Positions 1 through 64,000 of a stretch of 64,000 nucleotides of DNA are shown piece by piece. The DNA lies in NCBI RefSeq assembly GCF_900129455.1, contig NZ_FQVU01000001.1:186001-250000 (forward strand). The letters are read 5' to 3'. The notes beneath the pieces are model-generated. The model was given only the letters and a program-made list of their open reading frames with translations, did not search any database and was not told where the DNA came from. The first letter of the stretch is position 1. Each line of letters begins with the position of its first letter. This stretch comes from Jatrophihabitans endophyticus (lineage in GTDB: Bacteria; Actinomycetota; Actinomycetes; Mycobacteriales; Jatrophihabitantaceae). The position numbers and the translations under genes are program-made.

Positions 1-783
1 CACGCGGCCTCCGACGGCTGGTCGGACCCGATGACCCTCGCCGCGTTCGGCTCCGGCATCGCCCTGCTCCTGGGCTTCGTCGTCACCGAGGCCCGGGTCG
101 AGTCGCCGATCACGCCGCTGCGGCTGTTCGCCGACCGGGTCCGCGCGACCGCCTACGTCGCCCGGCTGCTGCTCGTCGCCGGCATGATGGGGATGTTCTT
201 CTTCCTCACGCAGTTCCTGCACACCGTGCTCGGTTACAGCGACCTGCGCACGGGCTTCGCGTTCCTGCCCATGCCCATCGCGGTGTTCGCCGCCTCGCAG
301 CTGTCGGCCCGGGTGCTCGTCGAGCGCGTCGGCGGCCGCCGCCTCATGCTCGTCGGCCTGGTGCTGTCCACGATCGGCATGATCTGGCTGACGCAGCTGT
401 CGGCCGACAGCGGCTACGGCGCGCTGCTCGGCCCGCTCGCGGTGTTCGCCACCGGCAACGGGCTGGCCTTCGTCCCGCTGACCTCGGCCGCGCTCGAAGG
501 TGTCGCGCCGCAGGACTCCGGGGCGGCCTCCGGGCTGGTCAACGTCATGCAGCAGGTGGGTGGCTCGCTCGGGCTCGCCGTGCTCGTCACCGTCTTCGGG
601 GCCGCCAGCACCGACGAGCAGGGTGAGCTGCCGGCCGGGCTGAGCCCGCACGAGGCCGCGACCCGGGTGTTCGTGCACGGCGCCGACACCGCCTTCTGGA
701 TGGCGGCGGTCTTCCTGGCCGGCACGCTGGCCCTCGTCGCGTTCGCCATGCGGCCGAAGGCGCAGGCCCGGCATGCCGGCTGA
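1..783 (+). CDS. MFS drug transporter, DHA2 type, C-terminal part (cut by window edge)
   Basis: This is the last 260 residues of a major facilitator superfamily exporter; the frame is open from base 1, so the start lies outside the window. Alternating hydrophobic stretches give about seven membrane segments. The loop ending in ERVGGRRLMLVG is the MFS cytoplasmic-loop signature in the second half of the protein, and the segment with PQDSGAASGLVNVMQQVGG is typical of the EmrB/QacA (DHA2, 14-segment) branch. Such proteins export drugs or other amphipathic compounds with proton influx. The substrate cannot be told. It ends 25 bases before the convergent S9 peptidase gene. Confidence 0.85.
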   Translation, partial: HAASDGWSDPMTLAAFGSGIALLLGFVVTEARVESPITPLRLFADRVRATAYVARLLLVAGMMGMFFFLTQFLHTVLGYSDLRTGFAFLPMPIAVFAASQLSARVLVERVGGRRLMLVGLVLSTIGMIWLTQLSADSGYGALLGPLAVFATGNGLAFVPLTSAALEGVAPQDSGAASGLVNVMQQVGGSLGLAVLVTVFGAASTDEQGELPAGLSPHEAATRVFVHGADTAFWMAAVFLAGTLALVAFAMRPKAQARHAG

Positions 784-807
784 GGACGCGGGCGGCGTCC
801 CCACCGC

Positions 808-2847
808 TCACAGCAGCGGCGACGCCTCCCACGGCCGGCCCAGCACGTGCTGGCCGCAGAAGCCGAGCAGCACGTCGTACCAGATCTCGGCGTTCGCCGG
901 CGAGAGGACCCAGTGGTTCTCGCCGGTGAGCTGCAGGAAGCGATGAGGCAGCTCGGCCGGGTCACCGTCCCAGCGACGCACGAGGTCCCACCACAGCCGT
1001 AGCGCCTCGCTCACCGGCACCCGGTAGTCGCGGTTGCCGTGGACGATCAGCATCGGCGTCGTGATCTCGTCGGCGAACTGGTGCGGCGAGTTCTCCGCGT
1101 ACCACCCGGGGTGTTCGGCCACCTGGCCGAACACCCCGGTCTTGTAGTCGGCGGCGTCGGTGGTCGCGTGCTGCTGGTCCAGTGCCCAGAGCCCGGCGTG
1201 CGTGACGATCGCCGCGAACCGGTCGGTGTGACCGGCGATCCAGTTCGTCATGTAGCCCCCGAAGGACGCCCCCAGCAGCGCCGTGCGCGACGCGTCGAGC
1301 TCCGGACGCCGCAGGGCATGGTCGAGCACCGCCTCGGACTCGCGCCACACGATCGCGGCCCGGTGCGGCCACGCCCGGTCGATCGCCGACTGGCCGTACC
1401 CGGTCGACAGCGCCGGATCGGGCAGCACGACCGCCCAGCCGCGGGCGGCCATGACCCACGGCGTCCAGCGCCACGACCAGGCGTTCCACGACGACAGCGG
1501 ACCGCCGTGGATCCACGTCATCACCGGGGCAGGCGCGTTCTCGTCGGCGCCCTCGGGCAGCACCAGCCAGCCGTGCACCGACACCTCTCCGACCGCGACG
1601 TCCAGCTCGACCAACCGGCCCGGCAGTGCGGGCGTCGGCGCCGGGCTCGGCAGCACGACCGGTTGCTGGTCGGTCAGGCCGACGTCGAGCCGCACCGGGG
1701 TGGGCACCGAGTCCGGGGCGGAGCGCAGGGCGTAGAGCGTGCCGCCGTCCGGTGCGGGCAGCAGGTTGGAGTAGGCGGCGTCGGCGACCAGCCGGCCGCG
1801 CACCGCGCCGGTCGTGGGGTCCACGGCGACGACGGCGCCCCGGCCGTGCAGGTCACCGGCCACGAAGAGCGTCGCGGCGTCCGGGGACCACACCCACTCC
1901 GCGGGCCAGAGGTCGCCGAGGTCGGCGGTGGCGACCCGTGAGCCGTCGTCGGCGACGACGTCCACCCGCAACGACGCCGGCGTGTCGAAGCCGGCGATGC
2001 GCTGGGACCCGACGGCGATGTGGCGGCCGTCGGGCGACACCCGGGGGCCGACGTGGTCGTCACCCGGCGAGGGGTCGTGCACGGTCCGCGCGCCGGTCGC
2101 GGTGTCGATGAGCGCGAACCCCTCGATGTCGTGGCCCCGCGCGCCGCGGCGGCGCCAGCTCGTGACGACCGTGGCGCCGTCGGCGGTGATCGAGTAGCCG
2201 GCCTCGACGAGCTCGGTGGTGGCGTCCGGCGTGAGGTCGCGCGGTTCGCCGCCGGCGGGGTCGACGAGCAGCAACCGGGGTGACTCGACGCCGAGCTCGT
2301 GGTCCCAGTGGCGGATGGGCATGCCGGTGTGCAGGATCGCCGAGACGCCGCGGGCCGCGCGGGTGCGGCGCCGCTCGGCGTCGTCGCCGTCGCGCGGGGT
2401 GTGGGTCAGCCGGCTGCCGACGACGACGACGGCGCCCCGGTCGCGGGCCGGGACCGGGGCGGCCAGCCCACCCGCCCGGCGCGCCAGCACGACCGGCTCC
2501 CCCGTCCGGCCGAGCGACCACAGGGCCGCGCCGTCGACCGCCTCGTCGCGGTCGTGTCCCGGCTCCGGGCGGGTCGAGGTGAACAGCAGCGCCCCGTCGG
2601 CCGCGAACACCGGCGCCGACTCGCCCTGCGCCGAGCGTGTCAGGCGCACCGGGTCGCCGCCGGCGAGCGGGATCTCCCAGAGCGCGGCGGTGTATCTCGC
2701 GCCGTCGGCGTCCGGCTGCGACACGGTCGCCACGAGGCGCCCGCCGTCCGGGCTCAGGGCGAGCCCGGTCAGCCGGGGCAGCGCGGCGAACGCGGCGAGG
2801 TCGCCGAACGGGTCCGCGGGCAGGTCAGCGGGGACGCGGCTGGTCAT
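808..2847 (-). CDS. S9 family peptidase (prolyl oligopeptidase / acylaminoacyl-peptidase type)
   Basis: A 679-residue serine peptidase of clan SC. The N-terminal two thirds is rich in short WD/beta-propeller-like strands (repeated SPDG, PDG turns) expected for the gating propeller. The C-terminal alpha/beta hydrolase carries the nucleophile in GASFGGYM (about residue 528), the acid in HGNRDYRVP and the histidine in GENHW. No signal peptide is evident, so it is probably cytosolic and hydrolyses short peptides or blocked N-termini. The ATG at 2847 directly follows an in-frame GTG (2850), which is an equally possible start. The start lies inside the 3' end of the FUSC gene (about 23 bases of overlap), which suggests translational coupling. 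Confidence 0.87.
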   Translation of the reverse strand: MTSRVPADLPADPFGDLAAFAALPRLTGLALSPDGGRLVATVSQPDADGARYTAALWEIPLAGGDPVRLTRSAQGESAPVFAADGALLFTSTRPEPGHDRDEAVDGAALWSLGRTGEPVVLARRAGGLAAPVPARDRGAVVVVGSRLTHTPRDGDDAERRRTRAARGVSAILHTGMPIRHWDHELGVESPRLLLVDPAGGEPRDLTPDATTELVEAGYSITADGATVVTSWRRRGARGHDIEGFALIDTATGARTVHDPSPGDDHVGPRVSPDGRHIAVGSQRIAGFDTPASLRVDVVADDGSRVATADLGDLWPAEWVWSPDAATLFVAGDLHGRGAVVAVDPTTGAVRGRLVADAAYSNLLPAPDGGTLYALRSAPDSVPTPVRLDVGLTDQQPVVLPSPAPTPALPGRLVELDVAVGEVSVHGWLVLPEGADENAPAPVMTWIHGGPLSSWNAWSWRWTPWVMAARGWAVVLPDPALSTGYGQSAIDRAWPHRAAIVWRESEAVLDHALRRPELDASRTALLGASFGGYMTNWIAGHTDRFAAIVTHAGLWALDQQHATTDAADYKTGVFGQVAEHPGWYAENSPHQFADEITTPMLIVHGNRDYRVPVSEALRLWWDLVRRWDGDPAELPHRFLQLTGENHWVLSPANAEIWYDVLLGFCGQHVLGRPWEASPLL

Positions 2848-4999
2848 CACCAGACGCTAGCGCGAGCGGTGCGGGCTCCCGCTGCCGGCGCAGCTCGGCG
2901 ACGAGGCTGTCCAGGCTGTCGGTGATGCGGTCGGTGGCCTCGGCCACGGCGGTCGCGACACCCGGGCCGCCGACGGTCTCGGGATGCTCGTCGAGCAGGG
3001 CGAACAGCGCCTCCTGCTCCGGACGCAACGCCGCCGAGCGCGGCGGCGGCCGTTGCGACGCGACGGCCTCGGCCAGCGCGCCGAGGACCTCGCCGGCCCG
3101 CGTCGCGAACGGGGTGATGCGCGCCAGGCCGCCCGCGTCGCGGAGGGGGACGCGGACGGCGTCCAGGGTCAGGGCGGCGTGCACGAAGCGGTGGGAGTGC
3201 GCGAGCACGGTGCGGCCGAGCTCGACCTGGGGCTGGCCGCGGACCGGTTCGGCGGCGGCCCGGTCGACCGATGCCTGCGCGTTCGTGCGCGCGAGCCGGC
3301 AGGCGGCCCGCACCGCCAGCAGCCGGCGTCGGTCGGTGTCGGGGTCGACGACCGCGGCGAGGTAGTCGCCGTAGGCCCGCAGCAGCGCGACCAGGCGCTC
3401 GACGACGAACCGACGCTCCCAGGCCGGGAACGCGAGGGTCGCGAGCACGGCCAGCGCCCCGCCGGCCAGGGTGGCGACCGCCCGGTCGACGACGGTGTCC
3501 CGGGCCGGCACGCCCTGGATCTGCAGCAGCACGACCACGAGCGCCGACAGGCTCACCGCGGTCGGCGCGACGTTCGCCGGCCCCGAGAGCCGCATGCCGA
3601 AGGCGAACACGGCGACGAGCGCCACGTGCCACCAGTCGCCGCCGGGCAGCCAGTGGACCAGCTCGGTCGCGACGATCAGGCCGAGCACGGTGCCGGCCGT
3701 GCGCATGGCCGAGCGCTGCAGGGTGGTGCCGAAGTCCGGACGCAGCACGACGAGCAGGGTCAGCGCCACCCAGTAGCCGCGGTCCAGGCCGGCGGCGCGG
3801 ACCATGGTGTCCGACGCCCCGACGACGACGGCGAGGCGCGCCGCGTGACGCAGCACGGCGGAGTCCGGCGCGAGGTTCGCCCGGACGAGCGCGACCGGGT
3901 CGTGCAGGAGTCGACCGGTCGGGCTCTCGTGCCGCTCGCCCCGCCGTCCCTCGCTCGCGCCGGTGCGCGAGCTCTGGACGACGGCCCGCAGCTGCCCCGA
4001 CAGCGCGCGCAGTCGCGATGCCGTGGCCCGGCGGGTGAAGGCGGCCGGCGCGTCCACGCTGTCCTCGAGCCGGTCGACGGTGTGGCCGACGGTCCGGCGC
4101 GCCCGCGCCGACACGTCCTCGTCCACCGCCCGGCCGGCGTCCAGGGCCGCGGCGACGTCGTCGAGCACGCTCGCGGCCGCGGTGAGCGACCCCCGTACCA
4201 GCCCGGCGAGGATGGGGTTGCGCTGCTCGGCCAGCCGTTCGGCGAAGGACGTCACCACGATCAGCTCGCGGCGGATCCGCTCGGCCTCGTCGAGCAGCAC
4301 GCGGTAGGCCTCGACGCTGGGCCCGTGATCGTGACCGAGGCCGTAGAGAGTGTCCCGCGCGTCGCCGAGGGCATCCCCGGCGGGCGGCCCGGCGACGGTG
4401 CCGCGCTGCGCCCGCGCGGCGTTCGCCAGCTCGCGGTAGAGCGCGGCCAGCGCCACTCGTTCCGGGCGGTGGCGGCGCAGCGGCCATGCGGCCACCGCGA
4501 GCAGGGTCTGCACCGCACCCCCGAGCACCACGAGCAGCCCGACGTGCACGGCGGCCGACGACGGCTCCGGGGTGTGCCCGAGAATGAGCGCCGCGGCGGT
4601 GGCGGCGACGCCGAACTGGGTGGCCGCCGGCCCCGCGCTGAGCAGGAGGCCCGCGCCGAAGGCGAGCACGACCAGCAGCAGCACCGACAGCACGCCGTGC
4701 CGCGATGCCGCCACGGCGAGCGCGCTCGTGGTGCCCGCCGCGACGGCGACGCCGAGCATGCGCAGCAGTCGCAGCCGGTACGGGCCGGGCCGATCGGCGA
4801 ACCCGGTCTGCAGCGCGCCGATCGTCGCGGCCAGCCCGATGCCGGCGTCACCGTTCGCGGCTCCCACCGCCAGCGGTGCGGCGATGCCGACGGCGTTGCG
4901 CAGCGCGACGAGCGGGTCGGACTGCGTGCGGTCCAGCCGCGCGGCGTCGCGCAGCAGGCGGGCCAGCGACCCCCGGGTCCCGGCGATGGGTGCGCTCAG
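2825..4999 (-). CDS. FUSC-family membrane protein (aromatic-acid-exporter-like)
   Basis: A 724-residue protein with two sets of clustered hydrophobic helices (about residues 20-150 and 380-520), each followed by a helical cytoplasmic region. This is the FUSC_2 layout of the YccS/aromatic acid exporter family. It probably exports small organic acids, but the substrate is unknown. No ATG, GTG or TTG lies near the rlmN stop. The only start that keeps the first membrane segment is CTG at 4999, which forms a CTGA overlap with the rlmN stop and lies seven bases after GGAGG. The next in-frame GTG would remove the first hydrophobic segment. The end overlaps the S9 peptidase start, so rlmN, this gene and the peptidase are probably co-transcribed. 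Confidence 0.78.
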
Positions 5000-6126
5000 C
5001 CGACCTCCTCCGGGCCCTGCGCCGCGAGCTGCCCGCAGGCGCCGTCGATGTCGCGCCCCCGGGTGTCGCGGACGGTCACCGGGACGCCGCGCACCTGCAG
5101 CCGTTCGACGAAGGCGCGCTCGACCCGCTTGGACGAGGCGTCCCACTGCGAGCCGGGGGTCGGGTTGAGCGGGATGAGGTTGACGTGCGCCAGCCGCGGG
5201 GCGAGCAGGTCACCGAGCAGCTCGGCCCGCCACGCCTGGTCGTTGACGTCGCGGATCATGGCGTACTCGATGGAGTAGCGGCGGCCGGTGCGGGCGGCGT
5301 ACGCGTCGGCGGCGGCGAGCACCTCGGCCACCTGCCAGCGGGTGTTCACGGGCACGAGGGTGTCGCGCAGCTCGTCGTCCGGCGCGTGCAGCGACACCGC
5401 CAGCGTGACGTCCAGGCCGGTCTCGGCGAGCTTGGCGATGGCCGGGACGACCCCGACGGTGGACACGGTGACCGACCGGCGGGAGATGCCGAACCCGTTC
5501 GGGGCGGGATCGGTGAGCCGGTGCAGCGCCGCGAGGACCCGGTTGTAGTTGGCGAGCGGCTCGCCCATCCCCATGAAGACGATGTTGGACAGCCGGCCCG
5601 GCCCGCCGCCGAGCTCGCCGTCGGCGGCGGCGCGGGCGGCCACGCGCACCTGCTCCACGATCTCGGCCGTCGACATGTTGCGGGTGAGGCCGCCCTGGCC
5701 GGTGGCGCAGAACGGGCAGGCCATGCCGCAGCCGGCCTGGCTCGACACGCACACGGTGATGCGCTCGCGGCTGCCCTCGCGGGCGGGGTAGCGCATGAGC
5801 ACGCTCTCGACGAGCGCGCCGTCGTGCAGCCGCCAGAGCGTCTTGCGGGTGGTGCCGGCATCGGTCTCGAAACGTCGGACCTCGGTGAGCAGCGGCGGCA
5901 GCAGGCCGGCCGCGACCTGTTCCCGCAGGCCCGCCGGCAGGTCGGACATCCGGGTCGGGTCGCCCTCGAGCCGGGCGTAGTACTGCCGGGCGAGCTGATC
6001 GGCACGGAACCGGGGCAGGCCGAGACCGGCGACGGCGGCGGTGCGCGCGCCGGCGTCGAGGTCGGCGAGGTGGGTCGGCGGCAGCCCCCGGCGGGGGGCA
6101 TCGAAGACGAGAGGGAGCGCGGTCAT
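4996..6126 (-). CDS. rlmN: Dual-specificity 23S rRNA A2503 / tRNA A37 C2-methyltransferase RlmN
   Basis: Radical-SAM methyltransferase of 376 residues, the usual length. It methylates C2 of A2503 in 23S rRNA and, in studied homologues, A37 of some tRNAs. The radical-SAM cluster motif CGMACPFC (CX3CX2C) is intact, and the SAM-binding GMGEPL motif follows. The C-terminal cysteine that is transiently methylated lies in DIDGACGQL. The ATG at 6126 starts the conserved N-terminal region. It follows cdsA and the kinase-like gene, as in other actinobacteria where rlmN closes the rpsB-cdsA run. Its TGA overlaps the CTG start of the FUSC gene. Confidence 0.97.
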
Positions 6127-6186
6127 GGCGAGGTCGATTGTCCCAGAAATTCCGGCGGAGCGAGCCGGCCCGCGCGCGGGGGCGGG

Positions 6187-6729
6187 TCAGCCGGTGCCGG
6201 CGACGACGAGATCGACGCGCTCCCACGGTCGCTCCCGCTCGGCGTAGGCGCGCTCGCTGGGGATCCAGTCGTCGCGCCACCGCGACATGAGCTCCGGACC
6301 GTCCCGGCGCAGCGCGCGGTCGAGCCGGGTCGGCTCGGGCGTGTCCACCCAGACGGTGACGTCCCACGGCACGATCAGCTCGCGGCGGGTGGCCGAGACG
6401 CCCTCGACGAGCACCACCCCGCCCGGTGCGACGTCGTGCCATTCCGCGCCGCGGTCGGTGGCCCAGTCCCACCGCTGGTACCGCGCGCGGCGGCCGGTCA
6501 CGAGCGGGTCGACGAGCTGGCGCTGCAGCCGGCGCCAATCCCATTCGGCGACGCGCGGGCCGGCGAAGTCGTCCACCCGCACCACCGTCGCGGCCGGCAC
6601 CACCCCGGCCAGCCAGTCCGCGAGGGTCGACTTGCCGGCGGCGCCGAAACCGTCGATCCCCACCCACCGGGTGCGCTCGGACGGCAGCCGCAGCACCGCG
6701 TCGCGGACGTCCTCGCGGCCGGCCGTCAC
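6187..6729 (-). CDS. Uridine-kinase-like P-loop NTPase
   Basis: A 180-residue P-loop protein. The Walker A motif GFGAAGKS lies near residue 25, followed by VRVDDF, which resembles the phosphate-acceptor-side motif of uridine kinase/phosphoribulokinase proteins. VVLVEGVSATR and the R-rich DRALRRD region resemble the lid. It may phosphorylate a nucleoside or another small hydroxyl substrate, but the true substrate is not clear. The GTG start at 6729 overlaps the cdsA stop (GTGA). The gene lies between cdsA and rlmN, which are neighbours in mycobacteria, so it looks like a lineage-specific addition to a conserved operon. Confidence 0.8.
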   Translation of the reverse strand: MTAGREDVRDAVLRLPSERTRWVGIDGFGAAGKSTLADWLAGVVPAATVVRVDDFAGPRVAEWDWRRLQRQLVDPLVTGRRARYQRWDWATDRGAEWHDVAPGGVVLVEGVSATRRELIVPWDVTVWVDTPEPTRLDRALRRDGPELMSRWRDDWIPSERAYAERERPWERVDLVVAGTG

Positions 6730-7712
6730 ACCGGCGCGAACAGCGACAGCAGCAGGTAGCCGACCGCGGCGCACGGCAGCAGCGAGTCGAGCCGGTCCAT
6801 GACGCCGCCGTGCCCCGGCAGCAGCCGTCCCATGTCCTTGATGCCGAGATCGCGCTTGACCATGGACTCGCCGAGGTCGCCCAGCGTGGCGGTGACGACG
6901 ACGGCGAGGCCGAACAGCAGCCCCTGCCACCACGCCTGGTGGAAGGTGAGGGTCAGGAAGAGGACGCCGGCGGCGGAGCAGGCCAGCACCGAGCCCGCGA
7001 AGCCCTCCCACGTCTTGGCCTTGGACACGACCGGCGCAAGCGGGTGGCGGCCGAACAGCACGCCGGTGGCGTAGCCGCCGGTGTCGCTGCACACGACGGT
7101 GGCGACCAGCGCGAGGACCCGCGCGGCGCCGTCGTCCGGATGCGCCAGCAGGACCGCGAACGCGGCCAGCACGGGCACGTACAGCAGGACGAACGCCGAC
7201 GCGGCGGCGTCGCGGGTGTACCCGTGCGCGCCGTCGCCGACCCGCCAGATCACGATGCCGAGCAGCGTCACCAGGGCCGCGATGACCAGCCCGTTGGTGT
7301 CCTTGAGCCAGGCGGCCGCGAGCAGGGCCGCCCCGCCGACGAGCAACGGCGTGAGCGTGAGCCGGATCGACACGGTGCGCAGCGCCTGGGCGAGCTCCCA
7401 GGTGCCGTAGAGCGCGGCCGCGCCCACCACGAAGCCGAAGCTGGGCCGGTAGACGAACAGCGTGACGACGATCAGGGCGCCGAGCCCGACGCCGACGCCG
7501 ATGGCGGCGGGCAGGTTGCGACCGGCACGCGACCGCGGCGGCGGCTCGGGCGCGACCGGTTCGCCGGCGGTCGACTCCTGCGACTCGTCGCCCTCCCACA
7601 CGCCCGCCGGTTCGTCGAGCGTCGCGCCGGGGGCCGCCGGGCCCGCGGCGCCGTCGCGGCCGGAGCCGTCGCGAGCCGTGCCGTCGTGAGGTGGGGTGTC
7701 GTCCGCAGGCAT
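6726..7712 (-). CDS. cdsA: Phosphatidate cytidylyltransferase (CDP-diacylglycerol synthase)
   Basis: This integral membrane enzyme makes CDP-diacylglycerol from phosphatidate and CTP, the branch point for actinobacterial phospholipids. The first ~65 residues are low-complexity and acidic (many D, G, A, P) and precede about eight hydrophobic segments. The C-terminal CDS signature is intact: SKAKTWEG, GDLGES, KRDLGIKDMG and PGHGGVMDRLDS with the metal-binding aspartates. The length of 328 residues suits actinobacterial CdsA with its extra N-terminal tail. The gene follows frr by nine bases and overlaps the kinase-like gene by four, so it belongs to the same operon. Confidence 0.96.
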   Translation of the reverse strand: MPADDTPPHDGTARDGSGRDGAAGPAAPGATLDEPAGVWEGDESQESTAGEPVAPEPPPRSRAGRNLPAAIGVGVGLGALIVVTLFVYRPSFGFVVGAAALYGTWELAQALRTVSIRLTLTPLLVGGAALLAAAWLKDTNGLVIAALVTLLGIVIWRVGDGAHGYTRDAAASAFVLLYVPVLAAFAVLLAHPDDGAARVLALVATVVCSDTGGYATGVLFGRHPLAPVVSKAKTWEGFAGSVLACSAAGVLFLTLTFHQAWWQGLLFGLAVVVTATLGDLGESMVKRDLGIKDMGRLLPGHGGVMDRLDSLLPCAAVGYLLLSLFAPV

Positions 7713-7721
7713 GTACCGGGG

Positions 7722-8279
7722 TCAGACCTCGAGCAGTTCGGTTTCCTTCGCCTTGACGGCGTCGTCGACCGTGGCGGTGTACTTGGCGGTCAGCTTGTCC
7801 AGCTCGCCCTCGGCGCGGTGCACGTCGTCCTCGCCGGACTCGCCGTCCTTGACCAGCTTGTCGAGCGCGTCCTTCGCGTGGCGACGCACCGAGCGCAGCG
7901 AGACCCGGGCGTCCTCGCCCTTGCCCTTGGCGACCTTGACGAGCTCGCGACGCCGTTCCTCGGTGAGCTGCGGGAAGACGACGCGGATGAGCGTCCCGTC
8001 GTTGGTCGGGTTGACACCGAGGTCGCTGTCGCGGATGGCCTTCTCGATCGCGTTGAGCTGGCTGGCGTCGTAGGGCTTGATGACCGCCATCCGCGCCTCG
8101 GGGACGTTGACGGTGGCCATCTGCGGGATCGGCGTCGGCGCGCCGTAGTAGTCGACGACGAGCCGGGCGAAGGCGTTGGCGTTGGCGCGGCCGGTGCGGA
8201 CGCCACCGAGGTCGTCGCGCGCCACGTGGACGGCCTTCTCCATCTTCTCCTCGGCCTCGAAGAGGATCTCGTCGATCAC
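7722..8279 (-). CDS. frr: Ribosome recycling factor
   Basis: A 185-residue RRF that, with EF-G, splits post-termination ribosomes. The sequence is typical throughout: MEKAV near the N-terminus, RTGRANAN, the hinge and domain II with [16 protein letters not shown], and the C-terminal helix with [11 protein letters not shown]. The start is GTG at 8279, reading into [14 protein letters not shown], which matches the family N-terminus. It lies between pyrH and cdsA in the standard bacterial order, 55 bases after pyrH, and ends nine bases before cdsA. Confidence 0.98.
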
Positions 8280-8334
8280 CGCTCGTCCCTTCCGGATGTC
8301 CGTGCCGGCGCACCGGCCGGCGTGCCACGTCCGA

Positions 8335-9093
8335 TCATGCCTGCGCCCCCACGCGGGTGCCGATCGCCTCGCCGCGGACGGCGCGGGCGATGTTGCCGTC
8401 GGCGAGGGAGAACACCACGATCGGCAGTCCGTTGTCCTTGCACATCGTGAAGGCCGTGGAGTCCGCGACCTTCAGCCCGCGACTGAGGACCTCGTCGTAG
8501 CTGATCTCGTCGAACTTGCGCGCGGTCGAGACGAGCTTGGGGTCGGCGTCGTACACGCCGTCGACGCCGTTCTTGCCCATGAGCAGGACCTCGCAGCTGA
8601 TCTCCAGCGCGCGCTGCACGGCCACGGTGTCGGTGGAGAAGTAGGGCATGCCCGCGCCGGCACCGAAGATGACGACGCGGCCCTTCTCCAGGTGCCGCTC
8701 GGCGCGGCGCGGGATGTAGGGCTCGGCCACCTGGCCCATGGCGATCGCGGTCTGCACGCGCGTGGGAACGCCGGCCTTCTCCAGGAAGTCCTGCAGGGCC
8801 AGGCAGTTCATGACCGTGCCGAGCATGCCCATGTAGTCGGCGCGGTCGCGGGCCATGCCGCGCTGGCTGAGCTCGGCGCCGCGGAAGAAGTTGCCGCCGC
8901 CCACGACGATGGCGACCTGCGTCCCCTCGGCGACGACCTCGGCGATCTGCCGGGCGATCGAGGCGACCACGTCGGGGTCGACGCCGATGGCACCGCCGCC
9001 GAAGACCTCGCCGGAGAGCTTGAGCAGCACGCGCCGGTACCAGCCGCGGGGCACGTCGTCCGACGGCGACGGGGCCGCCTCGATCTCGGTCAT
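8335..9093 (-). CDS. pyrH: UMP kinase
   Basis: A 252-residue hexameric UMP kinase of the amino acid kinase fold, phosphorylating UMP to UDP in pyrimidine synthesis. Visible motifs are VLLKLSGE near the N-terminus, the nucleotide-binding [10 protein letters not shown], and [13 protein letters not shown] polar N-terminal extension of about 20 residues precedes the core, as in other actinobacteria. The ATG is at 9093. In the 62-base gap to tsf, a TAGGGT on the minus strand (9149-9144) could be a -10 element for an internal promoter, but no clear -35 hexamer was found. Confidence 0.97.
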
Positions 9094-9155
9094 CTCGGCG
9101 GCCCCTTCGCTGGTGGGTGCGGTCTCGGTGTGGTGCTGGACGAACCCTACGTCGG

Positions 9156-9977
9156 TCAGGCGGACCCGACCTCGAAGTGGGCGAACCGGGTCACGGTCAC
9201 GCCCGCGGCGTCGAGCACCTGCTTGACGGTCTGCTTGGCCTCGCGGACCGACTCCTGCTCGAGGAGCACGTTGTCGGCGTAGAAGGCGTTGAGCCGACCG
9301 TCGACGATCTTGGCGACCGCCTGCTCCGGCTTGCCCTCGGCGCGGGTCTTCTCCTCGAGCACGCGCCGCTCGGCCTCGACGTCCTCGGCCGGGACGTCGT
9401 CGCGGGTCAGGTAGCGGGCACGCAGCGCCGCGACCTGCATCGCCGCGCCGCGCGCGGCGTCGGCGTCCGAGCCGTCGTAGGCGACGAGCACGCCGACCTG
9501 CGGCGGGAGGTCGGAGGCCTTGCGGTGCAGGTAGGTCGCGACCTGCCCGTCGAGCTTGACCGCGCGGCGCAGCTCGAGCTTCTCGCCGATGACGGCGGCC
9601 AGCCCCTCGACGCTGTCGGCGACGGTCTTGCCGTCCTTGAGCGTCTCGGCCTTGAGCGAGTCCAGGTCGCTGGCCGACGAGGAGGCGAAGTGGGCCACGA
9701 TGTCGTTGGCCAGCGTCTGGAACTGCTCGTTCTTGGCCACGAAGTCGGTCTCGGACGCGAGCTCGATCATCGCGCCCTCGGCCGCGGCCACGAGGCCGTT
9801 GGCGGCGGTGCGCTCGTCGGCGCGCTTGGCCGCCTTGGCCTCGCCCTTGACCCGCAGGACCTCGACGGCGCGCTCGTAGTCGCCGTCGGCCTCGTCCAGG
9901 GCCTTCTTGCAGTCCATCATTCCGGCGCCCGTGGCGTCGCGGAGCTTCTTCACGTCTGCGGCGGAGTAGTTCGCCAT
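9156..9977 (-). CDS. tsf: Elongation factor Ts
   Basis: A 273-residue guanine-nucleotide exchange factor for EF-Tu. The N-terminal UBA-like domain reads [19 protein letters not shown] followed by DCKKAL, and the conserved contact motif [13 protein letters not shown] follows. The two core subdomains continue to the C-terminus. The frame stays open far upstream, but the ATG at 9977 is the family start. It is the second gene of the rpsB-tsf pair, 44 bases after rpsB. Confidence 0.97.
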
Positions 9978-10021
9978 GTCTGCTTCCGGTTCCGTTCGTC
10001 GTCGAATGGGTGGGTAGCCGG

Positions 10022-10948
10022 TCAGGCCGAGGGCGCGGTGGCGTCGCCGGCGCCGGCCTCCGCGGCCGCGGGCTCGGCCGGCGCGGCCGTCGCTGCCGCC
10101 TCGGCAGGCGCTGCCGCCTCGGCAGGCGCTGCCTCCGTGGCCGCTGCCTCGGTGGCGGGCTGGAGCAGGTCGCGCTCCCACTCGGCCATCGGCTCGCCGT
10201 CGCCGACGGCGGCCGCGGTCGGCTCGGGCTTCTCGTCGCGCCCGGCGTTCGCGGCGGCGGCGGAGCGGGCCATGAGCCCCTCGGCCACGGCGTCGGCGAC
10301 CACGCGGGTCAGCAGCGCGGCGCTGCGGATGGCGTCGTCGTTGCCGGGGATCTTGTAGTCGACCTCGTCGGGGTCGCAGTTGGTGTCGAGGATCGCGACG
10401 ACCGGGATGCCCAGCTTGCGGGCCTCGCCGACGGCGATGTGCTCCTTCTTGGTGTCGACGACCCAGACGGCGCTGGGCACCTTCGTCATCTCGCGGATAC
10501 CGCCGAGCGAGCGCTCGAGCTTGGTCATCTCGCGGGTGAGCAGCAGCTGCTCCTTCTTGGTGGCGACACCCTCCCAGCCGGCCTGCTCGCGCGACTCGAG
10601 CTCCTTGAGGCGCTGCAGCCGCTTGTAGACGGTGGAGAAGTTGGTGAGCATGCCGCCCAGCCAGCGCTGGTTGACGTAGGGCATGCCGACGCGGGTGGCC
10701 TGCTCGGCGATGGACTCCTGGGCCTGCTTCTTCGTGCCGACGAAGAGCACCGTGCCGCCGTGGGCGACGGTCTCCTTGACGAACTCGAAGGCGCGGTCGA
10801 CGTAGGACAGCGTCTGGTGCAGGTCGATGATGTACAGACCGTTGCGCTCGGTGAGGATGAAGCGCTTCATCTTCGGGTTCCAGCGACGGGTCTGGTGGCC
10901 GAAGTGGACGCCCGACTCGAGCATCTCCTTCATGGTGACGACGGGCAT
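10022..10948 (-). CDS. rpsB: 30S ribosomal protein S2
   Basis: S2 of 308 residues. The core is standard, from [19 protein letters not shown] to about residue 230, with [10 protein letters not shown] and [15 protein letters not shown]. The last ~75 residues are an Ala/Glu/Pro-rich tail (repeated [11 protein letters not shown]) found in several actinobacterial S2 proteins. The ATG at 10948 is preceded by AAGGAGG with eight bases of spacing. It begins the rpsB-tsf-pyrH-frr-cdsA run and has a 270-base upstream region with strong hairpins. Confidence 0.98.
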
Positions 10949-11042
10949 GCCGACGTCCTCCTTGTTCTGTTCGTGCGCGCGCAGGCTGACACCTGCCGCA
11001 CGCGGCCTCGGTTGTCGCGAGGTGGACCGGACGGTCCGCTCG

Positions 11043-11092
11043 CCCTGGTGCCCGGTGTCGCGGACCAGGGGACCGGCTCGTCGAGGAGCCGG
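11043..11092 (-). promoter_or_regulatory. rpsB leader hairpins
   Basis: Two perfect seven-base stems occur in the untranslated region before rpsB: CCGGCTC/GAGCCGG (11073-11079 with 11086-11092) and CCCTGGT/ACCAGGG (11043-11049 with 11064-11070). Closer to the gene, GGACCG-TC-CGGTCC forms a further small inverted repeat. A possible -10, TACGAT, lies on the minus strand at 11179-11174. Together these fit a structured leader. Autoregulation by S2 is known in other bacteria, but this RNA does not match a motif I can name. Confidence 0.45.
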
Positions 11093-11218
11093 ACCGAGGC
11101 TGGCCGCCGATCTCCCTGTTGCGTTCGGGAGAAGGACACGCGAAGTCAGCCCGATCGCTCGAGCTGCGTGACCATCGTAGCGCTCCCGGTGGCCGCCCCG
11201 CGCCGCGGCCGGGCGGGG

Positions 11219-14200
11219 TCAGCCGCGGCGGGCCAGGGCGGCGGCCTCGGCGCGGCTGCGGACCCCCAGCTTGCCCATGATGTTGGTGACGTGGACGCTC
11301 ACCGTCTTCTCGCTGATGAACAGCTTGGCCGCGATCTGGCGGTTGGTGCGGCCGTCGACGAGCTCGGCCAGCACGCCCTGCTCGCGGTCGGTGAGCGCGG
11401 TGAGACCGGCGCCGCCGCTGCGCCCGGCGCGCCCGGTGCGGCGCTCGCCGCCGAGGGCGCGGAGCTCGGCCGACAGCGGCGCCGCCCCGAGCCGCTGCGC
11501 GGCCTCGCGGGCCCGGTCGGCGGCGGCCACCGCCTCGGCCCCGCGCCCCACCGCGCGCAGCGCCTCGGCCAGGCGGACCTGCGAGCGGGCGACCTGCGGG
11601 ACGTGCCCGAAGCCGAACGCGTCGACCGTCGCCTGCCACGCGTCGACCAGGGAATCGGCGGACGGGGCGTCGTGCCCGGTGAGCCAGCGCAGCCGCGCCG
11701 CCTCGGCCTCGAGCCGCGCGAGCCAGGCCACGCCCTCACGTCCCAGTCGGCGGGGGGTCGTGGGCGCCTCGCCGCCCCGGGCGCCCCGACGCCCGTCGGC
11801 GTGCAGCCGCTCCCCCTCGGCGGCCAGCGCGGCGTGGCGGGACGCGGGCGCTCCGGCCGCCGCGGCCGCCAGCGTGGCGATGCCGATGGCGCTGAGCTGG
11901 ATGCGGCCGGCGAACCACGGGTCGAGCCACAGCCGGCTGAGCTCCTCGACGATCTCGGCGATCACCGCCAGGGCCGAGTCCACGTCGGCGCGCTGCTCGT
12001 GGAGCTCGATCGCGGCGTACGCCGCGTACAGCCCGATGCGCCCCTCGCGGTGGCGGTAGGGGCCCAGGTCGTCGAGCTCGGTCAGCACCGTGGCGTCGCC
12101 CCGGCCGGCGCGGACCGCCATGCCGGTGGAGCGCAGGATCGCCGCGGCCAGTCCCGTCGGTCGCTCCCCCGCGGTGTCGAGCGTGCGCAGGGCGGCGTCC
12201 CATTCGCCGTGCACGTACTGCACCGTGGCGGTCATCGCCCGCGCGTGGACGCCCCACATGCCCCACTGCCGGCCGGTCTCGACGGCGCGGCGGTGCCCCA
12301 GCGCGAACTCGTGCTCGGCGCGGTCGAGGTCGGTGAGGTCGTACCAGAGACTGCCCAGGCCGTACCGGCTGCGCACCTCGGTGCCGAAGTCCTCGGAGCG
12401 GCGGGCCTGCTCGACGACGGCCGCCAGCAGCGCCGCCGCGCCGTGGGGGTCGCCCTTGCGGCGCTCCAGGATCGCCACCGTGGCCCGGGCGTCGGTGCGG
12501 GCGAGTTCGGAGCCCGCCGCCTCGCCGGCGGCGAGCGCCTCGCGGGCGTGCCGCTCGGCGTCGGCGTCGCGGCCGAAGCTGAGCAGAACCCGCGCGTGCA
12601 GCGCCAGCAACCGGGAGCGCAGCCGGGTCGGTGGGGTGACCGGGACGAGGCGCAGCGCCTCGGCCGAGGTCGTCAGCACGTCGTCGCCGACCTCGTTGCC
12701 CAGCGCGGCCAGCACGCTGGCGTACAGCAGCGTCGCGCGGTCGATGGGGTCGGCGTCGGCGGGCAGCTCGTCGAGCGCGCGGCCGGCGAGCCGGATGCCG
12801 CGCTGCGTGAAGCCGGCGGCGTCGGCGGCCTCGACCGCGGCGAGGATCAGCTCGGGGTCGCCCGGGCGGTCGATGACGCGCGGGGCAAGCTCGAGCGCCG
12901 TCTCGTAGTGCTGCAGCGCCTCCTGCGGCGCGGCGAGCGAGATGGCCTCGTCGCCGGCCGCGAGGCTGGCCGCGTACGCCGTCGGCAGGTCGTGGGAGGC
13001 GTTGGCGTGCCGGGCGAGCTCCGCGGCCCGGTGCTCGGGATCGGCCGCGAGGACGGCCGCGTAGGCCGCGTGCAGACGGACCCGCTCCCCCGGCAGCAGG
13101 TCGTCGTACACCGCCTCGGCGAGCAGCGCGTGCCGGAACACGTACCCACGCCCGCTCGTCGTCAGCTGCAGCACGTGGCTGTCGATGGCCTCGCGCAGCG
13201 CGGTCTCGAGCTGGCCCGCGGGCATCTGCGCCGCCGCCTCGAGCGCCGTGTGCGTCACGCGCCGCCCGGCGACGGCAGCCACCCGCACGACGCGCCGCGC
13301 GTCCTCGGAGAGCCGGTCGAGGCGCACCAGCAGCAGGTCGGCCAGCTGCCACGGCAGCGACTCGCCGGTGTCGGACTGGACGATCGCCGCGAGCAGCTCC
13401 TCGGCGAAGAACGCGTTGCCGTCGGCACGCCGGACGATGTCGTCGACGTCGCCGGCGCTGACGGCAGTGAGAGCGGTGACGTCGGCGCTGTCGGCGCTGT
13501 CGGCGCCGCCAGGTCTGGGGGCGCCGGACCAGACGGCCGACCCGGCGGTGGACCCGGCGGTGGACATCGCGCGCACGAGCGCGCGGACGTCGTCGGCGCC
13601 GAGGGGTTCCAGATTCAGCCGCGTGACGGAGTTCAGCCGCGACCACTCGGCGAGAGTGCGCCGCAGCGGGTGACGGCGGTGCAGGTCGTCGCTGCGGTAG
13701 CTGACGACGGTCACGAGCCGCTCGCGGCCGAGGCGGGTGAACAGGAAGCCGAGCAGGTCGCGGGTGGCCTGGTCGGCCCAGTGGGCGTCCTCGACGAACA
13801 GCGCGACCGGCTGCGCGACCGCGAGGTGGGCCAGCGCCGCGCGGACCGAGTCGAACAGCTCGCCACGCTCGACGCGGTCGTCGCCGGCCGGGCCGCCGCC
13901 GGCGCCCGCGGCCCGGCCGCTCAGCAGTCGGGCGAGCGCCGGGAAGCGGGTGACGACGTCGTCGACGAGCTCGGGCCGCTCGGCGGCGAGCCGGGAGAAC
14001 GCCTCGGTCAGCGGCAGGTAGGGCGGCGGGGTGTCGCCGAGGTCGATGCAGTGCCCGACGAGGACGAGGAAACCGGCGTCGGCGGCGATCGAGGTCAGCT
14101 CGCCGAGCAGTCGGGTCTTGCCCACCCCGGCGTCGCCGCCGACGACGAGCGCGGCCGCCGAACCCTGCTCGGCGGCGCGGACCGCGGCCGTGAGCCCGGC

Positions 14201-14245
14201 GAGCTCGGCGGTGCGGCCGACGAGCGGCACGGCGGGGCGGGGCAT
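11219..14245 (-). CDS. LuxR-family ATPase regulator (LAL type)
   Basis: A 1008-residue large ATP-binding LuxR regulator. The N-terminus is an AAA/STAND ATPase with LVGRTAEL at residue ~9, Walker [13 protein letters not shown] and Walker [13 protein letters not shown]. The middle is a long helical, TPR-like region rich in Ala and Leu. The C-terminal ~60 residues are a LuxR helix-turn-helix ([19 protein letters not shown], then [19 protein letters not shown]). The ATG at 14245 begins just before the ATPase; the frame runs upstream but that part is not family-like. It is divergent from the M23 peptidase gene, with two inverted repeats between them. The inducer is unknown. Confidence 0.88.
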
Positions 14246-14295
14246 GGGGACATCTTCGCCTGCCGCGCCGACATCGTTTCCCTCGCCGCACCCGC

Positions 14296-14323
14296 CTGTG
14301 GACGGCGCAGCGTTCGTCCACAG
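14296..14323. promoter_or_regulatory. Inverted repeat between divergent genes
   Basis: CTGTGGACG (14296-14304) is repeated perfectly in inverse as CGTCCACAG (14315-14323), ten bases apart. It sits between the divergent LuxR-type regulator and the M23 peptidase, so it could be an operator for the regulator. No promoter hexamers stand out. Confidence 0.4.
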
Positions 14324-14340
14324 CCTGCCGTTGTCTCGTG

Positions 14341-14368
14341 CGACCGTCGCCGTGCCGTGCGACGGTCG
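14341..14368 (+). promoter_or_regulatory. Hairpin just before the M23 peptidase start
   Basis: CGACCGTCGC (14341-14350) and GCGACGGTCG (14359-14368) are perfect ten-base arms around an eight-base loop, ending four bases before the ATG. No Shine-Dalgarno sequence is visible. If transcribed, the hairpin would cover the initiation region; it could also be a protein-binding palindrome. Confidence 0.4.
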
Positions 14369-14372
14369 GCCG

Positions 14373-14936
14373 ATGCGCGCCCTCCCGCTCGTCGCCGCCG
14401 CGTTCGTGGCGCTCGCCACCGCGCCGGCGGACGGCCCGAACACCGGTTCGGCGCCGCTGCCGTCCACCGGGTCCGCCGCGCGGGCCGGGCCGGCGGTGCC
14501 GGTCGCGATGCCGGTCGCGGTTCGGTACGCGCCGCCCGTCGTGCCGCTGCGGGTGGTCCGACCCTTCGATCCTCCGCTCGATCCCTACGGCCCAGGGCAT
14601 CGTGGTATCGATCTCCTGTCGAGAGTTGATTCTGTGCTCGCAGCTGCGGCCGGTGTCGTCACGTTCGCGGGTGCGGTGGCCGGGCGCGGGGTCGTGGTGG
14701 TGACGCACGCGGACGGCATCCGGACGGAGTACGAGCCACTTCGGCCGGCAGTGACCCGGGGCGAGCGCGTGCGGCTGGGCCAGGTGATCGGCACCCTGCG
14801 CGGCCGGCACCCGGGCTGCCCGCGACCGCGGTGCCTGCACTGGGGTGCCCGCCGAGGCGGCAGTTACCTGGACCCGTTGTCGTTGCTGCGCCGGCTCGGC
14901 GCGGTCCGGCTGCTGCCCTGGCCGCGGACGGGGTGA
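14373..14936 (+). CDS. Secreted M23 (LytM-like) peptidase domain protein
   Basis: A 187-residue protein with a short N-terminal hydrophobic signal (LPLVAAAFVALA, about residues 4-15) followed by an Ala/Pro-rich linker. The M23 domain covers about residues 60-187. The first metal motif is GHRGID (HxxxD), and the fold motifs GVVTFAGAVAGRGVVV and LGQVIGTL are present. At the second site the usual HxH reads CLHWG, so the general-base histidine is a cysteine while the metal-ligand histidine remains. This variant appears in actinobacterial paralogues next to rpsB. It may be a weak or non-catalytic cell-wall-binding protein. It is convergent with the XerC-like gene. Confidence 0.8.
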   Translation: MRALPLVAAAFVALATAPADGPNTGSAPLPSTGSAARAGPAVPVAMPVAVRYAPPVVPLRVVRPFDPPLDPYGPGHRGIDLLSRVDSVLAAAAGVVTFAGAVAGRGVVVVTHADGIRTEYEPLRPAVTRGERVRLGQVIGTLRGRHPGCPRPRCLHWGARRGGSYLDPLSLLRRLGAVRLLPWPRTG

Positions 14937-14952
14937 CCGGCCGGCCGGCCCA

Positions 14953-14979
14953 ACCCGCACGGAGCGGCCGGCTGCGGGT
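14953..14979. terminator. Hairpin between convergent genes
   Basis: ACCCGCA (14953-14959) pairs perfectly with TGCGGGT (14973-14979) in the 54-base gap between the convergent M23 and XerC-like genes. A smaller GCGGG/CCCGC stem overlaps it. There is no T-run, so a bidirectional intrinsic terminator is only likely from position. Confidence 0.45.
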
Positions 14980-14990
14980 CGCCCGCCGGC

Positions 14991-16004
14991 TCAGGCGCGG
15001 GGGTGCGCCTGCCGGTACGTGCGGCGCAGCCGCTCGACCGACACGTGCGTGTAGATCTGGGTGGTCGCCAGATCGGCGTGGCCGAGCACCTCCTGCACCG
15101 TGCGGAGGTCGGCCCCGCCCTCGAGCAGGTGCGTGGCCGCGCTGTGCCGCAACCCGTGGGGGCCGAGGTCGGGGGCACCGTCGACCCGGGCGGCCCGGTC
15201 GTGGACGATGCGGCGCGCCGCCCTGACGTCCAGCCGCCCGCCCCGCACGCCGAGCAGCAGCGCCGACCCGGAGGCCGCGGTCACGAGCGTGGGTCGTCCG
15301 GTGGCGAGCCAACCCCCGAGGGCGTCGTCGGCGGCCAACCCGTAGGGCACGGTGCGCTCTTTCGAGCCCTTGCCCAACACGCGCAGCACCCGACGTCGCC
15401 GGTCGACGTCGTCGATGTCCAGCCCGATCAGCTCCGAGACCCGGACCCCGCTGGCGTACAGCAGCTCGACGACGAGCCGGTCCCGTAGTCGGATCGCCTC
15501 GTCGGCCTCGGGAGCGTCCGCCGTCATGACGCGGGCCGCCTGGTCGGCCCGCAGTACCGCCGGCAGCTCGCGGCGCGCCTTCGGGCTGGCGAGCAGCTGA
15601 CCGGGATCGTCGCTCAGCAGACCGGCGCGGTGCGCCCAGGCGCAGAACGTGCGCAGCGAGGCCGAGCGCCGGGCCATCGTCGCCCGCGAGGCGCTGCGAT
15701 CACGCTGGGCAGCCAGCCAACCGCGCAGCGACGCGAGCTCGATGTCGCGCGCGGAGCGGCCCCCCAGCCTGCTCAGGTGGTCGAGGTAGCCGACCACGTC
15801 CCCGACGTACGCGCGCACCGTGTGGGGCGAGCGGTTGCGCTCGAGGCGCAGGTGCTGCTCGAACCCGGCCACGGCGTCGGCGAGCGCGGGTGGGAGTGCG
15901 TCGCGCAGCGCGGCCACGGCGGCCGTCGCCCCGATGGTCGCCCTGTAGGCCCCGGCAGCCCCGGCAGCCCCGGCAGCCCCGTCGCCGCGCCCGGTCGTCG
16001 CCAT
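14991..16004 (-). CDS. xerC: Tyrosine recombinase XerC-like
   Basis: A 337-residue tyrosine recombinase. The N-terminal SAM-like core-binding domain begins near residue 40 ([22 protein letters not shown]). The catalytic domain has the first arginine in ASGVRVSEL, the lysine in GKGSKER, HGLRH with the H-x-x-R pair, [10 protein letters not shown], and the nucleophile tyrosine in IYTHV. All catalytic residues are visible. The first ~25 residues contain repeated GAA units encoded by a nine-base repeat, so a later start is possible. Its place between dprA and rpsB is that of xerC in mycobacteria, so it probably resolves chromosome dimers at dif. Confidence 0.9.
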
Positions 16005-16536
16005 CCCTGCACGGTTCGCGACCGCGGCCGGGCGGTCAAGCTGCCACGCGGGCGAGGCTCGCGAACCGTTCCCGGTGCGGGGCCGCCAAGCGCCGGCGCA
16101 CCGCGGCGGCGGGCACCGGGTGGGGGCGCGCGACGGGTCCCGGGTGCGGGCCCGCGGCCGGGTCCGGTCGGGGTGGGGTTCGACCGGACCCGGCCACGGG
16201 GGTCCGTGGGGGCAACGTTCCCGCATCGGCGGGAGTGGCCGTGCCCGTTGTATGGAGGTTTGGGAAGTGTAGCCGCGATACCCGGGAGTCGCGCGGCGAA
16301 GCGTCGACCTCACGGAACGCCCTGGCGCCGTTCGCGGCTGCCGACGGGGCGCGGGCCACGGGCACCCGCGCCGGTCGTCGCGCAGTCCGGCCGCGACGAC
16401 CGGGACCGGCTTGACCGCACCCTCGCCGGGCGACCCCGATTCTGTCGTGCTCCCGGCCGCCTGCCGAGGGACGGTGGTCCCGCCGCGCCGGGTCGAGTCG
16501 CGGCCGGGCAGCGTGGCGCGAGGGAACGGTCCGCCG
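16005..16536. other. Non-coding gap between dprA and xerC
   Basis: This 532-base stretch has no open frame with a recognisable protein; frames here are high-GC artefacts rich in R, G and P. A less GC-rich patch lies around 16248-16290 and could hold the xerC promoter on the minus strand (TACACT and CATACA resemble -10 hexamers), but no -35 at suitable spacing was found. In some actinobacteria a sigma factor (whiG) occurs near this place; none is present here. Confidence 0.5.
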
Positions 16537-17841
16537 TCACGGCGCGATCCGGAAGCCGCCGTCGTACTGCTCGATCAGACCGGCGAGCTCGAGCACCGGC
16601 AGCGAGCGCAGCACCTCGCTCACCGTCAGCCCCGACGCGAAGACGACCTCGTCCGGCTGCACGGCGCAGCCGGACGGGAAGCTGTCGAAGACGGCCCGGG
16701 ACCGGTCGTCGAGCGCGTCGAGCACCCGCCGCAGTCGGCCCGCACGCCGTGCTCGCGTTCGGTCCGGGGCGGCGTGAGAGCCCCCGGCCGTACCGCCGCC
16801 CGCAGCGACACCGGTGCCGGCGACCTCCCCCACGACCTCACCGGCGGCATCACCGGCGAGGTCGCCGAGACCGCCGACCACGGCGAGGACGTCCGCCGCG
16901 GAGGTGACGAGGGTGGCGGCCCACCGCTCGTCGCGCAGCAGGTCGTGACAGCCGACCGACTCCGCCGAGTCGACCGGACCCGGCACCACCATGATCGGCC
17001 GGCCCAGCCGCGCACAGTGACCGACCGTGTTGCGCGTCCCGGAGCGCTGCCCGGCCTCGACGACGACGGTGCCGGTGGCGAAGGCGGCGACGAGCCGGTT
17101 ACGGACCAGGAAGCGGCCGCGCCGCGGCGAGGCACCCGGCGCGTGCTCCGAGACCAGCAGCCCCGACGCGGCGACCCGGCCGAACAGGACGCGGTGCTGG
17201 GCGGGGTACGCGGCGTCCAGGCCGCCCGCGGAGACGAGCACGGTCTCGCCCCCCGCGGCGAGTGCCCCGTCGTGCGCCGCGGTGTCGATGCCGAACGCAC
17301 CGCCGGACACCACGACGACGTCGCGCTCGGCGAGCTCGCGGGCGAACCGGCGGGCCACCGTGTCGCCGTAGCGCGTCGAGCGGCGCGAGCCCACGATGCC
17401 GGCCGCCCGTACGGCCAGCCCGCTCGGGTCGAGCGGCCCGCGCAGCCACAGCGCCAGCGGCGGGATCGGCTCACCGGTCCGGCGGTAGCGCTCCGGCTCG
17501 ACGTCGTAGGTGCGCAGTCGGGCGACCGCGGCGTGTTCCAGTGCCGCGAGCGCGAAGTGGGGCCAGTCCGCCGACTCCGGAACCACCAGCCGGATGCCGT
17601 GGCGCGCGGCGGCCTCGAGGTCGGCGTGCGGGTCGACCCCGGCGTGCCGCGCGCTGGTGACGTCGCGGACGTCGTCGGGGACGTCCTGGCACCGGACCCG
17701 CTCGGCGGCCTCGACCGGCCCGACGGCGCGGACGAAGCGCCACAGCGGGACCGACGCCGGTTCGACCACCCGGTTCAGGTAGGCGCGGGCGAGCAGCACC
17801 TCGTCGGCGACCGCGGCCGCACGCTGCGGGCTCCCGGTCAT
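16537..17841 (-). CDS. dprA: DNA-processing protein DprA
   Basis: A 434-residue DprA/Smf protein that loads RecA on incoming single-stranded DNA. The Rossmann core shows [49 protein letters not shown] and [14 protein letters not shown], all standard. A Gly/Ala-rich linker (about residues 335-375) precedes a C-terminal winged-helix-like region that ends in [13 protein letters not shown]. The ATG at 17841 overlaps the comM stop (ATGA). No competence pilus genes occur in the window. Confidence 0.93.
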
Positions 17842-19370
17842 GCCGCCGACGCCTCGACCGTGCCGGCGCGGAAGAACAGCGCCTCCTCCAGCGCGTCCCG
17901 GTCCAACGCGGGCACGCCGGCCAGATCGGCGATCGTCCACGCCGTGCGCAGGACGCGGTCGAAGCCCCGCGCACTGAGCTCACCGCGCTCGAGCAGCTCC
18001 TCGGCGCGCTGGAGGGCGCCGGCCGGGGGCAGCCATTGCCGCGAGCGCAACACCGAGCCGGGGATGTCGGCGTTCACCCGCAACCCCGTCGGCGCCCACC
18101 GTTCGACGGCACGACGCCGCGCCTCGGCGACCCGCTGCGCGACCTCGGCGGTGCTCTCGCGCGCCCCGCCGCGGTCGAGCAACGCAGCCCGGGCCACCGG
18201 CTCGACCCGGACACGCAGGTCGATGCGGTCCATGAGCGGCCCGGACAACCGCTGCCGGTGTCGGCGCAGCGCGTGCGCCGAACACACGCATTCGGACGGC
18301 CGCGCCGCGCAGCTGCACGGGTTCGCCGCGAGCACGAGCTGGAACCGTGCGGGATACGTCACGGCTCCGCCGGCGCGCAGCAGGACGACGGTGCCCGACT
18401 CGAGGGGTTGCCGCAGCGCGTCGAGCGACGCGGGCGCGAACTCGGGCGCCTCGTCGAGGAACAGCACGCCCCGGTGCGCCAGGCTGATCGCGCCGGGCCG
18501 GGCCAGGTGCGATCCGCCGCCCACCAGGGCGGCGAGCGAGGCGGTGTGGTGCGGCGCGCGGATCGGTGGTCGACGTACCAACGTCGCCCCCTCACCGAGC
18601 AGCCCCGCGATCGAGTGGATCGCGGTGACCTCGAGCGCGGCGGCGTCGTCGAGCGGGGGCAGCAGGTCGGGCAGCCGCTCGGCGAGCATGGTCTTGCCCG
18701 CCCCCGGGCTCCCGACGAGGTAGAGATGGTGACCGCCCGCCGCGGTGATCTCGAGGGCCCGCCTGGCCATGCCCTGACCGGCGACGTCGGCGAGGTCGGG
18801 GCCGGCCCGACCGTCGGTCGCGGCGGCCGCCACCGCGGCCCGGTCGAGGGCAGGCCCCTCGCCGGTCAGCCACCGCACGATCTGGCCGAGGTCGTCGGCC
18901 GCACGCACGTCGACACCGTCGACGAGCGCCGCCTCGGCGGCGTTGGCCCGGGCCACCACCACCCGCTCGACGCCGTGTGCCCTGGCCGCGACGACCGCGG
19001 GCAGCACGCCGCGCACCGGCCGGAGCGCGCCCGTCAGCCCGAGCTCGGCGATCCAGGCCGCGGCCGCGACCGCCGGCGGCGGTAGCTGACCGTCGGCGGC
19101 GAGCACCGCCAGACCCACCGCCAGGTCGAAGCGGGACCCCCGCTTCGGTGTGTCGGCCGGCAGCAGCGCCACGGTGATCTTGCGGTTCGGCCAATCGGCC
19201 CCGCAGTTGTGCACGGCGGCGCGCAACCGGTCGCGTGACTCGACGACCGATCCGTCGGCCCGGCCGGTGAACGACATGCCGGGCAACCCTGCCGAGATGT
19301 CGCACTCGACCTCCACCACGTGCCCGTCGATGCCGCTCAACCCGACGGCGAGCGTCTTGGCCAACCCCAT
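17838..19370 (-). CDS. comM: ComM/YifB-family Mg-chelatase-like AAA+ ATPase
   Basis: A 510-residue AAA+ protein of the ComM/YifB family. ComM is a hexameric branch-migration helicase in natural transformation of some Gram-negatives; the actinobacterial role is less certain. The N-terminal Lon-protease-like domain (residues 1-170) reads GLSGIDGHVVEVECDISAGL. It is followed by Walker A GSPGAGKTML, Walker B GVLFLDEAPEF, a CSCAARPSECVCS cysteine cluster, and the C-terminal Mg-chelatase-like region. The ATG at 19370 gives the family N-terminus MGLAKTLAVGL. It lies between yraN and dprA in the standard actinobacterial order. Confidence 0.93.
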   Translation of the reverse strand: MGLAKTLAVGLSGIDGHVVEVECDISAGLPGMSFTGRADGSVVESRDRLRAAVHNCGADWPNRKITVALLPADTPKRGSRFDLAVGLAVLAADGQLPPPAVAAAAWIAELGLTGALRPVRGVLPAVVAARAHGVERVVVARANAAEAALVDGVDVRAADDLGQIVRWLTGEGPALDRAAVAAAATDGRAGPDLADVAGQGMARRALEITAAGGHHLYLVGSPGAGKTMLAERLPDLLPPLDDAAALEVTAIHSIAGLLGEGATLVRRPPIRAPHHTASLAALVGGGSHLARPGAISLAHRGVLFLDEAPEFAPASLDALRQPLESGTVVLLRAGGAVTYPARFQLVLAANPCSCAARPSECVCSAHALRRHRQRLSGPLMDRIDLRVRVEPVARAALLDRGGARESTAEVAQRVAEARRRAVERWAPTGLRVNADIPGSVLRSRQWLPPAGALQRAEELLERGELSARGFDRVLRTAWTIADLAGVPALDRDALEEALFFRAGTVEASAA

Positions 19371-19384
19371 GCCGTCCCCTCCCC

Positions 19385-19750
19385 TCAGAACGCGCCGCGC
19401 AGGTGCTCGACGTCGAGCCCGCCCGGGCGCCGGACCACGGTGACCACGTCGAAGCGCAGCACCGGCCACGACCGCTCGCCGCCGGCCCGACGTTCGGCGA
19501 GCCAGGCCAGGGCGAGCCGGCGGATGCGTGCCGCCTTCACCCGGTCCACGGCCTGCGCCGGTGTCCCGTACGCGCGCGACGAGCGCGTCTTCACCTCGAC
19601 GAACACCAGCTCGGCGCCGTCGTGGGCCACCACGTCGAGCTCGCCGTCGCGGCAGCGCCAGTTGCGATCGACGACGACCAGACCGGCGGCCTCCAGGTGC
19701 TCGACGGCGACCTGCTCGCCGAAGCGGCCCACGGCGTCCTTGACTCGCAT
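19385..19750 (-). CDS. yraN: YraN/UPF0102 family endonuclease-fold protein
   Basis: A 121-residue UPF0102 protein. The motifs are typical: GRFGEQVAVEHLEAAGL, then the restriction-endonuclease-like core with DGELDVVAHDG and LVFVEVKTRSS, which contains the putative metal-binding E-x-K. The function is unproven; a DNA-processing role is inferred from the fold and the dprA/comM neighbourhood. The ATG at 19750 gives the usual family length. A longer frame start at 19858 adds an R/A-rich leader that looks non-coding. It ends 14 bases before comM. Confidence 0.85.
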   Translation of the reverse strand: MRVKDAVGRFGEQVAVEHLEAAGLVVVDRNWRCRDGELDVVAHDGAELVFVEVKTRSSRAYGTPAQAVDRVKAARIRRLALAWLAERRAGGERSWPVLRFDVVTVVRRPGGLDVEHLRGAF

Positions 19751-19854
19751 GGCTCCACGGTGCCGCGCCGACGCGGTCCGGCGGGCGCCGGTCGCCTCCC
19801 CTGTGGACGACGCGCGGCCGGGCGGATCGGCGAACCACAGGGCCGCGGGCGGCG

Positions 19855-20379
19855 TCACCGGTAGTCGGCGGTCGGCCCCCCGGCCGGCGGCGTGCGGCGC
19901 CCCGGCGCGGCCGCGACGATCCGGGCGACATCCGACGGCGGGAGCCGGAGCACGCGCGCCAGCTCGGCCCGCGCGTCGGGCTCACCGCCGTGGACCCCCA
20001 CGCCGGCGGCGGTGAGCCGGGCGAAAAGGTGACGTGCGGTCTCGGGCGTCGTCGCATGCCGCCGGGCGAGCTCGCGCGTCGCGACCGGCCCCGCGACCAC
20101 GTCGGCCGCGACGGCCAGCCAGAGGCGCAACGGCGCGCGGGTGCGTTCGAGCACGGTGCCGGTCAGGACGGTGAACTGGCCGCGGCAGGCGGCACAGCGC
20201 CACACGCGGCGCACCGTCCTGCCGCCGCTCGACGTGGCACGGGTACGGCCGTCCGCCGGCGGCAGGTAGCGGCACCGCCCGGTGGCCGCGCAGCGCGGGC
20301 ACCGGTGCGGGTGGCCGCCCCAGCGCAGCCGCTCGAACAGCTCGTAGGCGCCGGCCTCGTCGCGGACGGGCGCGCTCAG
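19855..20379 (-). CDS. Zinc-ribbon protein resembling the N-terminus of IS1595 transposases
   Basis: A 174-residue protein. About residues 8-100 follow the N-terminal region of IS1595-family transposases: ELFERLRW, a CPRC knuckle, WRCAACRGQFTVLTGTV with the second CxxC, and a helical segment PLRLWLAV then TRELARRHATTPETARHL. The catalytic DDE domain is absent, and the rest is a short Arg/Ala-rich tail. No terminal repeats flank it. It therefore looks like a domesticated DNA-binding fragment. The only start that fits the family N-terminus is CTG at 20379, overlapping the DUF2469 stop as CTGA. It is inserted between DUF2469 and yraN, which lie close together in related genomes. Confidence 0.6.
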   Translation of the reverse strand: MSAPVRDEAGAYELFERLRWGGHPHRCPRCAATGRCRYLPPADGRTRATSSGGRTVRRVWRCAACRGQFTVLTGTVLERTRAPLRLWLAVAADVVAGPVATRELARRHATTPETARHLFARLTAAGVGVHGGEPDARAELARVLRLPPSDVARIVAAAPGRRTPPAGGPTADYR

Positions 20380-20699
20380 CGGGTGAAGCCGTCCTTGCCC
20401 GGGAGCTCGAGATCGGGCTTGTCGAGCTCTTCGATGTTGACGTCCTTGAACGTCACGACACGCACGGTCTTCACGAAGCGAGCGGGGCGGTACATGTCCC
20501 ACACCCAGGCGTCGCGCATCGTCAGCTCGAAGTAGACCTCGCCGTCGGTGTTTCGAGGCTGCAGGTCGACGTCGTTGGTGAGGTAGAAGCGACGCTCGGT
20601 CTCCACGACGTAGTTGAACTGCGACGCGATGTCCTTGTACTCGCGGTAGAGCTGCAGTTCCATCTCGGTCTCGTAGTTCTCGAGATCCTCCGCGCTCAT
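20376..20699 (-). CDS. DUF2469 family protein
   Basis: A 107-residue, highly charged protein of an actinobacteria-specific family of unknown function. It begins MSAEDLENYETEMELQLYRE and contains TERRFYLTNDVDL and FELTMRDAWVWDMYR, all family hallmarks. It is a constant neighbour of rnhB and lepB in actinobacteria (Rv2901c position in M. tuberculosis). The ATG at 20699 matches the family N-terminus and follows rnhB by 16 bases. The stop overlaps the CTG start of the zinc-ribbon gene. Confidence 0.93.
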   Translation of the reverse strand: MSAEDLENYETEMELQLYREYKDIASQFNYVVETERRFYLTNDVDLQPRNTDGEVYFELTMRDAWVWDMYRPARFVKTVRVVTFKDVNIEELDKPDLELPGKDGFTR

Positions 20700-20715
20700 C
20701 TGCCCTCCTCGGCAC

Positions 20716-21531
20716 TCATGCGATCTCGGCCCCGTCGAGCCCGGGGGCGAGCTCGTCGAACGCGTCGATCCCATTGTCCCCCACGGCCGTGACACCGCCG
20801 ATGCCACCGCCGATGCCACCGCCGATGCCACCGCCGATGCCACCGCCGATGCCACTGCGCATCGCGCGACGCACGTTCACGTAGCGACGCCGGTGCTGGG
20901 GGCAGGGTCCGAACCGGGACAGGGCCGCGGCGTGGGTCGCGGTGACGTACCCCTTGTGCTTGGCGAAGTCGTACTCGGGCCACTCCTCGTGCATGCCGGT
21001 CATGATGCGGTCGCGCGTCACCTTGGCCAGGATCGACGCGGCGGCGATGCACGCCACCGTCGCGTCGCCCTTCCACACCGCGGTCGCCGGGACGCCCAAC
21101 CCGGGCACCGGGAACCCGTCGGTGAGCGCGTACTGCGCGCCGGGCACGAGCGTCGCGAGCGCCCGCCGCATCCCGGCGAGGTTCGCGACGTGCAGCCCGT
21201 ACGCGTCGATCTCGGCCGCCGGCACGACGACGACGGAGTACGCGAGCGCCCGGCGCGTGACCGTGCCGTAGAGGGACTCGCGGACGGCCGCGGTGAGCAC
21301 CTTGGAGTCGTCCAGGCCCTCGATCCGCCCGCGCCGGCCCTGGGGCAGGATGCACGCGGCCACGACGAGCGGCCCGGCGCAGGCGCCCCGGCCGGCCTCG
21401 TCGGCGCCGGCGACGTGTTCGAAGCCGGCGCGGGCCAGGGCCGACTCGTAGCCGCCGAGCGGCCCGTCGCGCCGCACGACGAGGCGCGGGGGCCGGAACG
21501 CCAGTCCGGACGCGGGAACGGTACGGGGCAC
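20716..21531 (-). CDS. rnhB: Ribonuclease HII
   Basis: A 271-residue RNase HII, which removes ribonucleotides from RNA/DNA hybrids. The catalytic residues are in GADEAGRGACAGPLV (D, E), LDDSK and the WKGDATVACIAAAS region. The core ends near YVNVRRAM, and then a C-terminal tail holds five GIGG units coded by a 12-base tandem repeat. The start is GTG at 21531, eight bases after GAGGGA; the frame upstream lies inside lepB. It lies in the conserved rplS-lepB-rnhB-DUF2469 run. Confidence 0.93.
   Translation of the reverse strand: MPRTVPASGLAFRPPRLVVRRDGPLGGYESALARAGFEHVAGADEAGRGACAGPLVVAACILPQGRRGRIEGLDDSKVLTAAVRESLYGTVTRRALAYSVVVVPAAEIDAYGLHVANLAGMRRALATLVPGAQYALTDGFPVPGLGVPATAVWKGDATVACIAAASILAKVTRDRIMTGMHEEWPEYDFAKHKGYVTATHAAALSRFGPCPQHRRRYVNVRRAMRSGIGGGIGGGIGGGIGGGIGGVTAVGDNGIDAFDELAPGLDGAEIA
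20800..20859. repeat. 12-base tandem repeat in rnhB (five copies)
   Basis: GATGCCACCGCC (plus-strand reading) recurs with period 12 from 20800, five copies with the last slightly altered. It codes for Gly-Ile-Gly-Gly units in the C-terminal tail of RNase HII and keeps frame with any copy number. Confidence 0.95.
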
Positions 21532-21542
21532 GATCCCGTCCC

Positions 21543-22817
21543 TCAGCGGTCGCGGCGCCGGCGGCGCCGCACGACGAGCACGGGCGCGACGACGGCGAGC
21601 GAGGCCGCGGCCGGCAGCTCCGGACCGGCGGCGGCCGAGGCGGACTCGAACGTCGACGGCGTTCCCAACGTGCCCCACCGCGACGGCGGCCAGGCGATGA
21701 CGAACGCCTTGCCGATGACCTTGTCGACGGGGACGGTGCTGGTCACCGCGTTGCACTCCGTGGTCTCGGTCACGTCCTCACCGCCGGCGGCACAGTGGTA
21801 ACGCGAGTCGGCGGAGTCGGTGCGGTGGTCGCCCATCACCCACAACCGCCCCTTCGGGACCGTCACGGCCGGGAACGCGCGGTCGTCGCCGTCCCCCTCG
21901 GCGCGATAGGTGTAGGGCTCGTCGAGAGTGCGGAAAGGGCCGCCGGGACCCTTGTCGCTCACCATGACGGCGGTCTTGACCTTCATGCCGGTGCGGCTCC
22001 GCTCGGCCGCGGTCGTCGGCACCTGCACGCCCTTCACCGTCTGGCCGCCGACGGCGATCACGCGCTTGACGAGGACCTCGCCGTCGGGCGGCACGAAGCC
22101 GATGAGCTGGCCGAAGCCGCGCACGACCCGCACCACGGGATTGCCGGGCGGGCTGCTGGTGGTCTCGCGCTCCCACCCGTCGGGCGCGTCGAACACCACG
22201 ATGTCGCCGGGCTCGGGATCGCGGATGACGCTGTAGATCGGCTTGTTGACCAGGATGCGGTCGCCCGAGCACCCCGGGCAGCCGTGCAGCGTCTTCTCCA
22301 TCGAGTCCGACGGGATGTAGAAGGGCTGGACGACGAAGCTCTTGACCAGGATCGCGATGCCGATCGCGACGGCGACCAGCAACGGGAGCTCCCACCACGG
22401 CGCCTTGCGACGGGGCTTGGCCGCCTTCTCGCGGCGGCGTCGCCGCCAGCGGGACTCGCCCCCGTGCTCGTCGGCCGCGGCATCCCCGACGACCGCCCCG
22501 TCCTCGGCCGCGGCGTCGTGCGAGGCGTCGGGGGTGGAGGCGTCGGGGGTGGAGGCGTCGGGGGTGGAGGCGTCGGGGGTGGAGGCGTCGGGGGTGGAGG
22601 CGTCGGGGGTGGAGGCGTCGGGGGTGAGGGCGTCGTCGGCCGCGGCGTCGTGGGTGGAGGCGGCGCTCTCGACGGTGTCGGCGCCCTCGGCGGGAGCGGC
22701 GGTCTCGCCCGCCGCGCCGGCCGCGTGCGCACCGGAGCGCGTGCCGTCGTCCGGACGTGAAGCCGGGTCGGCGGAGCCGGCCGCGTCGTCGCGCCCGCCC
22801 TCGGGTTCGTCGGTCAA
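21543..22817 (-). CDS. lepB: Signal peptidase I with long acidic cytoplasmic tail
   Basis: A 424-residue type I signal peptidase. The first ~140 residues are an acidic, Ala/Asp-rich tail with seven TPDAS repeats and then a basic RWRRRRREKAAKPRRK stretch. One membrane anchor follows (LLVAVAIGIAILVKSFVV). The catalytic serine is in YIPSDSMEKTL and the lysine in LVKRVIAVGG, and the box D-E region GRLWVMGDHRTDSADSR is intact. A second hydrophobic segment near the C-terminus ends in RRRRRRDR. The start is TTG at 22817 with AGGGA five bases upstream. It follows rplS by 34 bases. Confidence 0.93.
   Translation of the reverse strand: MTDEPEGGRDDAAGSADPASRPDDGTRSGAHAAGAAGETAAPAEGADTVESAASTHDAAADDALTPDASTPDASTPDASTPDASTPDASTPDASTPDASHDAAAEDGAVVGDAAADEHGGESRWRRRRREKAAKPRRKAPWWELPLLVAVAIGIAILVKSFVVQPFYIPSDSMEKTLHGCPGCSGDRILVNKPIYSVIRDPEPGDIVVFDAPDGWERETTSSPPGNPVVRVVRGFGQLIGFVPPDGEVLVKRVIAVGGQTVKGVQVPTTAAERSRTGMKVKTAVMVSDKGPGGPFRTLDEPYTYRAEGDGDDRAFPAVTVPKGRLWVMGDHRTDSADSRYHCAAGGEDVTETTECNAVTSTVPVDKVIGKAFVIAWPPSRWGTLGTPSTFESASAAAGPELPAAASLAVVAPVLVVRRRRRRDR
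22522..22626. repeat. 15-base tandem repeat in lepB (seven copies)
   Basis: Seven near-perfect copies of GAGGCGTCGGGGGTG (plus-strand reading) with period 15. They code for TPDAS on the minus strand in the cytoplasmic tail of signal peptidase I. The reading frame is kept for any copy number, so length variation between strains is likely. Confidence 0.95.
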
Positions 22818-22851
22818 TGCGTCCCTGCCCGCAGCGCCCGCCGGTGGCGGG

Positions 22852-23208
22852 TCAGCGCGAGACGGTCTCGCGCTTCTCCTTGATCTTCGCAGCCTTGCCG
22901 CGCAGGTCGCGCAGGTAGTACAGCTTGGCGCGGCGGACGTCGCCGCGGGTCACGACCTCGATCTTGTCGATCACCGGCGTGTGGACCGGGAAGGTGCGCT
23001 CGACGCCGACGCCGAAGCTGACCTTGCGGACCGTGAAGGTCTCGCGCAGCCCGCCACCCTGACGGCGGATGACGACGCCCTGGAAGATCTGCACGCGAGA
23101 GCGGTTCCCCTCGATGACCCGCACGTGCACCTTGAGGGTGTCGCCGGGGCGGAAGTCCGGCACGTCCTCGCGCAGGGACGCGGCTTCGAGGGTGTCGAGG
23201 GTGTTCAT
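22852..23208 (-). CDS. rplS: 50S ribosomal protein L19
   Basis: A 118-residue L19. It starts [19 protein letters not shown] and carries [35 protein letters not shown] and the C-terminal [17 protein letters not shown], all typical. The ATG is at 23208. In most bacteria rplS follows trmD directly; here a 2.6-kb gene on the other strand separates them, so rplS should have its own promoter in the 237-base divergent gap. A GGCATCAT on the minus strand near 23292 is a weak -10 candidate. Confidence 0.97.
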
Positions 23209-23445
23209 GTCGAAGTCTTCGCTCTCGGTCTCGGCAGTGCGGTGCAGGGCTCCGGCGCGCGACTGACGCGCGATGGGCAACCCCACGATGATGCCACACT
23301 GCCCGGGCCGACGGCGAAACGGCCCACGGGCGCGCGCCGGCACGGCGGCGCCGGCCCCGGGACCTCCGGCCCTCAGGTCGCGGGCGTCGCCGCCGATCAC
23401 CCGGGTGTGGATCGGAACCGTCGGGGGTGGCGGGGCATCCGGGGC

Positions 23446-26082
23446 GTGCGCCTGCGGACGTACCTCACCGCGCTCATCATCGCGCCCCTGCTCGTGTGCG
23501 CCGGCTTCGGCGGCCTCGAGCTCGTGCAGCGCATCGACGAGGCACACGCCGCGGACCGGACCGCCGAGCTCGTCCAGGACGCCGCCGCCCTGGAACGGGT
23601 GCAGGCCGACCTGCAGGGCGAGCTCCTCTCGGCGAGCGCGTATGCCGCCGTCACGACACCCGCCCTCCACCGGGCGGCCGGGCTCCGCGGTGTCGCGCCG
23701 GCCGAGTTGGGTCTCACGACGTCCTCGATAGCCCGCCAACGTCGGCAGACCGACGCCGCCCTCGACGCCGCGTCGGCTCGACCCGGCGTGCGTTCCCGGC
23801 TGCGAGCGCTGCCGGCGACGCTGCGCCGGGCCCGCGCCGACATCGACGCCGCGGTGCGCCTGCCGGCCGGCTACGACGCGCTCGTCGCCGCGGGGACGTC
23901 CCTCGGTCTCGGCGCCCGCCGGCTGATGAGCGACGCGGTCGCGAACGCCTCGGCCCGGGCCCTGAGCCAGGCCCTGCGCGACAGTGCCCTGGTCGGCGAG
24001 GCGACCCAGGCCGGGACGGGCGAGCTCGCGCTGCTGGCCGCCGACCGCTTCCCCGGCCTGGGCGCGCGGGAGACGCGGGCCGCGGCACGGACGGCCTGGC
24101 TGCGGTCGTGGGCGGCGTTCGAGACCGCGTCCGACGCGGTCCTCGCGCGCACCGGCACCCGGACGGCGGCGCTGTGGCGCCGAGCGATGGCCCGGCCGGG
24201 CACGGCGCGGCTGCAGGCGCAGTTCGCCGCCTTCGCCGGTGACGCCACCCATCCGCTGGCCCTCGCCGGCGTCCTCGCGATGTACCGGGCGCACATCGCG
24301 CGCACCACCGACCTGGGTCGCGTCGAGACCGCCACCGTGCGGAGCGCGGTGCGTGCTGCCACGGCGCTGCGTTCGTCGGCCTACCTCATGGCGACGCTCG
24401 TCGCCGCCCTCGTCCTGCTCGTCGTCGGCATGTCTGTCGGCATCGGGATCTTCGTCCGTCGGGCGATCGCCCGGCCGCTGCAGTCGCTGTCCCGCACGGC
24501 CGAGCACGTCGGCCGCGGCGAGCTGGTGGACGTCCGCGCCGACGGACCCCGTGAGATCCGCACCGTCGCCGACGGCCTGTCCGCGGCCGTGGCCAGCCTG
24601 CGCCGGATCGAGGCGCAGGCCGCCGCGGTCGCCGCCGGCGATCTCGACGCCACGATCGTGCGTACGCCGCTGCCCGGCGCGCTGGGGGCGGTCATGCACA
24701 GCTCGGTCGCGACCATCGTCGACGCGATCCACGAGCGCGACCTCGCCCGCAGCGACCTGCAGTACCAGGCCACGCACGACGGTCTGACCGGGCTGCCCAA
24801 CCGCACGCAGGCGATGCTCGCCATCCGCCGCGCGCTGCAGCGCGCCCGCCGCGTGGGCGCGCTGACCGCCCTCATCTACGTCGATCTCGATCACTTCAAG
24901 GCGGTCAACGACAGCCACGGGCACGGCGTCGGGGACGCGGTGCTGCGGGCGTCGTCCGAGCGCATGGTGGCGGTGATCCGCGACGCCGACTCCGTGTTCA
25001 GACTCGGCGGCGACGAGTTCGTGATCCTGGTCGAGGACGCCACCCCCGACTTCGCGTTCGTCGCCCTGGCCGAGCGGCTGGTCGAGGCCATCAGCCTCCC
25101 CGTCGCCATCGACGGCCGGACCGCCCGCATCGGCGCGAGCCTCGGCATCAGCGTGTGCCAGGACGCCTCGGTCGACGCCGAGAAGCTGCTCAGCCAGGCC
25201 GACGCCGCCGCGTACAGCGCGAAGGCCGCCGGCCGCGGGCGGGTCGGCATCTTCGACGAGGCGCTGCGTCACTCCCTCGACCGGCGTGCGCTGCTGGAGC
25301 GCGAGCTCGAACACGCCCTGGCCGACGAGCACTTCGAGCTGCACTACCAGCCCGTCGTCGAGATGAGCACGTCACGACCGATCGGCTTCGAGGCGCTCAT
25401 CCGCTGGCATCACCCCGTCCACGGCCTGCTCTCGCCCGACGAGTTCATCCCCGTCGCCGAGAAGTCGATGCTGATCAACCGCATCGGCCGGTGGACGCTG
25501 CACGAGGCCACCGCGCAGCTCGCGCGATGGGACGCCGAGGGCGCCCACCCGCACCCGCTGACGATGGCGGTCAACGTGTCGGGACGCCATCTCGCGTCGC
25601 GCGACCTCGTCTTCGACGTCCGCGCCGCACTCGACGCGTCGGGCATCGACCCGTCCCGCCTCGTCGTCGAGATCACCGAGACCGTGCTGGTCGACGACCC
25701 CATCGCACTGGACAACATGCACACGCTGCGCGCGATGGGCGTCTGCATGGCGATCGACGACTTCGGCACCGGCTACACGTCGATCGGCCAGCTGCCGAAG
25801 CTGCCCGTCGACATGCTGAAGATCGACCGCTCGTTCACCGGCTCCGACGAGTCCGCGCACCACCAGCTGGTGCGCCTCATCGTCGAGGCCGCCCACGCCT
25901 TCGGGTTGACGGTCGTCGCCGAGGGCATCGAGGGACAGGCGCAGGCCTTCGCGTTGCACGGGCTCAACGTCGACACCGGCCAGGGCTTTTTCTTCGCCCG
26001 CCCGCAGCCGGCCGGCCGGGCGCGGGAGCTCGCCACGCTGGACACGCTGCCACCGGGCGCGGCGGCGGAGATCGTCGCCTAG
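23446..26082 (+). CDS. Membrane-bound GGDEF-EAL cyclic-di-GMP protein
   Basis: An 878-residue receptor-type protein. A membrane segment lies near residues 5-22 ([18 protein letters not shown]), followed by a ~290-residue extracellular helical sensor region, a second membrane segment ([21 protein letters not shown]) and a HAMP domain. The GGDEF domain has an intact RLGGDEF motif and an RDAD inhibitory site five residues before it. The EAL domain has [36 protein letters not shown] and VAEGIE, so both synthesis and breakdown of cyclic-di-GMP are possible. The start is GTG at 23446; a GTG at 23407 would add 13 residues. Its TAG overlaps the trmD TAG (shared CTAG). Confidence 0.92.
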
Positions 26083-26864
26083 GACGTCGCGCGCGGGCCG
26101 GGCGGGCCCGGGTCGGACGCACCGGGCTCGGGCGGCAGCAGCTCGGGGCGCCGTTCGGCCGTGCGGGCACGGCTGCGCTCGGTCCGCCAGGCCGTGATCG
26201 CGGCGTGATTGCCCGAGAGCAGGACGTCCGGGACGTCCAGGCCCCGCCAGCTCGCGGGCTTGGTGTAGGCGGGCGCCTCGAGCAGCCCCGCCGGGCCGGC
26301 GGCGAACGAGTCGTCGACCGCGGACTCGGCGTTGCCCAGGACGCCCGGCAGCAACCGTCCGACCGCCTCGGCGACGACGAGCACCGCGACCTCGCCCCCG
26401 GCGAGCACGTAGTCGCCGAGCGAGATCTCCTCGACCGGCATGCGCTCCGCCGCGTACTCCACGACGCGGCTGTCGATGCCCTCGTAGCGCCCGCAGCCGA
26501 ACAGCAGCCACGGTTCGCGCGCCAGCCGGGCCGCGGTGGCCTGCGTGAACGGCGTCCCCGACGGCGTGGGGACGATCAGCCGCGGCTGCGGGCGGGAGTC
26601 CGGGGGGGCGATCTCGTCGAGCGCGCGGCCCCATGGCTCGGGCAGCATCACCATGCCGGGGCCGCCGCCGTAGGGGGTGTCGTCGACGGTGCGGTGGACG
26701 TCGTCGGTCCAGCGACGCAGGTCGTGCACGCGCAGGCCCACCTGCCCGCGGGCGATGGCGCGGCCCAGCAGCGACTGGTGCAGCGGGGCGAGGTAGTCCG
26801 GGAAGATGGTGACGACGTCGAGGCGCAGCTGCGGCGCCGGTGCGGGTGTCGGGTCGCTGCTCAC
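26079..26864 (-). CDS. trmD: tRNA (guanine37-N1)-methyltransferase
   Basis: A 261-residue SPOUT methyltransferase that makes m1G37 in tRNA. Motifs are [13 protein letters not shown] at the N-terminus, [13 protein letters not shown], the knot region [12 protein letters not shown] and [14 protein letters not shown], and the C-terminal [13 protein letters not shown]. The start is GTG at 26864 and overlaps the rimM stop (GTGA). The stop overlaps that of the convergent GGDEF-EAL gene. Confidence 0.97.
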
Positions 26865-27400
26865 AGCTCGAACAGGCCCGCGGGCGGGTCGACGGTCACG
26901 ATCCCGGCGGCGACGTCCACCGCGGGCACGATGGCGGCCACGAACGGGACGAGCCGGTCGGTGCCGGCGACGGCCACCACGAGGTAGTCCGCTCCCCCGG
27001 CGTGCGTGATGTCGACGACCGGGCCGAGCTCGGCGCCGTCGACCGTCCGGGCGGTGAGGCCGATCAGATCGGTGTCGTAGAACTCGTCCGGGTCGGCGAG
27101 GGCGGGCCGGTGCGCCGCCGCCACGAAGAGGCGGACGCCGCGCAGCGCCTCGGCCTCGACCCGGCCGTCCACGCCGAGGAAGTGCACGACCTGCTTGCCA
27201 CTGGAGACGACGGCGGTCTCCACGGTCAGCGGCCCCGCCTCGGTGGGCTCGGTGACGAGGACCGAGCCCGGCGCGAAGCGTTCCTCGGGCGCGTCGGTCC
27301 ACGGCTCGACGAACAGGTCGCCGCGCACGCCCCGGGCCGGGCCGACACGACCGACCGCCACCAGTGCCTCGGCACCGGTGGCGGTCTCGTCGTCACTCAC
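26861..27400 (-). CDS. rimM: Ribosome maturation factor RimM
   Basis: A 179-residue RimM, a 30S assembly factor that binds S19. The N-terminal barrel has [23 protein letters not shown], and the C-terminal PRC-barrel-like half has [24 protein letters not shown] and DPPAGLFEL, all typical. The start is GTG at 27400. It lies between khpA and trmD, as in other actinobacteria, and overlaps trmD by four bases. Confidence 0.96.
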
Positions 27401-27458
27401 GGTCGTCGCTTCCGACTGCTCGTCGCGCGCGGCGGCCCGGTGGGCCGGCCGGCAGCGG

Positions 27459-27695
27459 TCAGCGCCGGTCCACGTCGACGACGTCGACGCGGATGCCCTT
27501 GCCCCCGACGCCGTTGACGACCTGGCGCAGGGCCTTGGCGGTGCGGCCGTTGCGGCCGATCACCCGGCCGAGATCCTCGGGGTTGACGCGGATCTCGAGG
27601 CGGCGTCCCCGCCGGTTGTCGACGAGGTCGACCTGGACGTCGTCCGGGTGGTCGACGATGCCGCGCACGAGGTGCTCGAGAGCCTCCTCGAGCAC
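27459..27695 (-). CDS. khpA: KH-domain RNA-binding protein KhpA
   Basis: A 78-residue single KH-domain protein. The KH core reads LEIRVNPEDLGRVIGRNGRT with the GRNG loop, preceded by a short helical region (VLEEALEHLVRGIVDHPDDV). KhpA with KhpB binds RNA and affects cell division and elongation in firmicutes; the actinobacterial role is less known. The start is GTG at 27695, one base after the rpsP stop, which indicates coupling. A longer frame upstream is only rpsP shadow. Confidence 0.94.
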   Translation of the reverse strand: MLEEALEHLVRGIVDHPDDVQVDLVDNRRGRRLEIRVNPEDLGRVIGRNGRTAKALRQVVNGVGGKGIRVDVVDVDRR

Positions 27696-27696
27696 G

Positions 27697-28173
27697 TCAG
27701 CTCGCCGGCTGGTCGGTCGCCGGAGCCTCGGCGGGGGCCTCGGCGGCGGATGCCTCGGCGGGCGCGTCGGCGGTCTTCTTGGCCGCCTTCTTGCGCGGCG
27801 TGGTGGCCGCACCCCCGGCCTCGGTCGTGTCGCCACCGGCCTCGGCGATCGCGGCGTTGAACAGCGCCTGCTTGTCGGGCTTCTCGGCCGGCAGCTTCAT
27901 CGGCTCCGGGGCGGGCAGACCCTTGAACTTCTGCCAGTCGCCGGTGACCTTGAGGATCGCGGCGACGGCCTCGGTCGGCTGCGCGCCGACACCGAGCCAG
28001 TAGGCGGCCCGCTCGGCGTCGACCTTGATGACCGAAGGGTCGTTCTTGGGGTGGTACTCGCCGATCGTCTCGATGGACCGGCCGTCACGCTTGTTGCGCG
28101 AGTCGGCGACGACGATGCGGTAGTGCGGCTCGCGCATCTTGCCGATGCGGGTGAGCTTGATCTTGGTGGCCAC
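27697..28173 (-). CDS. rpsP: 30S ribosomal protein S16
   Basis: A 158-residue S16. The core ([20 protein letters not shown] onward, with [14 protein letters not shown] and [13 protein letters not shown]) covers about 90 residues. It is followed by a Lys/Ala/Pro-rich tail ([14 protein letters not shown]) of the kind seen in other high-GC actinobacteria. The start is GTG at 28173 with CAGGAG 11 bases upstream. It begins the rpsP-khpA-rimM-trmD operon. Confidence 0.96.
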
Positions 28174-28305
28174 GGTTGTGGGAACTCCTGAGGTGACGAG
28201 CGGGTGGATCGGTGCGCGTCGGGTGGGGTCACACCGTCGGCACCGGCCCGGATGGACGGACCGGACGGGGAGAGAGGGCCCTGTCCGGTCGGTACTCAAC
28301 GCGTC

Positions 28306-28311
28306 ATTCTG
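28306..28311 (-). promoter_or_regulatory. rpsP: Candidate -10 of the rpsP operon
   Basis: On the minus strand TGGCAGAAT gives an extended -10 (TGn plus CAGAAT at 28311-28306), about 135 bases before rpsP. This resembles actinobacterial ribosomal-protein promoters. No good -35 was seen, so the call rests on the -10 and on position. Confidence 0.4.
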
Positions 28312-28342
28312 CCAGACCGGGCGGGGTGCGCGGGCCCGGGTG

Positions 28343-29686
28343 TCAGTCGCCGGGTCCGCTCTCGCCCGTCGGGCCGGTGACGCGCAGGTCGAAACGACGC
28401 CGGACGACCGACACCGGCACCGGTTCGCCGCGCTGCTGGCGGTGCAGCGCCGTCGCCCGGACCCGCAGCCACCAGACGATCATCCGGACCACGCCGAAGC
28501 CCTGGACGGCGACGGCCACGAGCAGCGCCCACCGCAGCGAGCGCGCCGTCGTCCCGCCCTGGAGGTCGAGGACCCAGCCGATGCCGAGGGCGATGAGGAC
28601 CGTCGCGACGAAGCCGCCCACGTTGACGACGCCGGAGGCCGTCCCCAGCGACCGCGCGTGGTTGTAGTCCCGCGCCAGGGCGAACGCCGCCATCGAGACC
28701 GGGCCGCCGAGCGCGGCGAGGACGAAGAACACGACGACCGGGCCGGCCGGCGGCGTGTCGCCGAACGCCGTCACCAGCAGCACCAGGCCGAGGACGACCA
28801 CGATGCTCAACCCGAAACCGATCGGGACCCGCACCGAGGGCCGTTCGCCGATCAACCAGCCGAGCACCGGCGAGACGACGGCGGCCGCGATGACCCCCAC
28901 CATGAGCACCGCCCCGGCGCCGGCGGTGCTGAACCCGACGGCGGTGACCAGGTACGGCGTCCCCCACAGGACGGCGAGCGCGGTGCCGGTGGACATCGAG
29001 GTGAAGTGCGTCCAGAAGCCGAGCCGGGTGCCGGGGAGCGCCCACGCGCGGCGGACGCGCCCGCGGATCGACAGCACGCCGCTGCGTAGCTCGGCGGCCG
29101 TACGGACGGCGCGCGGCGGCGGCGTCGAGTCCGGCAGCAGCAGTGCGACCGCGCCGCCGGCGACGAGCGACAGCGCCCCGGCGCCGAGGAAGGACGGCGC
29201 CCACCCGACGTGGCGCAGCAGCAGCGCCAGCGGCAACGTGGCGGCGACGTTGCCCACCGTCCCCGTCATCCCGGTCAGCGCGACGAGCACCGGGTAGCGC
29301 CGTGGACTGAAGTGCGTCGCGGCGAAGCGCAGCACGCTCACGAAGGTCAGCGCGTCGCCGAAGCCGAGCGCGGCCCGCGCGAGCAGGGCCACCGGGTACA
29401 GCGGCACGAGTGCGAAGACCAGCTGCGCGCCGCCCATGATCGTCGCCGCGGCCACCAGCACCCGACGCGGTCCGTACCGGTCGACCAGCACGCCGGTGGG
29501 GATCTGCATGGCGGCGTAGACGCCGATCTGCAGGAACACGAAGAGGCTCAGCTGCCCGGCGTCGATGCCGAAGCGCTGCTCGGCCAGCAACCCGGCCACG
29601 CCCAACGAGGTGCGGTGCAGCTGCGCGAGCAGGTAGACGCAGGCGGCGAGCGCCCAGCCGGCCACGGCGGCGCGGGAGGAACTCAT
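28343..29686 (-). CDS. MFS transporter (MFS_1 type, 12 segments)
   Basis: A 447-residue major facilitator protein. The first-half loop signature reads [15 protein letters not shown]. Twelve hydrophobic segments can be counted, with polar loops after the sixth. The pattern [12 protein letters not shown] at the N-terminus and [21 protein letters not shown] in the second half resemble the nitrate/sugar-phosphate-like MFS_1 group found in actinobacteria. The substrate is unknown. The ATG at 29686 is in a GGAGGAACTC context. It lies downstream of the rpsP operon start on the same strand but 169 bases from it, so it is separate. Confidence 0.88.
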
Positions 29687-29718
29687 TTGGCTCCCAGGCT
29701 ACGGCCTCCGACACCCGC

Positions 29719-29776
29719 CTTCCTCGGCGAGTTGGTCGAATCACGGCCCCGAAATGCCACCAACTCGCCGAGGAAG
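29719..29776. repeat. Intergenic palindrome, 18-base arms
   Basis: CTTCCTCGGCGAGTTGGT (29719-29736) is matched perfectly in inverse at 29759-29776, with a 22-base loop. It lies between the amidohydrolase stop (29817) and the MFS start (29686). It could fold as a strong hairpin in either strand. No T-run follows, and its arms do not match the other two palindromes in this window. Confidence 0.85.
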
Positions 29777-29816
29777 CGGGAGACGAGGGGCCGGCAGCGG
29801 ACCTCAGGTTCAGGGC

Positions 29817-30896
29817 TCAGGAGACGACGGCGCCGCGCAGGACGGTGCGGACCGGGGCGTACAGCGCGCCGAGGTCGACCCGCGGATCGGTCTCGTAGGC
29901 GATGAGGTCGGCGGGCGCGCCCTCGGTCAAGCCCGGCAACCCCAGCCACTCCCGGCCGCGCCACGACGCCTGGGCGAGCACCTCGGCCTGCGGGATGCCG
30001 GCGCCGACGAGCGCGCGGATCTCGTCGCGGACCAGGCCGTGCGGCAGCGACCCGCCGGCGTCGGTGCCGGTGTAGACCGGGACGCCGGCCTCCCACGCCG
30101 ACCGGATGCGCTCGCGGGAGGTCGCGAACAGGGCGCGCATGTGCGCTGCGTACGCCGGAAACTTCTCGGCCCCGCCGAGCGCGATCTGCGGGAAGTTGTC
30201 GATGTTGATCAGGGTGGGGACGACGGCGCACCCGGCGTCCCTCGCTTGCGCGATCAGGTCGTCGGTGAGCCCGGTGCCGTGCTCGATCGAGTCGACGCCC
30301 GCGGCGACGAGGCCCGGCAGCGCGTCCTCGCCGAAGACGTGTGCCGCCACCCGCGCGCCGAGCTCGTGGGCGCGCGCGATGCCGGCGGCGAGCGCGTCGT
30401 CGGGGAAGGTGGGGGCGAGGTCGCCGAGGTCGCGGTCGATCCAGTCGGCGGCGATCTTCACCCAGCCGCCGTCACCCGCGGCCACCTGCCGCTCGACCTC
30501 GGCGACGAGGTCCGGCGGCTCGATCTCGACGCCGAGGTCGCGGATGTAGCGCTTCGTGCGGGCGATGTGCCGGCCGGCCCGGATCAGCCGCGGCAGGTCC
30601 TCGCGCTCCTGGACCGAGGAGTTGTCGACGGGCGACCCGGCGTCGCGCAGCAGCAGCGCCCCGGCGTCGCGGTCGAGGCGCGCCTGTCGCGCCTGCCCCT
30701 CGGGATCCGGCTCGTGGCCCATCGGCGAGAGGCCGACGTGGCAGTGGGCGTCGACAAGTCCGGGGGTGATCCACCCGCCCGTGACGATCGTGTCCCACTC
30801 CCCCGACGGCCGACTGAACGTCAACTTCCCGTCGATCACCCAGGCGTCCCGCTCGGTCTCGTCGGGCAGGAACACTCCGCGCAGGTGCAGCACCAT
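29817..30896 (-). CDS. Amidohydrolase family protein
   Basis: A 359-residue metal-dependent amidohydrolase. The metal motif DAHCHVGL (HxH) is at about residue 52. RVAAHVFG and SIEHGTGL supply later histidines, and VYTGTDAGGSLPHG holds the C-terminal aspartate. The order resembles imidazolonepropionase/prolidase-like members. The substrate cannot be assigned. The ATG at 30896 gives MVLHLRGVFL and lies 10 bases after the HIT stop; a longer frame only reads into the HIT gene. It is probably the last gene of thrS-HIT-amidohydrolase. Confidence 0.85.
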   Translation of the reverse strand: MVLHLRGVFLPDETERDAWVIDGKLTFSRPSGEWDTIVTGGWITPGLVDAHCHVGLSPMGHEPDPEGQARQARLDRDAGALLLRDAGSPVDNSSVQEREDLPRLIRAGRHIARTKRYIRDLGVEIEPPDLVAEVERQVAAGDGGWVKIAADWIDRDLGDLAPTFPDDALAAGIARAHELGARVAAHVFGEDALPGLVAAGVDSIEHGTGLTDDLIAQARDAGCAVVPTLINIDNFPQIALGGAEKFPAYAAHMRALFATSRERIRSAWEAGVPVYTGTDAGGSLPHGLVRDEIRALVGAGIPQAEVLAQASWRGREWLGLPGLTEGAPADLIAYETDPRVDLGALYAPVRTVLRGAVVS

Positions 30897-30906
30897 GACC
30901 CGGACG

Positions 30907-31476
30907 CTACCCAGCGGCGTCCCAGGCCCCGGCGAGCGAGGCGCGCGCGTCGGCCAGCAGCTGCGGCAGGACGCGCGTCTGCCCGACCACCGGCATGAAG
31001 TTGGTGTCGCCACCCCACCGCGGGACGACGTGCTGGTGCAGGTGGGCGGCGATGCCCGCGCCGGCGACACCGCCCTGGTTGATGCCGAGGTTGAATCCGT
31101 GGGGCGACATGACCCGCCGGATCACGCGCATCGCCTGCTGCGTGAAGCGCGCCAGCTCGACGGTCTCGTCCGCCGTGAGCTCCGGGTAGTCGGCCACGTG
31201 CCGGTACGGGACGGCCATCAGGTGCCCGGAGTTGTACGGGTAGAGGTTGAGCACCGCGTACACGTGCTCGCCGCGCGCGACGACGAGGCCGTCCTCGTCC
31301 GAGCGGCCCGGGGCCGCGCAGAACGGGCACTCGTCGCCGGCCTCGTCGTGGGCGGGCTTGTTCTCCCCCTGGATGTAGGCCATCCGGTGCGGCGTCCAGA
31401 GCCGGCCGAAGGAGTCGGGCTCCCCCGCGAACGCCGCCGCGGGCTCGATCACCGGCGGCGCGTCGTCCTCAGGCAT
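30907..31476 (-). CDS. HIT family protein (Ap4A phosphorylase/hydrolase-like)
   Basis: A 189-residue histidine-triad protein. The catalytic triad reads [10 protein letters not shown]. An N-terminal zinc-type knuckle CPFC and [15 protein letters not shown] match the actinobacterial AP-4-A phosphorylase group (Rv2613c-like). It probably cleaves dinucleoside polyphosphates such as Ap4A, which is made as a side product by aminoacyl-tRNA synthetases; this fits its place right after thrS. The ATG at 31476 overlaps the thrS stop by eight bases. Confidence 0.92.
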
Positions 31477-33484
31477 AGAACGACGCGTCGGGCGAGGTGT
31501 TCAGGCGCCGTGCGACGAACTGCGCGATCTCCTCGATCGCCTGCCCGATCGGGATGCCGTTGCGCTGCGAGCCGTCGCGGTAGCGGAAGGACACCGCGCC
31601 GTTCTCGACGTCGGTGCCGCCGGCGATGAGCATGAACGGCACCTTCTGCTTCTGCGCGGTGCGGATCTTCTTCTGCATCCGGTCGTCGGAGTCGTCGACC
31701 TCGACGCGCAGCCCGACGCGCTTGAGGTCGCGCGCGATCTCGTAGAGGTAGTCGACCTGGTCGGCCGAGACCGGGATGCCGACGACCTGCACCGGCGCCA
31801 GCCATGCCGGGAACGCGCCGGCGTAGTGCTCGGTGAGCACGCCGACGAAGCGCTCGATCGAGCCGAACTTCGCCGAGTGGATCATCACCGGACGCTTGCG
31901 GGTGCCGTCGTCGGCCTGGTATTCGAGCTCGAAGCCACGCGGCTGGTTGAAGTCGTACTGGATGGTCGCGAGCTGCCAGGTGCGGCCGATCGCGTCCTTG
32001 GCCTGCACCGAGATCTTCGGACCGTAGTACGCGGCACCGCCCGGGTCGGGCACGAGCTCGAGGCCGGAGTCGACGGCGACGTCGCGCAGCACCTCGGTCG
32101 CGACCGCCCACTCGGCGTCCTCGCCGACGAACTTGCCCGGGTTGGCGTCGTCGCGGGTCGACAGCTCCAGGTAGTAGTCGTCGAGGCCGAAGTCGCGCAG
32201 CAGTCCGAGGATGAAGTCCAGCAGGTGCTTGATCTCGGCCGGCGCCTGCTCGGGGGTGACGTAGGAATGCGAGTCGTCCTGCGCGAAGCCGCGCACGCGG
32301 GTCAGCCCGTGGATGACGCCGGACTTCTCGTAGCGGTAGACGTGCCCGAACTCGAACAGCCGCAGCGGCAGCTCGCGGTACGAGCGGCCCCGCGACCGGT
32401 AGATCAGGTTGTGCATCGGGCAGTTCATCGCCTTGAGGTAATAGTTCGCGCCCTCGAACTCCATGGGCGGGAACATGCCGTCGGCGTAGTAGGGCAGGTG
32501 CCCCGACAGGTGGAAGGTGCCCTCCTTCGAGATGTGGGGGGTGCCCACGTATTCGAAGCCCTCCTCGATGTGGCGACGGCGGACGTAGTCCTCCATCTCC
32601 CGCTTGATGACGCCGCCCTTGGGGTGGAACACCGGCAGGCCGGAGCCGATCTCGTCGGGGAAGCTGAAGAGGTCGAGCTCGGTGCCGAGCTTGCGGTGGT
32701 CGCGTTTGGCGGCCTCCTCGAGCCGGAAGAGGTGTGCCTTGAGGTCGTCGCGGGTCGCCCACGCGGTGCCGTAGATGCGCTGCAGCTGCTCGTTCTTCTC
32801 GCTGCCGCGCCAGTACGCCGCCGCGCTGCGCATGAGCTTGACGGCCGGGATGCGCCGGGTGGTGGGCAGGTGCGGGCCGCGGCACAGGTCGGTCCAGACG
32901 CGCTCGCCGGACTTCGCGTCGAGGTTGTCGTACATGGTCAGGCCGCCGGCACCGACTTCGGTGGCCTCCTCGCCCGACGCGCTCGACTTCAGACCGATGA
33001 GCTCCAGCTTGAAGCGCTCGTGGGCGAGCTCGGCGCGCGCGTCGTCGTCGTCGATCTCGCGACGGGAGAAGCGCTGGTTGGCCTTGATGATCTCGGCCAT
33101 CTTCTTCTCGATGGCGGCGAGATCGTCCGGGGTGAACGGCCGGGGCGGCAGGAAGTCGTAGTAGAAGCCGTCCTCGATGGGCGGGCCGATGCCCAGCAGG
33201 GTGCCGGGGAACAGCTCCTGGACGGCCTGCGCGGTCACGTGCGCCGCGGAGTGCCGCAACACGGCGAGACCGTCGGGCGAGTCGGCCGGGACGGGCTCGA
33301 CGTCGGTGTCGGCGGCCGGGCTCCACTCCAGGTCGCGCAGGGTGCCGCCGGTGTCGCGGACGACCACGGCACCGTGCGGGCCGGAGAGCTCGATCCCCGC
33401 CTCGCGCAGTGCGTCGTAGGCCGTGGTGCCCGCGACCACCCGGACGGGCGGGACGACGGCGGGCGGGCTGACGCTGGCGGACAC
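31469..33484 (-). CDS. thrS: Threonyl-tRNA synthetase
   Basis: A 671-residue class II synthetase. It has an N-terminal TGS-like domain, an editing/SAD domain with HSAAHV and the CxxxH-type region TDLCRGPHL, and a catalytic core with motif 2 ([11 protein letters not shown] nearby) and the zinc/threonine ligands in [12 protein letters not shown]. The anticodon domain has [17 protein letters not shown] and ends near [14 protein letters not shown]. The start is GTG at 33484 with AAGGAG six bases before it; the frame upstream lies in non-coding sequence. No T-box was seen in the short divergent gap to the carbonic anhydrase gene. Confidence 0.96.
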
Positions 33485-33581
33485 GGGGAGCTCCTTCGCG
33501 CGGGGCGGTGGGGGACGTTCGGTATGAATGCTATCGACGCGCCGACACCCGGTTGGCGGCCTCGGCCCGACAGGGAGCGCC

Positions 33582-34109
33582 ATGAACGTGTTCGAGTACG
33601 AGGGCGTCGCTCCCCGCATCGCCGAGGACGCCTGGATCGCGCCCACGGCGACGCTGATCGGCGACGTGACGATCGAGGCGGGCGCCTCGGTCTGGTACGG
33701 CGCGGTGCTGCGCGGCGACGACGGGCCGGTCGTCGTCCGGGAGCGGGCGAACGTGCAGGACGGCAGCGTCGTGCACACCACGCCCGGCGTCACCACCGAG
33801 ATCGGCGCGCGGGCCACCGTCGCCCACCTCTGCATGATCCACGGCGCGGTGCTCGAGGAGGAGGCGCTGGTCGGCAACGGGTGCGTCGTCCTGGACGGCG
33901 CCCGGATCGGTGCCCGGTCGATGGTGGCGGCGATGTCGCTCGTGCAGCCCGGGACCGAGATCCCGCCCGGCGTGCTCGCCGCCGGCGTCCCCGCGACGGT
34001 GCGCAAGGAGATCGCGGGCACGCCCGCCGAGTTCTGGGTGCAGGTCAACCCGACCTACTACCCCGAGCTGGCGCAGCGACACCGGGCCGGGATCCGCCGC
34101 GTCACCTGA
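33582..34109 (+). CDS. Gamma-class carbonic anhydrase-like protein
   Basis: A 175-residue left-handed beta-helix protein with hexapeptide repeats. It matches the gamma carbonic anhydrase / YrdA group: [29 protein letters not shown], and the metal histidines around [12 protein letters not shown]. The zinc ligands appear to be present. Activity in this subfamily is variable, so hydration of CO2 is likely but not certain. The ATG at 33582 lies five bases after AGGGAG. It is divergent from thrS. Confidence 0.87.
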
Positions 34110-34110
34110 C

Positions 34111-34158
34111 CGGTTTTGGCGGCAGAGCGCAACATGCTGCGCTCTGCCGCCAAAACCG
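34111..34158. repeat. Intergenic palindrome, 21-base arms
   Basis: The left arm 34111-34131 (CGGTTTTGGCGGCAGAGCGC then A) is perfectly repeated in inverse at 34138-34158, with a six-base loop ACATGC. It begins two bases after the carbonic anhydrase stop and lies before the scramblase-like gene's promoter. It could terminate transcription: an A/T patch (TTTT / AAAA) is inside the stem, not after it. Confidence 0.9.
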
Positions 34159-34171
34159 AACGCGGGGCCCC

Positions 34172-34177
34172 TAGGAT
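34172..34177 (+). promoter_or_regulatory. -10 TAGGAT, leaderless promoter
   Basis: TAGGAT lies seven bases before the ATG at 34185. That distance would place the transcription start at or next to the ATG, the leaderless arrangement common in actinobacteria, and no Shine-Dalgarno is present. The same layout recurs at 49791 (bfr), 50307 and 55804. Confidence 0.55.
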
Positions 34178-34184
34178 TTCGCGC

Positions 34185-35015
34185 ATGACGCAGCCCCAGG
34201 CCCCCGCCGGTTGGTACGCAGACCCCGCCGGCAAGCACGAGCAGCGCTGGTTCGACGGCACCCAGTGGACCGAGCACGTCCATTCGCACGGACGACAGGG
34301 CATCGACCCGCCCGGCGCCCCGGGTCACGTCCCGACCGTGCAGCGCGACTCGGCCAAGGTGCAGCGCGACGTCCAGCGGGCCGGGCAGGCCGGCACCGCT
34401 GGGTTCCAGGGCGGCGGCAGCATCTTCACCGAGCCGGTGCTGGTGGTGAACCAGAAGGCCAAGCTCATCGAGGTCAACAACGAGTACGCGATCTACGACC
34501 AGAACGCGCGCCAGATCGCGGCGGTGCGGCAGGTCGGGCAGAACGCGCTGAAGAAGGCCGCGCGCCTGCTGACGTCGTGGGACCAGTACATGACCCACAA
34601 GCTGCAGATCGTCGACATGACCGGCACGCCGGTGCTCGCGCTGACGCGGCCGGCCAAGGTCATCAAGTCGCGGATCATCGTCGAGGACCCGTCCGGCCGT
34701 GAGATCGGGCAGATCGTGCAGCAGAACGCGTTCGGCAAGATCCGCTTCGGCCTCGAGTCCGGCGGCCACGCCTACGGCATCATCCAGGGCGAGAACTGGC
34801 GGGCCTGGAACTTCGCGATCAAGGACCACACCGACACCGAGGTCGCGCGCGTCACCAAGACGTGGGAGGGGCTGGCCAAGACCATGTTCACCACGGCCGA
34901 CAACTACGTCGTGCAGATCCACCGTCCGCTCGAGGAGCCGCTTCGCTCGCTCGTGGTCGCGGCGGCGCTGTCGATCGACACCGCGCTCAAGCAGGACGCC
35001 CGCGGCTTCGGCTGA
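34185..35015 (+). CDS. DUF2510 / phospholipid-scramblase-related (LURP-one-like) protein
   Basis: A 276-residue protein. Residues ~8-30 are a DUF2510 motif (APAGWYADPAGKHEQRWFDG followed by TQWTEH). After a polar linker, residues ~90-270 form a Tubby-like barrel region of the scramblase/LURP-one family (TEPVLVVNQKAKLIEVNNEY, AIYDQNARQIAAV, NFAIKDHTDTEVARVTK). DUF2510 is a common actinobacterial N-terminal module of unproven role. The function is unknown; membrane-lipid association is only inferred. The ATG at 34185 gives a leaderless transcript. It is convergent with the HAD gene of the Ter island, five bases away. Confidence 0.75.
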   Translation: MTQPQAPAGWYADPAGKHEQRWFDGTQWTEHVHSHGRQGIDPPGAPGHVPTVQRDSAKVQRDVQRAGQAGTAGFQGGGSIFTEPVLVVNQKAKLIEVNNEYAIYDQNARQIAAVRQVGQNALKKAARLLTSWDQYMTHKLQIVDMTGTPVLALTRPAKVIKSRIIVEDPSGREIGQIVQQNAFGKIRFGLESGGHAYGIIQGENWRAWNFAIKDHTDTEVARVTKTWEGLAKTMFTTADNYVVQIHRPLEEPLRSLVVAAALSIDTALKQDARGFG

Positions 35016-35020
35016 GCCGC

Positions 35021-35830
35021 TCAGCGGATGGGGACGGCGTCACCGACGCGAGCGACGAACCAGGCCACGATCTCCTCGCCCGCCAGCACGCCCTGTGCCT
35101 CGGTCACCACGACGTGCGGGGCGTGCCAACCAGCGGCGACGAGCTCGCCGTGGCGGGCCGCGATGCCCGCGTCGGCGGCGAGCAGCAGGTCGGCGTCGAG
35201 CAGCGAGTCACCGGCGGCGAGGATGTGTCCGGCACCGGCCCGCCGCGCGATCTCGGCCACCGCAGCGCTCTTGGTCAGCGGCCGGGGCACCCAGTAGAGC
35301 TTGCGGCCCTGCAGCGACACCTGCCAGCCGCGCGCGTCGGCCCACGCCGTCTCGGCGGCGACGAACCCGGCCGGCAGGGCGGCGCGGTCGACGACGGCGT
35401 AGCAGAACAGCTCGCTCGCCTCGCGCACCGACAGCGTCCACCCGGGGTCGCACGCGGCCGCGACGTGGGCGCGTACCTCCGGCAGCGCGGCGGCGCCGGC
35501 CAGCCGCCGCCCGACGTCGCGACGCCACGCGTCGTCCGGCTCGCCGTCGACGAGCAGCACGCCGCCGTTGGCCGCGACGGCGTACCGCGGCGGCGGGCCC
35601 GGCAGCGTGATGCGGGCCAGCTGTTCGGGCGTGCGAGTGGTCGTGGGGACGACCACGGCGCGCTCGGCCAGCCCGGCGAAGCTCGTCGCGGCCCGTGCGG
35701 TCATGAACGACGCGTCGGCGTCGCGGTAGCGCTCCACCGCGACGACGGGGACGTCGCCGCCGCCGTAGGCCTCGATGGCGCCCCGTGAGTAGACGAGGGT
35801 GCGGTCGAGGTCCGTCGCGACGAGCGTCAC
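35021..35830 (-). CDS. HAD-superfamily hydrolase of the Ter-linked metabolite set
   Basis: A 269-residue Cof/SPP-like HAD phosphatase. Motif I reads VATDLDRTL (DxDxT), motif III lies in the KSAAVAEI region, and motif IV is GDSLLDADLL. A cap domain fills the middle. The GTG start at 35830 overlaps the PRTase-fusion stop (GTGA), so it is coupled. In published comparative work, HAD phosphatases of this kind travel with PRTases and a CitE-like lyase in Ter stress islands and are proposed to dephosphorylate a nucleoside-like metabolite. That role is inference here. Confidence 0.85.
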   Translation of the reverse strand: MTLVATDLDRTLVYSRGAIEAYGGGDVPVVAVERYRDADASFMTARAATSFAGLAERAVVVPTTTRTPEQLARITLPGPPPRYAVAANGGVLLVDGEPDDAWRRDVGRRLAGAAALPEVRAHVAAACDPGWTLSVREASELFCYAVVDRAALPAGFVAAETAWADARGWQVSLQGRKLYWVPRPLTKSAAVAEIARRAGAGHILAAGDSLLDADLLLAADAGIAARHGELVAAGWHAPHVVVTEAQGVLAGEEIVAWFVARVGDAVPIR

Positions 35831-38202
35831 CGCGCCGTCCGCCCGTCCGCGCCGGTGGCGCCGCGCGTGAAGCGCGGGTGGATGAGCCCGACGCACCGGT
35901 AGGTCAGGCCGGGCACCTCGTGCACCGGAACGCCACGCTGCTCGGCCAGCAGCAACACGTGCGCGAGGTCCTCGGCGGCGCCCGCGCGCACCAGCACCGC
36001 CCACGGCACGCGGCGCAGCAGCACCCGCGTCGTCTCCCCCACCCCGGGCTTCACCAGGGTGACGTCGCCGATCCCGTACTCGGCGCTGATGCGCTCGATC
36101 TCCGCCCAGCCCGCCCACGTCGGGGTGCGGTCGGCGCGTTGCCGCACCGGCCAGTCGGCGTCTACGCGCGCGGTGACGTCGGCGAAGCGCTCGGTGACGG
36201 CGTCGAGGAAGCGGTGCGAGACGTCGGCCGGGGCCAGCTCGCGGTAGAACTTCGCGCCGTGGAACGTGCCCGGCGCGAGCACCCGTCGGTTCAGGACGGT
36301 GCGTGAGACGAGGCCGGAGACCGTCGAGTTCAGGCAGGCGGACGGTACGAGGAAGTCCTCGCGGGTCCCGAACGTCCGCACGCACGAGCCCGGGTCGGCG
36401 AGGACGGCCAGCGCGGGGTCGAAGGCCACGCCCAGCTCGGCCGCCGCAGTCGCGAGCGCGGCCGCGAGCTCGCGCGCGATCGCCCCCTTGCCGGTCCAGC
36501 CGTCGACGAAGACGACCTGGGCGGGGTCGTGGTGCGCGGCGAGCCAGCGCAGCGCGACCGTGTCGATCCCCCGCCCGCGGACGATGCTCACCGCGTGGTG
36601 CGGCACGTCGACCCCGTGCCGGTAGGCCGCCCACCGGCGCATCAGCACACCGACCGGCGTGCCGGCCCGCGCGAGCGAGGCGAGCACCACGCCCGGGCCG
36701 CGCTCGGCCAGCACGATCTCGGTCACGACGCCGACGGCGTGCGCGATGCGCTCGGCACTCGCGTCCAGCGCCGTCTCGAACAACCGCAGGTACGCCTCGT
36801 CCGGTTGGTACTCCACCGGCAACGACTCGGCGTAGTGCGCGCCCCCGGACTGGATCGCCTCCTCCCGCTCCTCGGTCGGCGCCTCCAGCACGACCGCGGA
36901 CAGGTCGGTCAACAGCCACGACACCTCGTCGGCGGCGTAGCTGCCGAATGCGGGCCCACGCAACGGCGCGGGCAGCGGTCGGCGGGTGGGGAGCACAACG
37001 ACGTGCAGCCGATGACAGGTCGCCGACAGCTGCGCCAGCAGCCCCGTGCGCAGCGCTGCGGTGTCGCCGTCCTCGTCGACGACCACGACGACGTCGCTCC
37101 ACGGCTCGGCGCGCGCGACGTTGTACGCGTAGCGGGTGCCGGGTCCGTCGTCCGCCTCGTCGTGGCTGGGGAACGAGAGCACGCTGCGGATCGGGTACCC
37201 GGACTCGTCGAGGGCCATGACAGGTGATCGCGTCGTGCTCGACACCCGCACCGGCACACCCTGCCCCGCCAGCTCGACGCCGATGAGCGTCGGGGCGTAC
37301 ATCAGCTCCTCGGTGCCGAGCACCAGCACGTCGTCACCCAGATCGGGAGCGAGCTGCGCCGCCACCCGTGCGGCCGCGGCTCGCATAGCGCGGGTCTGCG
37401 CAAACGTGACACCGTGCCGCCCGCCGTCGGGCGCGTGCCACCCGTGCGCCACGACGAATCGTGGACTCGTCTGCTCGCCCGGGCGGCATGTCGCTCCACG
37501 ATCGGGTCGGGCGGTGAGCTCCGCGGCCCGGCTCGGGAAGTCGGCGGGCCACTCCACCGAGCCGGCCGACAGCGACACGACGTCGAGCGCGACGCCGAGC
37601 GTGGCGGCGAAGTCCGCGATGGCGGACCGGTCGGCCGCGTCGCGCAGGTCGACCAGCGTGGCCAGGACGTAGTGACGATGCGGGCTCACCGCGTGGAGCG
37701 CGGCGATCGTGTTGCGGGCCGTCCGCCCGGTCGACAACTCGTCGTCGACGAGCACGACCACCTCGGCACGACTCAGCAGCTCGGGGTCCTCGGGCAGCAG
37801 ACGGTGCCCGGTGGCGTGACTGTGCGCCTCCTCGAAGGCCGCGAGATCACGGGCCGTCGCGACCCGCCGGCGCGTCGAGTGCAGGTACGGCGCGCCGAGT
37901 GCCTCGGCGACGCAGTGGCCGAGGCCGGTCGCGGTCTCGGCGAAGCCCAGCACCGCGACGTCCAGGGTCCCGACGACCGCGCGAACCGCGACGCCGAGAT
38001 CGACACCGGCGCCGTGGACCGTGCGGGGATCGACCGGCACGTGCTTGCCGAGGACCGTGGACACGAGCAGGTGGGCGCGCTTGGGGTTGCGTCGCAGGGC
38101 CAGCCCCACGAGCTCCGGCAGCGGCCGACCCGCGCCGACGGCGGTGCGCAGCGCCACCCCGAACCGCTCGGCGACCCACGCGCCGTCCCACGTCCCGTCC
38201 AC
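35827..38202 (-). CDS. Phosphoribosyltransferase-TRSP-StiP/PRTase-PELOTA-like fusion protein
   Basis: A 791-residue multidomain protein. Residues ~30-235 are a phosphoribosyltransferase with the PRPP loop VVVLVDDELSTGRTARNT. Residues ~270-400 are the TRSP region, with the name-giving SSTTRSPV. Residues ~440-690 match the StiP/PRTase-like family: QSGGAHYAESLPVEYQP, VRGRGIDTVALRW, and VVFVDGWTGKGAIARE as a second PRPP-type loop. The last ~90 residues (PGVGETTRVLLRRVPWAVLV onward) resemble the PELOTA-like module. In many genomes PRTase-TRSP and StiP are separate genes; here they are fused. It overlaps the HAD gene and follows the CitE-like gene by 15 bases. Confidence 0.85.
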   Translation of the reverse strand: MDGTWDGAWVAERFGVALRTAVGAGRPLPELVGLALRRNPKRAHLLVSTVLGKHVPVDPRTVHGAGVDLGVAVRAVVGTLDVAVLGFAETATGLGHCVAEALGAPYLHSTRRRVATARDLAAFEEAHSHATGHRLLPEDPELLSRAEVVVLVDDELSTGRTARNTIAALHAVSPHRHYVLATLVDLRDAADRSAIADFAATLGVALDVVSLSAGSVEWPADFPSRAAELTARPDRGATCRPGEQTSPRFVVAHGWHAPDGGRHGVTFAQTRAMRAAAARVAAQLAPDLGDDVLVLGTEELMYAPTLIGVELAGQGVPVRVSSTTRSPVMALDESGYPIRSVLSFPSHDEADDGPGTRYAYNVARAEPWSDVVVVVDEDGDTAALRTGLLAQLSATCHRLHVVVLPTRRPLPAPLRGPAFGSYAADEVSWLLTDLSAVVLEAPTEEREEAIQSGGAHYAESLPVEYQPDEAYLRLFETALDASAERIAHAVGVVTEIVLAERGPGVVLASLARAGTPVGVLMRRWAAYRHGVDVPHHAVSIVRGRGIDTVALRWLAAHHDPAQVVFVDGWTGKGAIARELAAALATAAAELGVAFDPALAVLADPGSCVRTFGTREDFLVPSACLNSTVSGLVSRTVLNRRVLAPGTFHGAKFYRELAPADVSHRFLDAVTERFADVTARVDADWPVRQRADRTPTWAGWAEIERISAEYGIGDVTLVKPGVGETTRVLLRRVPWAVLVRAGAAEDLAHVLLLAEQRGVPVHEVPGLTYRCVGLIHPRFTRGATGADGRTAR

Positions 38203-38217
38203 GCCCGACAGCCTGGC

Positions 38218-39393
38218 CTACGGGTGCAGGCTCGCGTCGAGGAGGTCGACGAACGAGGTCTCCTCCCGCGCCACGCCGAACGTCCGTGCCCGCAGCAGCG
38301 TCCGCTGCGCCCACGCCGTGTGCGGTTTGCTCTCGTTCATCTTGTTGCCGTAGCTGGACGCGGCCGCCCCGCCCGCGCCGTCGGTGGCCAACACGTCCGT
38401 CGCGTCGGCGAACTCCTCGGACGTGACCACGGACAGGGCGTGGACCGCCGCCACGTGCCGGGGGTGGATCACCGTCTTGCCCGACAGCCCGTTGGCGCGG
38501 TCGAGGACGATCTCGCGCAGCAGGCCGTCGAGGTCGGCACCGATGATCTCCGAGCGGAGCCCGCGGTCGGCGTGCGCCACGAACGGCGACTCGCGCAGCT
38601 GCGGCTTGAACAGGCGTTCCGCCGCGGCGAAGTACTCCCACACCGGGCCGGTGACGACGTACGAGCCACCGGCGACCCGGCCGAAGACGTTGACGACGGC
38701 CGAGATCGCGTCGGCCACGACGCGGACGTCCCACACCGTGAGGTCGGGCGAGCGGCGCAGGCCGTAGGCACCCGAGAGGTCCGTGGCACCGATGCGCACC
38801 GCGGGTACGAGGTGCCGGTACTTGTCGACCAGGCGCCGCGTGGCGAGCAGGTTGTCGATCCGCGACTCGACGTAGGCCACCTGGGGTGACTCGAGCACCG
38901 GCATGACGAGCAGCCGGTGACCAGTGGCACCGCTCGCGGCGACGACCGCCTCGAGGAACGGGACGCCGGTCTCCTCGTCGAACTTGGGCACCACGAAACC
39001 GGTCAGCACGCGCACCGCGTCGTCGAGCGCGGCGACGAGCGTCGGGACCTGCCCGTCGTGGCGGACCCGCACGAAGATCATCGGCAGCGTCGTCGGGTCG
39101 GCGGCCGCGGCCAGCTCCCGGAGTTGCGCGACCACGTTGTGCTCGGCGGCCGCGAGCTCGCCGTCGGGCACGGAGTCCTCGAGGCACACGACGACGCTCG
39201 TCACGCCCTGCGCGGACCGCCGCACGATGTCGCGGGCGAGCGCGGGCCGGGTACCCGGGCAGTACAGGGTCGCCCCCAGGCCCACGCCGACGAGTGCGAG
39301 GTCGTCGGCGGGGCCGAACTCCTCGGGCCGGCGCAGGAAGAGGCGCTCCCGGTCGTCCTCGCCGAGGTAGTCGAAGTGCCGCATCCGCGGCAT
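38218..39393 (-). CDS. CitE/HpcH-HpaI-type C-C bond lyase (Ter-linked)
   Basis: A 391-residue TIM-barrel lyase of the Ter-linked CitE-like family. The metal/acid motif is VVVCLEDSVPDGE. FVVPKFDEETG, LVMPVLESPQVAYVE, DLSGAYGLRRSPD, VIHPRHVAAVHAL and ASSYGNKMNESKPHT follow. It is proposed in the literature to make or break a C-C bond in the precursor of a nucleoside-like metabolite; the substrate is unknown. The ATG at 39393 starts MPRMRHFDYLG; the next ATG (39384) is also possible. It is the first gene of the minus-strand lyase-PRTase-HAD operon and is divergent from the first terD. Confidence 0.87.
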   Translation of the reverse strand: MPRMRHFDYLGEDDRERLFLRRPEEFGPADDLALVGVGLGATLYCPGTRPALARDIVRRSAQGVTSVVVCLEDSVPDGELAAAEHNVVAQLRELAAAADPTTLPMIFVRVRHDGQVPTLVAALDDAVRVLTGFVVPKFDEETGVPFLEAVVAASGATGHRLLVMPVLESPQVAYVESRIDNLLATRRLVDKYRHLVPAVRIGATDLSGAYGLRRSPDLTVWDVRVVADAISAVVNVFGRVAGGSYVVTGPVWEYFAAAERLFKPQLRESPFVAHADRGLRSEIIGADLDGLLREIVLDRANGLSGKTVIHPRHVAAVHALSVVTSEEFADATDVLATDGAGGAAASSYGNKMNESKPHTAWAQRTLLRARTFGVAREETSFVDLLDASLHP

Positions 39394-39459
39394 GATGCCA
39401 CGCCGACATGTCCGCGGTGTGGCGTCGCGGCACACGGTGTTCTGGCACGATCCGGGGGC

Positions 39460-40194
39460 ATGACCCAGATGCAGATGGGCAGCAACCTCACCCTGCCCGC
39501 CGGGCCCGTGCGCGTGACCCTGCGGTGGGCGGGCGGGACGGCGGGCATCCCGGACGTCGACGCGTCCGCGCTGTTGCTGCAGTCCTCCGGCGTCGTCGCG
39601 ACCGACGCCGACTTCGTGTTCTACAACCAGCCCGAGCATCCGTCGGGCGCCGTCCGCGTCGTCGCGCGGGCGACCGCGACCGAGTACCCGATCGACGTAA
39701 ACCCGGCGCGACTCCCGGCGACGACCGACCGGGTGGTGGTCGCCGCGTCCGCCACCGGGGGGACGTTCGGTCAGGTGCCGGGGCTCGAGGTCGTCGTCAC
39801 GGAGCTGACCGGGGGCGCCGTCGTCGCCACGTTCGCCATGCACGCCACCGAGGAGACCGCGTTCGTCTGCGCCGAGATCTACCGCCGCGGCGACACCTGG
39901 AAGTTCCGCGCCGTCGGCCAGGGGTACGCGTCCGGGCTCGCCGGGCTGGCGCGGGACTTCGGGATCAGCACCGCCGAGTCGCCCGCTGCGGCGCCGCCTC
40001 CCGCGGCGCCGCCTCCCGCGGCGACCCCGCCTCCCGTTGTGACCCCGTTCCCCGCTGCGGCCCCGCCTCCCGCTGCGGCACCGGCCGCACCTGCGGTGGC
40101 ACCACCTGCGGCACCGCCGTCCGCACCACCCGCCGCACCGCGCGTCCCGGCCGGCAACGCCCTCGACCTCGACGCGCCCTGGCCGCCCCGCTGA
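39460..40194 (+). CDS. TerD-family protein with proline-rich tail
   Basis: A 244-residue protein. Residues ~1-175 are a TerD domain ([56 protein letters not shown]). In place of the calcium-binding GDNLTGxGxGDDE loop of standard TerD, it reads VVARATATEYPIDVN, so metal binding at that loop is probably lost. The C-terminal ~65 residues are Pro/Ala-rich repeats. The ATG at 39460 is eight bases after a possible -10 (CACGAT), with a G-run between, so it may be leaderless. It is divergent from the lyase gene with a 66-base shared promoter region. Confidence 0.85.
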   Translation: MTQMQMGSNLTLPAGPVRVTLRWAGGTAGIPDVDASALLLQSSGVVATDADFVFYNQPEHPSGAVRVVARATATEYPIDVNPARLPATTDRVVVAASATGGTFGQVPGLEVVVTELTGGAVVATFAMHATEETAFVCAEIYRRGDTWKFRAVGQGYASGLAGLARDFGISTAESPAAAPPPAAPPPAATPPPVVTPFPAAAPPPAAAPAAPAVAPPAAPPSAPPAAPRVPAGNALDLDAPWPPR

Positions 40195-40241
40195 CCACGC
40201 GCGCCTCGACGCCGCACAGCCGAGTAGGAGACTCTGCGACC

Positions 40242-41495
40242 ATGACGACGATCGCCAAAGGCGGCAACCTGCCCATCGACGCCCCGGCGGTGCGCGCCGT
40301 GCTCTCGTGGCGCGGCGGCGCCGGCGTGCCCGACGTCGACGCCTCGGCGTTGCTGCTGGAAGCCTCCGGTGTGGTCTCCGCAGACCACGACTTCGTGTTC
40401 TTCAACCAGCCGCAGCACCCGAGCGGCGCCGTTCGCCACCTCGGCAAGAACGGCACCGCCGACGCCCTGGACGTCGACCTCGCCGCGCTGCCGGGCACCG
40501 TCGAACGGGTCGTGCTCGCCGCGTCGGCCGACGGCGGCACGTTCGGCCAGGTGCCGGACCTGCGTCTCGTCGTCACCGACCTGGCCTCCGGTGCCCCGCT
40601 CGCCGAGTTCGCCCTCGACGCCGGGAGCGAGACCGCGATCGTCAGCGGGGAGCTCTACCGCCGCAACGGGCAGTGGAAGTTCCGCGCCGTCGGGCAGGGT
40701 TACGACTCCGGGCTCGCCGGGATCGCCACCGACTTCGGCATCAGCGTCGACGACTCACCGGCGCCGCCGCCCGCCGCGCAGTACCCACCGCCACCGCCGC
40801 CGCCCGCCGCGCAGTACCCACCGCCGCCGCCCGCCGCGCAGTACCCACCGCCACCGCCGGACGCGGCGCAGTACCCGCCACCACCCCCGCCGCCGGGGGC
40901 GCCGTCGCCGGCAGTCAACCTCGACAAGGGGCGGGTCAGCCTGGTCAAGGGCCAGCGGGTGAGCCTGGTGAAGACCGGCGCGCCGCCGCTGCGCCGCGTG
41001 ACGATGGGCCTCGGGTGGGACCCCGCGGCGCGCGGCAAGAAGATCGACCTCGACGCGTCGGTCGTCGCGTACGACCAGGCCGGCAAGAAGCTCGAGATCG
41101 TCTGGTTCATGCACCTCAAGGAGTTCGGCGGCGCGATCAGGCACACCGGCGACAATCTGACGGGGAAGGGCGAGGGCGACGACGAGCGGATCGACATCGA
41201 CCTGTCCGCGCTGCCGCCCCAGGTCGCGTCCCTCGTCTTCACCATCACCTCGTTCGGCGGTCAGAAGTTCACCGAGGTGGCCAACGCCTTCTGCCGCCTG
41301 GTCGACGCCGAGACGCGCACCGAGCTCGTCCGCTTCGACCTGACCGACTCCGAGCCGGCGAGCGCGGTCCTCATGGCGATGCTGCGCCGCCAACCCGACG
41401 GCTCGTGGGAGATGCGCGCCATCGGCGAGTTCCACAAGGCCCGGACGGTGAAGAAGCTCGTCGACCCCGGCGCCCGGCACGCCACCGCCCCCTGA
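40242..41495 (+). CDS. Double TerD-domain protein with AAQYPPPP linker
   Basis: A 417-residue protein with two TerD domains. The first (residues ~1-175) lacks the acidic calcium loop (HLGKNGTADALDVDLA instead). A linker at ~178-220 has four AAQYPPPP-type repeats. The second domain (~230-417) has an intact loop, [20 protein letters not shown]. It may tether a degenerate and a metal-binding TerD unit. It follows the preceding terD by 47 bases on the same strand and ends convergent with the TerA-like gene. The ATG at 40242 fits the family start. Confidence 0.87.
   Translation: MTTIAKGGNLPIDAPAVRAVLSWRGGAGVPDVDASALLLEASGVVSADHDFVFFNQPQHPSGAVRHLGKNGTADALDVDLAALPGTVERVVLAASADGGTFGQVPDLRLVVTDLASGAPLAEFALDAGSETAIVSGELYRRNGQWKFRAVGQGYDSGLAGIATDFGISVDDSPAPPPAAQYPPPPPPPAAQYPPPPPAAQYPPPPPDAAQYPPPPPPPGAPSPAVNLDKGRVSLVKGQRVSLVKTGAPPLRRVTMGLGWDPAARGKKIDLDASVVAYDQAGKKLEIVWFMHLKEFGGAIRHTGDNLTGKGEGDDERIDIDLSALPPQVASLVFTITSFGGQKFTEVANAFCRLVDAETRTELVRFDLTDSEPASAVLMAMLRRQPDGSWEMRAIGEFHKARTVKKLVDPGARHATAP
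40761..40898. repeat. Imperfect tandem repeat coding the AAQYPPPP linker
   Basis: Four copies of a CCGCGCAGTACCCACC-type unit at variable spacing code AAQYPPPP segments between the two TerD domains. Confidence 0.85.
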
Positions 41496-41583
41496 TCCGT
41501 CCTGTCGATCCTCCGGCACCACACGACGCCCGGCACCCGAGACGCAGGACGATCGCGCCACCCGGCCGCGAGGGTGCGAACGA

Positions 41584-42624
41584 TCAGTCGACGGGGGTGC
41601 GTCCGTCGCGCCAGGTGATGCGCCCGAAGCCGTAGGCCCGGGCCGCCTCGCGCACGTCGCCGTCGATCGTCTCGAGCTCGGCACGGACGACGAGCTCGCC
41701 GTCCATGTTGTAGATCGTGGTCAGCATCGCGATCCGCCCGGCGTAGAGGCGTTCGAGCGGGACCTCGAGCCGGCTGCCGCCGAACAGGGTGAGGACGAGG
41801 GTGCCGCCCCACCGCAGCTCGGCGCGCGACTGCGAATACGCGTAGACGGCGAGCCGTTCGAGGTCGCGCGTCTGGCGCAGGTCGATTCCCAGTCGCTCGT
41901 ACTCTTCACGCGAACCGACGAGGACCGGTCGGCGCGACGACGGCCCGAATCGGCTGCCGTCGGCGTGCTGGACCACGCCGCTGCCGCCCGAGCGCAGCTG
42001 GTAGGCCGCGCCGAGCCGGAGGTCGCCGACCTCGGCCGAGCACACGGCCTCGATGTCGAGCGACCCCACGCCGGACTGCACCCGGGTGAGCGTCACCGTC
42101 GGGTCGGCGACGGTCAGGATCCGTTGCTCGCCCGCGCCGACGCGCGCGACGTGGCTGCGCTCCCACGCCGAGGGCGGCGACACCGCGGGTCCGGCGGTCG
42201 CCGGGGTAGCGGGCGGCGCCGCGGGGGCGGACGAGGAGGCCGTCGGCGCGGGCGGGTCGGAGAGGTCCAGTGAGCTGCTCGACGCCGGCGGCGGTGCCGC
42301 CGGTGCCGCCGGTGCCGCCGGTGGCGCGGCAGGCGCCGGGGCTGTGGCGCCCGGCGGGGCGGCGGCGCCGTGATGGTGGTAGTCCACCGCGTCGTGCCCG
42401 GCCGGGGTGCGGTCCCGCCGGGTGTAGTCGATGGTCGGCGTGCCGCTTTGTGCCGTCGGTGCCGTCGGTGCCGCCGTCGGCGTCGGTGTCGGCTCCGCCG
42501 CCGCACGCGTCGTTGGCTCGGACGCCGCCGGAGCCGAGGGCGTCGCCGCTCGTTTGGGGCGGCCGCGGCGGCGCAGGAAGGTCAGATCGGCTCGGGCGGG
42601 CGCGAACCTGGGGTCGGTGATCAC
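41584..42624 (-). CDS. TerA-family protein with long disordered N-terminus
   Basis: A 346-residue protein. Residues ~1-155 are low-complexity (Ala, Pro, Thr, Ser) with DYTRRDRTPAG and DYHHHG motifs. The C-terminal ~190 residues match the C-terminal TerA region: VSLxx-like strands, GSLDIEAVCSAEVGDLRLG, GGSGVVQHADGSRFGP, LVLTLFGGSRLEVPLERLYA and MDGELVVRAELETIDGDVRE. TerA proteins accompany TerD and are thought to act at the membrane with TerC and TelA-type proteins. The start is GTG at 42624, ten bases after the terD stop. Confidence 0.82.
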   Translation of the reverse strand: MITDPRFAPARADLTFLRRRGRPKRAATPSAPAASEPTTRAAAEPTPTPTAAPTAPTAQSGTPTIDYTRRDRTPAGHDAVDYHHHGAAAPPGATAPAPAAPPAAPAAPAAPPPASSSSLDLSDPPAPTASSSAPAAPPATPATAGPAVSPPSAWERSHVARVGAGEQRILTVADPTVTLTRVQSGVGSLDIEAVCSAEVGDLRLGAAYQLRSGGSGVVQHADGSRFGPSSRRPVLVGSREEYERLGIDLRQTRDLERLAVYAYSQSRAELRWGGTLVLTLFGGSRLEVPLERLYAGRIAMLTTIYNMDGELVVRAELETIDGDVREAARAYGFGRITWRDGRTPVD

Positions 42625-42634
42625 GGCGCGCCGG

Positions 42635-43210
42635 TCACAGCGGCACGCCGTAGTCGCTGGCGATGCCGCCGATGCCCTGGGAGTAGCCCTGGCCCAGCAC
42701 CTTGAACTTCCACTCGTCCTGCCCGGACGCGCGATGCCGGTAGACCTCCCCCAACGCGACCGCGGTCTCCCGGTCGAAACCGGTGGCGAGCTCCTCGGAC
42801 CGGACGAGCTCGGCGTTGCCGTCGAGGTTCAGCACCCGGATCGCACACGAGCGCAGCTGCCCGAGCGTGCGACGCTGCGCGGGGCCCTCGTTCACGTACA
42901 GCACGCAGACGATCCGCTCGATGTCACCCGGCACGGCGGCGAGGTCGACCTCGATCTGCACGTTGTCGTCGCCGAGCGCCTGCTCCAGCTGCTGCACCGA
43001 CAGCTCGGCCGACGCGATCTGGTTGAAGAAGACGAAGTCGCGATCCGAGCGCACCCGCCCGCTGTGGTCGCACAACAGCGCCGCGAACACCAGGTTGTCG
43101 TCGAGGACGCGCTCGGACCCGGCATTCCACTTCGCCCCGAGCACGAGCCCACGCAGGTTGGGGATCTCGCGCGTCAGCGAGACGTTCGCGCCTCGTGTCA
43201 TCTCGGCCAT
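42635..43210 (-). CDS. TerD-family protein, divergent metal loop
   Basis: A 191-residue TerD-type protein. It opens MAEMTRGANVSLTREIPNLR and keeps the SDRDFVFFNQ strand and WKFKVLGQGYSQGIGGIASD at the C-terminus. The standard GDNLTGxGxGDDE loop is replaced by ELSVQQLEQALGDDN, so calcium binding there is doubtful. It lies between the 169-residue unknown gene and the TerA-like gene, all on the minus strand with gaps of about ten bases, probably one operon. The start ATG at 43210 could instead be the next ATG (43201). Confidence 0.87.
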   Translation of the reverse strand: MAEMTRGANVSLTREIPNLRGLVLGAKWNAGSERVLDDNLVFAALLCDHSGRVRSDRDFVFFNQIASAELSVQQLEQALGDDNVQIEVDLAAVPGDIERIVCVLYVNEGPAQRRTLGQLRSCAIRVLNLDGNAELVRSEELATGFDRETAVALGEVYRHRASGQDEWKFKVLGQGYSQGIGGIASDYGVPL

Positions 43211-43223
43211 CGTGCTGTCAACC

Positions 43224-43733
43224 CTAGAGATCGAGGTCGGATCGGCTGAACTTGGTCCGCAGGAAGTTGCCCTGCGTGAAGATCGCGTCGACGTCGTGGT
43301 CGCGGGCCGCCGCCAGCAGGTCGTCACCGGCGCTCGACAGCGCGTCGAGCTGTTCGCGCAGGGCGGCCCGCGGCGTGCGTCCGGACGGCCCGACGCGGTC
43401 GGTCAGCGACTCGTCCAGGGCCAGATAGGTGCGCAGCGTCGTCGGCAGGTAGTCACCGACGATGCCGTTGATGGAGACCACGGTGTAGACGTCGAGATCC
43501 CGGTCGGCCGAGGTGTCGATCACCTCGCGGATCGTGTCGGTGATGCCGCGGGCGAGCACCACCGCCTCGACGGGCAGCGAGCCCGCGTTGGCATTGATGA
43601 AGCGCACGAGCTCCCACTGCCGCCCCAGCAACCGCTCCGGCGAGTCGTCGGGGTCGGTCCCGCCCGGGCCGGCCGCGGGGGCCGGCCCGTCGGGCGGCGT
43701 CTCCTGGCGCCCGCGGCGGAACCACGAAGCCAT
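43224..43733 (-). CDS. Unknown protein between TelA and TerD
   Basis: A 169-residue protein I do not recognise. It begins with a basic, tryptophan-containing N-terminus (MASWFRRGRQE) and a Pro/Gly/Ala-rich segment. A helical, acidic body follows: LLGRQWELVRFINANAGSLP, TDTIREVIDTSADRD, INGIVGDYLPTTLRTYLAL and LDALSSAGDDLLAAARDHD. No signal, membrane segment or catalytic motif is visible. Its constant position directly after telA (six-base gap) and before terD suggests an accessory Ter factor, perhaps binding TelA's coiled-coil region. That is inference from position. Confidence 0.8.
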   Translation of the reverse strand: MASWFRRGRQETPPDGPAPAAGPGGTDPDDSPERLLGRQWELVRFINANAGSLPVEAVVLARGITDTIREVIDTSADRDLDVYTVVSINGIVGDYLPTTLRTYLALDESLTDRVGPSGRTPRAALREQLDALSSAGDDLLAAARDHDVDAIFTQGNFLRTKFSRSDLDL

Positions 43734-43739
43734 GCCGCG

Positions 43740-45005
43740 TCAGCGGCCGGGCAACTGGTTCGGGTTCGCCGCGCCGAACTCGGCGGTGTTGCCCTCCTGC
43801 TGTCGGGTGCGTTCGAGGTAGGGCTTCGCGCGCTCGATCTGCCCCTCGAGCGCGGTGACCGTCTGCGACATGCTGTCGACGGCCTGCGAGCGGAAGGTGT
43901 CGAGCGCGTCCATCGTCTGGAACACGTTGTCGAACGCGGCCTGCAGCTTCTGCACGTCGATGGTGCTGCTCGCGGCCTGCTCGTTGATCTGCGCGCCCTG
44001 CACCCGCAGCTGCTGCGAGGTGGACTCGATCAGATTGGACGTCGTCGTGTTCAGCGCCGTGATCTGGTCGAGGACGAGCTTCTGCCGGGCCAGCGCCTGC
44101 GAGACGATCACCGCGGTGCGCAGCGCCGACACCGTCGTCGTCTGCGCCCGGTCGACGCCCTTGATCAGCTCGAGGTTGTTCTTGCGGACGAGGTCGAGGG
44201 CCATGTAACCCTGCACCGACACCGCCATCTGGGTCATGATGTCCTGCCGCCGCTGCCGTACCGCGAACAGCGCGTCGGACTTCAGGGTGTTGGCGGCCTC
44301 GCTGTTGCCGGCGGCCTCCAACTCGGCCACCTTCTGCGTCAATGCCTCGTCGAGGGCACCGGCGAGCTGGTTGTACTCGCTGAGCTTGCCCATCGTCGTC
44401 CACATGTTCTGCTTCTCGGTCTCGATCGCGGCGTTGTCCTTGCGCAGGTCGTCCTGGCCGGATTCGAGGGACTTGATGATCGCGTTGAGCTGGGTCTGGG
44501 CCGACTCGTATTTCTGGAAGTACTTGCGGATCCGGTCGCCGCCCGGGATCCACTTGAGCACCCGCTTCGCCCCGGTGAGATCGGCGCGGTTCGGGTCGAG
44601 GTCGGTGACGACGTTGCGCAGCTCGTTGAGCGTGGACGCGACGCGGGTCTGCGCGTCGCCGCCGGCACCCTGCTGCGCCTTGATGACGGCGGCGGGACGG
44701 TCGAGCATCCGGTTGGAGACGTTCGCCGACGCGCGCAGGTCCTTGTCCCCCATCGAGGTGATGGTGTCGAGCTTCTGCGAGAACTCGGGGGTGCGGTGGT
44801 CCATGCCCGCGAGCTCGTTGGCGAAGGCCGAGGCACGCTGCGCCAGCTCGGTCTTCTTCGCGTCCTCGAGGGGCACCGCCCCGGCGACCTGCTCGTCCTT
44901 CACGACCTGCACGGGTGCCGGCGGTGCGAGGACGAGCCCGCCGGCCGGCGCGGCCGCCGGTGTGCCCGCGGGGGTGGCGGTCGAACCCAGGTCCAACTCG
45001 GACAT
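43740..45005 (-). CDS. telA: Toxic anion resistance protein TelA
   Basis: A 421-residue TelA-family protein. The first ~55 residues are low-complexity, and the rest is long helical, coiled-coil-like sequence with the family pattern RVLKWIPGGDRIRKYFQKYE, QMAVSVQGYMALDLVRKNN and QLRVQGAQINEQA. TelA (KlaA-like) is linked to resistance to toxic oxyanions and, in Ter islands, is proposed to be a membrane-associated component. The ATG at 45005 has GAGGAG seven bases upstream. It precedes the 169-residue unknown gene by six bases. Confidence 0.93.
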   Translation of the reverse strand: MSELDLGSTATPAGTPAAAPAGGLVLAPPAPVQVVKDEQVAGAVPLEDAKKTELAQRASAFANELAGMDHRTPEFSQKLDTITSMGDKDLRASANVSNRMLDRPAAVIKAQQGAGGDAQTRVASTLNELRNVVTDLDPNRADLTGAKRVLKWIPGGDRIRKYFQKYESAQTQLNAIIKSLESGQDDLRKDNAAIETEKQNMWTTMGKLSEYNQLAGALDEALTQKVAELEAAGNSEAANTLKSDALFAVRQRRQDIMTQMAVSVQGYMALDLVRKNNLELIKGVDRAQTTTVSALRTAVIVSQALARQKLVLDQITALNTTTSNLIESTSQQLRVQGAQINEQAASSTIDVQKLQAAFDNVFQTMDALDTFRSQAVDSMSQTVTALEGQIERAKPYLERTRQQEGNTAEFGAANPNQLPGR

Positions 45006-45092
45006 GTCGCGACTCCTCGATGTGGCTCTCGATGCGTACGGATCAGATTAACGCGCCAACGTGCGGTGCCCCCGCGGACGTTCCGGGACGGC

Positions 45093-45974
45093 CTACTTGC
45101 GACCGGCGGTCCAGTTCATTCCCCAGCCGTACGCCTCGTCGAGCGCGCGCTGGGCGCCGTTGAGGTAGTTCACCTCACGCTGGATCACGAGCTCGCCGTT
45201 GTTGTTGATCAGCTGCGCCACGGCGCAGATGCGGGCGCCGTCACGCGGGTCGTCGAGGCGCACCTCGATCGGCGGCGCACCGACCGGGTAGATGGTCAGC
45301 AGCCCGTCGGCGCTCGCCCAGTTCGCCGCCCCCTCGTAGATGAGGGCGAACACGAGGACCCGCCGGATCTTGGCGACGTCCTGCAGGTTGATCGACATGT
45401 TCTCGCCGCCGCTGACGGCACCGGAGCGGTCGTCGCCGTCGAGGCTGATGAGCACCTCGCCGGTGGTGCGCATGTCGGCCTGAAACGCGTTGCCGAGGGC
45501 CTGGACGACCCCCTTGCTGCCGTCGGCGAACTCGTACAGGCAGCCGAGGTCGAGGTCGAGCTGGGTGTTCTTGCGGAACAGCCCCTTCTGCTGCTGGGGG
45601 CGGGCGTTCCAGTTCAGGTTGACGCGTAGTACGCCACCCTGACCGCCGTGCTTGCGCAGGGACACCGCCGGCGCCGACTTGGTCAGGGTCACCTTCGACA
45701 GCGACACCCCGGGCTGCTGCTGCGGCTGGCCACCCTGCTGCGGGTAACCGCCCTGCTGCTGCGGCGGCGGGTAACCGCCCTGCTGCGGCGGCGGGGGCGG
45801 CGGGTAACCGCCCTGCTGCGGCGGCGGAGGCGGTGGGTAGCCACCCTGCTGCGGCGGAGGAGGCGGATAACCGCCCTGCTGCGGCGGCGGAGGCGGTGGG
45901 TAGCCACCCTGCTGCGGCGGCGGGGGTTGCGCGGGCGGCGGGCTCGCCGGTCGCTTGGTGTAGTCGATTCCCAT
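45093..45974 (-). CDS. TerA-family protein with QQGGYPPPPPP repeats
   Basis: A 293-residue protein. It starts MGIDYTKRP, and residues ~12-88 are QQGGYPPPPP-type tandem repeats. The globular part (from ~90) matches TerA: SLSKVTLTKSAPAVSLRK, VLRVNLNWNARPQQQKG, DLDLGCLYEFADGSKGVVQA, VSGGENMSINLQDV, LLTIYPVGAPPIEVRLDDP and INNNGELVIQREVNYLNG. The ATG at 45974 is seven bases after AGGAGG. The Pro-Tyr-Gly-rich part may be an interaction or condensate-type segment, which is inference. It lies between DUF475 and telA on the same strand. Confidence 0.9.
   Translation of the reverse strand: MGIDYTKRPASPPPAQPPPPQQGGYPPPPPPQQGGYPPPPPQQGGYPPPPPPQQGGYPPPPPPQQGGYPPPQQQGGYPQQGGQPQQQPGVSLSKVTLTKSAPAVSLRKHGGQGGVLRVNLNWNARPQQQKGLFRKNTQLDLDLGCLYEFADGSKGVVQALGNAFQADMRTTGEVLISLDGDDRSGAVSGGENMSINLQDVAKIRRVLVFALIYEGAANWASADGLLTIYPVGAPPIEVRLDDPRDGARICAVAQLINNNGELVIQREVNYLNGAQRALDEAYGWGMNWTAGRK
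45718..45930. repeat. Tandem repeats coding QQGGYPPPPPP units in TerA
   Basis: Several units of about 30-33 bases containing GGGTAACCGCCCTGCTG or GGGTAGCCACCCTGCTG (plus strand) code QQGGYPPPPP on the minus strand. Unit length varies by three-base steps (four to six prolines). Confidence 0.85.
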
Positions 45975-46003
45975 TGCGATGCCTCCTGGGGCGGGTGGAG
46001 CGG

Positions 46004-47116
46004 TCAGACTTCGACGGCCTCGGGCTGCCGGTCGGGCGCGTCGTCGGCACGCTTGTTGCGCACCAGCGACGACACGAAGGCCAGGCCGATGAAGCCGACG
46101 CCGATGAGGCCGGTGACGACCTCGGGCACCTCGTACTCGATCGTGACGAGCAGGATGACCGCCAGGGCGCCGATGGCCCAGAGCGCACCGTGCTCGAGGT
46201 AGACGTACTCGCTCAGCGTGCCCTTCTTGACCAGGAACACGGTGAGAGAGCGGATGAACATCGCGCCGACGCCCAGGCCGATCGCGATGATGATCGGGTC
46301 GGACGTGATGGCGAACGCACCGACCACGCCGTCGAAGCTGAACGACGCGTCGAGCACCTCCAGGTACAGGAAGAGGAAGAACGCGGCCTTGCCGACGACG
46401 TGCGTCGCCTTCGGCTTCGCCGGCGTGGTCTCGTCGCCGTCCTCGTCCTCGTCCTCGTCGACGTCGAAGAACTCGCCGAGCCCGTTCACGAGCAGGTAGG
46501 TGCCGATGCCCAGCACGCCCGACACCAGCACCGTCGAGATGCGCTGATGCGTCGCGGTGTCGGCCTGCTCGCCGAAGGTGTAGGCCGAGACGGCCAGCAC
46601 GGCCAGCGCGATGACGACGGAGAGCTGGTCGAGCTTGCCGATCTTCTGCAGCGGCCGCTCCAGCCAGGTCAGCCAGGTGATCTCGCGCTCCTCGAAGACG
46701 AAGTCGAGGAAGAGCATGAGCAGGAACATCCCGCCGAACGCGGCGATGGCCGGGTGGGCCTGGTGCAGCAGGTAGCCGTAGGTGCCCGGATCCTCCGGCT
46801 TGCCCTTCTCCAGCGCGAGCCGCACGGCCTCGACCGGGTTCAGCTTCGCGGTGATCCCGACGATGAGCAGCGGGAACACGAGCCGCATGCCGAAGACGGC
46901 GATGATCACGCCGATGCTCAGGAAGATCTTCTGCCAGAACGGGCTCATCCGCACCAGCACCGTCGCGTTGACGACGGCGTTGTCGAACGACAGCGAGACC
47001 TCGAGGATCGCGAGGATCGCCGTCAGCGCCAGTCCGGTCGTGCCGCCGTAGAGGAAGCCGAGGACGAGGCCGACGACGGCGATGCCGAACGACCAACCGA
47101 AGGTACGGAGGAACAC
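46004..47116 (-). CDS. DUF475 integral membrane protein (TerC-like)
   Basis: A 370-residue polytopic protein of the DUF475 family, related to TerC. About nine hydrophobic segments are present. The paired motifs LAILEVSLSFDNAVVNA near the N-terminus and LEVLDASFSFDGVVGAFAI in the second half are the internal duplication with acidic residues in the membrane, as in TerC. A highly acidic loop DVDEDEDEDGDE lies between them. It may export or sense metal ions, probably as the membrane part of the Ter complex. The start is GTG at 47116. A strong hairpin lies between it and the preceding terD. Confidence 0.9.
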   Translation of the reverse strand: MFLRTFGWSFGIAVVGLVLGFLYGGTTGLALTAILAILEVSLSFDNAVVNATVLVRMSPFWQKIFLSIGVIIAVFGMRLVFPLLIVGITAKLNPVEAVRLALEKGKPEDPGTYGYLLHQAHPAIAAFGGMFLLMLFLDFVFEEREITWLTWLERPLQKIGKLDQLSVVIALAVLAVSAYTFGEQADTATHQRISTVLVSGVLGIGTYLLVNGLGEFFDVDEDEDEDGDETTPAKPKATHVVGKAAFFLFLYLEVLDASFSFDGVVGAFAITSDPIIIAIGLGVGAMFIRSLTVFLVKKGTLSEYVYLEHGALWAIGALAVILLVTIEYEVPEVVTGLIGVGFIGLAFVSSLVRNKRADDAPDRQPEAVEV

Positions 47117-47142
47117 GCGCGCTCCCGCGAGTTGAGGGTGGT

Positions 47143-47178
47143 GTCGGGCTACCCGCCGGTGCCGGCGGGCGGCCCGAC
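47143..47178 (-). terminator. Strong hairpin between terD and the DUF475 gene
   Basis: GTCGGGC (47143-47149) pairs with GCCCGAC (47172-47178), and inside it CCCGCCGG (47152-47159) pairs with CCGGCGGG (47162-47169). The long stem lies 27 bases before the DUF475 start. No T-run follows, so it is either a partial terminator that sets terD above the downstream genes or an mRNA-end stabiliser. Confidence 0.5.
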
Positions 47179-47182
47179 CCGA

Positions 47183-47761
47183 TCAGCCGACGTTGACGCC
47201 GAAGTCCTGCGCGATGCCGCGCAGGCCGGTGCTGTAGCCCTGGCCCACGGCCCGGAACTTCCACTCGGCGCCGTTGCGGTACAGCTCGCCGAAGATCATG
47301 GCCGTCTCGCTCGACGCGTCCTCGGACAGGTCGTAGCGGGTGATCTCGTTGTTGTCGGCCTGGTTGACGACGCGGATGAACGCGTTCCGCACCTGGCCGA
47401 AGGACTGCTGGCGCCCCTCGGCGTCGTAGATCGACACGGTGACGACGATCTTCTCCGCCTCGGCGGGGACGCCGGCCAGGTTGACCTTGATGGCCTCGTC
47501 GTCGCCCTCGCCCTCGCCAGTCAGGTTGTCGCCGGTGTGCTCCACCGAGCCGTCCGGGCTGGTGAGGTTGTTGAAGAAGATGAAGTGCTGGTCGGACAGG
47601 ATCTTGCCGTTGCTGCCGACGAGCAACGCCGACGCGTCGAGGTCGAAGTCCTGCCCGCTCGTGGTGCGGGCGTCCCACCCGAGACCGACGAGGACGGCCG
47701 TCAGGCCCGGGGCCTCCTTGGTCAGCGAGACGTTGCCGCCCTTGTTGAGACTGACGCTCAT
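47183..47761 (-). CDS. TerD-family calcium-binding stress protein
   Basis: A 192-residue canonical TerD. It reads [40 protein letters not shown], the calcium loop [20 protein letters not shown], and [19 protein letters not shown]. TerD domains bind calcium and act in stress, tellurite and phage responses. The ATG at 47761 lies four bases after GGAGGAG. It is nearly a duplicate of the upstream terD (47833-48408), clearly a tandem duplication, and forms one operon with it. Confidence 0.95.
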
Positions 47762-47832
47762 GTGCTCCTCCGATGCGGTGAGTTGGCGGACCGTCGTGGC
47801 AGGTCGCCGCGCGGTCGATGCTGCCGGACGGG

Positions 47833-48408
47833 TCAGACGCTGACGCCGAAGTCGCCGGCGATACCGGCCAGGCCGGCGCTGTAGCCCTGACCCACGGCCC
47901 GGAACTTCCACTCGGCGCCGTTCTTGTACAGCTCCCCGAAGATCATCGCCGTCTCGGTGGAGGCGTCCTCGGACAGGTCGTAGCGGGCGATCTCGGCGTT
48001 GTCGGCGCGGTTGACGACGCGGATGAAGGCGTTGCGGACCTGCCCGAAGGACTGGCCGCTGGCGCCGGCCTCGTAGATCGACACGGGGAACACGATGCGC
48101 GCGGCCTCGGCCGGCAGCGACCCGAGATCGACGGTGACCTGCTCGTCGTCGCCGCCGCCCTCGCCGGTCAGGTTGTCACCCGAGTGGGAGACCGCGCCCT
48201 CCGGCGAGGTCAGGTTGTTGAAGAAGATGAAGTGCTTGTCGGTGAGCACCCGACCGTCGGCGTTGCACACGATCGCGCTCGCGTCGAGGTCGAACTGGGC
48301 GCCGTCGGTGGTGCGGGCATCCCACCCGAGGCCGACGACGACAGCGGTCAGACCCGGCGCCGCCTTGGTGAGGGAGACGTTGCCACCCTTGGTGAGACTG
48401 ACGGTCAC
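47833..48408 (-). CDS. TerD-family calcium-binding stress protein
   Basis: A 191-residue canonical TerD, closely similar to its neighbour at 47183-47761. It reads [46 protein letters not shown] (calcium loop) and [19 protein letters not shown]. The start is GTG at 48408 with AGGAG four bases upstream. A TAGGGT -10 lies about 37 bases before it. It is probably the first gene of the long minus-strand terD-terD-DUF475-terA-telA-unknown-terD-terA run. Confidence 0.95.
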
Positions 48409-48444
48409 GGCTACTCCTGGGACGCGGCGGTGCGGACGCCTGCG

Positions 48445-48450
48445 ACCCTA
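48445..48450 (-). promoter_or_regulatory. Candidate -10 for the terD operon
   Basis: TAGGGT on the minus strand (48450-48445) gives a transcription start near 48438 and a leader of about 30 bases to the GTG of terD, with AGGAG in the leader. No clear -35 was seen. Confidence 0.4.
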
Positions 48451-48503
48451 TCGGCCCCGGCGCCCGGCGTCGCGGAGACCGCTCCCCACCCGCGACCGCG
48501 GCG

Positions 48504-49160
48504 TCAGTCCTGGCGCACGATCGCGAAGTAGTACTGCTTCGCGCCGGGGTCGTACGCCCAGCCGAGCTCGATCGACTTCATGTCCGAGAGCAGCTTGCCG
48601 AACTGCTTGATCTTCTCGACGGCCTTGCCGCCGTCGGCGGCGGGCACCTGGGTCTCCGCCCAACCCCCCGAGCAGTCGCCACCGTTACTCAGGGCGCACT
48701 TCTTCGCGGCGTCGGAGACCGACCCCTTCACCGCGTCCTTGCCGTTGTCGGTGCGGTAGTCGTTGATCGCCTTCAGCGCATCGCCGACGTCGCTGTCGAG
48801 CGCGCACGGGTCGTCCGACGGGCAGGAGGCCTTCTTGGCGCCGCTGGACCCGGACCCGGACGGGCCGGTGGCCGACCCGCTCGCCCCGCCCGACGGCGTC
48901 CCGGCCGTGTCGGAGGACGGCGATGTGCCCGACGAGCGCGTCGAGCGCGACGCGGAAGCCGACGACGAGGTCGCCGACGACGTCGCCGTGGGTCCGGTGG
49001 TGGGGCCGGCCAGATCGTCGGAGTCCGAGTCGCCGCCCGAGCCGTTGAAGAACGTCACCATCAGCGTCACGAACAGCGCCGCGACCAGGGCCAACATGCC
49101 CAGCAACCACGCCGCGCGTCGCCGGATCTCCGAGTCCCGCTCCGGCGGCTCGTCAACCAT
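48504..49160 (-). CDS. Membrane-anchored protein with divergent CAP-like domain
   Basis: A 218-residue protein. A single membrane anchor lies at residues ~18-37 (AWLLGMLALVAALFVTLMV) after a basic N-terminus. A long Ser/Thr/Gly linker spans ~40-110. Residues ~115-218 resemble a CAP/SCP-type extracellular domain: LKAINDYRTDNGKDAV, SDAAKKCALSNGGD, GWAETQVP and YYFAIVRQD. The histidine and glutamate pair of active CAP proteins is not evident. Cysteines at about 112, 118, 150 and 158 could form disulphides. It lies just upstream of the terD operon on the same strand, but its role is unknown. The ATG at 49160 gives MVDEPPERDSEI. Confidence 0.7.
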   Translation of the reverse strand: MVDEPPERDSEIRRRAAWLLGMLALVAALFVTLMVTFFNGSGGDSDSDDLAGPTTGPTATSSATSSSASASRSTRSSGTSPSSDTAGTPSGGASGSATGPSGSGSSGAKKASCPSDDPCALDSDVGDALKAINDYRTDNGKDAVKGSVSDAAKKCALSNGGDCSGGWAETQVPAADGGKAVEKIKQFGKLLSDMKSIELGWAYDPGAKQYYFAIVRQD

Positions 49161-49315
49161 CTGCGCACTCCTGGCTCGCGTCGTCCCGCACGTACGTCGT
49201 CCCGATCGGGGTCATTATGGCCGGGATCGGACCGGGCCGGACGCCGCCTCTCATCCCCCTGTCACCACACCCGGACGAGACGCTCCACCCCGCTTCCCCG
49301 CGCCGCCCCACCCCC

Positions 49316-49453
49316 GCCGACTGGCGACTTCCGACGCCGACTGGCGATTTGGGGACTTCCGACGCCGACTGGCGACTTCCGACGCCGACTGGCGATTTGG
49401 GCGCCGACTGGCGAGCTACAGGTCGCCAGTCGGCGCGAAAGTCGCCAGTCGGC
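49316..49453. repeat. Array of GCCGACTGGCGA with terminal palindrome
   Basis: The 12-mer GCCGACTGGCGA occurs in five direct copies (49316, 49336, 49364, 49384, 49403) and two inverted copies (49423, 49442). The fifth and sixth form a perfect hairpin: 14-base arms 49401-49414 and 49423-49436 around GCTACAGG. Spacers are short (GATTTGGG, CTTCCGAC types). Then GGTCGGC repeats follow to about 49479. It sits between the CAP-like gene and the iron box of bfd. No coding frame explains it. Confidence 0.9.
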
Positions 49454-49507
49454 GGTCGGCGGTCGGCGGTCGGCGGGCGGAACGAGCCGGATTGGGATCC
49501 CGTGGGG

Positions 49508-49526
49508 TATGGTGAGGCTTGCCTAA
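49508..49526. promoter_or_regulatory. DmdR/IdeR-type iron box upstream of bfd
   Basis: On the minus strand the 19 bases read TTAGGCAAGCCTCACCATA, matching about 13 of 19 positions of the DtxR-family consensus (TTAGGTTAGSCTAACCTAA). It lies 33 bases before the bfd GTG. Repression by iron-loaded DmdR/IdeR would block bfd when iron is plentiful and release it when iron is scarce. TATGGT (49508-49513) inside it may be the -10. Confidence 0.75.
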
Positions 49527-49558
49527 GCTGGCCGGCCGTCGTCGATCGGAGCGAACGC

Positions 49559-49753
49559 GTGTACGTGTGCATCTGCCACGCCGTGACCGACGACGAGATC
49601 GAGACCGCGGTCGACGCCGGCGCGACGACGGTGCACGACGTGAGCAGCGCCACCGCGGCCGGCGGCACCTGCGCCACCTGCCACGACGGCATCGAGGAGA
49701 TCATCGAACAGCGGTGCGGCCCGTGCCCGCTGGCCGGGATGCGCGTGGCCTGA
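49559..49753 (+). CDS. bfd: Bacterioferritin-associated ferredoxin
   Basis: A 64-residue [2Fe-2S] ferredoxin of the Bfd type. The four cluster cysteines are visible: CIC near residue 4 and CATC near residue 40, as in BFD (C-X-C ... C-X2-C). In pseudomonads Bfd reduces the haem of bacterioferritin so that stored iron can be released. The start is GTG at 49559 with GGAG seven bases upstream. It lies directly before bfr and behind an iron box, so release of stored iron would rise in iron starvation. Confidence 0.92.
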   Translation: MYVCICHAVTDDEIETAVDAGATTVHDVSSATAAGGTCATCHDGIEEIIEQRCGPCPLAGMRVA

Positions 49754-49790
49754 GCCGCCACCGGGTGTCGTCCCGATGACGGCGCGGACC

Positions 49791-49796
49791 TAGTAT
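49791..49796 (+). promoter_or_regulatory. bfr: -10 TAGTAT of a leaderless bfr promoter
   Basis: TAGTAT lies seven bases before the bfr ATG, and no Shine-Dalgarno is present. This places the transcription start at the ATG and gives bfr its own promoter apart from the iron-boxed bfd promoter. Confidence 0.6.
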
Positions 49797-49803
49797 CGGC
49801 GCC

Positions 49804-50283
49804 ATGCGTGGCGACGAACGGGTCCTCGAGTTCCTCAACGAACAGCTGAGCGCCGAGCTCACGGCGATCAACCAGTACTTCCTGCACGCGAAGATGCAGG
49901 ACAACTTCGGCTGGGTGAAGCTCGCGAAGTACACCCGGGCCGAGTCGATGGACGAGATGCGTCACGCCGAGGTGCTGACCGACCGCATCCTGCTGCTCGA
50001 CGGGCTGCCCAACTACCAGCGGCTCTTCCCGTTGCGCATCGGCCAGAACGTCCGGCAGATGTTCGAGGCCGACATGGCGGTCGAGGCCGAGGCGATCGAC
50101 CGGCTCCGGCGCGGCATCGACTACATGCGCTCGGTCTCCGACGTCACCAGCGCCAAGCTGTTCGAGGCGATCCTCGCCGACGAGGAGCACCACATCGACT
50201 ACCTCGAGACGCAGCTGCGCCTGCTCGACCAGGTCGGCGAGCAGCTCTACCTCGCCCAGCAGCTCGAGCAGCCCGCGAGCTGA
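49804..50283 (+). CDS. bfr: Bacterioferritin
   Basis: A 159-residue haem-binding ferritin of 24 subunits. The ferroxidase residues can be read at the family positions: E18 (SAEL), E51 and H54 (MDEMRHAE), E94 (VEAEA), and E127 and H130 (DEEHHID). M52 in MDEMRH is the haem-ligand methionine. It stores iron(III) and limits oxidative damage. It follows bfd by 50 bases and has a separate leaderless-type promoter. Confidence 0.97.
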   Translation: MRGDERVLEFLNEQLSAELTAINQYFLHAKMQDNFGWVKLAKYTRAESMDEMRHAEVLTDRILLLDGLPNYQRLFPLRIGQNVRQMFEADMAVEAEAIDRLRRGIDYMRSVSDVTSAKLFEAILADEEHHIDYLETQLRLLDQVGEQLYLAQQLEQPAS

Positions 50284-50306
50284 CGCCCACGATGCGCGGG
50301 CCTCGG

Positions 50307-50312
50307 TAGGCT
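50307..50312 (+). promoter_or_regulatory. -10 TAGGCT, leaderless promoter
   Basis: TAGGCT lies seven bases before the GTG at 50320, with no Shine-Dalgarno, again the leaderless layout. Confidence 0.5.
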
Positions 50313-50319
50313 TCGCGTC

Positions 50320-50889
50320 GTGGACGAGGAGCGCGCGCGTCGGGTCCGGCCACGGTGGCCGGTGCTCACGCGCACCACGCTGCAGCTGATGCCGACGCTG
50401 CTGCCCGACGTCTCGTCCGACCCGGCGACGCTCCCCCGGATCCGCTCGCAGCGGCATCTCGATCTCGTCGAGCGGACGTCGGGCGCGACGGACTGGTCGT
50501 CGCGCGCGTTGCACGCCTGTCTCGACCACCTGCTCGTCAGCACCGTCACCGAGGCGTCCCGGGTGTGGGTGGTCGACGCCTGGCCCGACCACGACGACGC
50601 GCTGTGCATCGTCTACCGGCCGCCGCACGACGAGGGTCGCGTCGTCGGCCTGCGTCGACGGCGCCGCGACGCCGTCGAGCCGTCCGACTGGCGCATCGGC
50701 GACATGACGACCTGGGGTTACGACATGGATCCCGACGTCGACCCCGTGCGTTTCGGCTGGAACGTCGCGGACTTCGACGTCGGCGAGCCGCTGGGCTACG
50801 TCACGACCGTCCTGCGCTACGACGTCGCCGACATCGGCTGGTGGGGCAATCTCGACGACGAGCTCCCCCGGCCGCCCGCCGGTCGCTGA
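50320..50889 (+). CDS. Unknown protein downstream of bfr
   Basis: A 189-residue protein I do not recognise. It is soluble, charged and tryptophan-rich toward the end, with SRVWVVDAWPDHDDALCIVYR, SDWRIGDMTTWGYDMDPDVDP and DVADIGWWGNLDDELP. No catalytic motif or signal peptide is visible. It resembles the small hypothetical immunity-like or SUKH-like proteins of actinobacteria in composition, but I cannot support a family call. The start is GTG at 50320, giving a leaderless transcript. It is not tightly linked to bfr or iclR. Confidence 0.7.
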   Translation: MDEERARRVRPRWPVLTRTTLQLMPTLLPDVSSDPATLPRIRSQRHLDLVERTSGATDWSSRALHACLDHLLVSTVTEASRVWVVDAWPDHDDALCIVYRPPHDEGRVVGLRRRRRDAVEPSDWRIGDMTTWGYDMDPDVDPVRFGWNVADFDVGEPLGYVTTVLRYDVADIGWWGNLDDELPRPPAGR

Positions 50890-51010
50890 TCGATCTCCTC
50901 GCCCGGGCGCATAAGCGCGACAACGCGCAAACGAGCCAGCGAGACTCTCCCGCGGCGAGTGGCATGGATCCGGTGACGGCGCGCCGCCGACCGGGTCTTG
51001 CGCCGACCCC

Positions 51011-51016
51011 TACCGT
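51011..51016 (+). promoter_or_regulatory. -10-like TACCGT before the IclR gene
   Basis: TACCGT lies six bases before the ATG at 51023, so the transcript may be leaderless. The hexamer is weaker than those at 49791 and 50307. Confidence 0.35.
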
Positions 51017-51022
51017 GTCGAC

Positions 51023-51817
51023 ATGGTCAACGACCGCGTCGAGGCGGCCACGGCGGAGCCGGGTGGCGGCGTGCAGTCCGTCGACCGGGCGATCACGGTG
51101 CTGGAGATCGTCGCGCGCAACGACGGGGCGGGCGTCGGCGAGGTCGCCCTGGAGCTGGGCGTGCACAAGTCGACCGCGTCGCGACTGCTCAGCGCGCTGG
51201 AAGAACGCGACCTGGTCGAGGCCGACGGGGAACGCGGTCGCTATCGGCTCGGCTTCGGACTGCTCCGCCTCGCCGGGCGAGCCGTCGGCCGCCTCGACCT
51301 CGCCCGGCAGGCCGACGCCGTCCTGCAGGACTTCGCGACGACGGTCGGCGAGACGGTCAACCTCGCGGTGCTCCGCGGTCATTTCGTCGTCAACGTCGCC
51401 GACGCCAGGGGGCCGGCAGCGATCGCGGCGCAGAACTGGGTCGGACGGCTGACCCCGCTGCACGCGACGTCGAGCGGCAAGATCCTGCTCGCCCACCAGT
51501 CACCCGCCGCCCGTAAGCAACTGCTCGACGCGGCCGGGCTCGCACGCCACACCCCGCACACCGTGACGTCGCGCCGGCTGCTCGGCGAGCAGCTGAGCCA
51601 GGCCCTGACGGCGGGCATCGCGACGTCCTTCGAGGAGTACGAGCTCGGCCTCAACGCTGTCGCCGCACCGGTGCAGGGGCACGCCGGAACCGTGGTCGCC
51701 GCGGTCAGCGTGTCGGGTCCGGCGTACCGGCTCGACGCGGACCGCGTGCGCGCGATCACACCGGTCCTCGCCCGCGCCGCAGCCGACATCTCCGCCCGAA
51801 TGGGGCATCTCGACTGA
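51023..51817 (+). CDS. IclR-family transcriptional regulator
   Basis: A 264-residue IclR-type regulator. The N-terminal winged helix (residues ~15-85) reads VQSVDRAITVLEIVARNDGA and LGVHKSTASRLLSALEE. The C-terminal effector domain has LTPLHATSSGKILLA and GLNAVAAPVQGHAG, standard for the family. It lies upstream of, and in the same direction as, the osmolyte ABC transporter, so it probably controls it. An inverted repeat in the gap (51868-51894) may be its operator. The effector is unknown. Confidence 0.93.
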   Translation: MVNDRVEAATAEPGGGVQSVDRAITVLEIVARNDGAGVGEVALELGVHKSTASRLLSALEERDLVEADGERGRYRLGFGLLRLAGRAVGRLDLARQADAVLQDFATTVGETVNLAVLRGHFVVNVADARGPAAIAAQNWVGRLTPLHATSSGKILLAHQSPAARKQLLDAAGLARHTPHTVTSRRLLGEQLSQALTAGIATSFEEYELGLNAVAAPVQGHAGTVVAAVSVSGPAYRLDADRVRAITPVLARAAADISARMGHLD

Positions 51818-51867
51818 ACGGCCGCCGGTCACGACAGACGGTCGCCGTGACTGTGCCGCCGGACTGC

Positions 51868-51894
51868 GTTATACAACTGGGTGCGTAATGCGCA
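51868..51894. promoter_or_regulatory. Candidate IclR operator
   Basis: GTTATACAAC (51868-51877) is nearly palindromic, and TGCG-TAATG-CGCA (51882-51894) is an inverted repeat. Both lie in the 237-base gap between iclR and the transporter operon, about 120 bases before the -10 at 52014. Confidence 0.35.
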
Positions 51895-52013
51895 ACGGTC
51901 CAACGGACCGCGATCTCGATCTTGCGAACCCCGTCCCCGTCGTTCGGTAACGGTGCAGTCACGGAAAGCGCGCGGGCGAGGCCCAGGCACCTCCGCGCGC
52001 GGAACCGTCTGTC

Positions 52014-52019
52014 TATAGT
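52014..52019 (+). promoter_or_regulatory. Candidate -10 TATAGT of the transporter operon
   Basis: TATAGT is the most A/T-rich hexamer in the gap and lies about 40 bases before the small leader ORF at 52055. A matching -35 was not found. Confidence 0.4.
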
Positions 52020-52054
52020 TGGCGAACTCCTGCGGGGGAAAGGTGGACTACACC

Positions 52055-52108
52055 ATGAACGAAGCACAGCTGAAAGCAGACGCGGCAGGCCCGGTGACAT
52101 GCCGGTGA
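52055..52108 (+). CDS. Candidate 17-residue leader peptide overlapping the ABC gene start
   Basis: An ATG at 52055 with AAAGGTGG about eight bases upstream opens a 17-codon frame, MNEAQLKADAAGPVTCR, ending TGA at 52106-52108. The ABC ATPase ATG (52099) lies inside it in another frame, so ribosomes finishing the peptide could reinitiate there. The ABC gene itself has no Shine-Dalgarno of its own. Whether the peptide is made is not known. The alternative is that 52055 is a chance start. Confidence 0.4.
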   Translation: MNEAQLKADAAGPVTCR

Positions 52109-53163
52109 AGGACGCGGCGAGCGCCGCGCCCCTCGAGTTCCGCAACGTCAGCAAGCGCTACGCCGGCACCGAGGCACCCGCCATCCAGGACCTCTCCTTC
52201 ACGGTCCCCGCCGGCGAGGTCTGCGTGCTCGTCGGCCCTTCGGGCTGCGGCAAGACCACGGCGATGCGCATGGTCAACCGGATGATCGACATCACCAGCG
52301 GCGACATCCTCATCGACGGCAAGGGCGTGAAGAACCGCCAGCCGGCGGAGCTGCGTCGCGAGATCGGGTACGTCATCCAGCACGTCGGGCTGTTCCCGCA
52401 CCTCAACATCACGAACAACATCGGCACCGTGCCCCGCCTGCTGGGGTGGGACAAGAAGCGCATCGCCGACCGCAGCGCCGAGCTGCTCGAGCTGATCGGC
52501 CTGCCGGCCGAGATGGGCAAGCGCTACCCCAGCCAGCTCTCCGGCGGCCAGCGGCAGCGCGTGGGCGTCGCGCGCGCCCTCGCCGCCGACCCGCCGCTGA
52601 TGCTGATGGACGAGCCCTTCGGCGCCATCGACCCCATCAACCGCGAGAACCTGCAGAACCAGTTCCTGCGGCTGCAGCGCGAGATCCGCAAGACCATCGT
52701 CTTCGTCACCCACGACATCGACGAGGCCATCAAGATGGGCGACCGCATCGCGATCCTGCGCGAGGGCGGCGAGCTCGTCCAGTACGACACCCCGGACGCG
52801 ATCCTCGCCAACCCGGTCAACGACTTCGTGGCCAAGTTCGTCGGTCAGGACCGTGGCCTGAAGCGGCTGGCCCTCAGCACCCTCGAGCACATCGAGCTCG
52901 ACCGCTCGGCCACGAGCTCGGCCGCGGAACGCGTCACGGTGCCGGTCACCTCGACCCTGCGCGACGCGCTGTCGGTGCTCATCACCGAATCGGCCGACTC
53001 GCTGGCGGTCACCGGCAGCGACGGTTCGGTCATCGGCACCGTCGGCATCGAGCAGATCAACCGAGCCCTGCGGCAGGGCGCCTCGCAGGAGTCCGAGGCC
53101 GAACGCGCCACCACGCCGCCGTCGCTGGACAAGGCGTCGGGCGCGCCCGAGTCGGCCCGGTGA
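52099..53163 (+). CDS. Osmolyte (betaine/carnitine/choline) ABC transporter ATP-binding protein, OpuCA-like
   Basis: A 354-residue ABC ATPase. The Walker A GPSGCGKTTAM, Q-loop YVIQHVGLFPHL, signature LSGGQRQRVG, Walker B LMLMDEPFGAID and switch histidine VFVTHDID are intact. The C-terminal ~100 residues, with VTVPVTSTLRDALSVLIT, are CBS-like as in OpuA/ProV. It probably energises uptake of glycine betaine or related osmolytes. The ATG at 52099 gives MPVKDAASAAPLEFRN. It overlaps the first permease (GTGA). Confidence 0.93.
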   Translation: MPVKDAASAAPLEFRNVSKRYAGTEAPAIQDLSFTVPAGEVCVLVGPSGCGKTTAMRMVNRMIDITSGDILIDGKGVKNRQPAELRREIGYVIQHVGLFPHLNITNNIGTVPRLLGWDKKRIADRSAELLELIGLPAEMGKRYPSQLSGGQRQRVGVARALAADPPLMLMDEPFGAIDPINRENLQNQFLRLQREIRKTIVFVTHDIDEAIKMGDRIAILREGGELVQYDTPDAILANPVNDFVAKFVGQDRGLKRLALSTLEHIELDRSATSSAAERVTVPVTSTLRDALSVLITESADSLAVTGSDGSVIGTVGIEQINRALRQGASQESEAERATTPPSLDKASGAPESAR

Positions 53164-53897
53164 GCTCGGTGGTGCTCACCGCCGCGGCACCGGTCATCCC
53201 GGGCTTCGGCAAGACCGACAAGTGCGTCACCGACAACGGCCCGTTCTGCTGGGACTGGTTCAAGGACCGGTGGTCGGGCGACGACGGCATCGGCAGCCAC
53301 CTCTACGAGCACATCCAGCTGACGGTGATCGCGGTCGTCCTCGGCTTCGTCATCTCGTTCGTGCTGGCCCTGCTGGCCTACCGGGCCCGCTGGCTGACCG
53401 CGCCGCTGACCTTCCTGACCAGCCTGCTCTACACGATCCCGTCGCTGGCCGCGTTCTACATCCTGGTGCCGATCACGGGCATCAAGACCACCACCGTCGA
53501 GATCGCCCTGGTCTCGTACACGCTGCTGATCCTGTTCACCAACACCCTGGCCGGGCTCACCGGGGTCTCCGACGAGATCAAGGACGCCGCCCGCGGCAAC
53601 GGCATGACCCGCAACCAGTCGCTGCTGCGCGTCGAGCTGCCGCTGGCGGTGCCCACCATCATCGCCGGACTCCGGGTCGCGGCCGTCACGGTCATCTCGC
53701 TGGTGACCGTCGCCGGGCTCATCGTCCCTGACGGCCTGGGTTACGTGATCTACGCGCAGGGGCTGCAGAACAACAACTTCCGGACGGCGCTGTACGCCGG
53801 CGGGGTGCTCTGCATCCTGTTGGCGCTGATCGCGGACGCGCTGCTCGCGGGCCTGCAACGCCTGATCACCCCGTGGGCGTCTGCGAGGAGGACCTGA
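53160..53897 (+). CDS. Osmolyte ABC transporter permease (first)
   Basis: A 245-residue BPD-type permease. After a short N-terminal part with KCVTDNGPFCWDW (two cysteines, possibly outside the cell), it has about five membrane segments. The ATPase-contact EAA-type loop lies at DEIKDAARGNGMTRNQSLL. The start is GTG at 53160, overlapping the ATPase stop. The stop overlaps the next permease ATG by one base (TGATG). It is OpuCB/OpuCD-like. Confidence 0.92.
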   Translation: MSSVVLTAAAPVIPGFGKTDKCVTDNGPFCWDWFKDRWSGDDGIGSHLYEHIQLTVIAVVLGFVISFVLALLAYRARWLTAPLTFLTSLLYTIPSLAAFYILVPITGIKTTTVEIALVSYTLLILFTNTLAGLTGVSDEIKDAARGNGMTRNQSLLRVELPLAVPTIIAGLRVAAVTVISLVTVAGLIVPDGLGYVIYAQGLQNNNFRTALYAGGVLCILLALIADALLAGLQRLITPWASARRT

Positions 53898-54688
53898 TGA
53901 GCAACGACTTCATCGACGGTTTCACCTTCGTCAAGGACCAGTGGAGCTCGGTCCTCTACGACGTCACCGTCCAGCACCTCGTGCTGTCGGCCAAGTCCAT
54001 CGCGATCGCCATCGTCATCGGCCTGCCGGTCGGTGCGCTCCTCGGGCACATCCACCGCTTCTCGTTCCTGGCCATCAACACGTCCAACCTGGCCCGCGCC
54101 CTACCCAGCCTGGCGGTGTTGGCGATCCTGTTGCCCTACACCGGCATCGGGGACACCACGATCATCATCGCGCTCGTCGTCCTCGCGGCACCGCCGATCC
54201 TGACCAACAGCTACGTCGCCATCGACGGGGTCGACCCGGACACCGTCGACGCGGCGCGGGGCATCGGCCTGCGCGGCATGCAGGTGCTGTTCAAGGTCGA
54301 GCTGCCGCTGGCACTGCCGCTCATCTTCGCCGGCATCCGCACCTCGTCGGTGTTCGTCATCGCCACGGCCACGCTGAAGGGCTTCTTCGGCAGCGGCGGG
54401 CTCGGCAACGTGATCGGCGACCCCGCGTCGTACAAGCTGTCCGGGGTCATCGGGGCGTCCTACGTGCTCATCGCCATGGCCGTGCTCGTCCAGATCGCAT
54501 TCCTCGGTGTCGAGTACCTCGTCACCCCGGCCGGGCTGCGCCGTCGCTCGCTCTCCCTCACCCGTGGCGGGTCGCGGACGTCCGCCGCGATCACCGCCGG
54601 CGCCGACAACACCGACGCCGCCTCCGAGTCCGCGGACGATCCAGACCTCGACAACACCCACCCAGCACAAGGGAGCTTCACCCGATGA
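53897..54688 (+). CDS. Osmolyte ABC transporter permease (second)
   Basis: A 263-residue permease of the same family. It has about five to six membrane segments, and the EAA-type loop lies at DPDTVDAARGIGLRGMQVLF. The C-terminal ~40 residues are Ser/Asp-rich. The ATG at 53897 has GGAGG five bases upstream. The stop overlaps the binding-protein ATG (ATGA). Two permeases with a soluble-type binding lipoprotein are the OpuC layout. Confidence 0.92.
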   Translation: MSNDFIDGFTFVKDQWSSVLYDVTVQHLVLSAKSIAIAIVIGLPVGALLGHIHRFSFLAINTSNLARALPSLAVLAILLPYTGIGDTTIIIALVVLAAPPILTNSYVAIDGVDPDTVDAARGIGLRGMQVLFKVELPLALPLIFAGIRTSSVFVIATATLKGFFGSGGLGNVIGDPASYKLSGVIGASYVLIAMAVLVQIAFLGVEYLVTPAGLRRRSLSLTRGGSRTSAAITAGADNTDAASESADDPDLDNTHPAQGSFTR

Positions 54689-55719
54689 GACGCAAGAAGA
54701 TCTTCGGCCCGTTCGGCGCGGTCGTCACCGCCTCGGTCCTGGCACTCGGCCTGGCCGCCTGCGGCTCGGACAGCGGCAGCGGCTCCTCCGAGAGCGGCGG
54801 CTCCACCGGCTCGTCCGCTCCCTCGTCGTCGGCCGCGCCGTCGCCGGCCGGCGCCACCGGCACCGGCTCGGCCGAGCTGCCGACCGGCACGCCCGGCAAG
54901 GGCAAGCCCGCCGTGATCATGGGTGACAAGGACTTCGCCGAGCAGTTCCTGCTCGGCGAGCTCTACGCCCAGGCCCTGCGTGCCCGTGGCTACACGATCA
55001 ACCTCAAGGAGAACATCGGTTCTTCGGAGATCATCGACAAGGCGCTGACCAGCGGTCAGATCCAGATGTACCCCGAGTACACCGGCGTCATCTTCAGCAA
55101 CAAGGCGCTCGCCGACAAGGGCGACCACCCCAAGTCGGCCACGGTCACCTACCAGGGTGCCAAGCAGTTCGAGGAGAGCCGCGGCTACACGCTGCTCAAC
55201 CCGACGCCGTTCCAGGACGCCGACGGCGTCGCGGTCACCAAGAGCTTCGCCCAGAAGAACGGGCTCAAGACCATCGACGACCTGTCGAAGCTCAAGTCGT
55301 TCACCTACGCCGGGCCGAAGGAGAACCGCAACCGGTACCAGGGTGTCCTCGGCCTCAAGCAGGCGTACAAGCTGAACAACTTCACCTTCAGTGCGCTCCC
55401 GACGGGCAACCAGTACAGCGCCCTGGACCGCGGCAACGTCAACAGCATCGCCATCTTCACGACCGACGCCGCCCTCGCCTCGGGCAAGTACACCGTCCTC
55501 ACCGACACCAAGGGCATCTTCGGCTACCAGCAGGTGGCGCCCGTGGTGAAGCAGTCCGTGCTCAAGCAGCAGGGCCCCGAGTTCGAGCAGACCCTCAACG
55601 CCGTGAGCAAGCTGCTCACGACCGACGTGATCATCGCGCTGAACAAGGAAGTCCAGATCAACCAGAAGAAGCCGGCCGACATCGCCCGGATCTTCCTCAA
55701 GGCGAACAAGCTGCTCTGA
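54685..55719 (+). CDS. Osmolyte ABC transporter substrate-binding lipoprotein (OpuCC/OsmF-like)
   Basis: A 344-residue lipoprotein. The signal reads VVTASVLALGLAACGS with the lipobox LAAC, so it is anchored in the membrane outside the cell. A Ser/Gly linker precedes the periplasmic-binding domain of the betaine/choline type: VIMGDKDFAEQFLLGELYAQ, ENIGSSEIIDKALTSGQIQM, YPEYTGV. The ligand is probably betaine or choline, but aromatic box residues were not checked. It ends with a strong terminator hairpin at 55753. Confidence 0.93.
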   Translation: MRRKKIFGPFGAVVTASVLALGLAACGSDSGSGSSESGGSTGSSAPSSSAAPSPAGATGTGSAELPTGTPGKGKPAVIMGDKDFAEQFLLGELYAQALRARGYTINLKENIGSSEIIDKALTSGQIQMYPEYTGVIFSNKALADKGDHPKSATVTYQGAKQFEESRGYTLLNPTPFQDADGVAVTKSFAQKNGLKTIDDLSKLKSFTYAGPKENRNRYQGVLGLKQAYKLNNFTFSALPTGNQYSALDRGNVNSIAIFTTDAALASGKYTVLTDTKGIFGYQQVAPVVKQSVLKQQGPEFEQTLNAVSKLLTTDVIIALNKEVQINQKKPADIARIFLKANKLL

Positions 55720-55752
55720 TCGCCGCACTGCGCATCACTCGCCAGCACCCGG

Positions 55753-55784
55753 CGCCGCCGGTCGTCCTCGGACGGCCGGCGGCG
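55753..55784 (+). terminator. Rho-independent-type hairpin after the transporter operon
   Basis: A stem of about 14 pairs from 55753 (CGCCGCCGG... ) to 55784 (...CCGGCGGCG), with one G-T pair, closes on a CTCG tetraloop (55767-55770). It lies 34 bases after the binding-protein stop. The tail has only a T/C mix (TCGTCGTCC), as usual in high-GC actinobacteria. Confidence 0.75.
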
Positions 55785-55803
55785 TCGTCGTCCTCCGGCA
55801 TGA

Positions 55804-55809
55804 CAGGGT
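55804..55809 (+). promoter_or_regulatory. -10-like CAGGGT, leaderless promoter
   Basis: CAGGGT lies seven bases before the ATG at 55817 with no Shine-Dalgarno, the same spacing as bfr and the scramblase-like gene. It supports the ATG at 55817 as start. Confidence 0.45.
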
Positions 55810-55816
55810 GGTCGGC

Positions 55817-56287
55817 ATGGCTGAACGTTTCGAGGTGTCCCGCGTGATCGCCGCCTCCCCCGCCGAGATCTTCGCGGTGTTGACCGATCCCGCCGGGCAC
55901 GTGCGGATCGACAGCTCCGGCATGCTGCAGTCGGCCGACGGCGAGCGCGTCACCGGCGTCGACGACGAGTTCGTCGTCCACATGGACCGCGAGGCGCTGA
56001 ACGACCTGCCCATGGGTCGGTACGACGTCACCGTGATCATCACGGGCTTCGAGCAGGACCACACCATCGAGTGGATGATCTCGGGCACCGTCCAGCCGCC
56101 GATCCAGCACCGTTACGGCTACCGTCTGGAGCCGGTCGAGGGCGGCACGCGCGTCACGTCCTACTACGACTGGAGCCGGATCGAGGACCGCTATCGCGGC
56201 AAGATCGACTTCCCGGTCATCCCCGAGGGTGCGTTGCGCGCCACACTCGGCATCCTCGCTCGGACGGTCGAGAACCCGTCCCGCTAG
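55817..56287 (+). CDS. DUF2505-type SRPBCC protein
   Basis: A 156-residue START/SRPBCC-fold protein. It reads FEVSRVIAASPAEIFAVLTD near the N-terminus, then HTIEWMISGTVQPPIQHRYG and YRLEPVEGGTRVTSYYDWSR, the pattern of polyketide-cyclase/DUF2505 proteins that hold a hydrophobic ligand in a helix-grip cavity. The ligand is unknown. The ATG at 55817 is chosen over the upstream GTG (55808) because of the -10 spacing. It ends before the manganese riboswitch. Confidence 0.8.
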   Translation: MAERFEVSRVIAASPAEIFAVLTDPAGHVRIDSSGMLQSADGERVTGVDDEFVVHMDREALNDLPMGRYDVTVIITGFEQDHTIEWMISGTVQPPIQHRYGYRLEPVEGGTRVTSYYDWSRIEDRYRGKIDFPVIPEGALRATLGILARTVENPSR

Positions 56288-56294
56288 CGTCGGC

Positions 56295-56391
56295 GGCGAA
56301 CGGGAGTAGTCCCTCGACCGGATGTCGACATACTGGCCGCCCGCGGCCCGGTGTCCGGGGTCGGCTCGCACCGACCGGACGAGACGTTCGG
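56295..56391 (+). ncRNA. yybP-ykoY (manganese) riboswitch
   Basis: The three conserved blocks of the yybP-ykoY aptamer are present in order: GGGAGTAG (56302-56309), GTCGACATACT (56324-56334) and GAGACGTTCG (56381-56390). The outer helix is GCGAAC paired with GTTCG(G). Mn2+ binding by this family is established. It lies upstream of a TMEM165/UPF0016 gene, a usual partner. Downstream, CAGCCCCAGGCTG (56398-56410) and GGCTCGAGCC next to the Shine-Dalgarno may form the expression platform. Confidence 0.85.
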
Positions 56392-56476
56392 ACCTGTCAG
56401 CCCCAGGCTGCCGGTTCCGACGCGTCCGTCCGTAGGCGGTTGGTCGGTCGGCGGCTCGAGCCGAAGAGGAAGCCCC

Positions 56477-57073
56477 TTGCTCGACATCCCCGTCATCCTC
56501 AGTGTCTTCGCCTTGGTGTTCGTCGCCGAGCTACCGGACAAGACCGCCGTCGCCGGGCTGGTGCTCGGCGCTCGGTTCCCCTGGCGATGGGTGTTCGCCG
56601 GGATCGCCGCCGCCTTCCTGGTGCACGTCGTCGTCGCGGTGGCCGCCGGCTCCCTGCTCACGCTCGCACCCCACCGCGTCGTCGAGGGCGTCGTCGCGGT
56701 GCTCTTCGCAGTGGGCGCCGTCCTCATCTGGCGCGAGGGGCGCGAGCAGGACGAGGAGGACGAGGCGGAGTCGCAGGCGGTCGGCGACGATGCCGGGTTC
56801 TGGCGGATCGCCTCGCTCGGCTTCGGCGTCATCTTCGTCGCCGAGTGGGGCGACCTGACCCAGATCCTCACCGCCAACCTGGCCGCGAAGTACCACGACC
56901 CGCTGTCGGTGGGGATCGGCGCGGTGCTGGGCCTCTGGGCGGTCGGGCTGCTCGCGCTGCTCGGCGGCCGGACGCTGCTGCGCTTCGTGCCGATCGTCTG
57001 GATCACGCGGGTGGCGGCCGTGGTGATGGTCGTGCTGGCGGTCCTCAGCGGGTACGAGGCGATCCGCGGCTGA
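56477..57073 (+). CDS. TMEM165/GDT1-family (UPF0016) cation exporter
   Basis: A 198-residue membrane protein with six hydrophobic segments in two repeats. The two signature motifs read AELPDKTAVAG (E-x-x-D-K-T) and AEWGDLTQI (E-x-G-D-x-T); the first has Pro for the usual Gly. Homologues such as MneA export manganese, and the manganese riboswitch upstream agrees with that. The start is TTG at 56477 with AGAGGA about seven bases before it; no ATG or GTG lies at that position. The acidic loop EQDEEDEAE lies between the repeats. Confidence 0.9.
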   Translation: MLDIPVILSVFALVFVAELPDKTAVAGLVLGARFPWRWVFAGIAAAFLVHVVVAVAAGSLLTLAPHRVVEGVVAVLFAVGAVLIWREGREQDEEDEAESQAVGDDAGFWRIASLGFGVIFVAEWGDLTQILTANLAAKYHDPLSVGIGAVLGLWAVGLLALLGGRTLLRFVPIVWITRVAAVVMVVLAVLSGYEAIRG

Positions 57074-57336
57074 CCCGTCCCCCGACCCGGCGTTACGGTG
57101 CCGGTGTCCGCGGCGCGAAACGGGCGCTCCCGTGACTACCGCTCGGTAACCCGGACTTCGCATGACGTCCTGGCGTGTCGCGGTGTGGACGGTGGCGCAG
57201 CGAGGTATGCCGGGGGGCGAGCGCGGCGGCGTCTCTACCCCCGATGGGCGTCCCGCATCCCCCGCTCACGCTCTGCGACCAGCGGCTCGGCATCGTTCCC
57301 CCGACGATCCGGGCCGTTGCTCGCGTTAAGCGGCGC

Positions 57337-58017
57337 TCAGCTGTCGCCGCCGCCACGCCGCCGACCGCCGGGCAGCCGGTTCGCGAGGTCGGACAGCGGC
57401 ACCACCGCCTCGCCCAGCTCGTCGATCGAAGCCCGCAGCCGCGGCATGGCCTCGATCAGCGCCTCGAACGTGGGTTGCAGCCGCTCCAGCTTGACCCCGA
57501 GCTCGACGAGCTGGTCGAGCGTGCCGCCGTGGGCCACGAGCTTGTCGACGAAGCCGTCCTCCTGCAGCGTCCGCTCGGCGACGCCCCCGTCGGCAAGCAG
57601 CCGCTCCAGCAGCCCCCCGGGTGCGGTGACGCGATCGAGCGCGCCGCCGGGTGCGAGCAGCCGCTCCAGCGGGCCGTTCGGTGCGGTGAGCAGGTCGACC
57701 GGGCCACCCGGCGCGAGCAGCCGCTCCAGCGGCCCACCGTCCCCGAGCAGCCGCGCCATGGGCCCGTCGTCGGCCAGGATGCGGTCCAGCATGCCGCCGG
57801 GCGCGATGGCGCGGCCGAGCGGCCGGTGCGTAGACGCCGCCCGGGCCAGCTCGGCGAGCCGGCCGAGCGGGCTCTCCGGATCCTTGGCCATCGCCTCGAG
57901 CCGGCCGATGAGCCCTTCCGGGGAGAGCAGGGCCGAGAGCGCCAGGGTGACGTCGGTCCCCGCCGTCGCGAGGCGTGCCGGCAGGTTCAACAGGTCACCA
58001 GGGGTGCGCAGGGCCAT
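57337..58017 (-). CDS. Unknown protein with degenerate decapeptide repeats
   Basis: A 226-residue protein of unknown function. The central ~90 residues are nine or so ten-residue units of the type GGPLERLLAP (GGPVDLLTAP, NGPLERLLAP, GGALDRVTAP, GGLLERLLAD, and so on), each with Gly-Gly/Gly-Pro turns and L-E-R-L-L cores. The N-terminal ~60 and the C-terminal ~60 residues are helical. No signal or membrane segment is evident. Such repeats could form a short solenoid. The ATG at 58017 starts MALRTPGDLLNLP; a longer frame adds an R-rich leader. Confidence 0.78.
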   Translation of the reverse strand: MALRTPGDLLNLPARLATAGTDVTLALSALLSPEGLIGRLEAMAKDPESPLGRLAELARAASTHRPLGRAIAPGGMLDRILADDGPMARLLGDGGPLERLLAPGGPVDLLTAPNGPLERLLAPGGALDRVTAPGGLLERLLADGGVAERTLQEDGFVDKLVAHGGTLDQLVELGVKLERLQPTFEALIEAMPRLRASIDELGEAVVPLSDLANRLPGGRRRGGGDS

Positions 58018-58075
58018 GTGGGCAGCTTTCGCGAGGCGGCGGCGGGGTGTCCCATCCTGCCGCGCCCGCACCCGG

Positions 58076-58894
58076 CTAACCAGCCGACACGGTGTACACC
58101 GCGACCGGTTCGCTCACACCCTTGAACGCGACCTCCCCCTCGCTGCGGAACGTCACGTCGCGCAGGCCCGCCGCCGCGTCCCGGGTGGCCGCACTCGTGA
58201 GGATCTGGCCGCCGGTGGCATGGGCGGCGATGCGCGCGCACACCGCGACGTTGTGGCCCAGGTAGTCACCGTCGCGGCTGACGGCCGTCCCCGTGTGCAC
58301 GCCGATGCGCACCGACACCGGGACGCGGCGCAGGCGCCGTCCCCGCGGCCGGCCGAGACCCTCCTGGATGGCCACCGCGGCGCGCACCGCGGCCTGCGCC
58401 GTCGGGAAGACGGCCATGAAGCCGTCGCCGACCGTCTTGACCACGAGACCGTCCCGCTCCTCGATGCCGCGGCGGACGAGCCGGTCGTGGGCGGCGAGGA
58501 CGCGCGTCCACTCGTCGTCGCCGACGCGCTCGTTCAACGCGGTGGAGTCGGTGATGTCGGAGAAGAACAGCGTGACGACGCCGTCGTCGTCGGCGACCCG
58601 GACGATGCGCTCGCGGTCGGCCGCCGCCCACCGCAGCAGGTCGTCCAGCGAGGACGACAGCAGCTCGGACATCCCGTGCTCGCGCAGCACGCCGGCCCGC
58701 CGGACCACGTCGCGCACCACGCGCCCGGTGGCCTCCAGGGCACCGGTGCGCGGCGCCGGATGCAGCGACTCCTGCAGCGTGGCGAGCTCCGTCCGCAGCC
58801 GGCTGCGGGACCGCAGCACGAGCGCGAGCGCGGCCGACTGCGCGGCCAGCGCGACGACCAGGACGGCGATCAGGACGACGGCGGCCACTCCCAT
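58076..58894 (-). CDS. Membrane-anchored class III adenylate/guanylate cyclase-like protein
   Basis: A 272-residue protein with one N-terminal membrane segment (VAAVVLIAVLVVALAAQSAAL) and a cytoplasmic cyclase homology domain (~110-260). The metal aspartates are in FSDITDST and VGDGFMAVF, and the base-selecting lysine in VVKTVGDG. The usual V-N-x-A-A-R motif reads VAVCAR, so the transition-state asparagine is replaced by alanine while the arginine remains. Activity may be low or lost. The ATG at 58894 gives MGVAAVVLIAVL. It lies 19 bases before paaK's stop on the same strand. Confidence 0.85.
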   Translation of the reverse strand: MGVAAVVLIAVLVVALAAQSAALALVLRSRSRLRTELATLQESLHPAPRTGALEATGRVVRDVVRRAGVLREHGMSELLSSSLDDLLRWAAADRERIVRVADDDGVVTLFFSDITDSTALNERVGDDEWTRVLAAHDRLVRRGIEERDGLVVKTVGDGFMAVFPTAQAAVRAAVAIQEGLGRPRGRRLRRVPVSVRIGVHTGTAVSRDGDYLGHNVAVCARIAAHATGGQILTSAATRDAAAGLRDVTFRSEGEVAFKGVSEPVAVYTVSAG

Positions 58895-58913
58895 GACGCC
58901 GTAGCCTGCCGTA

Positions 58914-60212
58914 TCAGCGCGGGCGTTCGTCGACGATCCGCCGCATCTTGCCCATCGAGCGTTCGACGGAGTCCGGTTCGAGCACGCGGACGGTGGTGCT
59001 GACGCCGATCGTGTTCTTGATGGCCGCGACGAGCCGCGCGGCCGCCGCCTCGGCGTCCGCGGGGCTCGCGTCGCCACGGCGCTCCACGTGCACGCTTAAC
59101 TCGTCGAGCCGGTTGGGCCGCGCCAGGCGCAGCTGGAAGTGCGGCGAGAGGGCCGGTGTGCGCAGCACGAGCTCCTCGATCTGCGTCGGGAAGAGGTTGA
59201 CGCCGCGCAGGATGATCATGTCGTCGCTGCGTCCCGTGATCTTCTCCATGCGCCGCATCGTGCGCGCGGTGCCGGGCAGCAACCGGGTGAGGTCGCGGGT
59301 GCGGTAGCGGACCACGGGCATGGCCTGCTTGGTCAGCGACGTGAACACGAGCTCGCCCTCGGCGCCGTCGGGCAGCACCTCCCCGGTGAGCGGGTCGACG
59401 ATCTCCGGGTAGAAGTGGTCCTCCCACACGTGCAGGCCGTCCTTGGTCTCGACGCACTCCTGCGCCACGCCGGGTCCCATGACCTCGGACAGCCCGTAGA
59501 TGTCGGTGGCGTCGATACCGACGCGCGCCTCCATCTCCGCACGCATCTCGTTCGTCCACGGCTCGGCGCCGAAGATGCCGTAGCGCAGCGAGCACCTGGC
59601 CGGGTCGAGCCCCTGCCGCTCCAGCTCGTCGACGATCGCGAGCATGTAGGACGGCGTCACCATGATCACGTCGGGACGGAAGTCGCGGATCAGCGTGACC
59701 TGCCGCTCGGTCATCCCGCCGGACACCGGGACGACGGTGCAGCCGAGCCGCTCGGCGCCGTAGTGCGCGCCGAGGCCGCCGGTGAACAGGCCGTAGCCGT
59801 ACGCGTTGTGCAGCACGTGCCCCGGCCGACCGCCGGCGGCGTGGATGCTGCGGGCCATCACCGTGGCCCAGGTGTCGAGGTCGGCCCGCGTGTACCCCAC
59901 GACGGTGGGCCGGCCGGTGGTGCCCGACGACGCGTGCACGCGGGCGACCTGTCCCCGCGGGACCGCGAACATGCCGAAGGGGTAGTTGTCGCGCAGGTCG
60001 GCCTTCGTGGTGAAGGGGAAGCGGGCGAGGTCGGCGAGCTCGCGGACGTCGTCGGGGTGCACCCCCGCGGCGGCGAACGCCCGTCGGTAGTGCGGGACGT
60101 TGTCGTAGGCGTGGCGCAGCGACCAGCGCAGCCGGTCGAGCTGCAGGGCACGCAGCTCGTCGAGCGACGCGGTCTCGACGGGATCGATGCCCGGGTCAGG
60201 CGTCGTAGTCAA
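58914..60212 (-). CDS. paaK: Phenylacetate-CoA ligase
   Basis: A 432-residue AMP-forming ligase that activates phenylacetate to phenylacetyl-CoA, the first step of the paa pathway. Motifs are HASSGTTGRPTVVGYT (P-loop), AYGYGLFTGG, DIYGLSEVMGPG, RYRTRDLTRL and the C-terminal SMGKMRRIVD with the adenylation lysine. The start is TTG at 60212, inside the end of paaE (17-base overlap). It is the last gene of the paaABCDEK run. Confidence 0.96.
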   Translation of the reverse strand: MTTTPDPGIDPVETASLDELRALQLDRLRWSLRHAYDNVPHYRRAFAAAGVHPDDVRELADLARFPFTTKADLRDNYPFGMFAVPRGQVARVHASSGTTGRPTVVGYTRADLDTWATVMARSIHAAGGRPGHVLHNAYGYGLFTGGLGAHYGAERLGCTVVPVSGGMTERQVTLIRDFRPDVIMVTPSYMLAIVDELERQGLDPARCSLRYGIFGAEPWTNEMRAEMEARVGIDATDIYGLSEVMGPGVAQECVETKDGLHVWEDHFYPEIVDPLTGEVLPDGAEGELVFTSLTKQAMPVVRYRTRDLTRLLPGTARTMRRMEKITGRSDDMIILRGVNLFPTQIEELVLRTPALSPHFQLRLARPNRLDELSVHVERRGDASPADAEAAAARLVAAIKNTIGVSTTVRVLEPDSVERSMGKMRRIVDERPR

Positions 60213-61281
60213 CGGTGACCTCCGGCGTGGTGGGCAGCGTCTGGCAGGTGAGCACGTACCCGGCGTCGACCTCGTCCGCCTCCAGCGCCCAGTTGCGTCG
60301 CATCGTGGCCGCGCCGGACGTGACGCGGGCGCGGCACGTACCGCAGACGCCGCCCTTGCAGGCGAAGGGGAGGTCGGGACGGAGCTGCTGCGCGCCGTCG
60401 AGCACGGTGCGCCCCGGCGGCAGGACGAGCGTGCTGGCCCGGCCGTCCAGGACGACGGTGACGCTCGCGCCGTCGCCGGTCGGGGCGTCCTCGTGATGGA
60501 CCTGCGCGGGCGGCTCGTCGCCGACCCAGAACAGCTCGCGGTGGATCCTGCTGCGGTCGACGTCGAGCTCGCCGAGAACGTCGACGGCAGCCGTGACCAT
60601 GCCGAACGGCCCGCACAGCCACCAGTGGTCGACGGCGGCGACGTCGACGGTGGCCGGGAGCAGCGTCTGCAGTCGCGCCCGGTCGAGCCGGCCGCTGTGC
60701 AGCGCGACCTCCTGCGGCTCGCGGGACAGCACGTGGACGAGCCGGAACCGGGCCGGGTGCGCGTCCTTGAGGTCGGCGACCTCGTCGGCGAACATCACGG
60801 TGTCGCTGCGCCGGTTGCCGTAGAACATCGTGACCGTGGACGTCCCGTGGGCGGCGAGGACGGAGCCTGCGATCGACAGCATCGGCGTGACGCCCGAGCC
60901 CGCCGCGACGAGCACGTGGTGCCCGGCGACGGCGAGGTCGGGGGTGAAGGTGCCGCCGGGCGGCTGCACCTCGACCACGTCGCCCACGCGGACGTCGCGT
61001 ACGAGCCACCCGGACACCGAGCCACCGGCGACCTCGCGCACGCCGATCCGCGGTGGCGCGCCGACGGGTGCGCAGATCGAGTAGGAGCGACGTTCGGCGC
61101 CGCGGCGGACGGTGAGGCTCTGCCCGGCCACGAACGCGAACTCGTCGCGCAGCTCCGGCGGGACGGCGAACGCGATCGCCACCGCGTCGTCGGTGAGCCG
61201 CTGGACGTCGCTCACGGTCAGTGCGTGGAAGGTCGTGCGGCCCGCCCCGGCCGTCGTGGCGTCGGCACTCGTGGCGGTCAC
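60196..61281 (-). CDS. paaE: Phenylacetyl-CoA epoxidase reductase subunit
   Basis: A 361-residue ferredoxin-NADP reductase-like subunit. The FAD-binding RSYSICAP, the NAD(P) site GSGVTPMLSI and the C-terminal plant-type [2Fe-2S] cluster (CKGGVCGTC ... C) are visible. It passes electrons from NADPH to PaaA. The GTG start at 61281 overlaps the paaD stop (GTGA). Confidence 0.95.
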   Translation of the reverse strand: MTATSADATTAGAGRTTFHALTVSDVQRLTDDAVAIAFAVPPELRDEFAFVAGQSLTVRRGAERRSYSICAPVGAPPRIGVREVAGGSVSGWLVRDVRVGDVVEVQPPGGTFTPDLAVAGHHVLVAAGSGVTPMLSIAGSVLAAHGTSTVTMFYGNRRSDTVMFADEVADLKDAHPARFRLVHVLSREPQEVALHSGRLDRARLQTLLPATVDVAAVDHWWLCGPFGMVTAAVDVLGELDVDRSRIHRELFWVGDEPPAQVHHEDAPTGDGASVTVVLDGRASTLVLPPGRTVLDGAQQLRPDLPFACKGGVCGTCRARVTSGAATMRRNWALEADEVDAGYVLTCQTLPTTPEVTVDYDA

Positions 61282-61769
61282 AGCGGCTTCACCGCCTCGA
61301 ACGGCTCGTCGCAGTCACCGCAGCGGTGCAGGGACTTGCACGCGGTCGCGCCGAAGTCCGCGGTGCGGCGGGTGCGTAACGAGCCACAGGCGGGGCACGG
61401 CACCGCGGGCGGCGCGGCGAGAGTCAGCGGCACCGGCCCCTGCCGCGTCGGCGCGGCCGCCGGCGGGGCGATGCCGGCCGCCGCGAGCTTGCGGCGGCCG
61501 TCGGCGGTGATCCAGTCACTGCTCCACGGTGGCGCGAGCTGCGCGCGCACCTCGACCCCGGACGCACCCGCACGCCGGAGCCGGGCGCTGACGTCGGCGC
61601 TGATCTCGCGCATGGCCGGGCATCCGCTGTACGTGGGCGTGATCGTCACGACGATCCCGTCGTCTTCTTGCGCGATATCGCGCAATATGCCGAGGTCACC
61701 GATGGTCACCGCCGGCAGCTCGGGGTCGGGCGTCGCCGCAGCGACGTCCCACAGCGTCGCTTTCACCAT
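61278..61769 (-). CDS. paaD: PaaD-type protein of phenylacetyl-CoA epoxidase (DUF59 family)
   Basis: A 163-residue protein. The N-terminal ~90 residues are a MIP18/DUF59 domain (DPELPAVTIGDLGILRDI, TPTYSGCPAM). The C-terminal ~45 residues carry CPACG and CGDCDE zinc-type knuckles. It is thought to help iron-sulphur or diiron assembly of the epoxidase. The ATG at 61769 overlaps the paaC stop by seven bases; a GTG at 61766 would give a GTGA overlap. Confidence 0.93.
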   Translation of the reverse strand: MVKATLWDVAAATPDPELPAVTIGDLGILRDIAQEDDGIVVTITPTYSGCPAMREISADVSARLRRAGASGVEVRAQLAPPWSSDWITADGRRKLAAAGIAPPAAAPTRQGPVPLTLAAPPAVPCPACGSLRTRRTADFGATACKSLHRCGDCDEPFEAVKPL

Positions 61770-62614
61770 GTGGCGTCCGGGTGCTGTCGCGCGACCGACT
61801 GGAGCTCGGCGAGCACGTAACCGAGCTCCTCGGTGTGGACGCCGTCGCGGCCCGCCCGGCCGCCGACGCCGGCGAGCGTGGCCGTGGCCGGCCGGTCGAG
61901 CCCGCCCGTGGCGAACACGGTGTCGAGAACGACGTCGACGGCCCGCGGCTCGACCCCGGCGAGGGCGTCCGGATCGTCGTCGAACAGCTCGGGCAGCAGC
62001 GGCCAGACGCCGTCCAGGGCGGCCTGCATGCGCCGGTGCGACAGCTCGGTGCCGTCGCCGAGGCGCACCACCCACTGCGCCGAGTAGTCACGGTGGTAGG
62101 TCAGCTCCTTGACCCCCTTGCCGGCGATGGCCGCGAGCACGGGGTCGGCGGCGGTCGCGAGCGACTCGAACAGCGCCAGCCGCCAGGTCGAGAACACCAG
62201 CAACCGGGCCATCAGCTCCGCGAAGTCCCGGTCGGCGCGCTCGACGAGACGGACGTTGCGGAACTCGCCCTCGGTCCGGAAGAACGCGAGGTCGTCCTCG
62301 CTGCGGTCGAGGATGCCGCCCGCGCGGGCCAGCAGCATCCGCGCCTGCCCCAGCAGATCGAGCGCGACGTTGGCGAGCGCGGTCTCCTCCTCGAGCTCGG
62401 GCATGCGGGTGATCCACTGCTGCAGCCGGTGGCTGTAGACGAGGGCGTCGTCGCCGAGCGCGAGGCAGTACCGGGCGAGCGCGGCCGGCTCCACGTCCGG
62501 GGGCACGGTCGTGTCCATGCCCGCCAGCGCGTCGGTGAAACCGGTGCCGAAGGCCCAGCGCTGCCCGTCGTCGTTGTCGTCGCCGAGCAGGTCGTACGGA
62601 TTGTCGTCGGTCAT
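61763..62614 (-). CDS. paaC: Phenylacetyl-CoA epoxidase subunit PaaC
   Basis: A 283-residue ferritin-like structural subunit that pairs with PaaA. Features are EEETALANVALDLLGQARML, RNVRLVERADRDFAELMARL and GVKELTYHRDYSAQWVVRLG, typical of PaaC. It lacks the full diiron set of PaaA, as expected for the family. It follows paaB by a few bases. Confidence 0.94.
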   Translation of the reverse strand: MTDDNPYDLLGDDNDDGQRWAFGTGFTDALAGMDTTVPPDVEPAALARYCLALGDDALVYSHRLQQWITRMPELEEETALANVALDLLGQARMLLARAGGILDRSEDDLAFFRTEGEFRNVRLVERADRDFAELMARLLVFSTWRLALFESLATAADPVLAAIAGKGVKELTYHRDYSAQWVVRLGDGTELSHRRMQAALDGVWPLLPELFDDDPDALAGVEPRAVDVVLDTVFATGGLDRPATATLAGVGGRAGRDGVHTEELGYVLAELQSVARQHPDATW

Positions 62615-62620
62615 GGCCGC

Positions 62621-63004
62621 CTACATGTGGGGGACGTCGTCGGGGATCTCGTAGAACGTCGGGTGTCGGTAGACCTTGTCGCCGGCCGGGGCGAAGAACG
62701 GGTCCTTCTCGTCCGGGCTGGAGGCGGTGATGTCCTCGGCGCGGACGACCCAGATGCTCACGCCCTCGTTGCGCCGGGTGTAGAGGTCACGCGCGTGGTG
62801 CAGGGCCATCTGGCCGTCGGCTGCGTGCAGTGAGCCGACGTGCACGTGGTTCAGGCCCCGCTTGCCCCGCAGGAAGACCTCCCACAGCGGCCACACCGAG
62901 CGCGACTTCGGCTCGACCGGGGCGTCGGACACCGGAACGGCGCCGTGCCCGCCCTCCGCCGTGTACACAACCCCGTCTCCCCGCGACTCCTCTCCTGCCG
63001 TCAC
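62621..63004 (-). CDS. paaB: Phenylacetyl-CoA epoxidase subunit PaaB
   Basis: A 127-residue PaaB. The core is [44 protein letters not shown] and [13 protein letters not shown], standard for the family. The GTG at 63004 overlaps the paaA stop (GTGA) and has GAGGAGG nine bases upstream; GTG at 62968 would give a length nearer the usual ~95-115. PaaB bridges the PaaAC units. Confidence 0.93.
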
Positions 63005-63966
63005 GACCCAGCGCCTCCTCCGTGAACGCGGTCGCCATCGGCTCCCAGCGCAGCCTTGCGAGCGTGGGCGGCGGCGGCCTCGCGGACCCACGCACCCTCC
63101 TCGTGGGCCTGCCGGCGGCGCTCGACGCGCTGGGCGTTGCAGGGTCCGTTGCCCTTGATGACCGCGGTGAGCTCGTCCCAGTCGATCGTGCCGAAGTCGT
63201 ACCGGCCGCGCTCGGGATTCCAACGCAGGTCGGGGTCGGGCAGCGTCACGCCCAACTTCTCGGCCTGCGGCACGGTCATGTCGACGAAGCGCTGCCGCAG
63301 CTCGTCGTTGGTGTGCCGCTTGATCCCCCACGCCATCGAGCGCTCGGTGTTGGGTGACGCGTCGTCCGGTGGACCGAACATCATCAGCGACGGCCACCAG
63401 AAGCGGTTCGTCGCGTCCTGCACCATCGCGCGCTGCGCGTCGGTGCCCGCCGCCATCGTCAGCAGCAGCTCGTAACCCTGCCGCTGGTGGAACGACTCCT
63501 CCTTGCAGATGCGCACCATCGCGCGGGCGTAGGGCCCGTAGGACGAGCGGCACAGCGGCACCTGATTGCAGATCGCGGCTCCGTCGACCAGCCAGCCGAT
63601 GACGCCCACGTCGGCGTACGTCAGCGTCGGGTAGTTGAAGATCGACGAGTACTTCTGCCGGCCGGCGATCAGCCGCTCGGTGAGGTCGGTGCGATCGGCA
63701 CCCAGGGTCTCGGCGGCGCTGTAGAGGTACATGCCGTGGCCGGCCTCGTCCTGCACCTTGGCCAACAGGATCGCCTTGCGACGCAGCGACGGCGCACGGG
63801 TGATCCAGGTGCCCTCGGGCTGCATGCCGATGATCTCCGAATGCGCGTGCTGCGCGATCTGGCGGATCATCGTGTTGCGGTACGCGTCGGGCATCCAGTC
63901 CCGCGGCTCGATGCGACGGTCGTGCTCGATCGTCGCGTCGAAATGCTGCTCCAGGGTGTCGGTCAC
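63001..63966 (-). CDS. paaA: Phenylacetyl-CoA 1,2-epoxidase catalytic subunit PaaA
   Basis: A 321-residue diiron subunit that epoxidises the ring of phenylacetyl-CoA. The ferritin-like metal motifs are [13 protein letters not shown] and [14 protein letters not shown], and [17 protein letters not shown] follows. The GTG at 63966 has AAGGAG five bases before it; GTG at 63972 in the same frame is an alternative but would sit directly against that sequence. It starts the paa operon. The operator region lies beyond the window, with only about 30 bases seen. Confidence 0.95.
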
Positions 63967-64000
63967 GGCCACTCCTTCGCCACCATCGTCAGGACGTCGT

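Follow-up and report, generated by a model that had tools for sequence, protein, structure and literature searches.

The 64,000-nucleotide window analysed here (Jatrophihabitans endophyticus, contig NZ_FQVU01000001.1, positions 186,001 to 250,000, forward strand) holds a 13.4-kb Ter island at 35021-48408, in which genes for a lyase, a PRTase fusion and a HAD protein adjoin TerD, TerA, TelA and DUF475 genes. The island raises two linked questions: what the enzymes make, and whether the StiP domain of the fusion, named a cysteine protease in Pfam (PF11202) and in plasmid records, belongs among the enzymes that make it.

Gene content of the island

Genes were assigned using domain searches and open reading frames (Table 1), and every gene named in a preliminary description was recovered on the strand given there. 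The PRTase fusion of that description was also present; its StiP (E 4e-103) and PELOTA_1 (E 7e-34) domains had been left unnamed. The HAD start codon overlaps the fusion stop by 4 bases, and 66 bases separate the lyase start from the divergent TerD gene.

Table 1. Features of the Ter island, with positions in the window
Feature	Position	Strand	Evidence
HAD phosphatase, 269 aa, sugar-phosphate (trehalose-phosphatase-like) type	35021..35830	-	motifs and PDB profile matches
PRTase_2-TRSP-StiP-PELOTA fusion, 791 aa	35827..38202	-	Pfam PF15609, PF12500, PF11202, PF15608
PELOTA domain, C terminus of fusion	35848..36135	-	PF15608 E 6.6e-34
StiP domain, predicted PRTase fold	36157..36972	-	structure model, invariant motifs
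TRSP domain, possible degenerate PRTase-like duplicate	36988..37455	-	Pfam TRSP E 1.5e-35
PRTase_2 domain with canonical PRPP loop VDDELSTGRT	37507..38202	-	APRT fold match and PRPP-loop motif
C-C bond lyase (C-C_Bond_Lyase), CitE-like TIM barrel, 391 aa	38218..39393	-	PF15617 E 2e-111
TerD-domain protein with Pro-rich tail	39460..40194	+	PF02342 E 4e-36; divergent from lyase
Two-TerD-domain protein with Pro-rich linker	40242..41495	+	PF02342, two stretches
TerA-like protein with Pro-rich N terminus	41584..42624	-	13-sequence profile
TerD-like protein	42635..43210	-	PF02342 E 3e-44
169-aa protein adjoining telA	43224..43733	-	conserved in window's family
TelA	43740..45005	-	PF05816 E 8e-87
TerA with QQGGYPPPP repeats	45093..45974	-	28-sequence profile
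DUF475 / TerC-superfamily membrane protein	46004..47116	-	PF04332 E 1e-131, PF03741 E 1e-20
TerD	47183..47761	-	PF02342 E 3e-86
TerD	47833..48408	-	PF02342 E 3e-81

PDB profile matches of the lyase were citrate lyase beta and malyl-CoA lyase. The HAD protein gave no significant Pfam or NCBIfam match (Pfam S6PP at E 0.33 only), so its earlier label lacks that backing; the label was retained because the DxDxT and GDxxxD motifs were found in 24/24 sequences, the island copy included, and because trehalose phosphatase is the closest solved relative (6d3v/6cj0, E 8e-24). Residues D7, D9, T11, T64, T65, K187, G207, D208 and D212 were invariant among the same 24 sequences.

The profile of the TerA-like protein matched only TerA (E 1e-5; Klebsiella ter-region and phage ME3 ORFs), and that of the repeat-bearing TerA matched Klebsiella TerA at E 4e-60. 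The 169-aa protein had no Pfam or NCBIfam match, and its homologues adjoin telA in 12 loci among the fetched islands; as a candidate XpaC relative it gave no match to PF10112. PADLOC was run on 10 of the 13 island proteins and matched none of them. A promoter scan of the island found none. Terminator-like elements numbered 5, with 2.7 expected.

Conservation and partners of the module

The full set of six module domains was found in 32/35 fetched islands of the window's type; each of the other three is truncated where its contig ends. Among 80 named loci, chosen as the best of 566 relatives and mostly Streptomyces, the set was complete in 75, and the other five start at a contig end. Of the 20 StiP-positive genomes, all but G107, G210 and G369 were fetched. 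Since lyase or StiP served to locate the loci, finding PRTase and HAD next to them is independent evidence. In 24 of the 32 islands the PRTase and StiP matches fell in the same stop-to-stop ORF; in 7 they occupied neighbouring ORFs, and one case was unresolved. A single ORF held both in 72 of the 75 complete named loci. Because the same gene set recurs in other genomes, the island is not a chance assembly. It is an ordinary, well-kept member of an already known island kind, and C-C_Bond_Lyase, PRTase_2-TRSP, HAD and StiP-PELOTA belong together in one enzyme module linked to TerD, TerA, TelA and TerC-type genes.

A Ter-linked biosynthetic module, as in enterobacterial ter plasmids, was reportedly described by Anantharaman et al. 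in 2012, and the gene content agrees with the earlier assignment of the locus to it. The Klebsiella ter plasmid NZ_CP071820.1 shares PRTase_2-TRSP, StiP-PELOTA, TerA, TerD and TerC genes with the island and, by annotation, a lyase gene. Unlike the island it has ATP-grasp (PF15632), TerB, vWA and DUF4236 genes, and its PRTase and StiP genes are separate, with a 257-aa protein without a Pfam name between them; the island in turn has the fused PRTase-StiP gene, TelA and DUF475, and neither ATP-grasp nor TerB. Jumbo phage ME3 (KU935715.1) carries a PRTase gene matched by the fusion, StiP-PELOTA, a DUF475/TerC-type protein, a TerD-like gene (by profile) and a HAD gene (by annotation); its StiP gene stands apart from the PRTase gene and carries the deposited name 'phosphoribosyl transferase', and no lyase is annotated in the stretch. 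Streptomyces and other actinobacterial ter islands (the 80 named loci) have the same enzyme set as the island, whereas TelA, the 169-aa protein and the TerA-like protein scored above 60 bits in only one of them, within at most 10 kb on either side of StiP. These three proteins mark the window's own family.

The TerD, TerA, TelA and TerC-type genes around the enzymes would also suit a cluster for tellurite or metal resistance alone, with the enzymes confined to metabolite repair or salvage. Genes for general salvage have no need to stay together as this set does in many Actinobacteria, and the set is also found, in part or whole, in Proteobacteria plasmids and a phage; such a reading is very unlikely.

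As first described, ATP-grasp, TerB and vWA genes are missing from the window. In the genome-wide search that had been proposed, no TerB was found at E 1e-3 and no Ter-type ATP-grasp, only 26-bit pieces in a PIG-L/ATP-grasp/PHP/glycosyltransferase cluster; a vWA-TerF-like gene lies on contig C2, unlinked to the island. An ATP-grasp gene about 24 kb away (G000:C1:258919; PF15632, 101 bits) was rejected as the missing partner because the model matches in 13/14 control genomes, because PIG-L and PHP/glycosyltransferase genes flank it, and because its match to the Ter-type ATP-grasp from relative G401 reaches 26 bits only. A Mycolicibacterium 'hypothetical' protein encoded before the lyase was likewise rejected as an ATP-grasp, having no Pfam match. 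A Ter-type ATP-grasp (E below 1e-60) was present in 11 of the 30 island-bearing genomes searched, these being 30 of 38 with a strong StiP or lyase match; the other 19, six of them drafts under 90% complete, had no strong match. The Ter-type ATP-grasp is thus an optional partner of the module and not a defining one, and its absence does not single out the present island as a reduced or rearranged version. TerB and vWA proteins do not belong to the enzyme module.

Predicted transferase domains of the fusion

The whole fusion was modelled by AlphaFold with a pLDDT of 85. The PRTase_2 model matched the APRT fold (Z 14.4 to 5zc7_A, rmsd 3.4, 176 aligned), and the PRPP loop DDE-x-S/T-S/T-G-x-T was present in 27/27 sequences, including the island copy. 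As modelled, PRTase_2 is a type I phosphoribosyltransferase fold with a canonical PRPP loop. In profile comparisons TRSP resembled PRTase_2 with P 5e-4; its score against HAD (P 0.031) was about equal to that against generic PRTases (P 0.049), so only the likeness to PRTase_2 stands out. The DDxxxTG loop was found in 0/24 TRSP sequences. TRSP may be a degenerate PRTase-like duplicate, judging from its sequence.

StiP matches were present in 2567 of 72,556 PLSDB plasmids, and 39 of the 40 rows listed were annotated, every one as 'cysteine protease StiP'. The published reading of the module is consistent with that name: PRTase_2, HAD and lyase, with or without ATP-grasp, would turn a base into a free nucleoside-like signal, and StiP-Pelota would be a separate downstream cysteine protease with an RNA-binding domain. 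The nucleoside-like product is repeated in later papers. Across 37 StiP sequences Cys197 (33/37), Cys213 (31/37) and several His columns (32-34/37; His238 34/37) are well kept, and a Cys may function in some family members. Neither residue has an invariant column, however; both Cys are missing in phage ME3 StiP and in three divergent loci (L047-L049), C213 is also missing in Klebsiella and Rhizobium, and the structure model matches PRTases. The published reading is accordingly regarded as improbable.

The 21 residues that are invariant in the 37 sequences include R102-A-G-x-P106 and D157-x-W-T-x-x-G163, and the motifs RAGxP and D[GS]WT[GS][KG]G occur in 37/37. In the latter, one acid and Gly stand where PRTases carry DD (D157-G158 in the island copy), so that the vicinal DD of the PRPP loop is absent from all 37. 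The capsule enzyme CriT likewise has no vicinal acid pair, according to PMC10299916.

Profile comparison of StiP with 18 generic PRTases gave P 0.016 (controls: unrelated lyase 0.11, HAD 0.25, ten shuffled profiles 0.18-0.87), so sequence alone does not show a PRTase. The generic profile used 18 of 30 loci, 12 being dropped when a motif search did not find the PRPP loop. With fewer StiP sequences the value was P 0.079, and the PRPP loops lay in register; against PRTase_2 of the same fusion StiP scored P 0.18, which the shuffled profiles also reached, and the alignment was out of register. The StiP profile had no meaningful match among PDB sequences.

Modelled alone, StiP reached a pLDDT of 88.5. 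Its top three VIA matches, 8a0c, 8a0m and 7shg (Z 12.3, 11.9 and 11.5; rmsd 3.6-3.7, 192-197 aligned), are PRPP-dependent polysaccharide ribofuranosyltransferases, with PyrR/HPRT following at Z 9.8 or less. All 50 VIA rows listed were PRTase-fold proteins, a result confined to the families that VIA lists. Foldseek placed PyrR first (E 6e-4) and 8a0c 47th (E 0.012), as against ranks 1-3 for the ribofuranosyltransferases in VIA; its best 50 rows comprised 46 PRTase-fold proteins, one unnamed and three isomerase-type folds. On these models StiP looks like a PRTase fold of the type I phosphoribosyltransferase kind rather than a protease, and it may already have been so counted in the 2012 Ter paper.

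StiP and PRTase_2 share the PRTase core with the type I enzymes PyrR and HPRT, from which StiP differs in having no vicinal DD pair and in its extra N- and C-terminal segments. A PELOTA match followed StiP in 6/6 StiP proteins scanned whole (below the Pfam cut-off in L047 and L048) and in all 32 complete fetched islands. The PyrR match, the Gly in place of the second Asp of the DD motif and the constant PELOTA partner would all suit a non-catalytic PRTase fold, a PyrR-like nucleotide binder that reaches RNA through Pelota and regulates the operon or translation. Yet the presumed PPi and PRPP loop residues are invariant in 37/37, and in VIA the catalytic ribofuranosyltransferases outscore PyrR by Z 1.7-2.5; a regulatory StiP is considered somewhat unlikely.

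A proposed ribosylated product as the best explanation

We favour, with a probability of roughly 0.55, an intact actinobacterial Ter island whose lyase, HAD phosphatase and pair of PRTase-fold transferases together yield a ribosylated product, and whose membrane part, formed by the DUF475/TerC-type protein, TelA, TerA and several TerD proteins, is linked to that product. The CitE-like lyase would make or cleave a small acceptor, to which PRTase_2, with its canonical loop, would add ribose-5-phosphate from PRPP. StiP, by its predicted fold a second phosphoribosyltransferase, would likewise transfer ribose-5-phosphate, either to another acceptor or onto what PRTase_2 has made; the HAD enzyme would then take off the 5-phosphate, and the TerD/TerA/TelA membrane complex would sense the product or receive a signal from it.

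The co-conserved six domains, the StiP-PRTase fusion, the StiP and PRTase_2 models, the invariant StiP residues and the HAD partner of ribofuranosyltransferases argue for this explanation. The weak StiP-PRTase sequence signal, the missing DD pair, the low Foldseek rank of 8a0c, the isomerase-type Foldseek rows, the well-kept Cys and His columns, the HAD profile and the missing TerB argue against it. Its odds overlap with those of its rivals, and the first steps are common to them.

The closest solved folds to StiP by VIA, CriT of Bcs3 (8a0c) and a Thermobacillus enzyme (7shg), bear on the later steps. In published accounts, such ribofuranosyltransferases use PRPP as donor and have a HAD partner, which strips the 5-phosphate after transfer (PMC10299916, PMC11127046, PMC12096443). 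As for a HAD partner like that of the glycan phosphoribosyltransferases (gPRT), a HAD gene adjoins the fusion, but its profile matched trehalose phosphatase, and neither 8a0c nor 7shg was among its PDB matches (E up to 1). StiP has no sequence match to the ribofuranosyltransferases and, unlike them, carries a PELOTA domain and is encoded within a Ter island instead of a capsule locus. A nucleoside-like metabolite is a possible product; the acceptor need not be a base, because the closest solved relatives of StiP, by predicted fold, ribosylate polysaccharide hydroxyl groups.

A more specific proposal, and an improbable one, is that StiP-PELOTA is a hydroxyl-directed PRPP transferase placing ribose-5-phosphate on an O-acceptor, possibly RNA in view of the PELOTA-type RNA-binding domain, with the HAD enzyme trimming the phosphate. 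Such chemistry on RNA has a precedent in Rit1, the yeast initiator tRNA 2'-O-ribosyl phosphate transferase. If this were so, the Ter module would serve to ribosylate RNA or a glycoconjugate under stress, and plasmid records would be mislabelling StiP as a cysteine protease. Should StiP be a PRPP transferase of any kind, the current label directs experimenters to the wrong assay. With the fold predicted for StiP, the question of the Ter module's product becomes a direct one, that of a ribosylated acceptor made from PRPP.

Gene content and layout of the Ter island

The window (C1:186001-250000) belongs to a 4.48-Mb genome (98.5% complete, GC approximately 73%), probably actinobacterial judging from its relatives, and was examined against the preliminary description, in which three minus-strand enzyme genes were said to meet two terD genes head to head, followed by a further run of Ter genes. 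Every gene was found at 35021-48408 with strands as described, and this observation was confirmed.

Features of the Ter island and its flanks (window positions; domains as residues of the fusion protein)
Feature	Position	Strand	Source
Scramblase-type protein with DUF2510 domain	34116-35012		
HAD	35021-35830	minus	
Fusion (PRTase gene)	35827-38202	minus	
PRTase_2 domain	residues 31-214		Pfam
TRSP domain	residues 259-392		Pfam
StiP domain	residues 420-669		Pfam
PELOTA domain	residues 696-775		Pfam
C-C bond lyase	38218-39393	minus	
TCTGGCACGATC	39441-39452		
TerA-like protein	41584-42624	minus	
169-aa protein	43224-43733	minus	
TerA	45093-45974	minus	
Ferritin-like gene	49780-50280		

The enzyme genes were ordered lyase, fusion, HAD on the minus strand, the last two overlapping by 4 bases. 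Beyond the lyase, two TerD genes lay on the plus strand, the first beginning 66 bases from the lyase start and the second encoding two TerD domains. The rest of the island, on the minus strand, comprised TerA-like, TerD-like and 169-aa proteins, TelA, TerA, DUF475/TerC and two TerD proteins. The TerA label was backed by a Klebsiella ter region (E 4e-60), and the TerA-like label had an E of 1e-5 against the same region. QQGGYPPPP units were repeated in TerA, and proline-rich stretches also occurred in the TerA-like protein and both plus-strand TerD genes. In 12 loci, every one from the window's family, the gene of the 169-aa protein neighboured telA, which makes it a putative TelA partner.

Within the 66-base gap, directly ahead of the TerD start, was TCTGGCACGATC, the sole exact copy in the window; it was exact in six of the eight sequences compared (window counted), with one mismatch in the remaining two, and is a possible promoter or operator. 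The ferritin-like gene was directly past the island, and the scramblase-type gene separated the island from a class II tRNA synthetase gene.

The PRTase gene encoded a single 791-aa protein. The PRTase fusion of the preliminary description was present, but the four-domain Pfam match included StiP and PELOTA domains that had been missed. In a Klebsiella ter plasmid (NZ_CP071820.1), by contrast, PRTase_2-TRSP and StiP-PELOTA were two genes. In the full fusion model (pLDDT 85.0, pTM 0.74), residues 22-217 matched APRT (Z 14.4, rmsd 3.4, 176 aligned). TRSP weakly resembled the first part of PRTase_2 by profile comparison (P 5e-4) and may be a degenerate copy of it.

Spread of the module and its partners

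Of 61 genomes searched, 24 (the window's counted) gave strong matches to the lyase (PF15617, E below 1e-100); in the phylum, 20 of 396 genomes had StiP matches, 19 of them above the family cut-off. The 38 neighbourhoods fetched covered every relative with a strong lyase match (23) and 15 further StiP genomes. Loci of the window's type made up 35: the six domains were all present in 32, and the other three (L035, L040, L041) stopped at a contig edge. In L023 the lyase faced the other genes. PRTase_2 and StiP shared one stop-to-stop ORF in 24 of the 32 complete islands and occupied neighbouring ORFs in seven; one with frame breaks (L015) was assigned to neither group. Three divergent loci (L047-L049) had StiP and PRTase with TerD genes, and no lyase or HAD match was found in them; the SACLNSTVSG stretch was also absent there.

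Among the best 80 of 566 relatives, all six domains occurred in 75 loci, the other five starting at a contig end, and PRTase_2 and StiP shared one ORF in 72 of the 75 complete loci, mostly Streptomyces. TelA, the 169-aa protein and the TerA-like protein were found in one of these 80 loci versus 12 of the window's own family. The window locus is an unremarkable example of an already known kind. Two other TerD loci were seen in the genome, one TerC-TerD-NicO (nickel-transporter family; C6:161001-180000) and one with TerD beside an mpaB/rubber-oxygenase-type gene (C4:14001-34000). The annotation of the Klebsiella plasmid with the ter module includes mcr-2.3 as well as genes for aminoglycoside resistance.

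The preliminary description had noted that TerB, vWA and ATP-grasp partners were missing from the window. Genome-wide, a vWA-TerF-like gene was located (C2:95908-96540), but TerB gave no match at E 1e-3, and the best PF15632 (ATP-grasp) match was in a PIG-L/PHP/glycosyltransferase cluster. The Ter-type ATP-grasp adjoining the island of one relative (G401) was used as query against 30 of the 38 island-bearing genomes; the window genome returned just two 26-bit pieces. Matches below E 1e-60 were obtained in only 11 of the 30, so the ATP-grasp is regarded as an optional partner and the window as a common form lacking it; six of the 19 genomes without a strong match were drafts less than 90% complete. 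Since the ATP-grasp and the island lay close together on one contig in only six of the 11 (G401, G407, G409, G414, G420, G433), its link to Ter is clear for those six. It was on another contig of a draft in three (G398, G404, G406) and megabases away in two (G023, G193).

Sequence conservation and predicted fold of StiP

Pfam labels StiP (PF11202) a cysteine protease. StiP matched 2567 of 72,556 plasmid records, and among the 40 matches listed, 39 were annotated, each as cysteine protease StiP; the depositors of jumbo phage ME3 named their StiP gene 'phosphoribosyl transferase'. Thirty-seven sequences were compared (33 from the window's phylum, in alignment A8, and one each from Klebsiella, Rhizobium, Mycolicibacterium and ME3). 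None of the 21 invariant residues was Cys or His, the best-kept columns being C197 (33/37) and C213 (31/37) for Cys and 34/37 for His. The motifs RAGxP and D[GS]WT[GS][KG]G were each present in all 37 and, by our reading of strand order, would lie where a type I PRTase has its PPi and PRPP loops.

The StiP-alone model (pLDDT 88.5, pTM 0.90) was submitted to two structure comparisons. With Foldseek, PyrR matched at E 6e-4, and the best 50 rows contained 46 PRTase-fold proteins, three isomerase-type proteins and one (7f06) without a telling name; 8a0c ranked 47th (E 0.012). With VIA, PRTase-fold proteins filled all 50 rows listed. The solved PRPP-dependent polysaccharide ribofuranosyltransferases 8a0c, 8a0m and 7shg had Z of 12.3, 11.9 and 11.5, with alignments reaching the domain end (58-272, 58-272 and 62-272), followed by PyrR and HPRT at Z ≤9.8.

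At the sequence level, support for StiP as a PRTase was weak or absent. Comparison of its profile with generic PRTases gave P 0.016, and with PRTase_2 0.18 (controls 0.11-0.87); a smaller, earlier profile gave P 0.079 against PRTase_2, loops in register. Pribosyltran matched two divergent StiP proteins below threshold (E 0.06 and 0.28). The PRTase fold of StiP is thus a prediction supported by two structure comparisons, without sequence-profile support.

Putative product of the module

The Ter module was already known; it is described in passages of PMC7824862, PMC8115787 and PMC5512222, or attributed there to Anantharaman et al. 2012. Release of the ribofuranosyltransferase structures came in 2022-2023, so their link to StiP cannot date from 2012. 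No paper on StiP function was found in the portions of the literature searched for StiP. In the polysaccharide ribofuranosyltransferase systems, once ribose-5-phosphate has been transferred, its 5-phosphate is taken off by a HAD phosphatase (PMC10299916, PMC11127046, PMC12096443); PMC11231755 describes a case from Klebsiella.

The lyase was CitE-like by profile (3qll, E 9e-10). The HAD retained its motif residues and was nearest to a trehalose phosphatase, which acts on a glycosidic sugar phosphate. Because the HAD stands beside two PRTase-fold domains (that of StiP predicted), the best reading is that the module would yield a PRPP-derived, dephosphorylated ribosyl compound. The acceptor may be a base, as proposed in print, or RNA, given the PELOTA domain, or else a sugar or an alcohol. 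The interpretation in the preliminary description was, overall, supported in part. The value of the work lies in StiP, for which a PRTase fold is predicted and catalysis and acceptor are putative.
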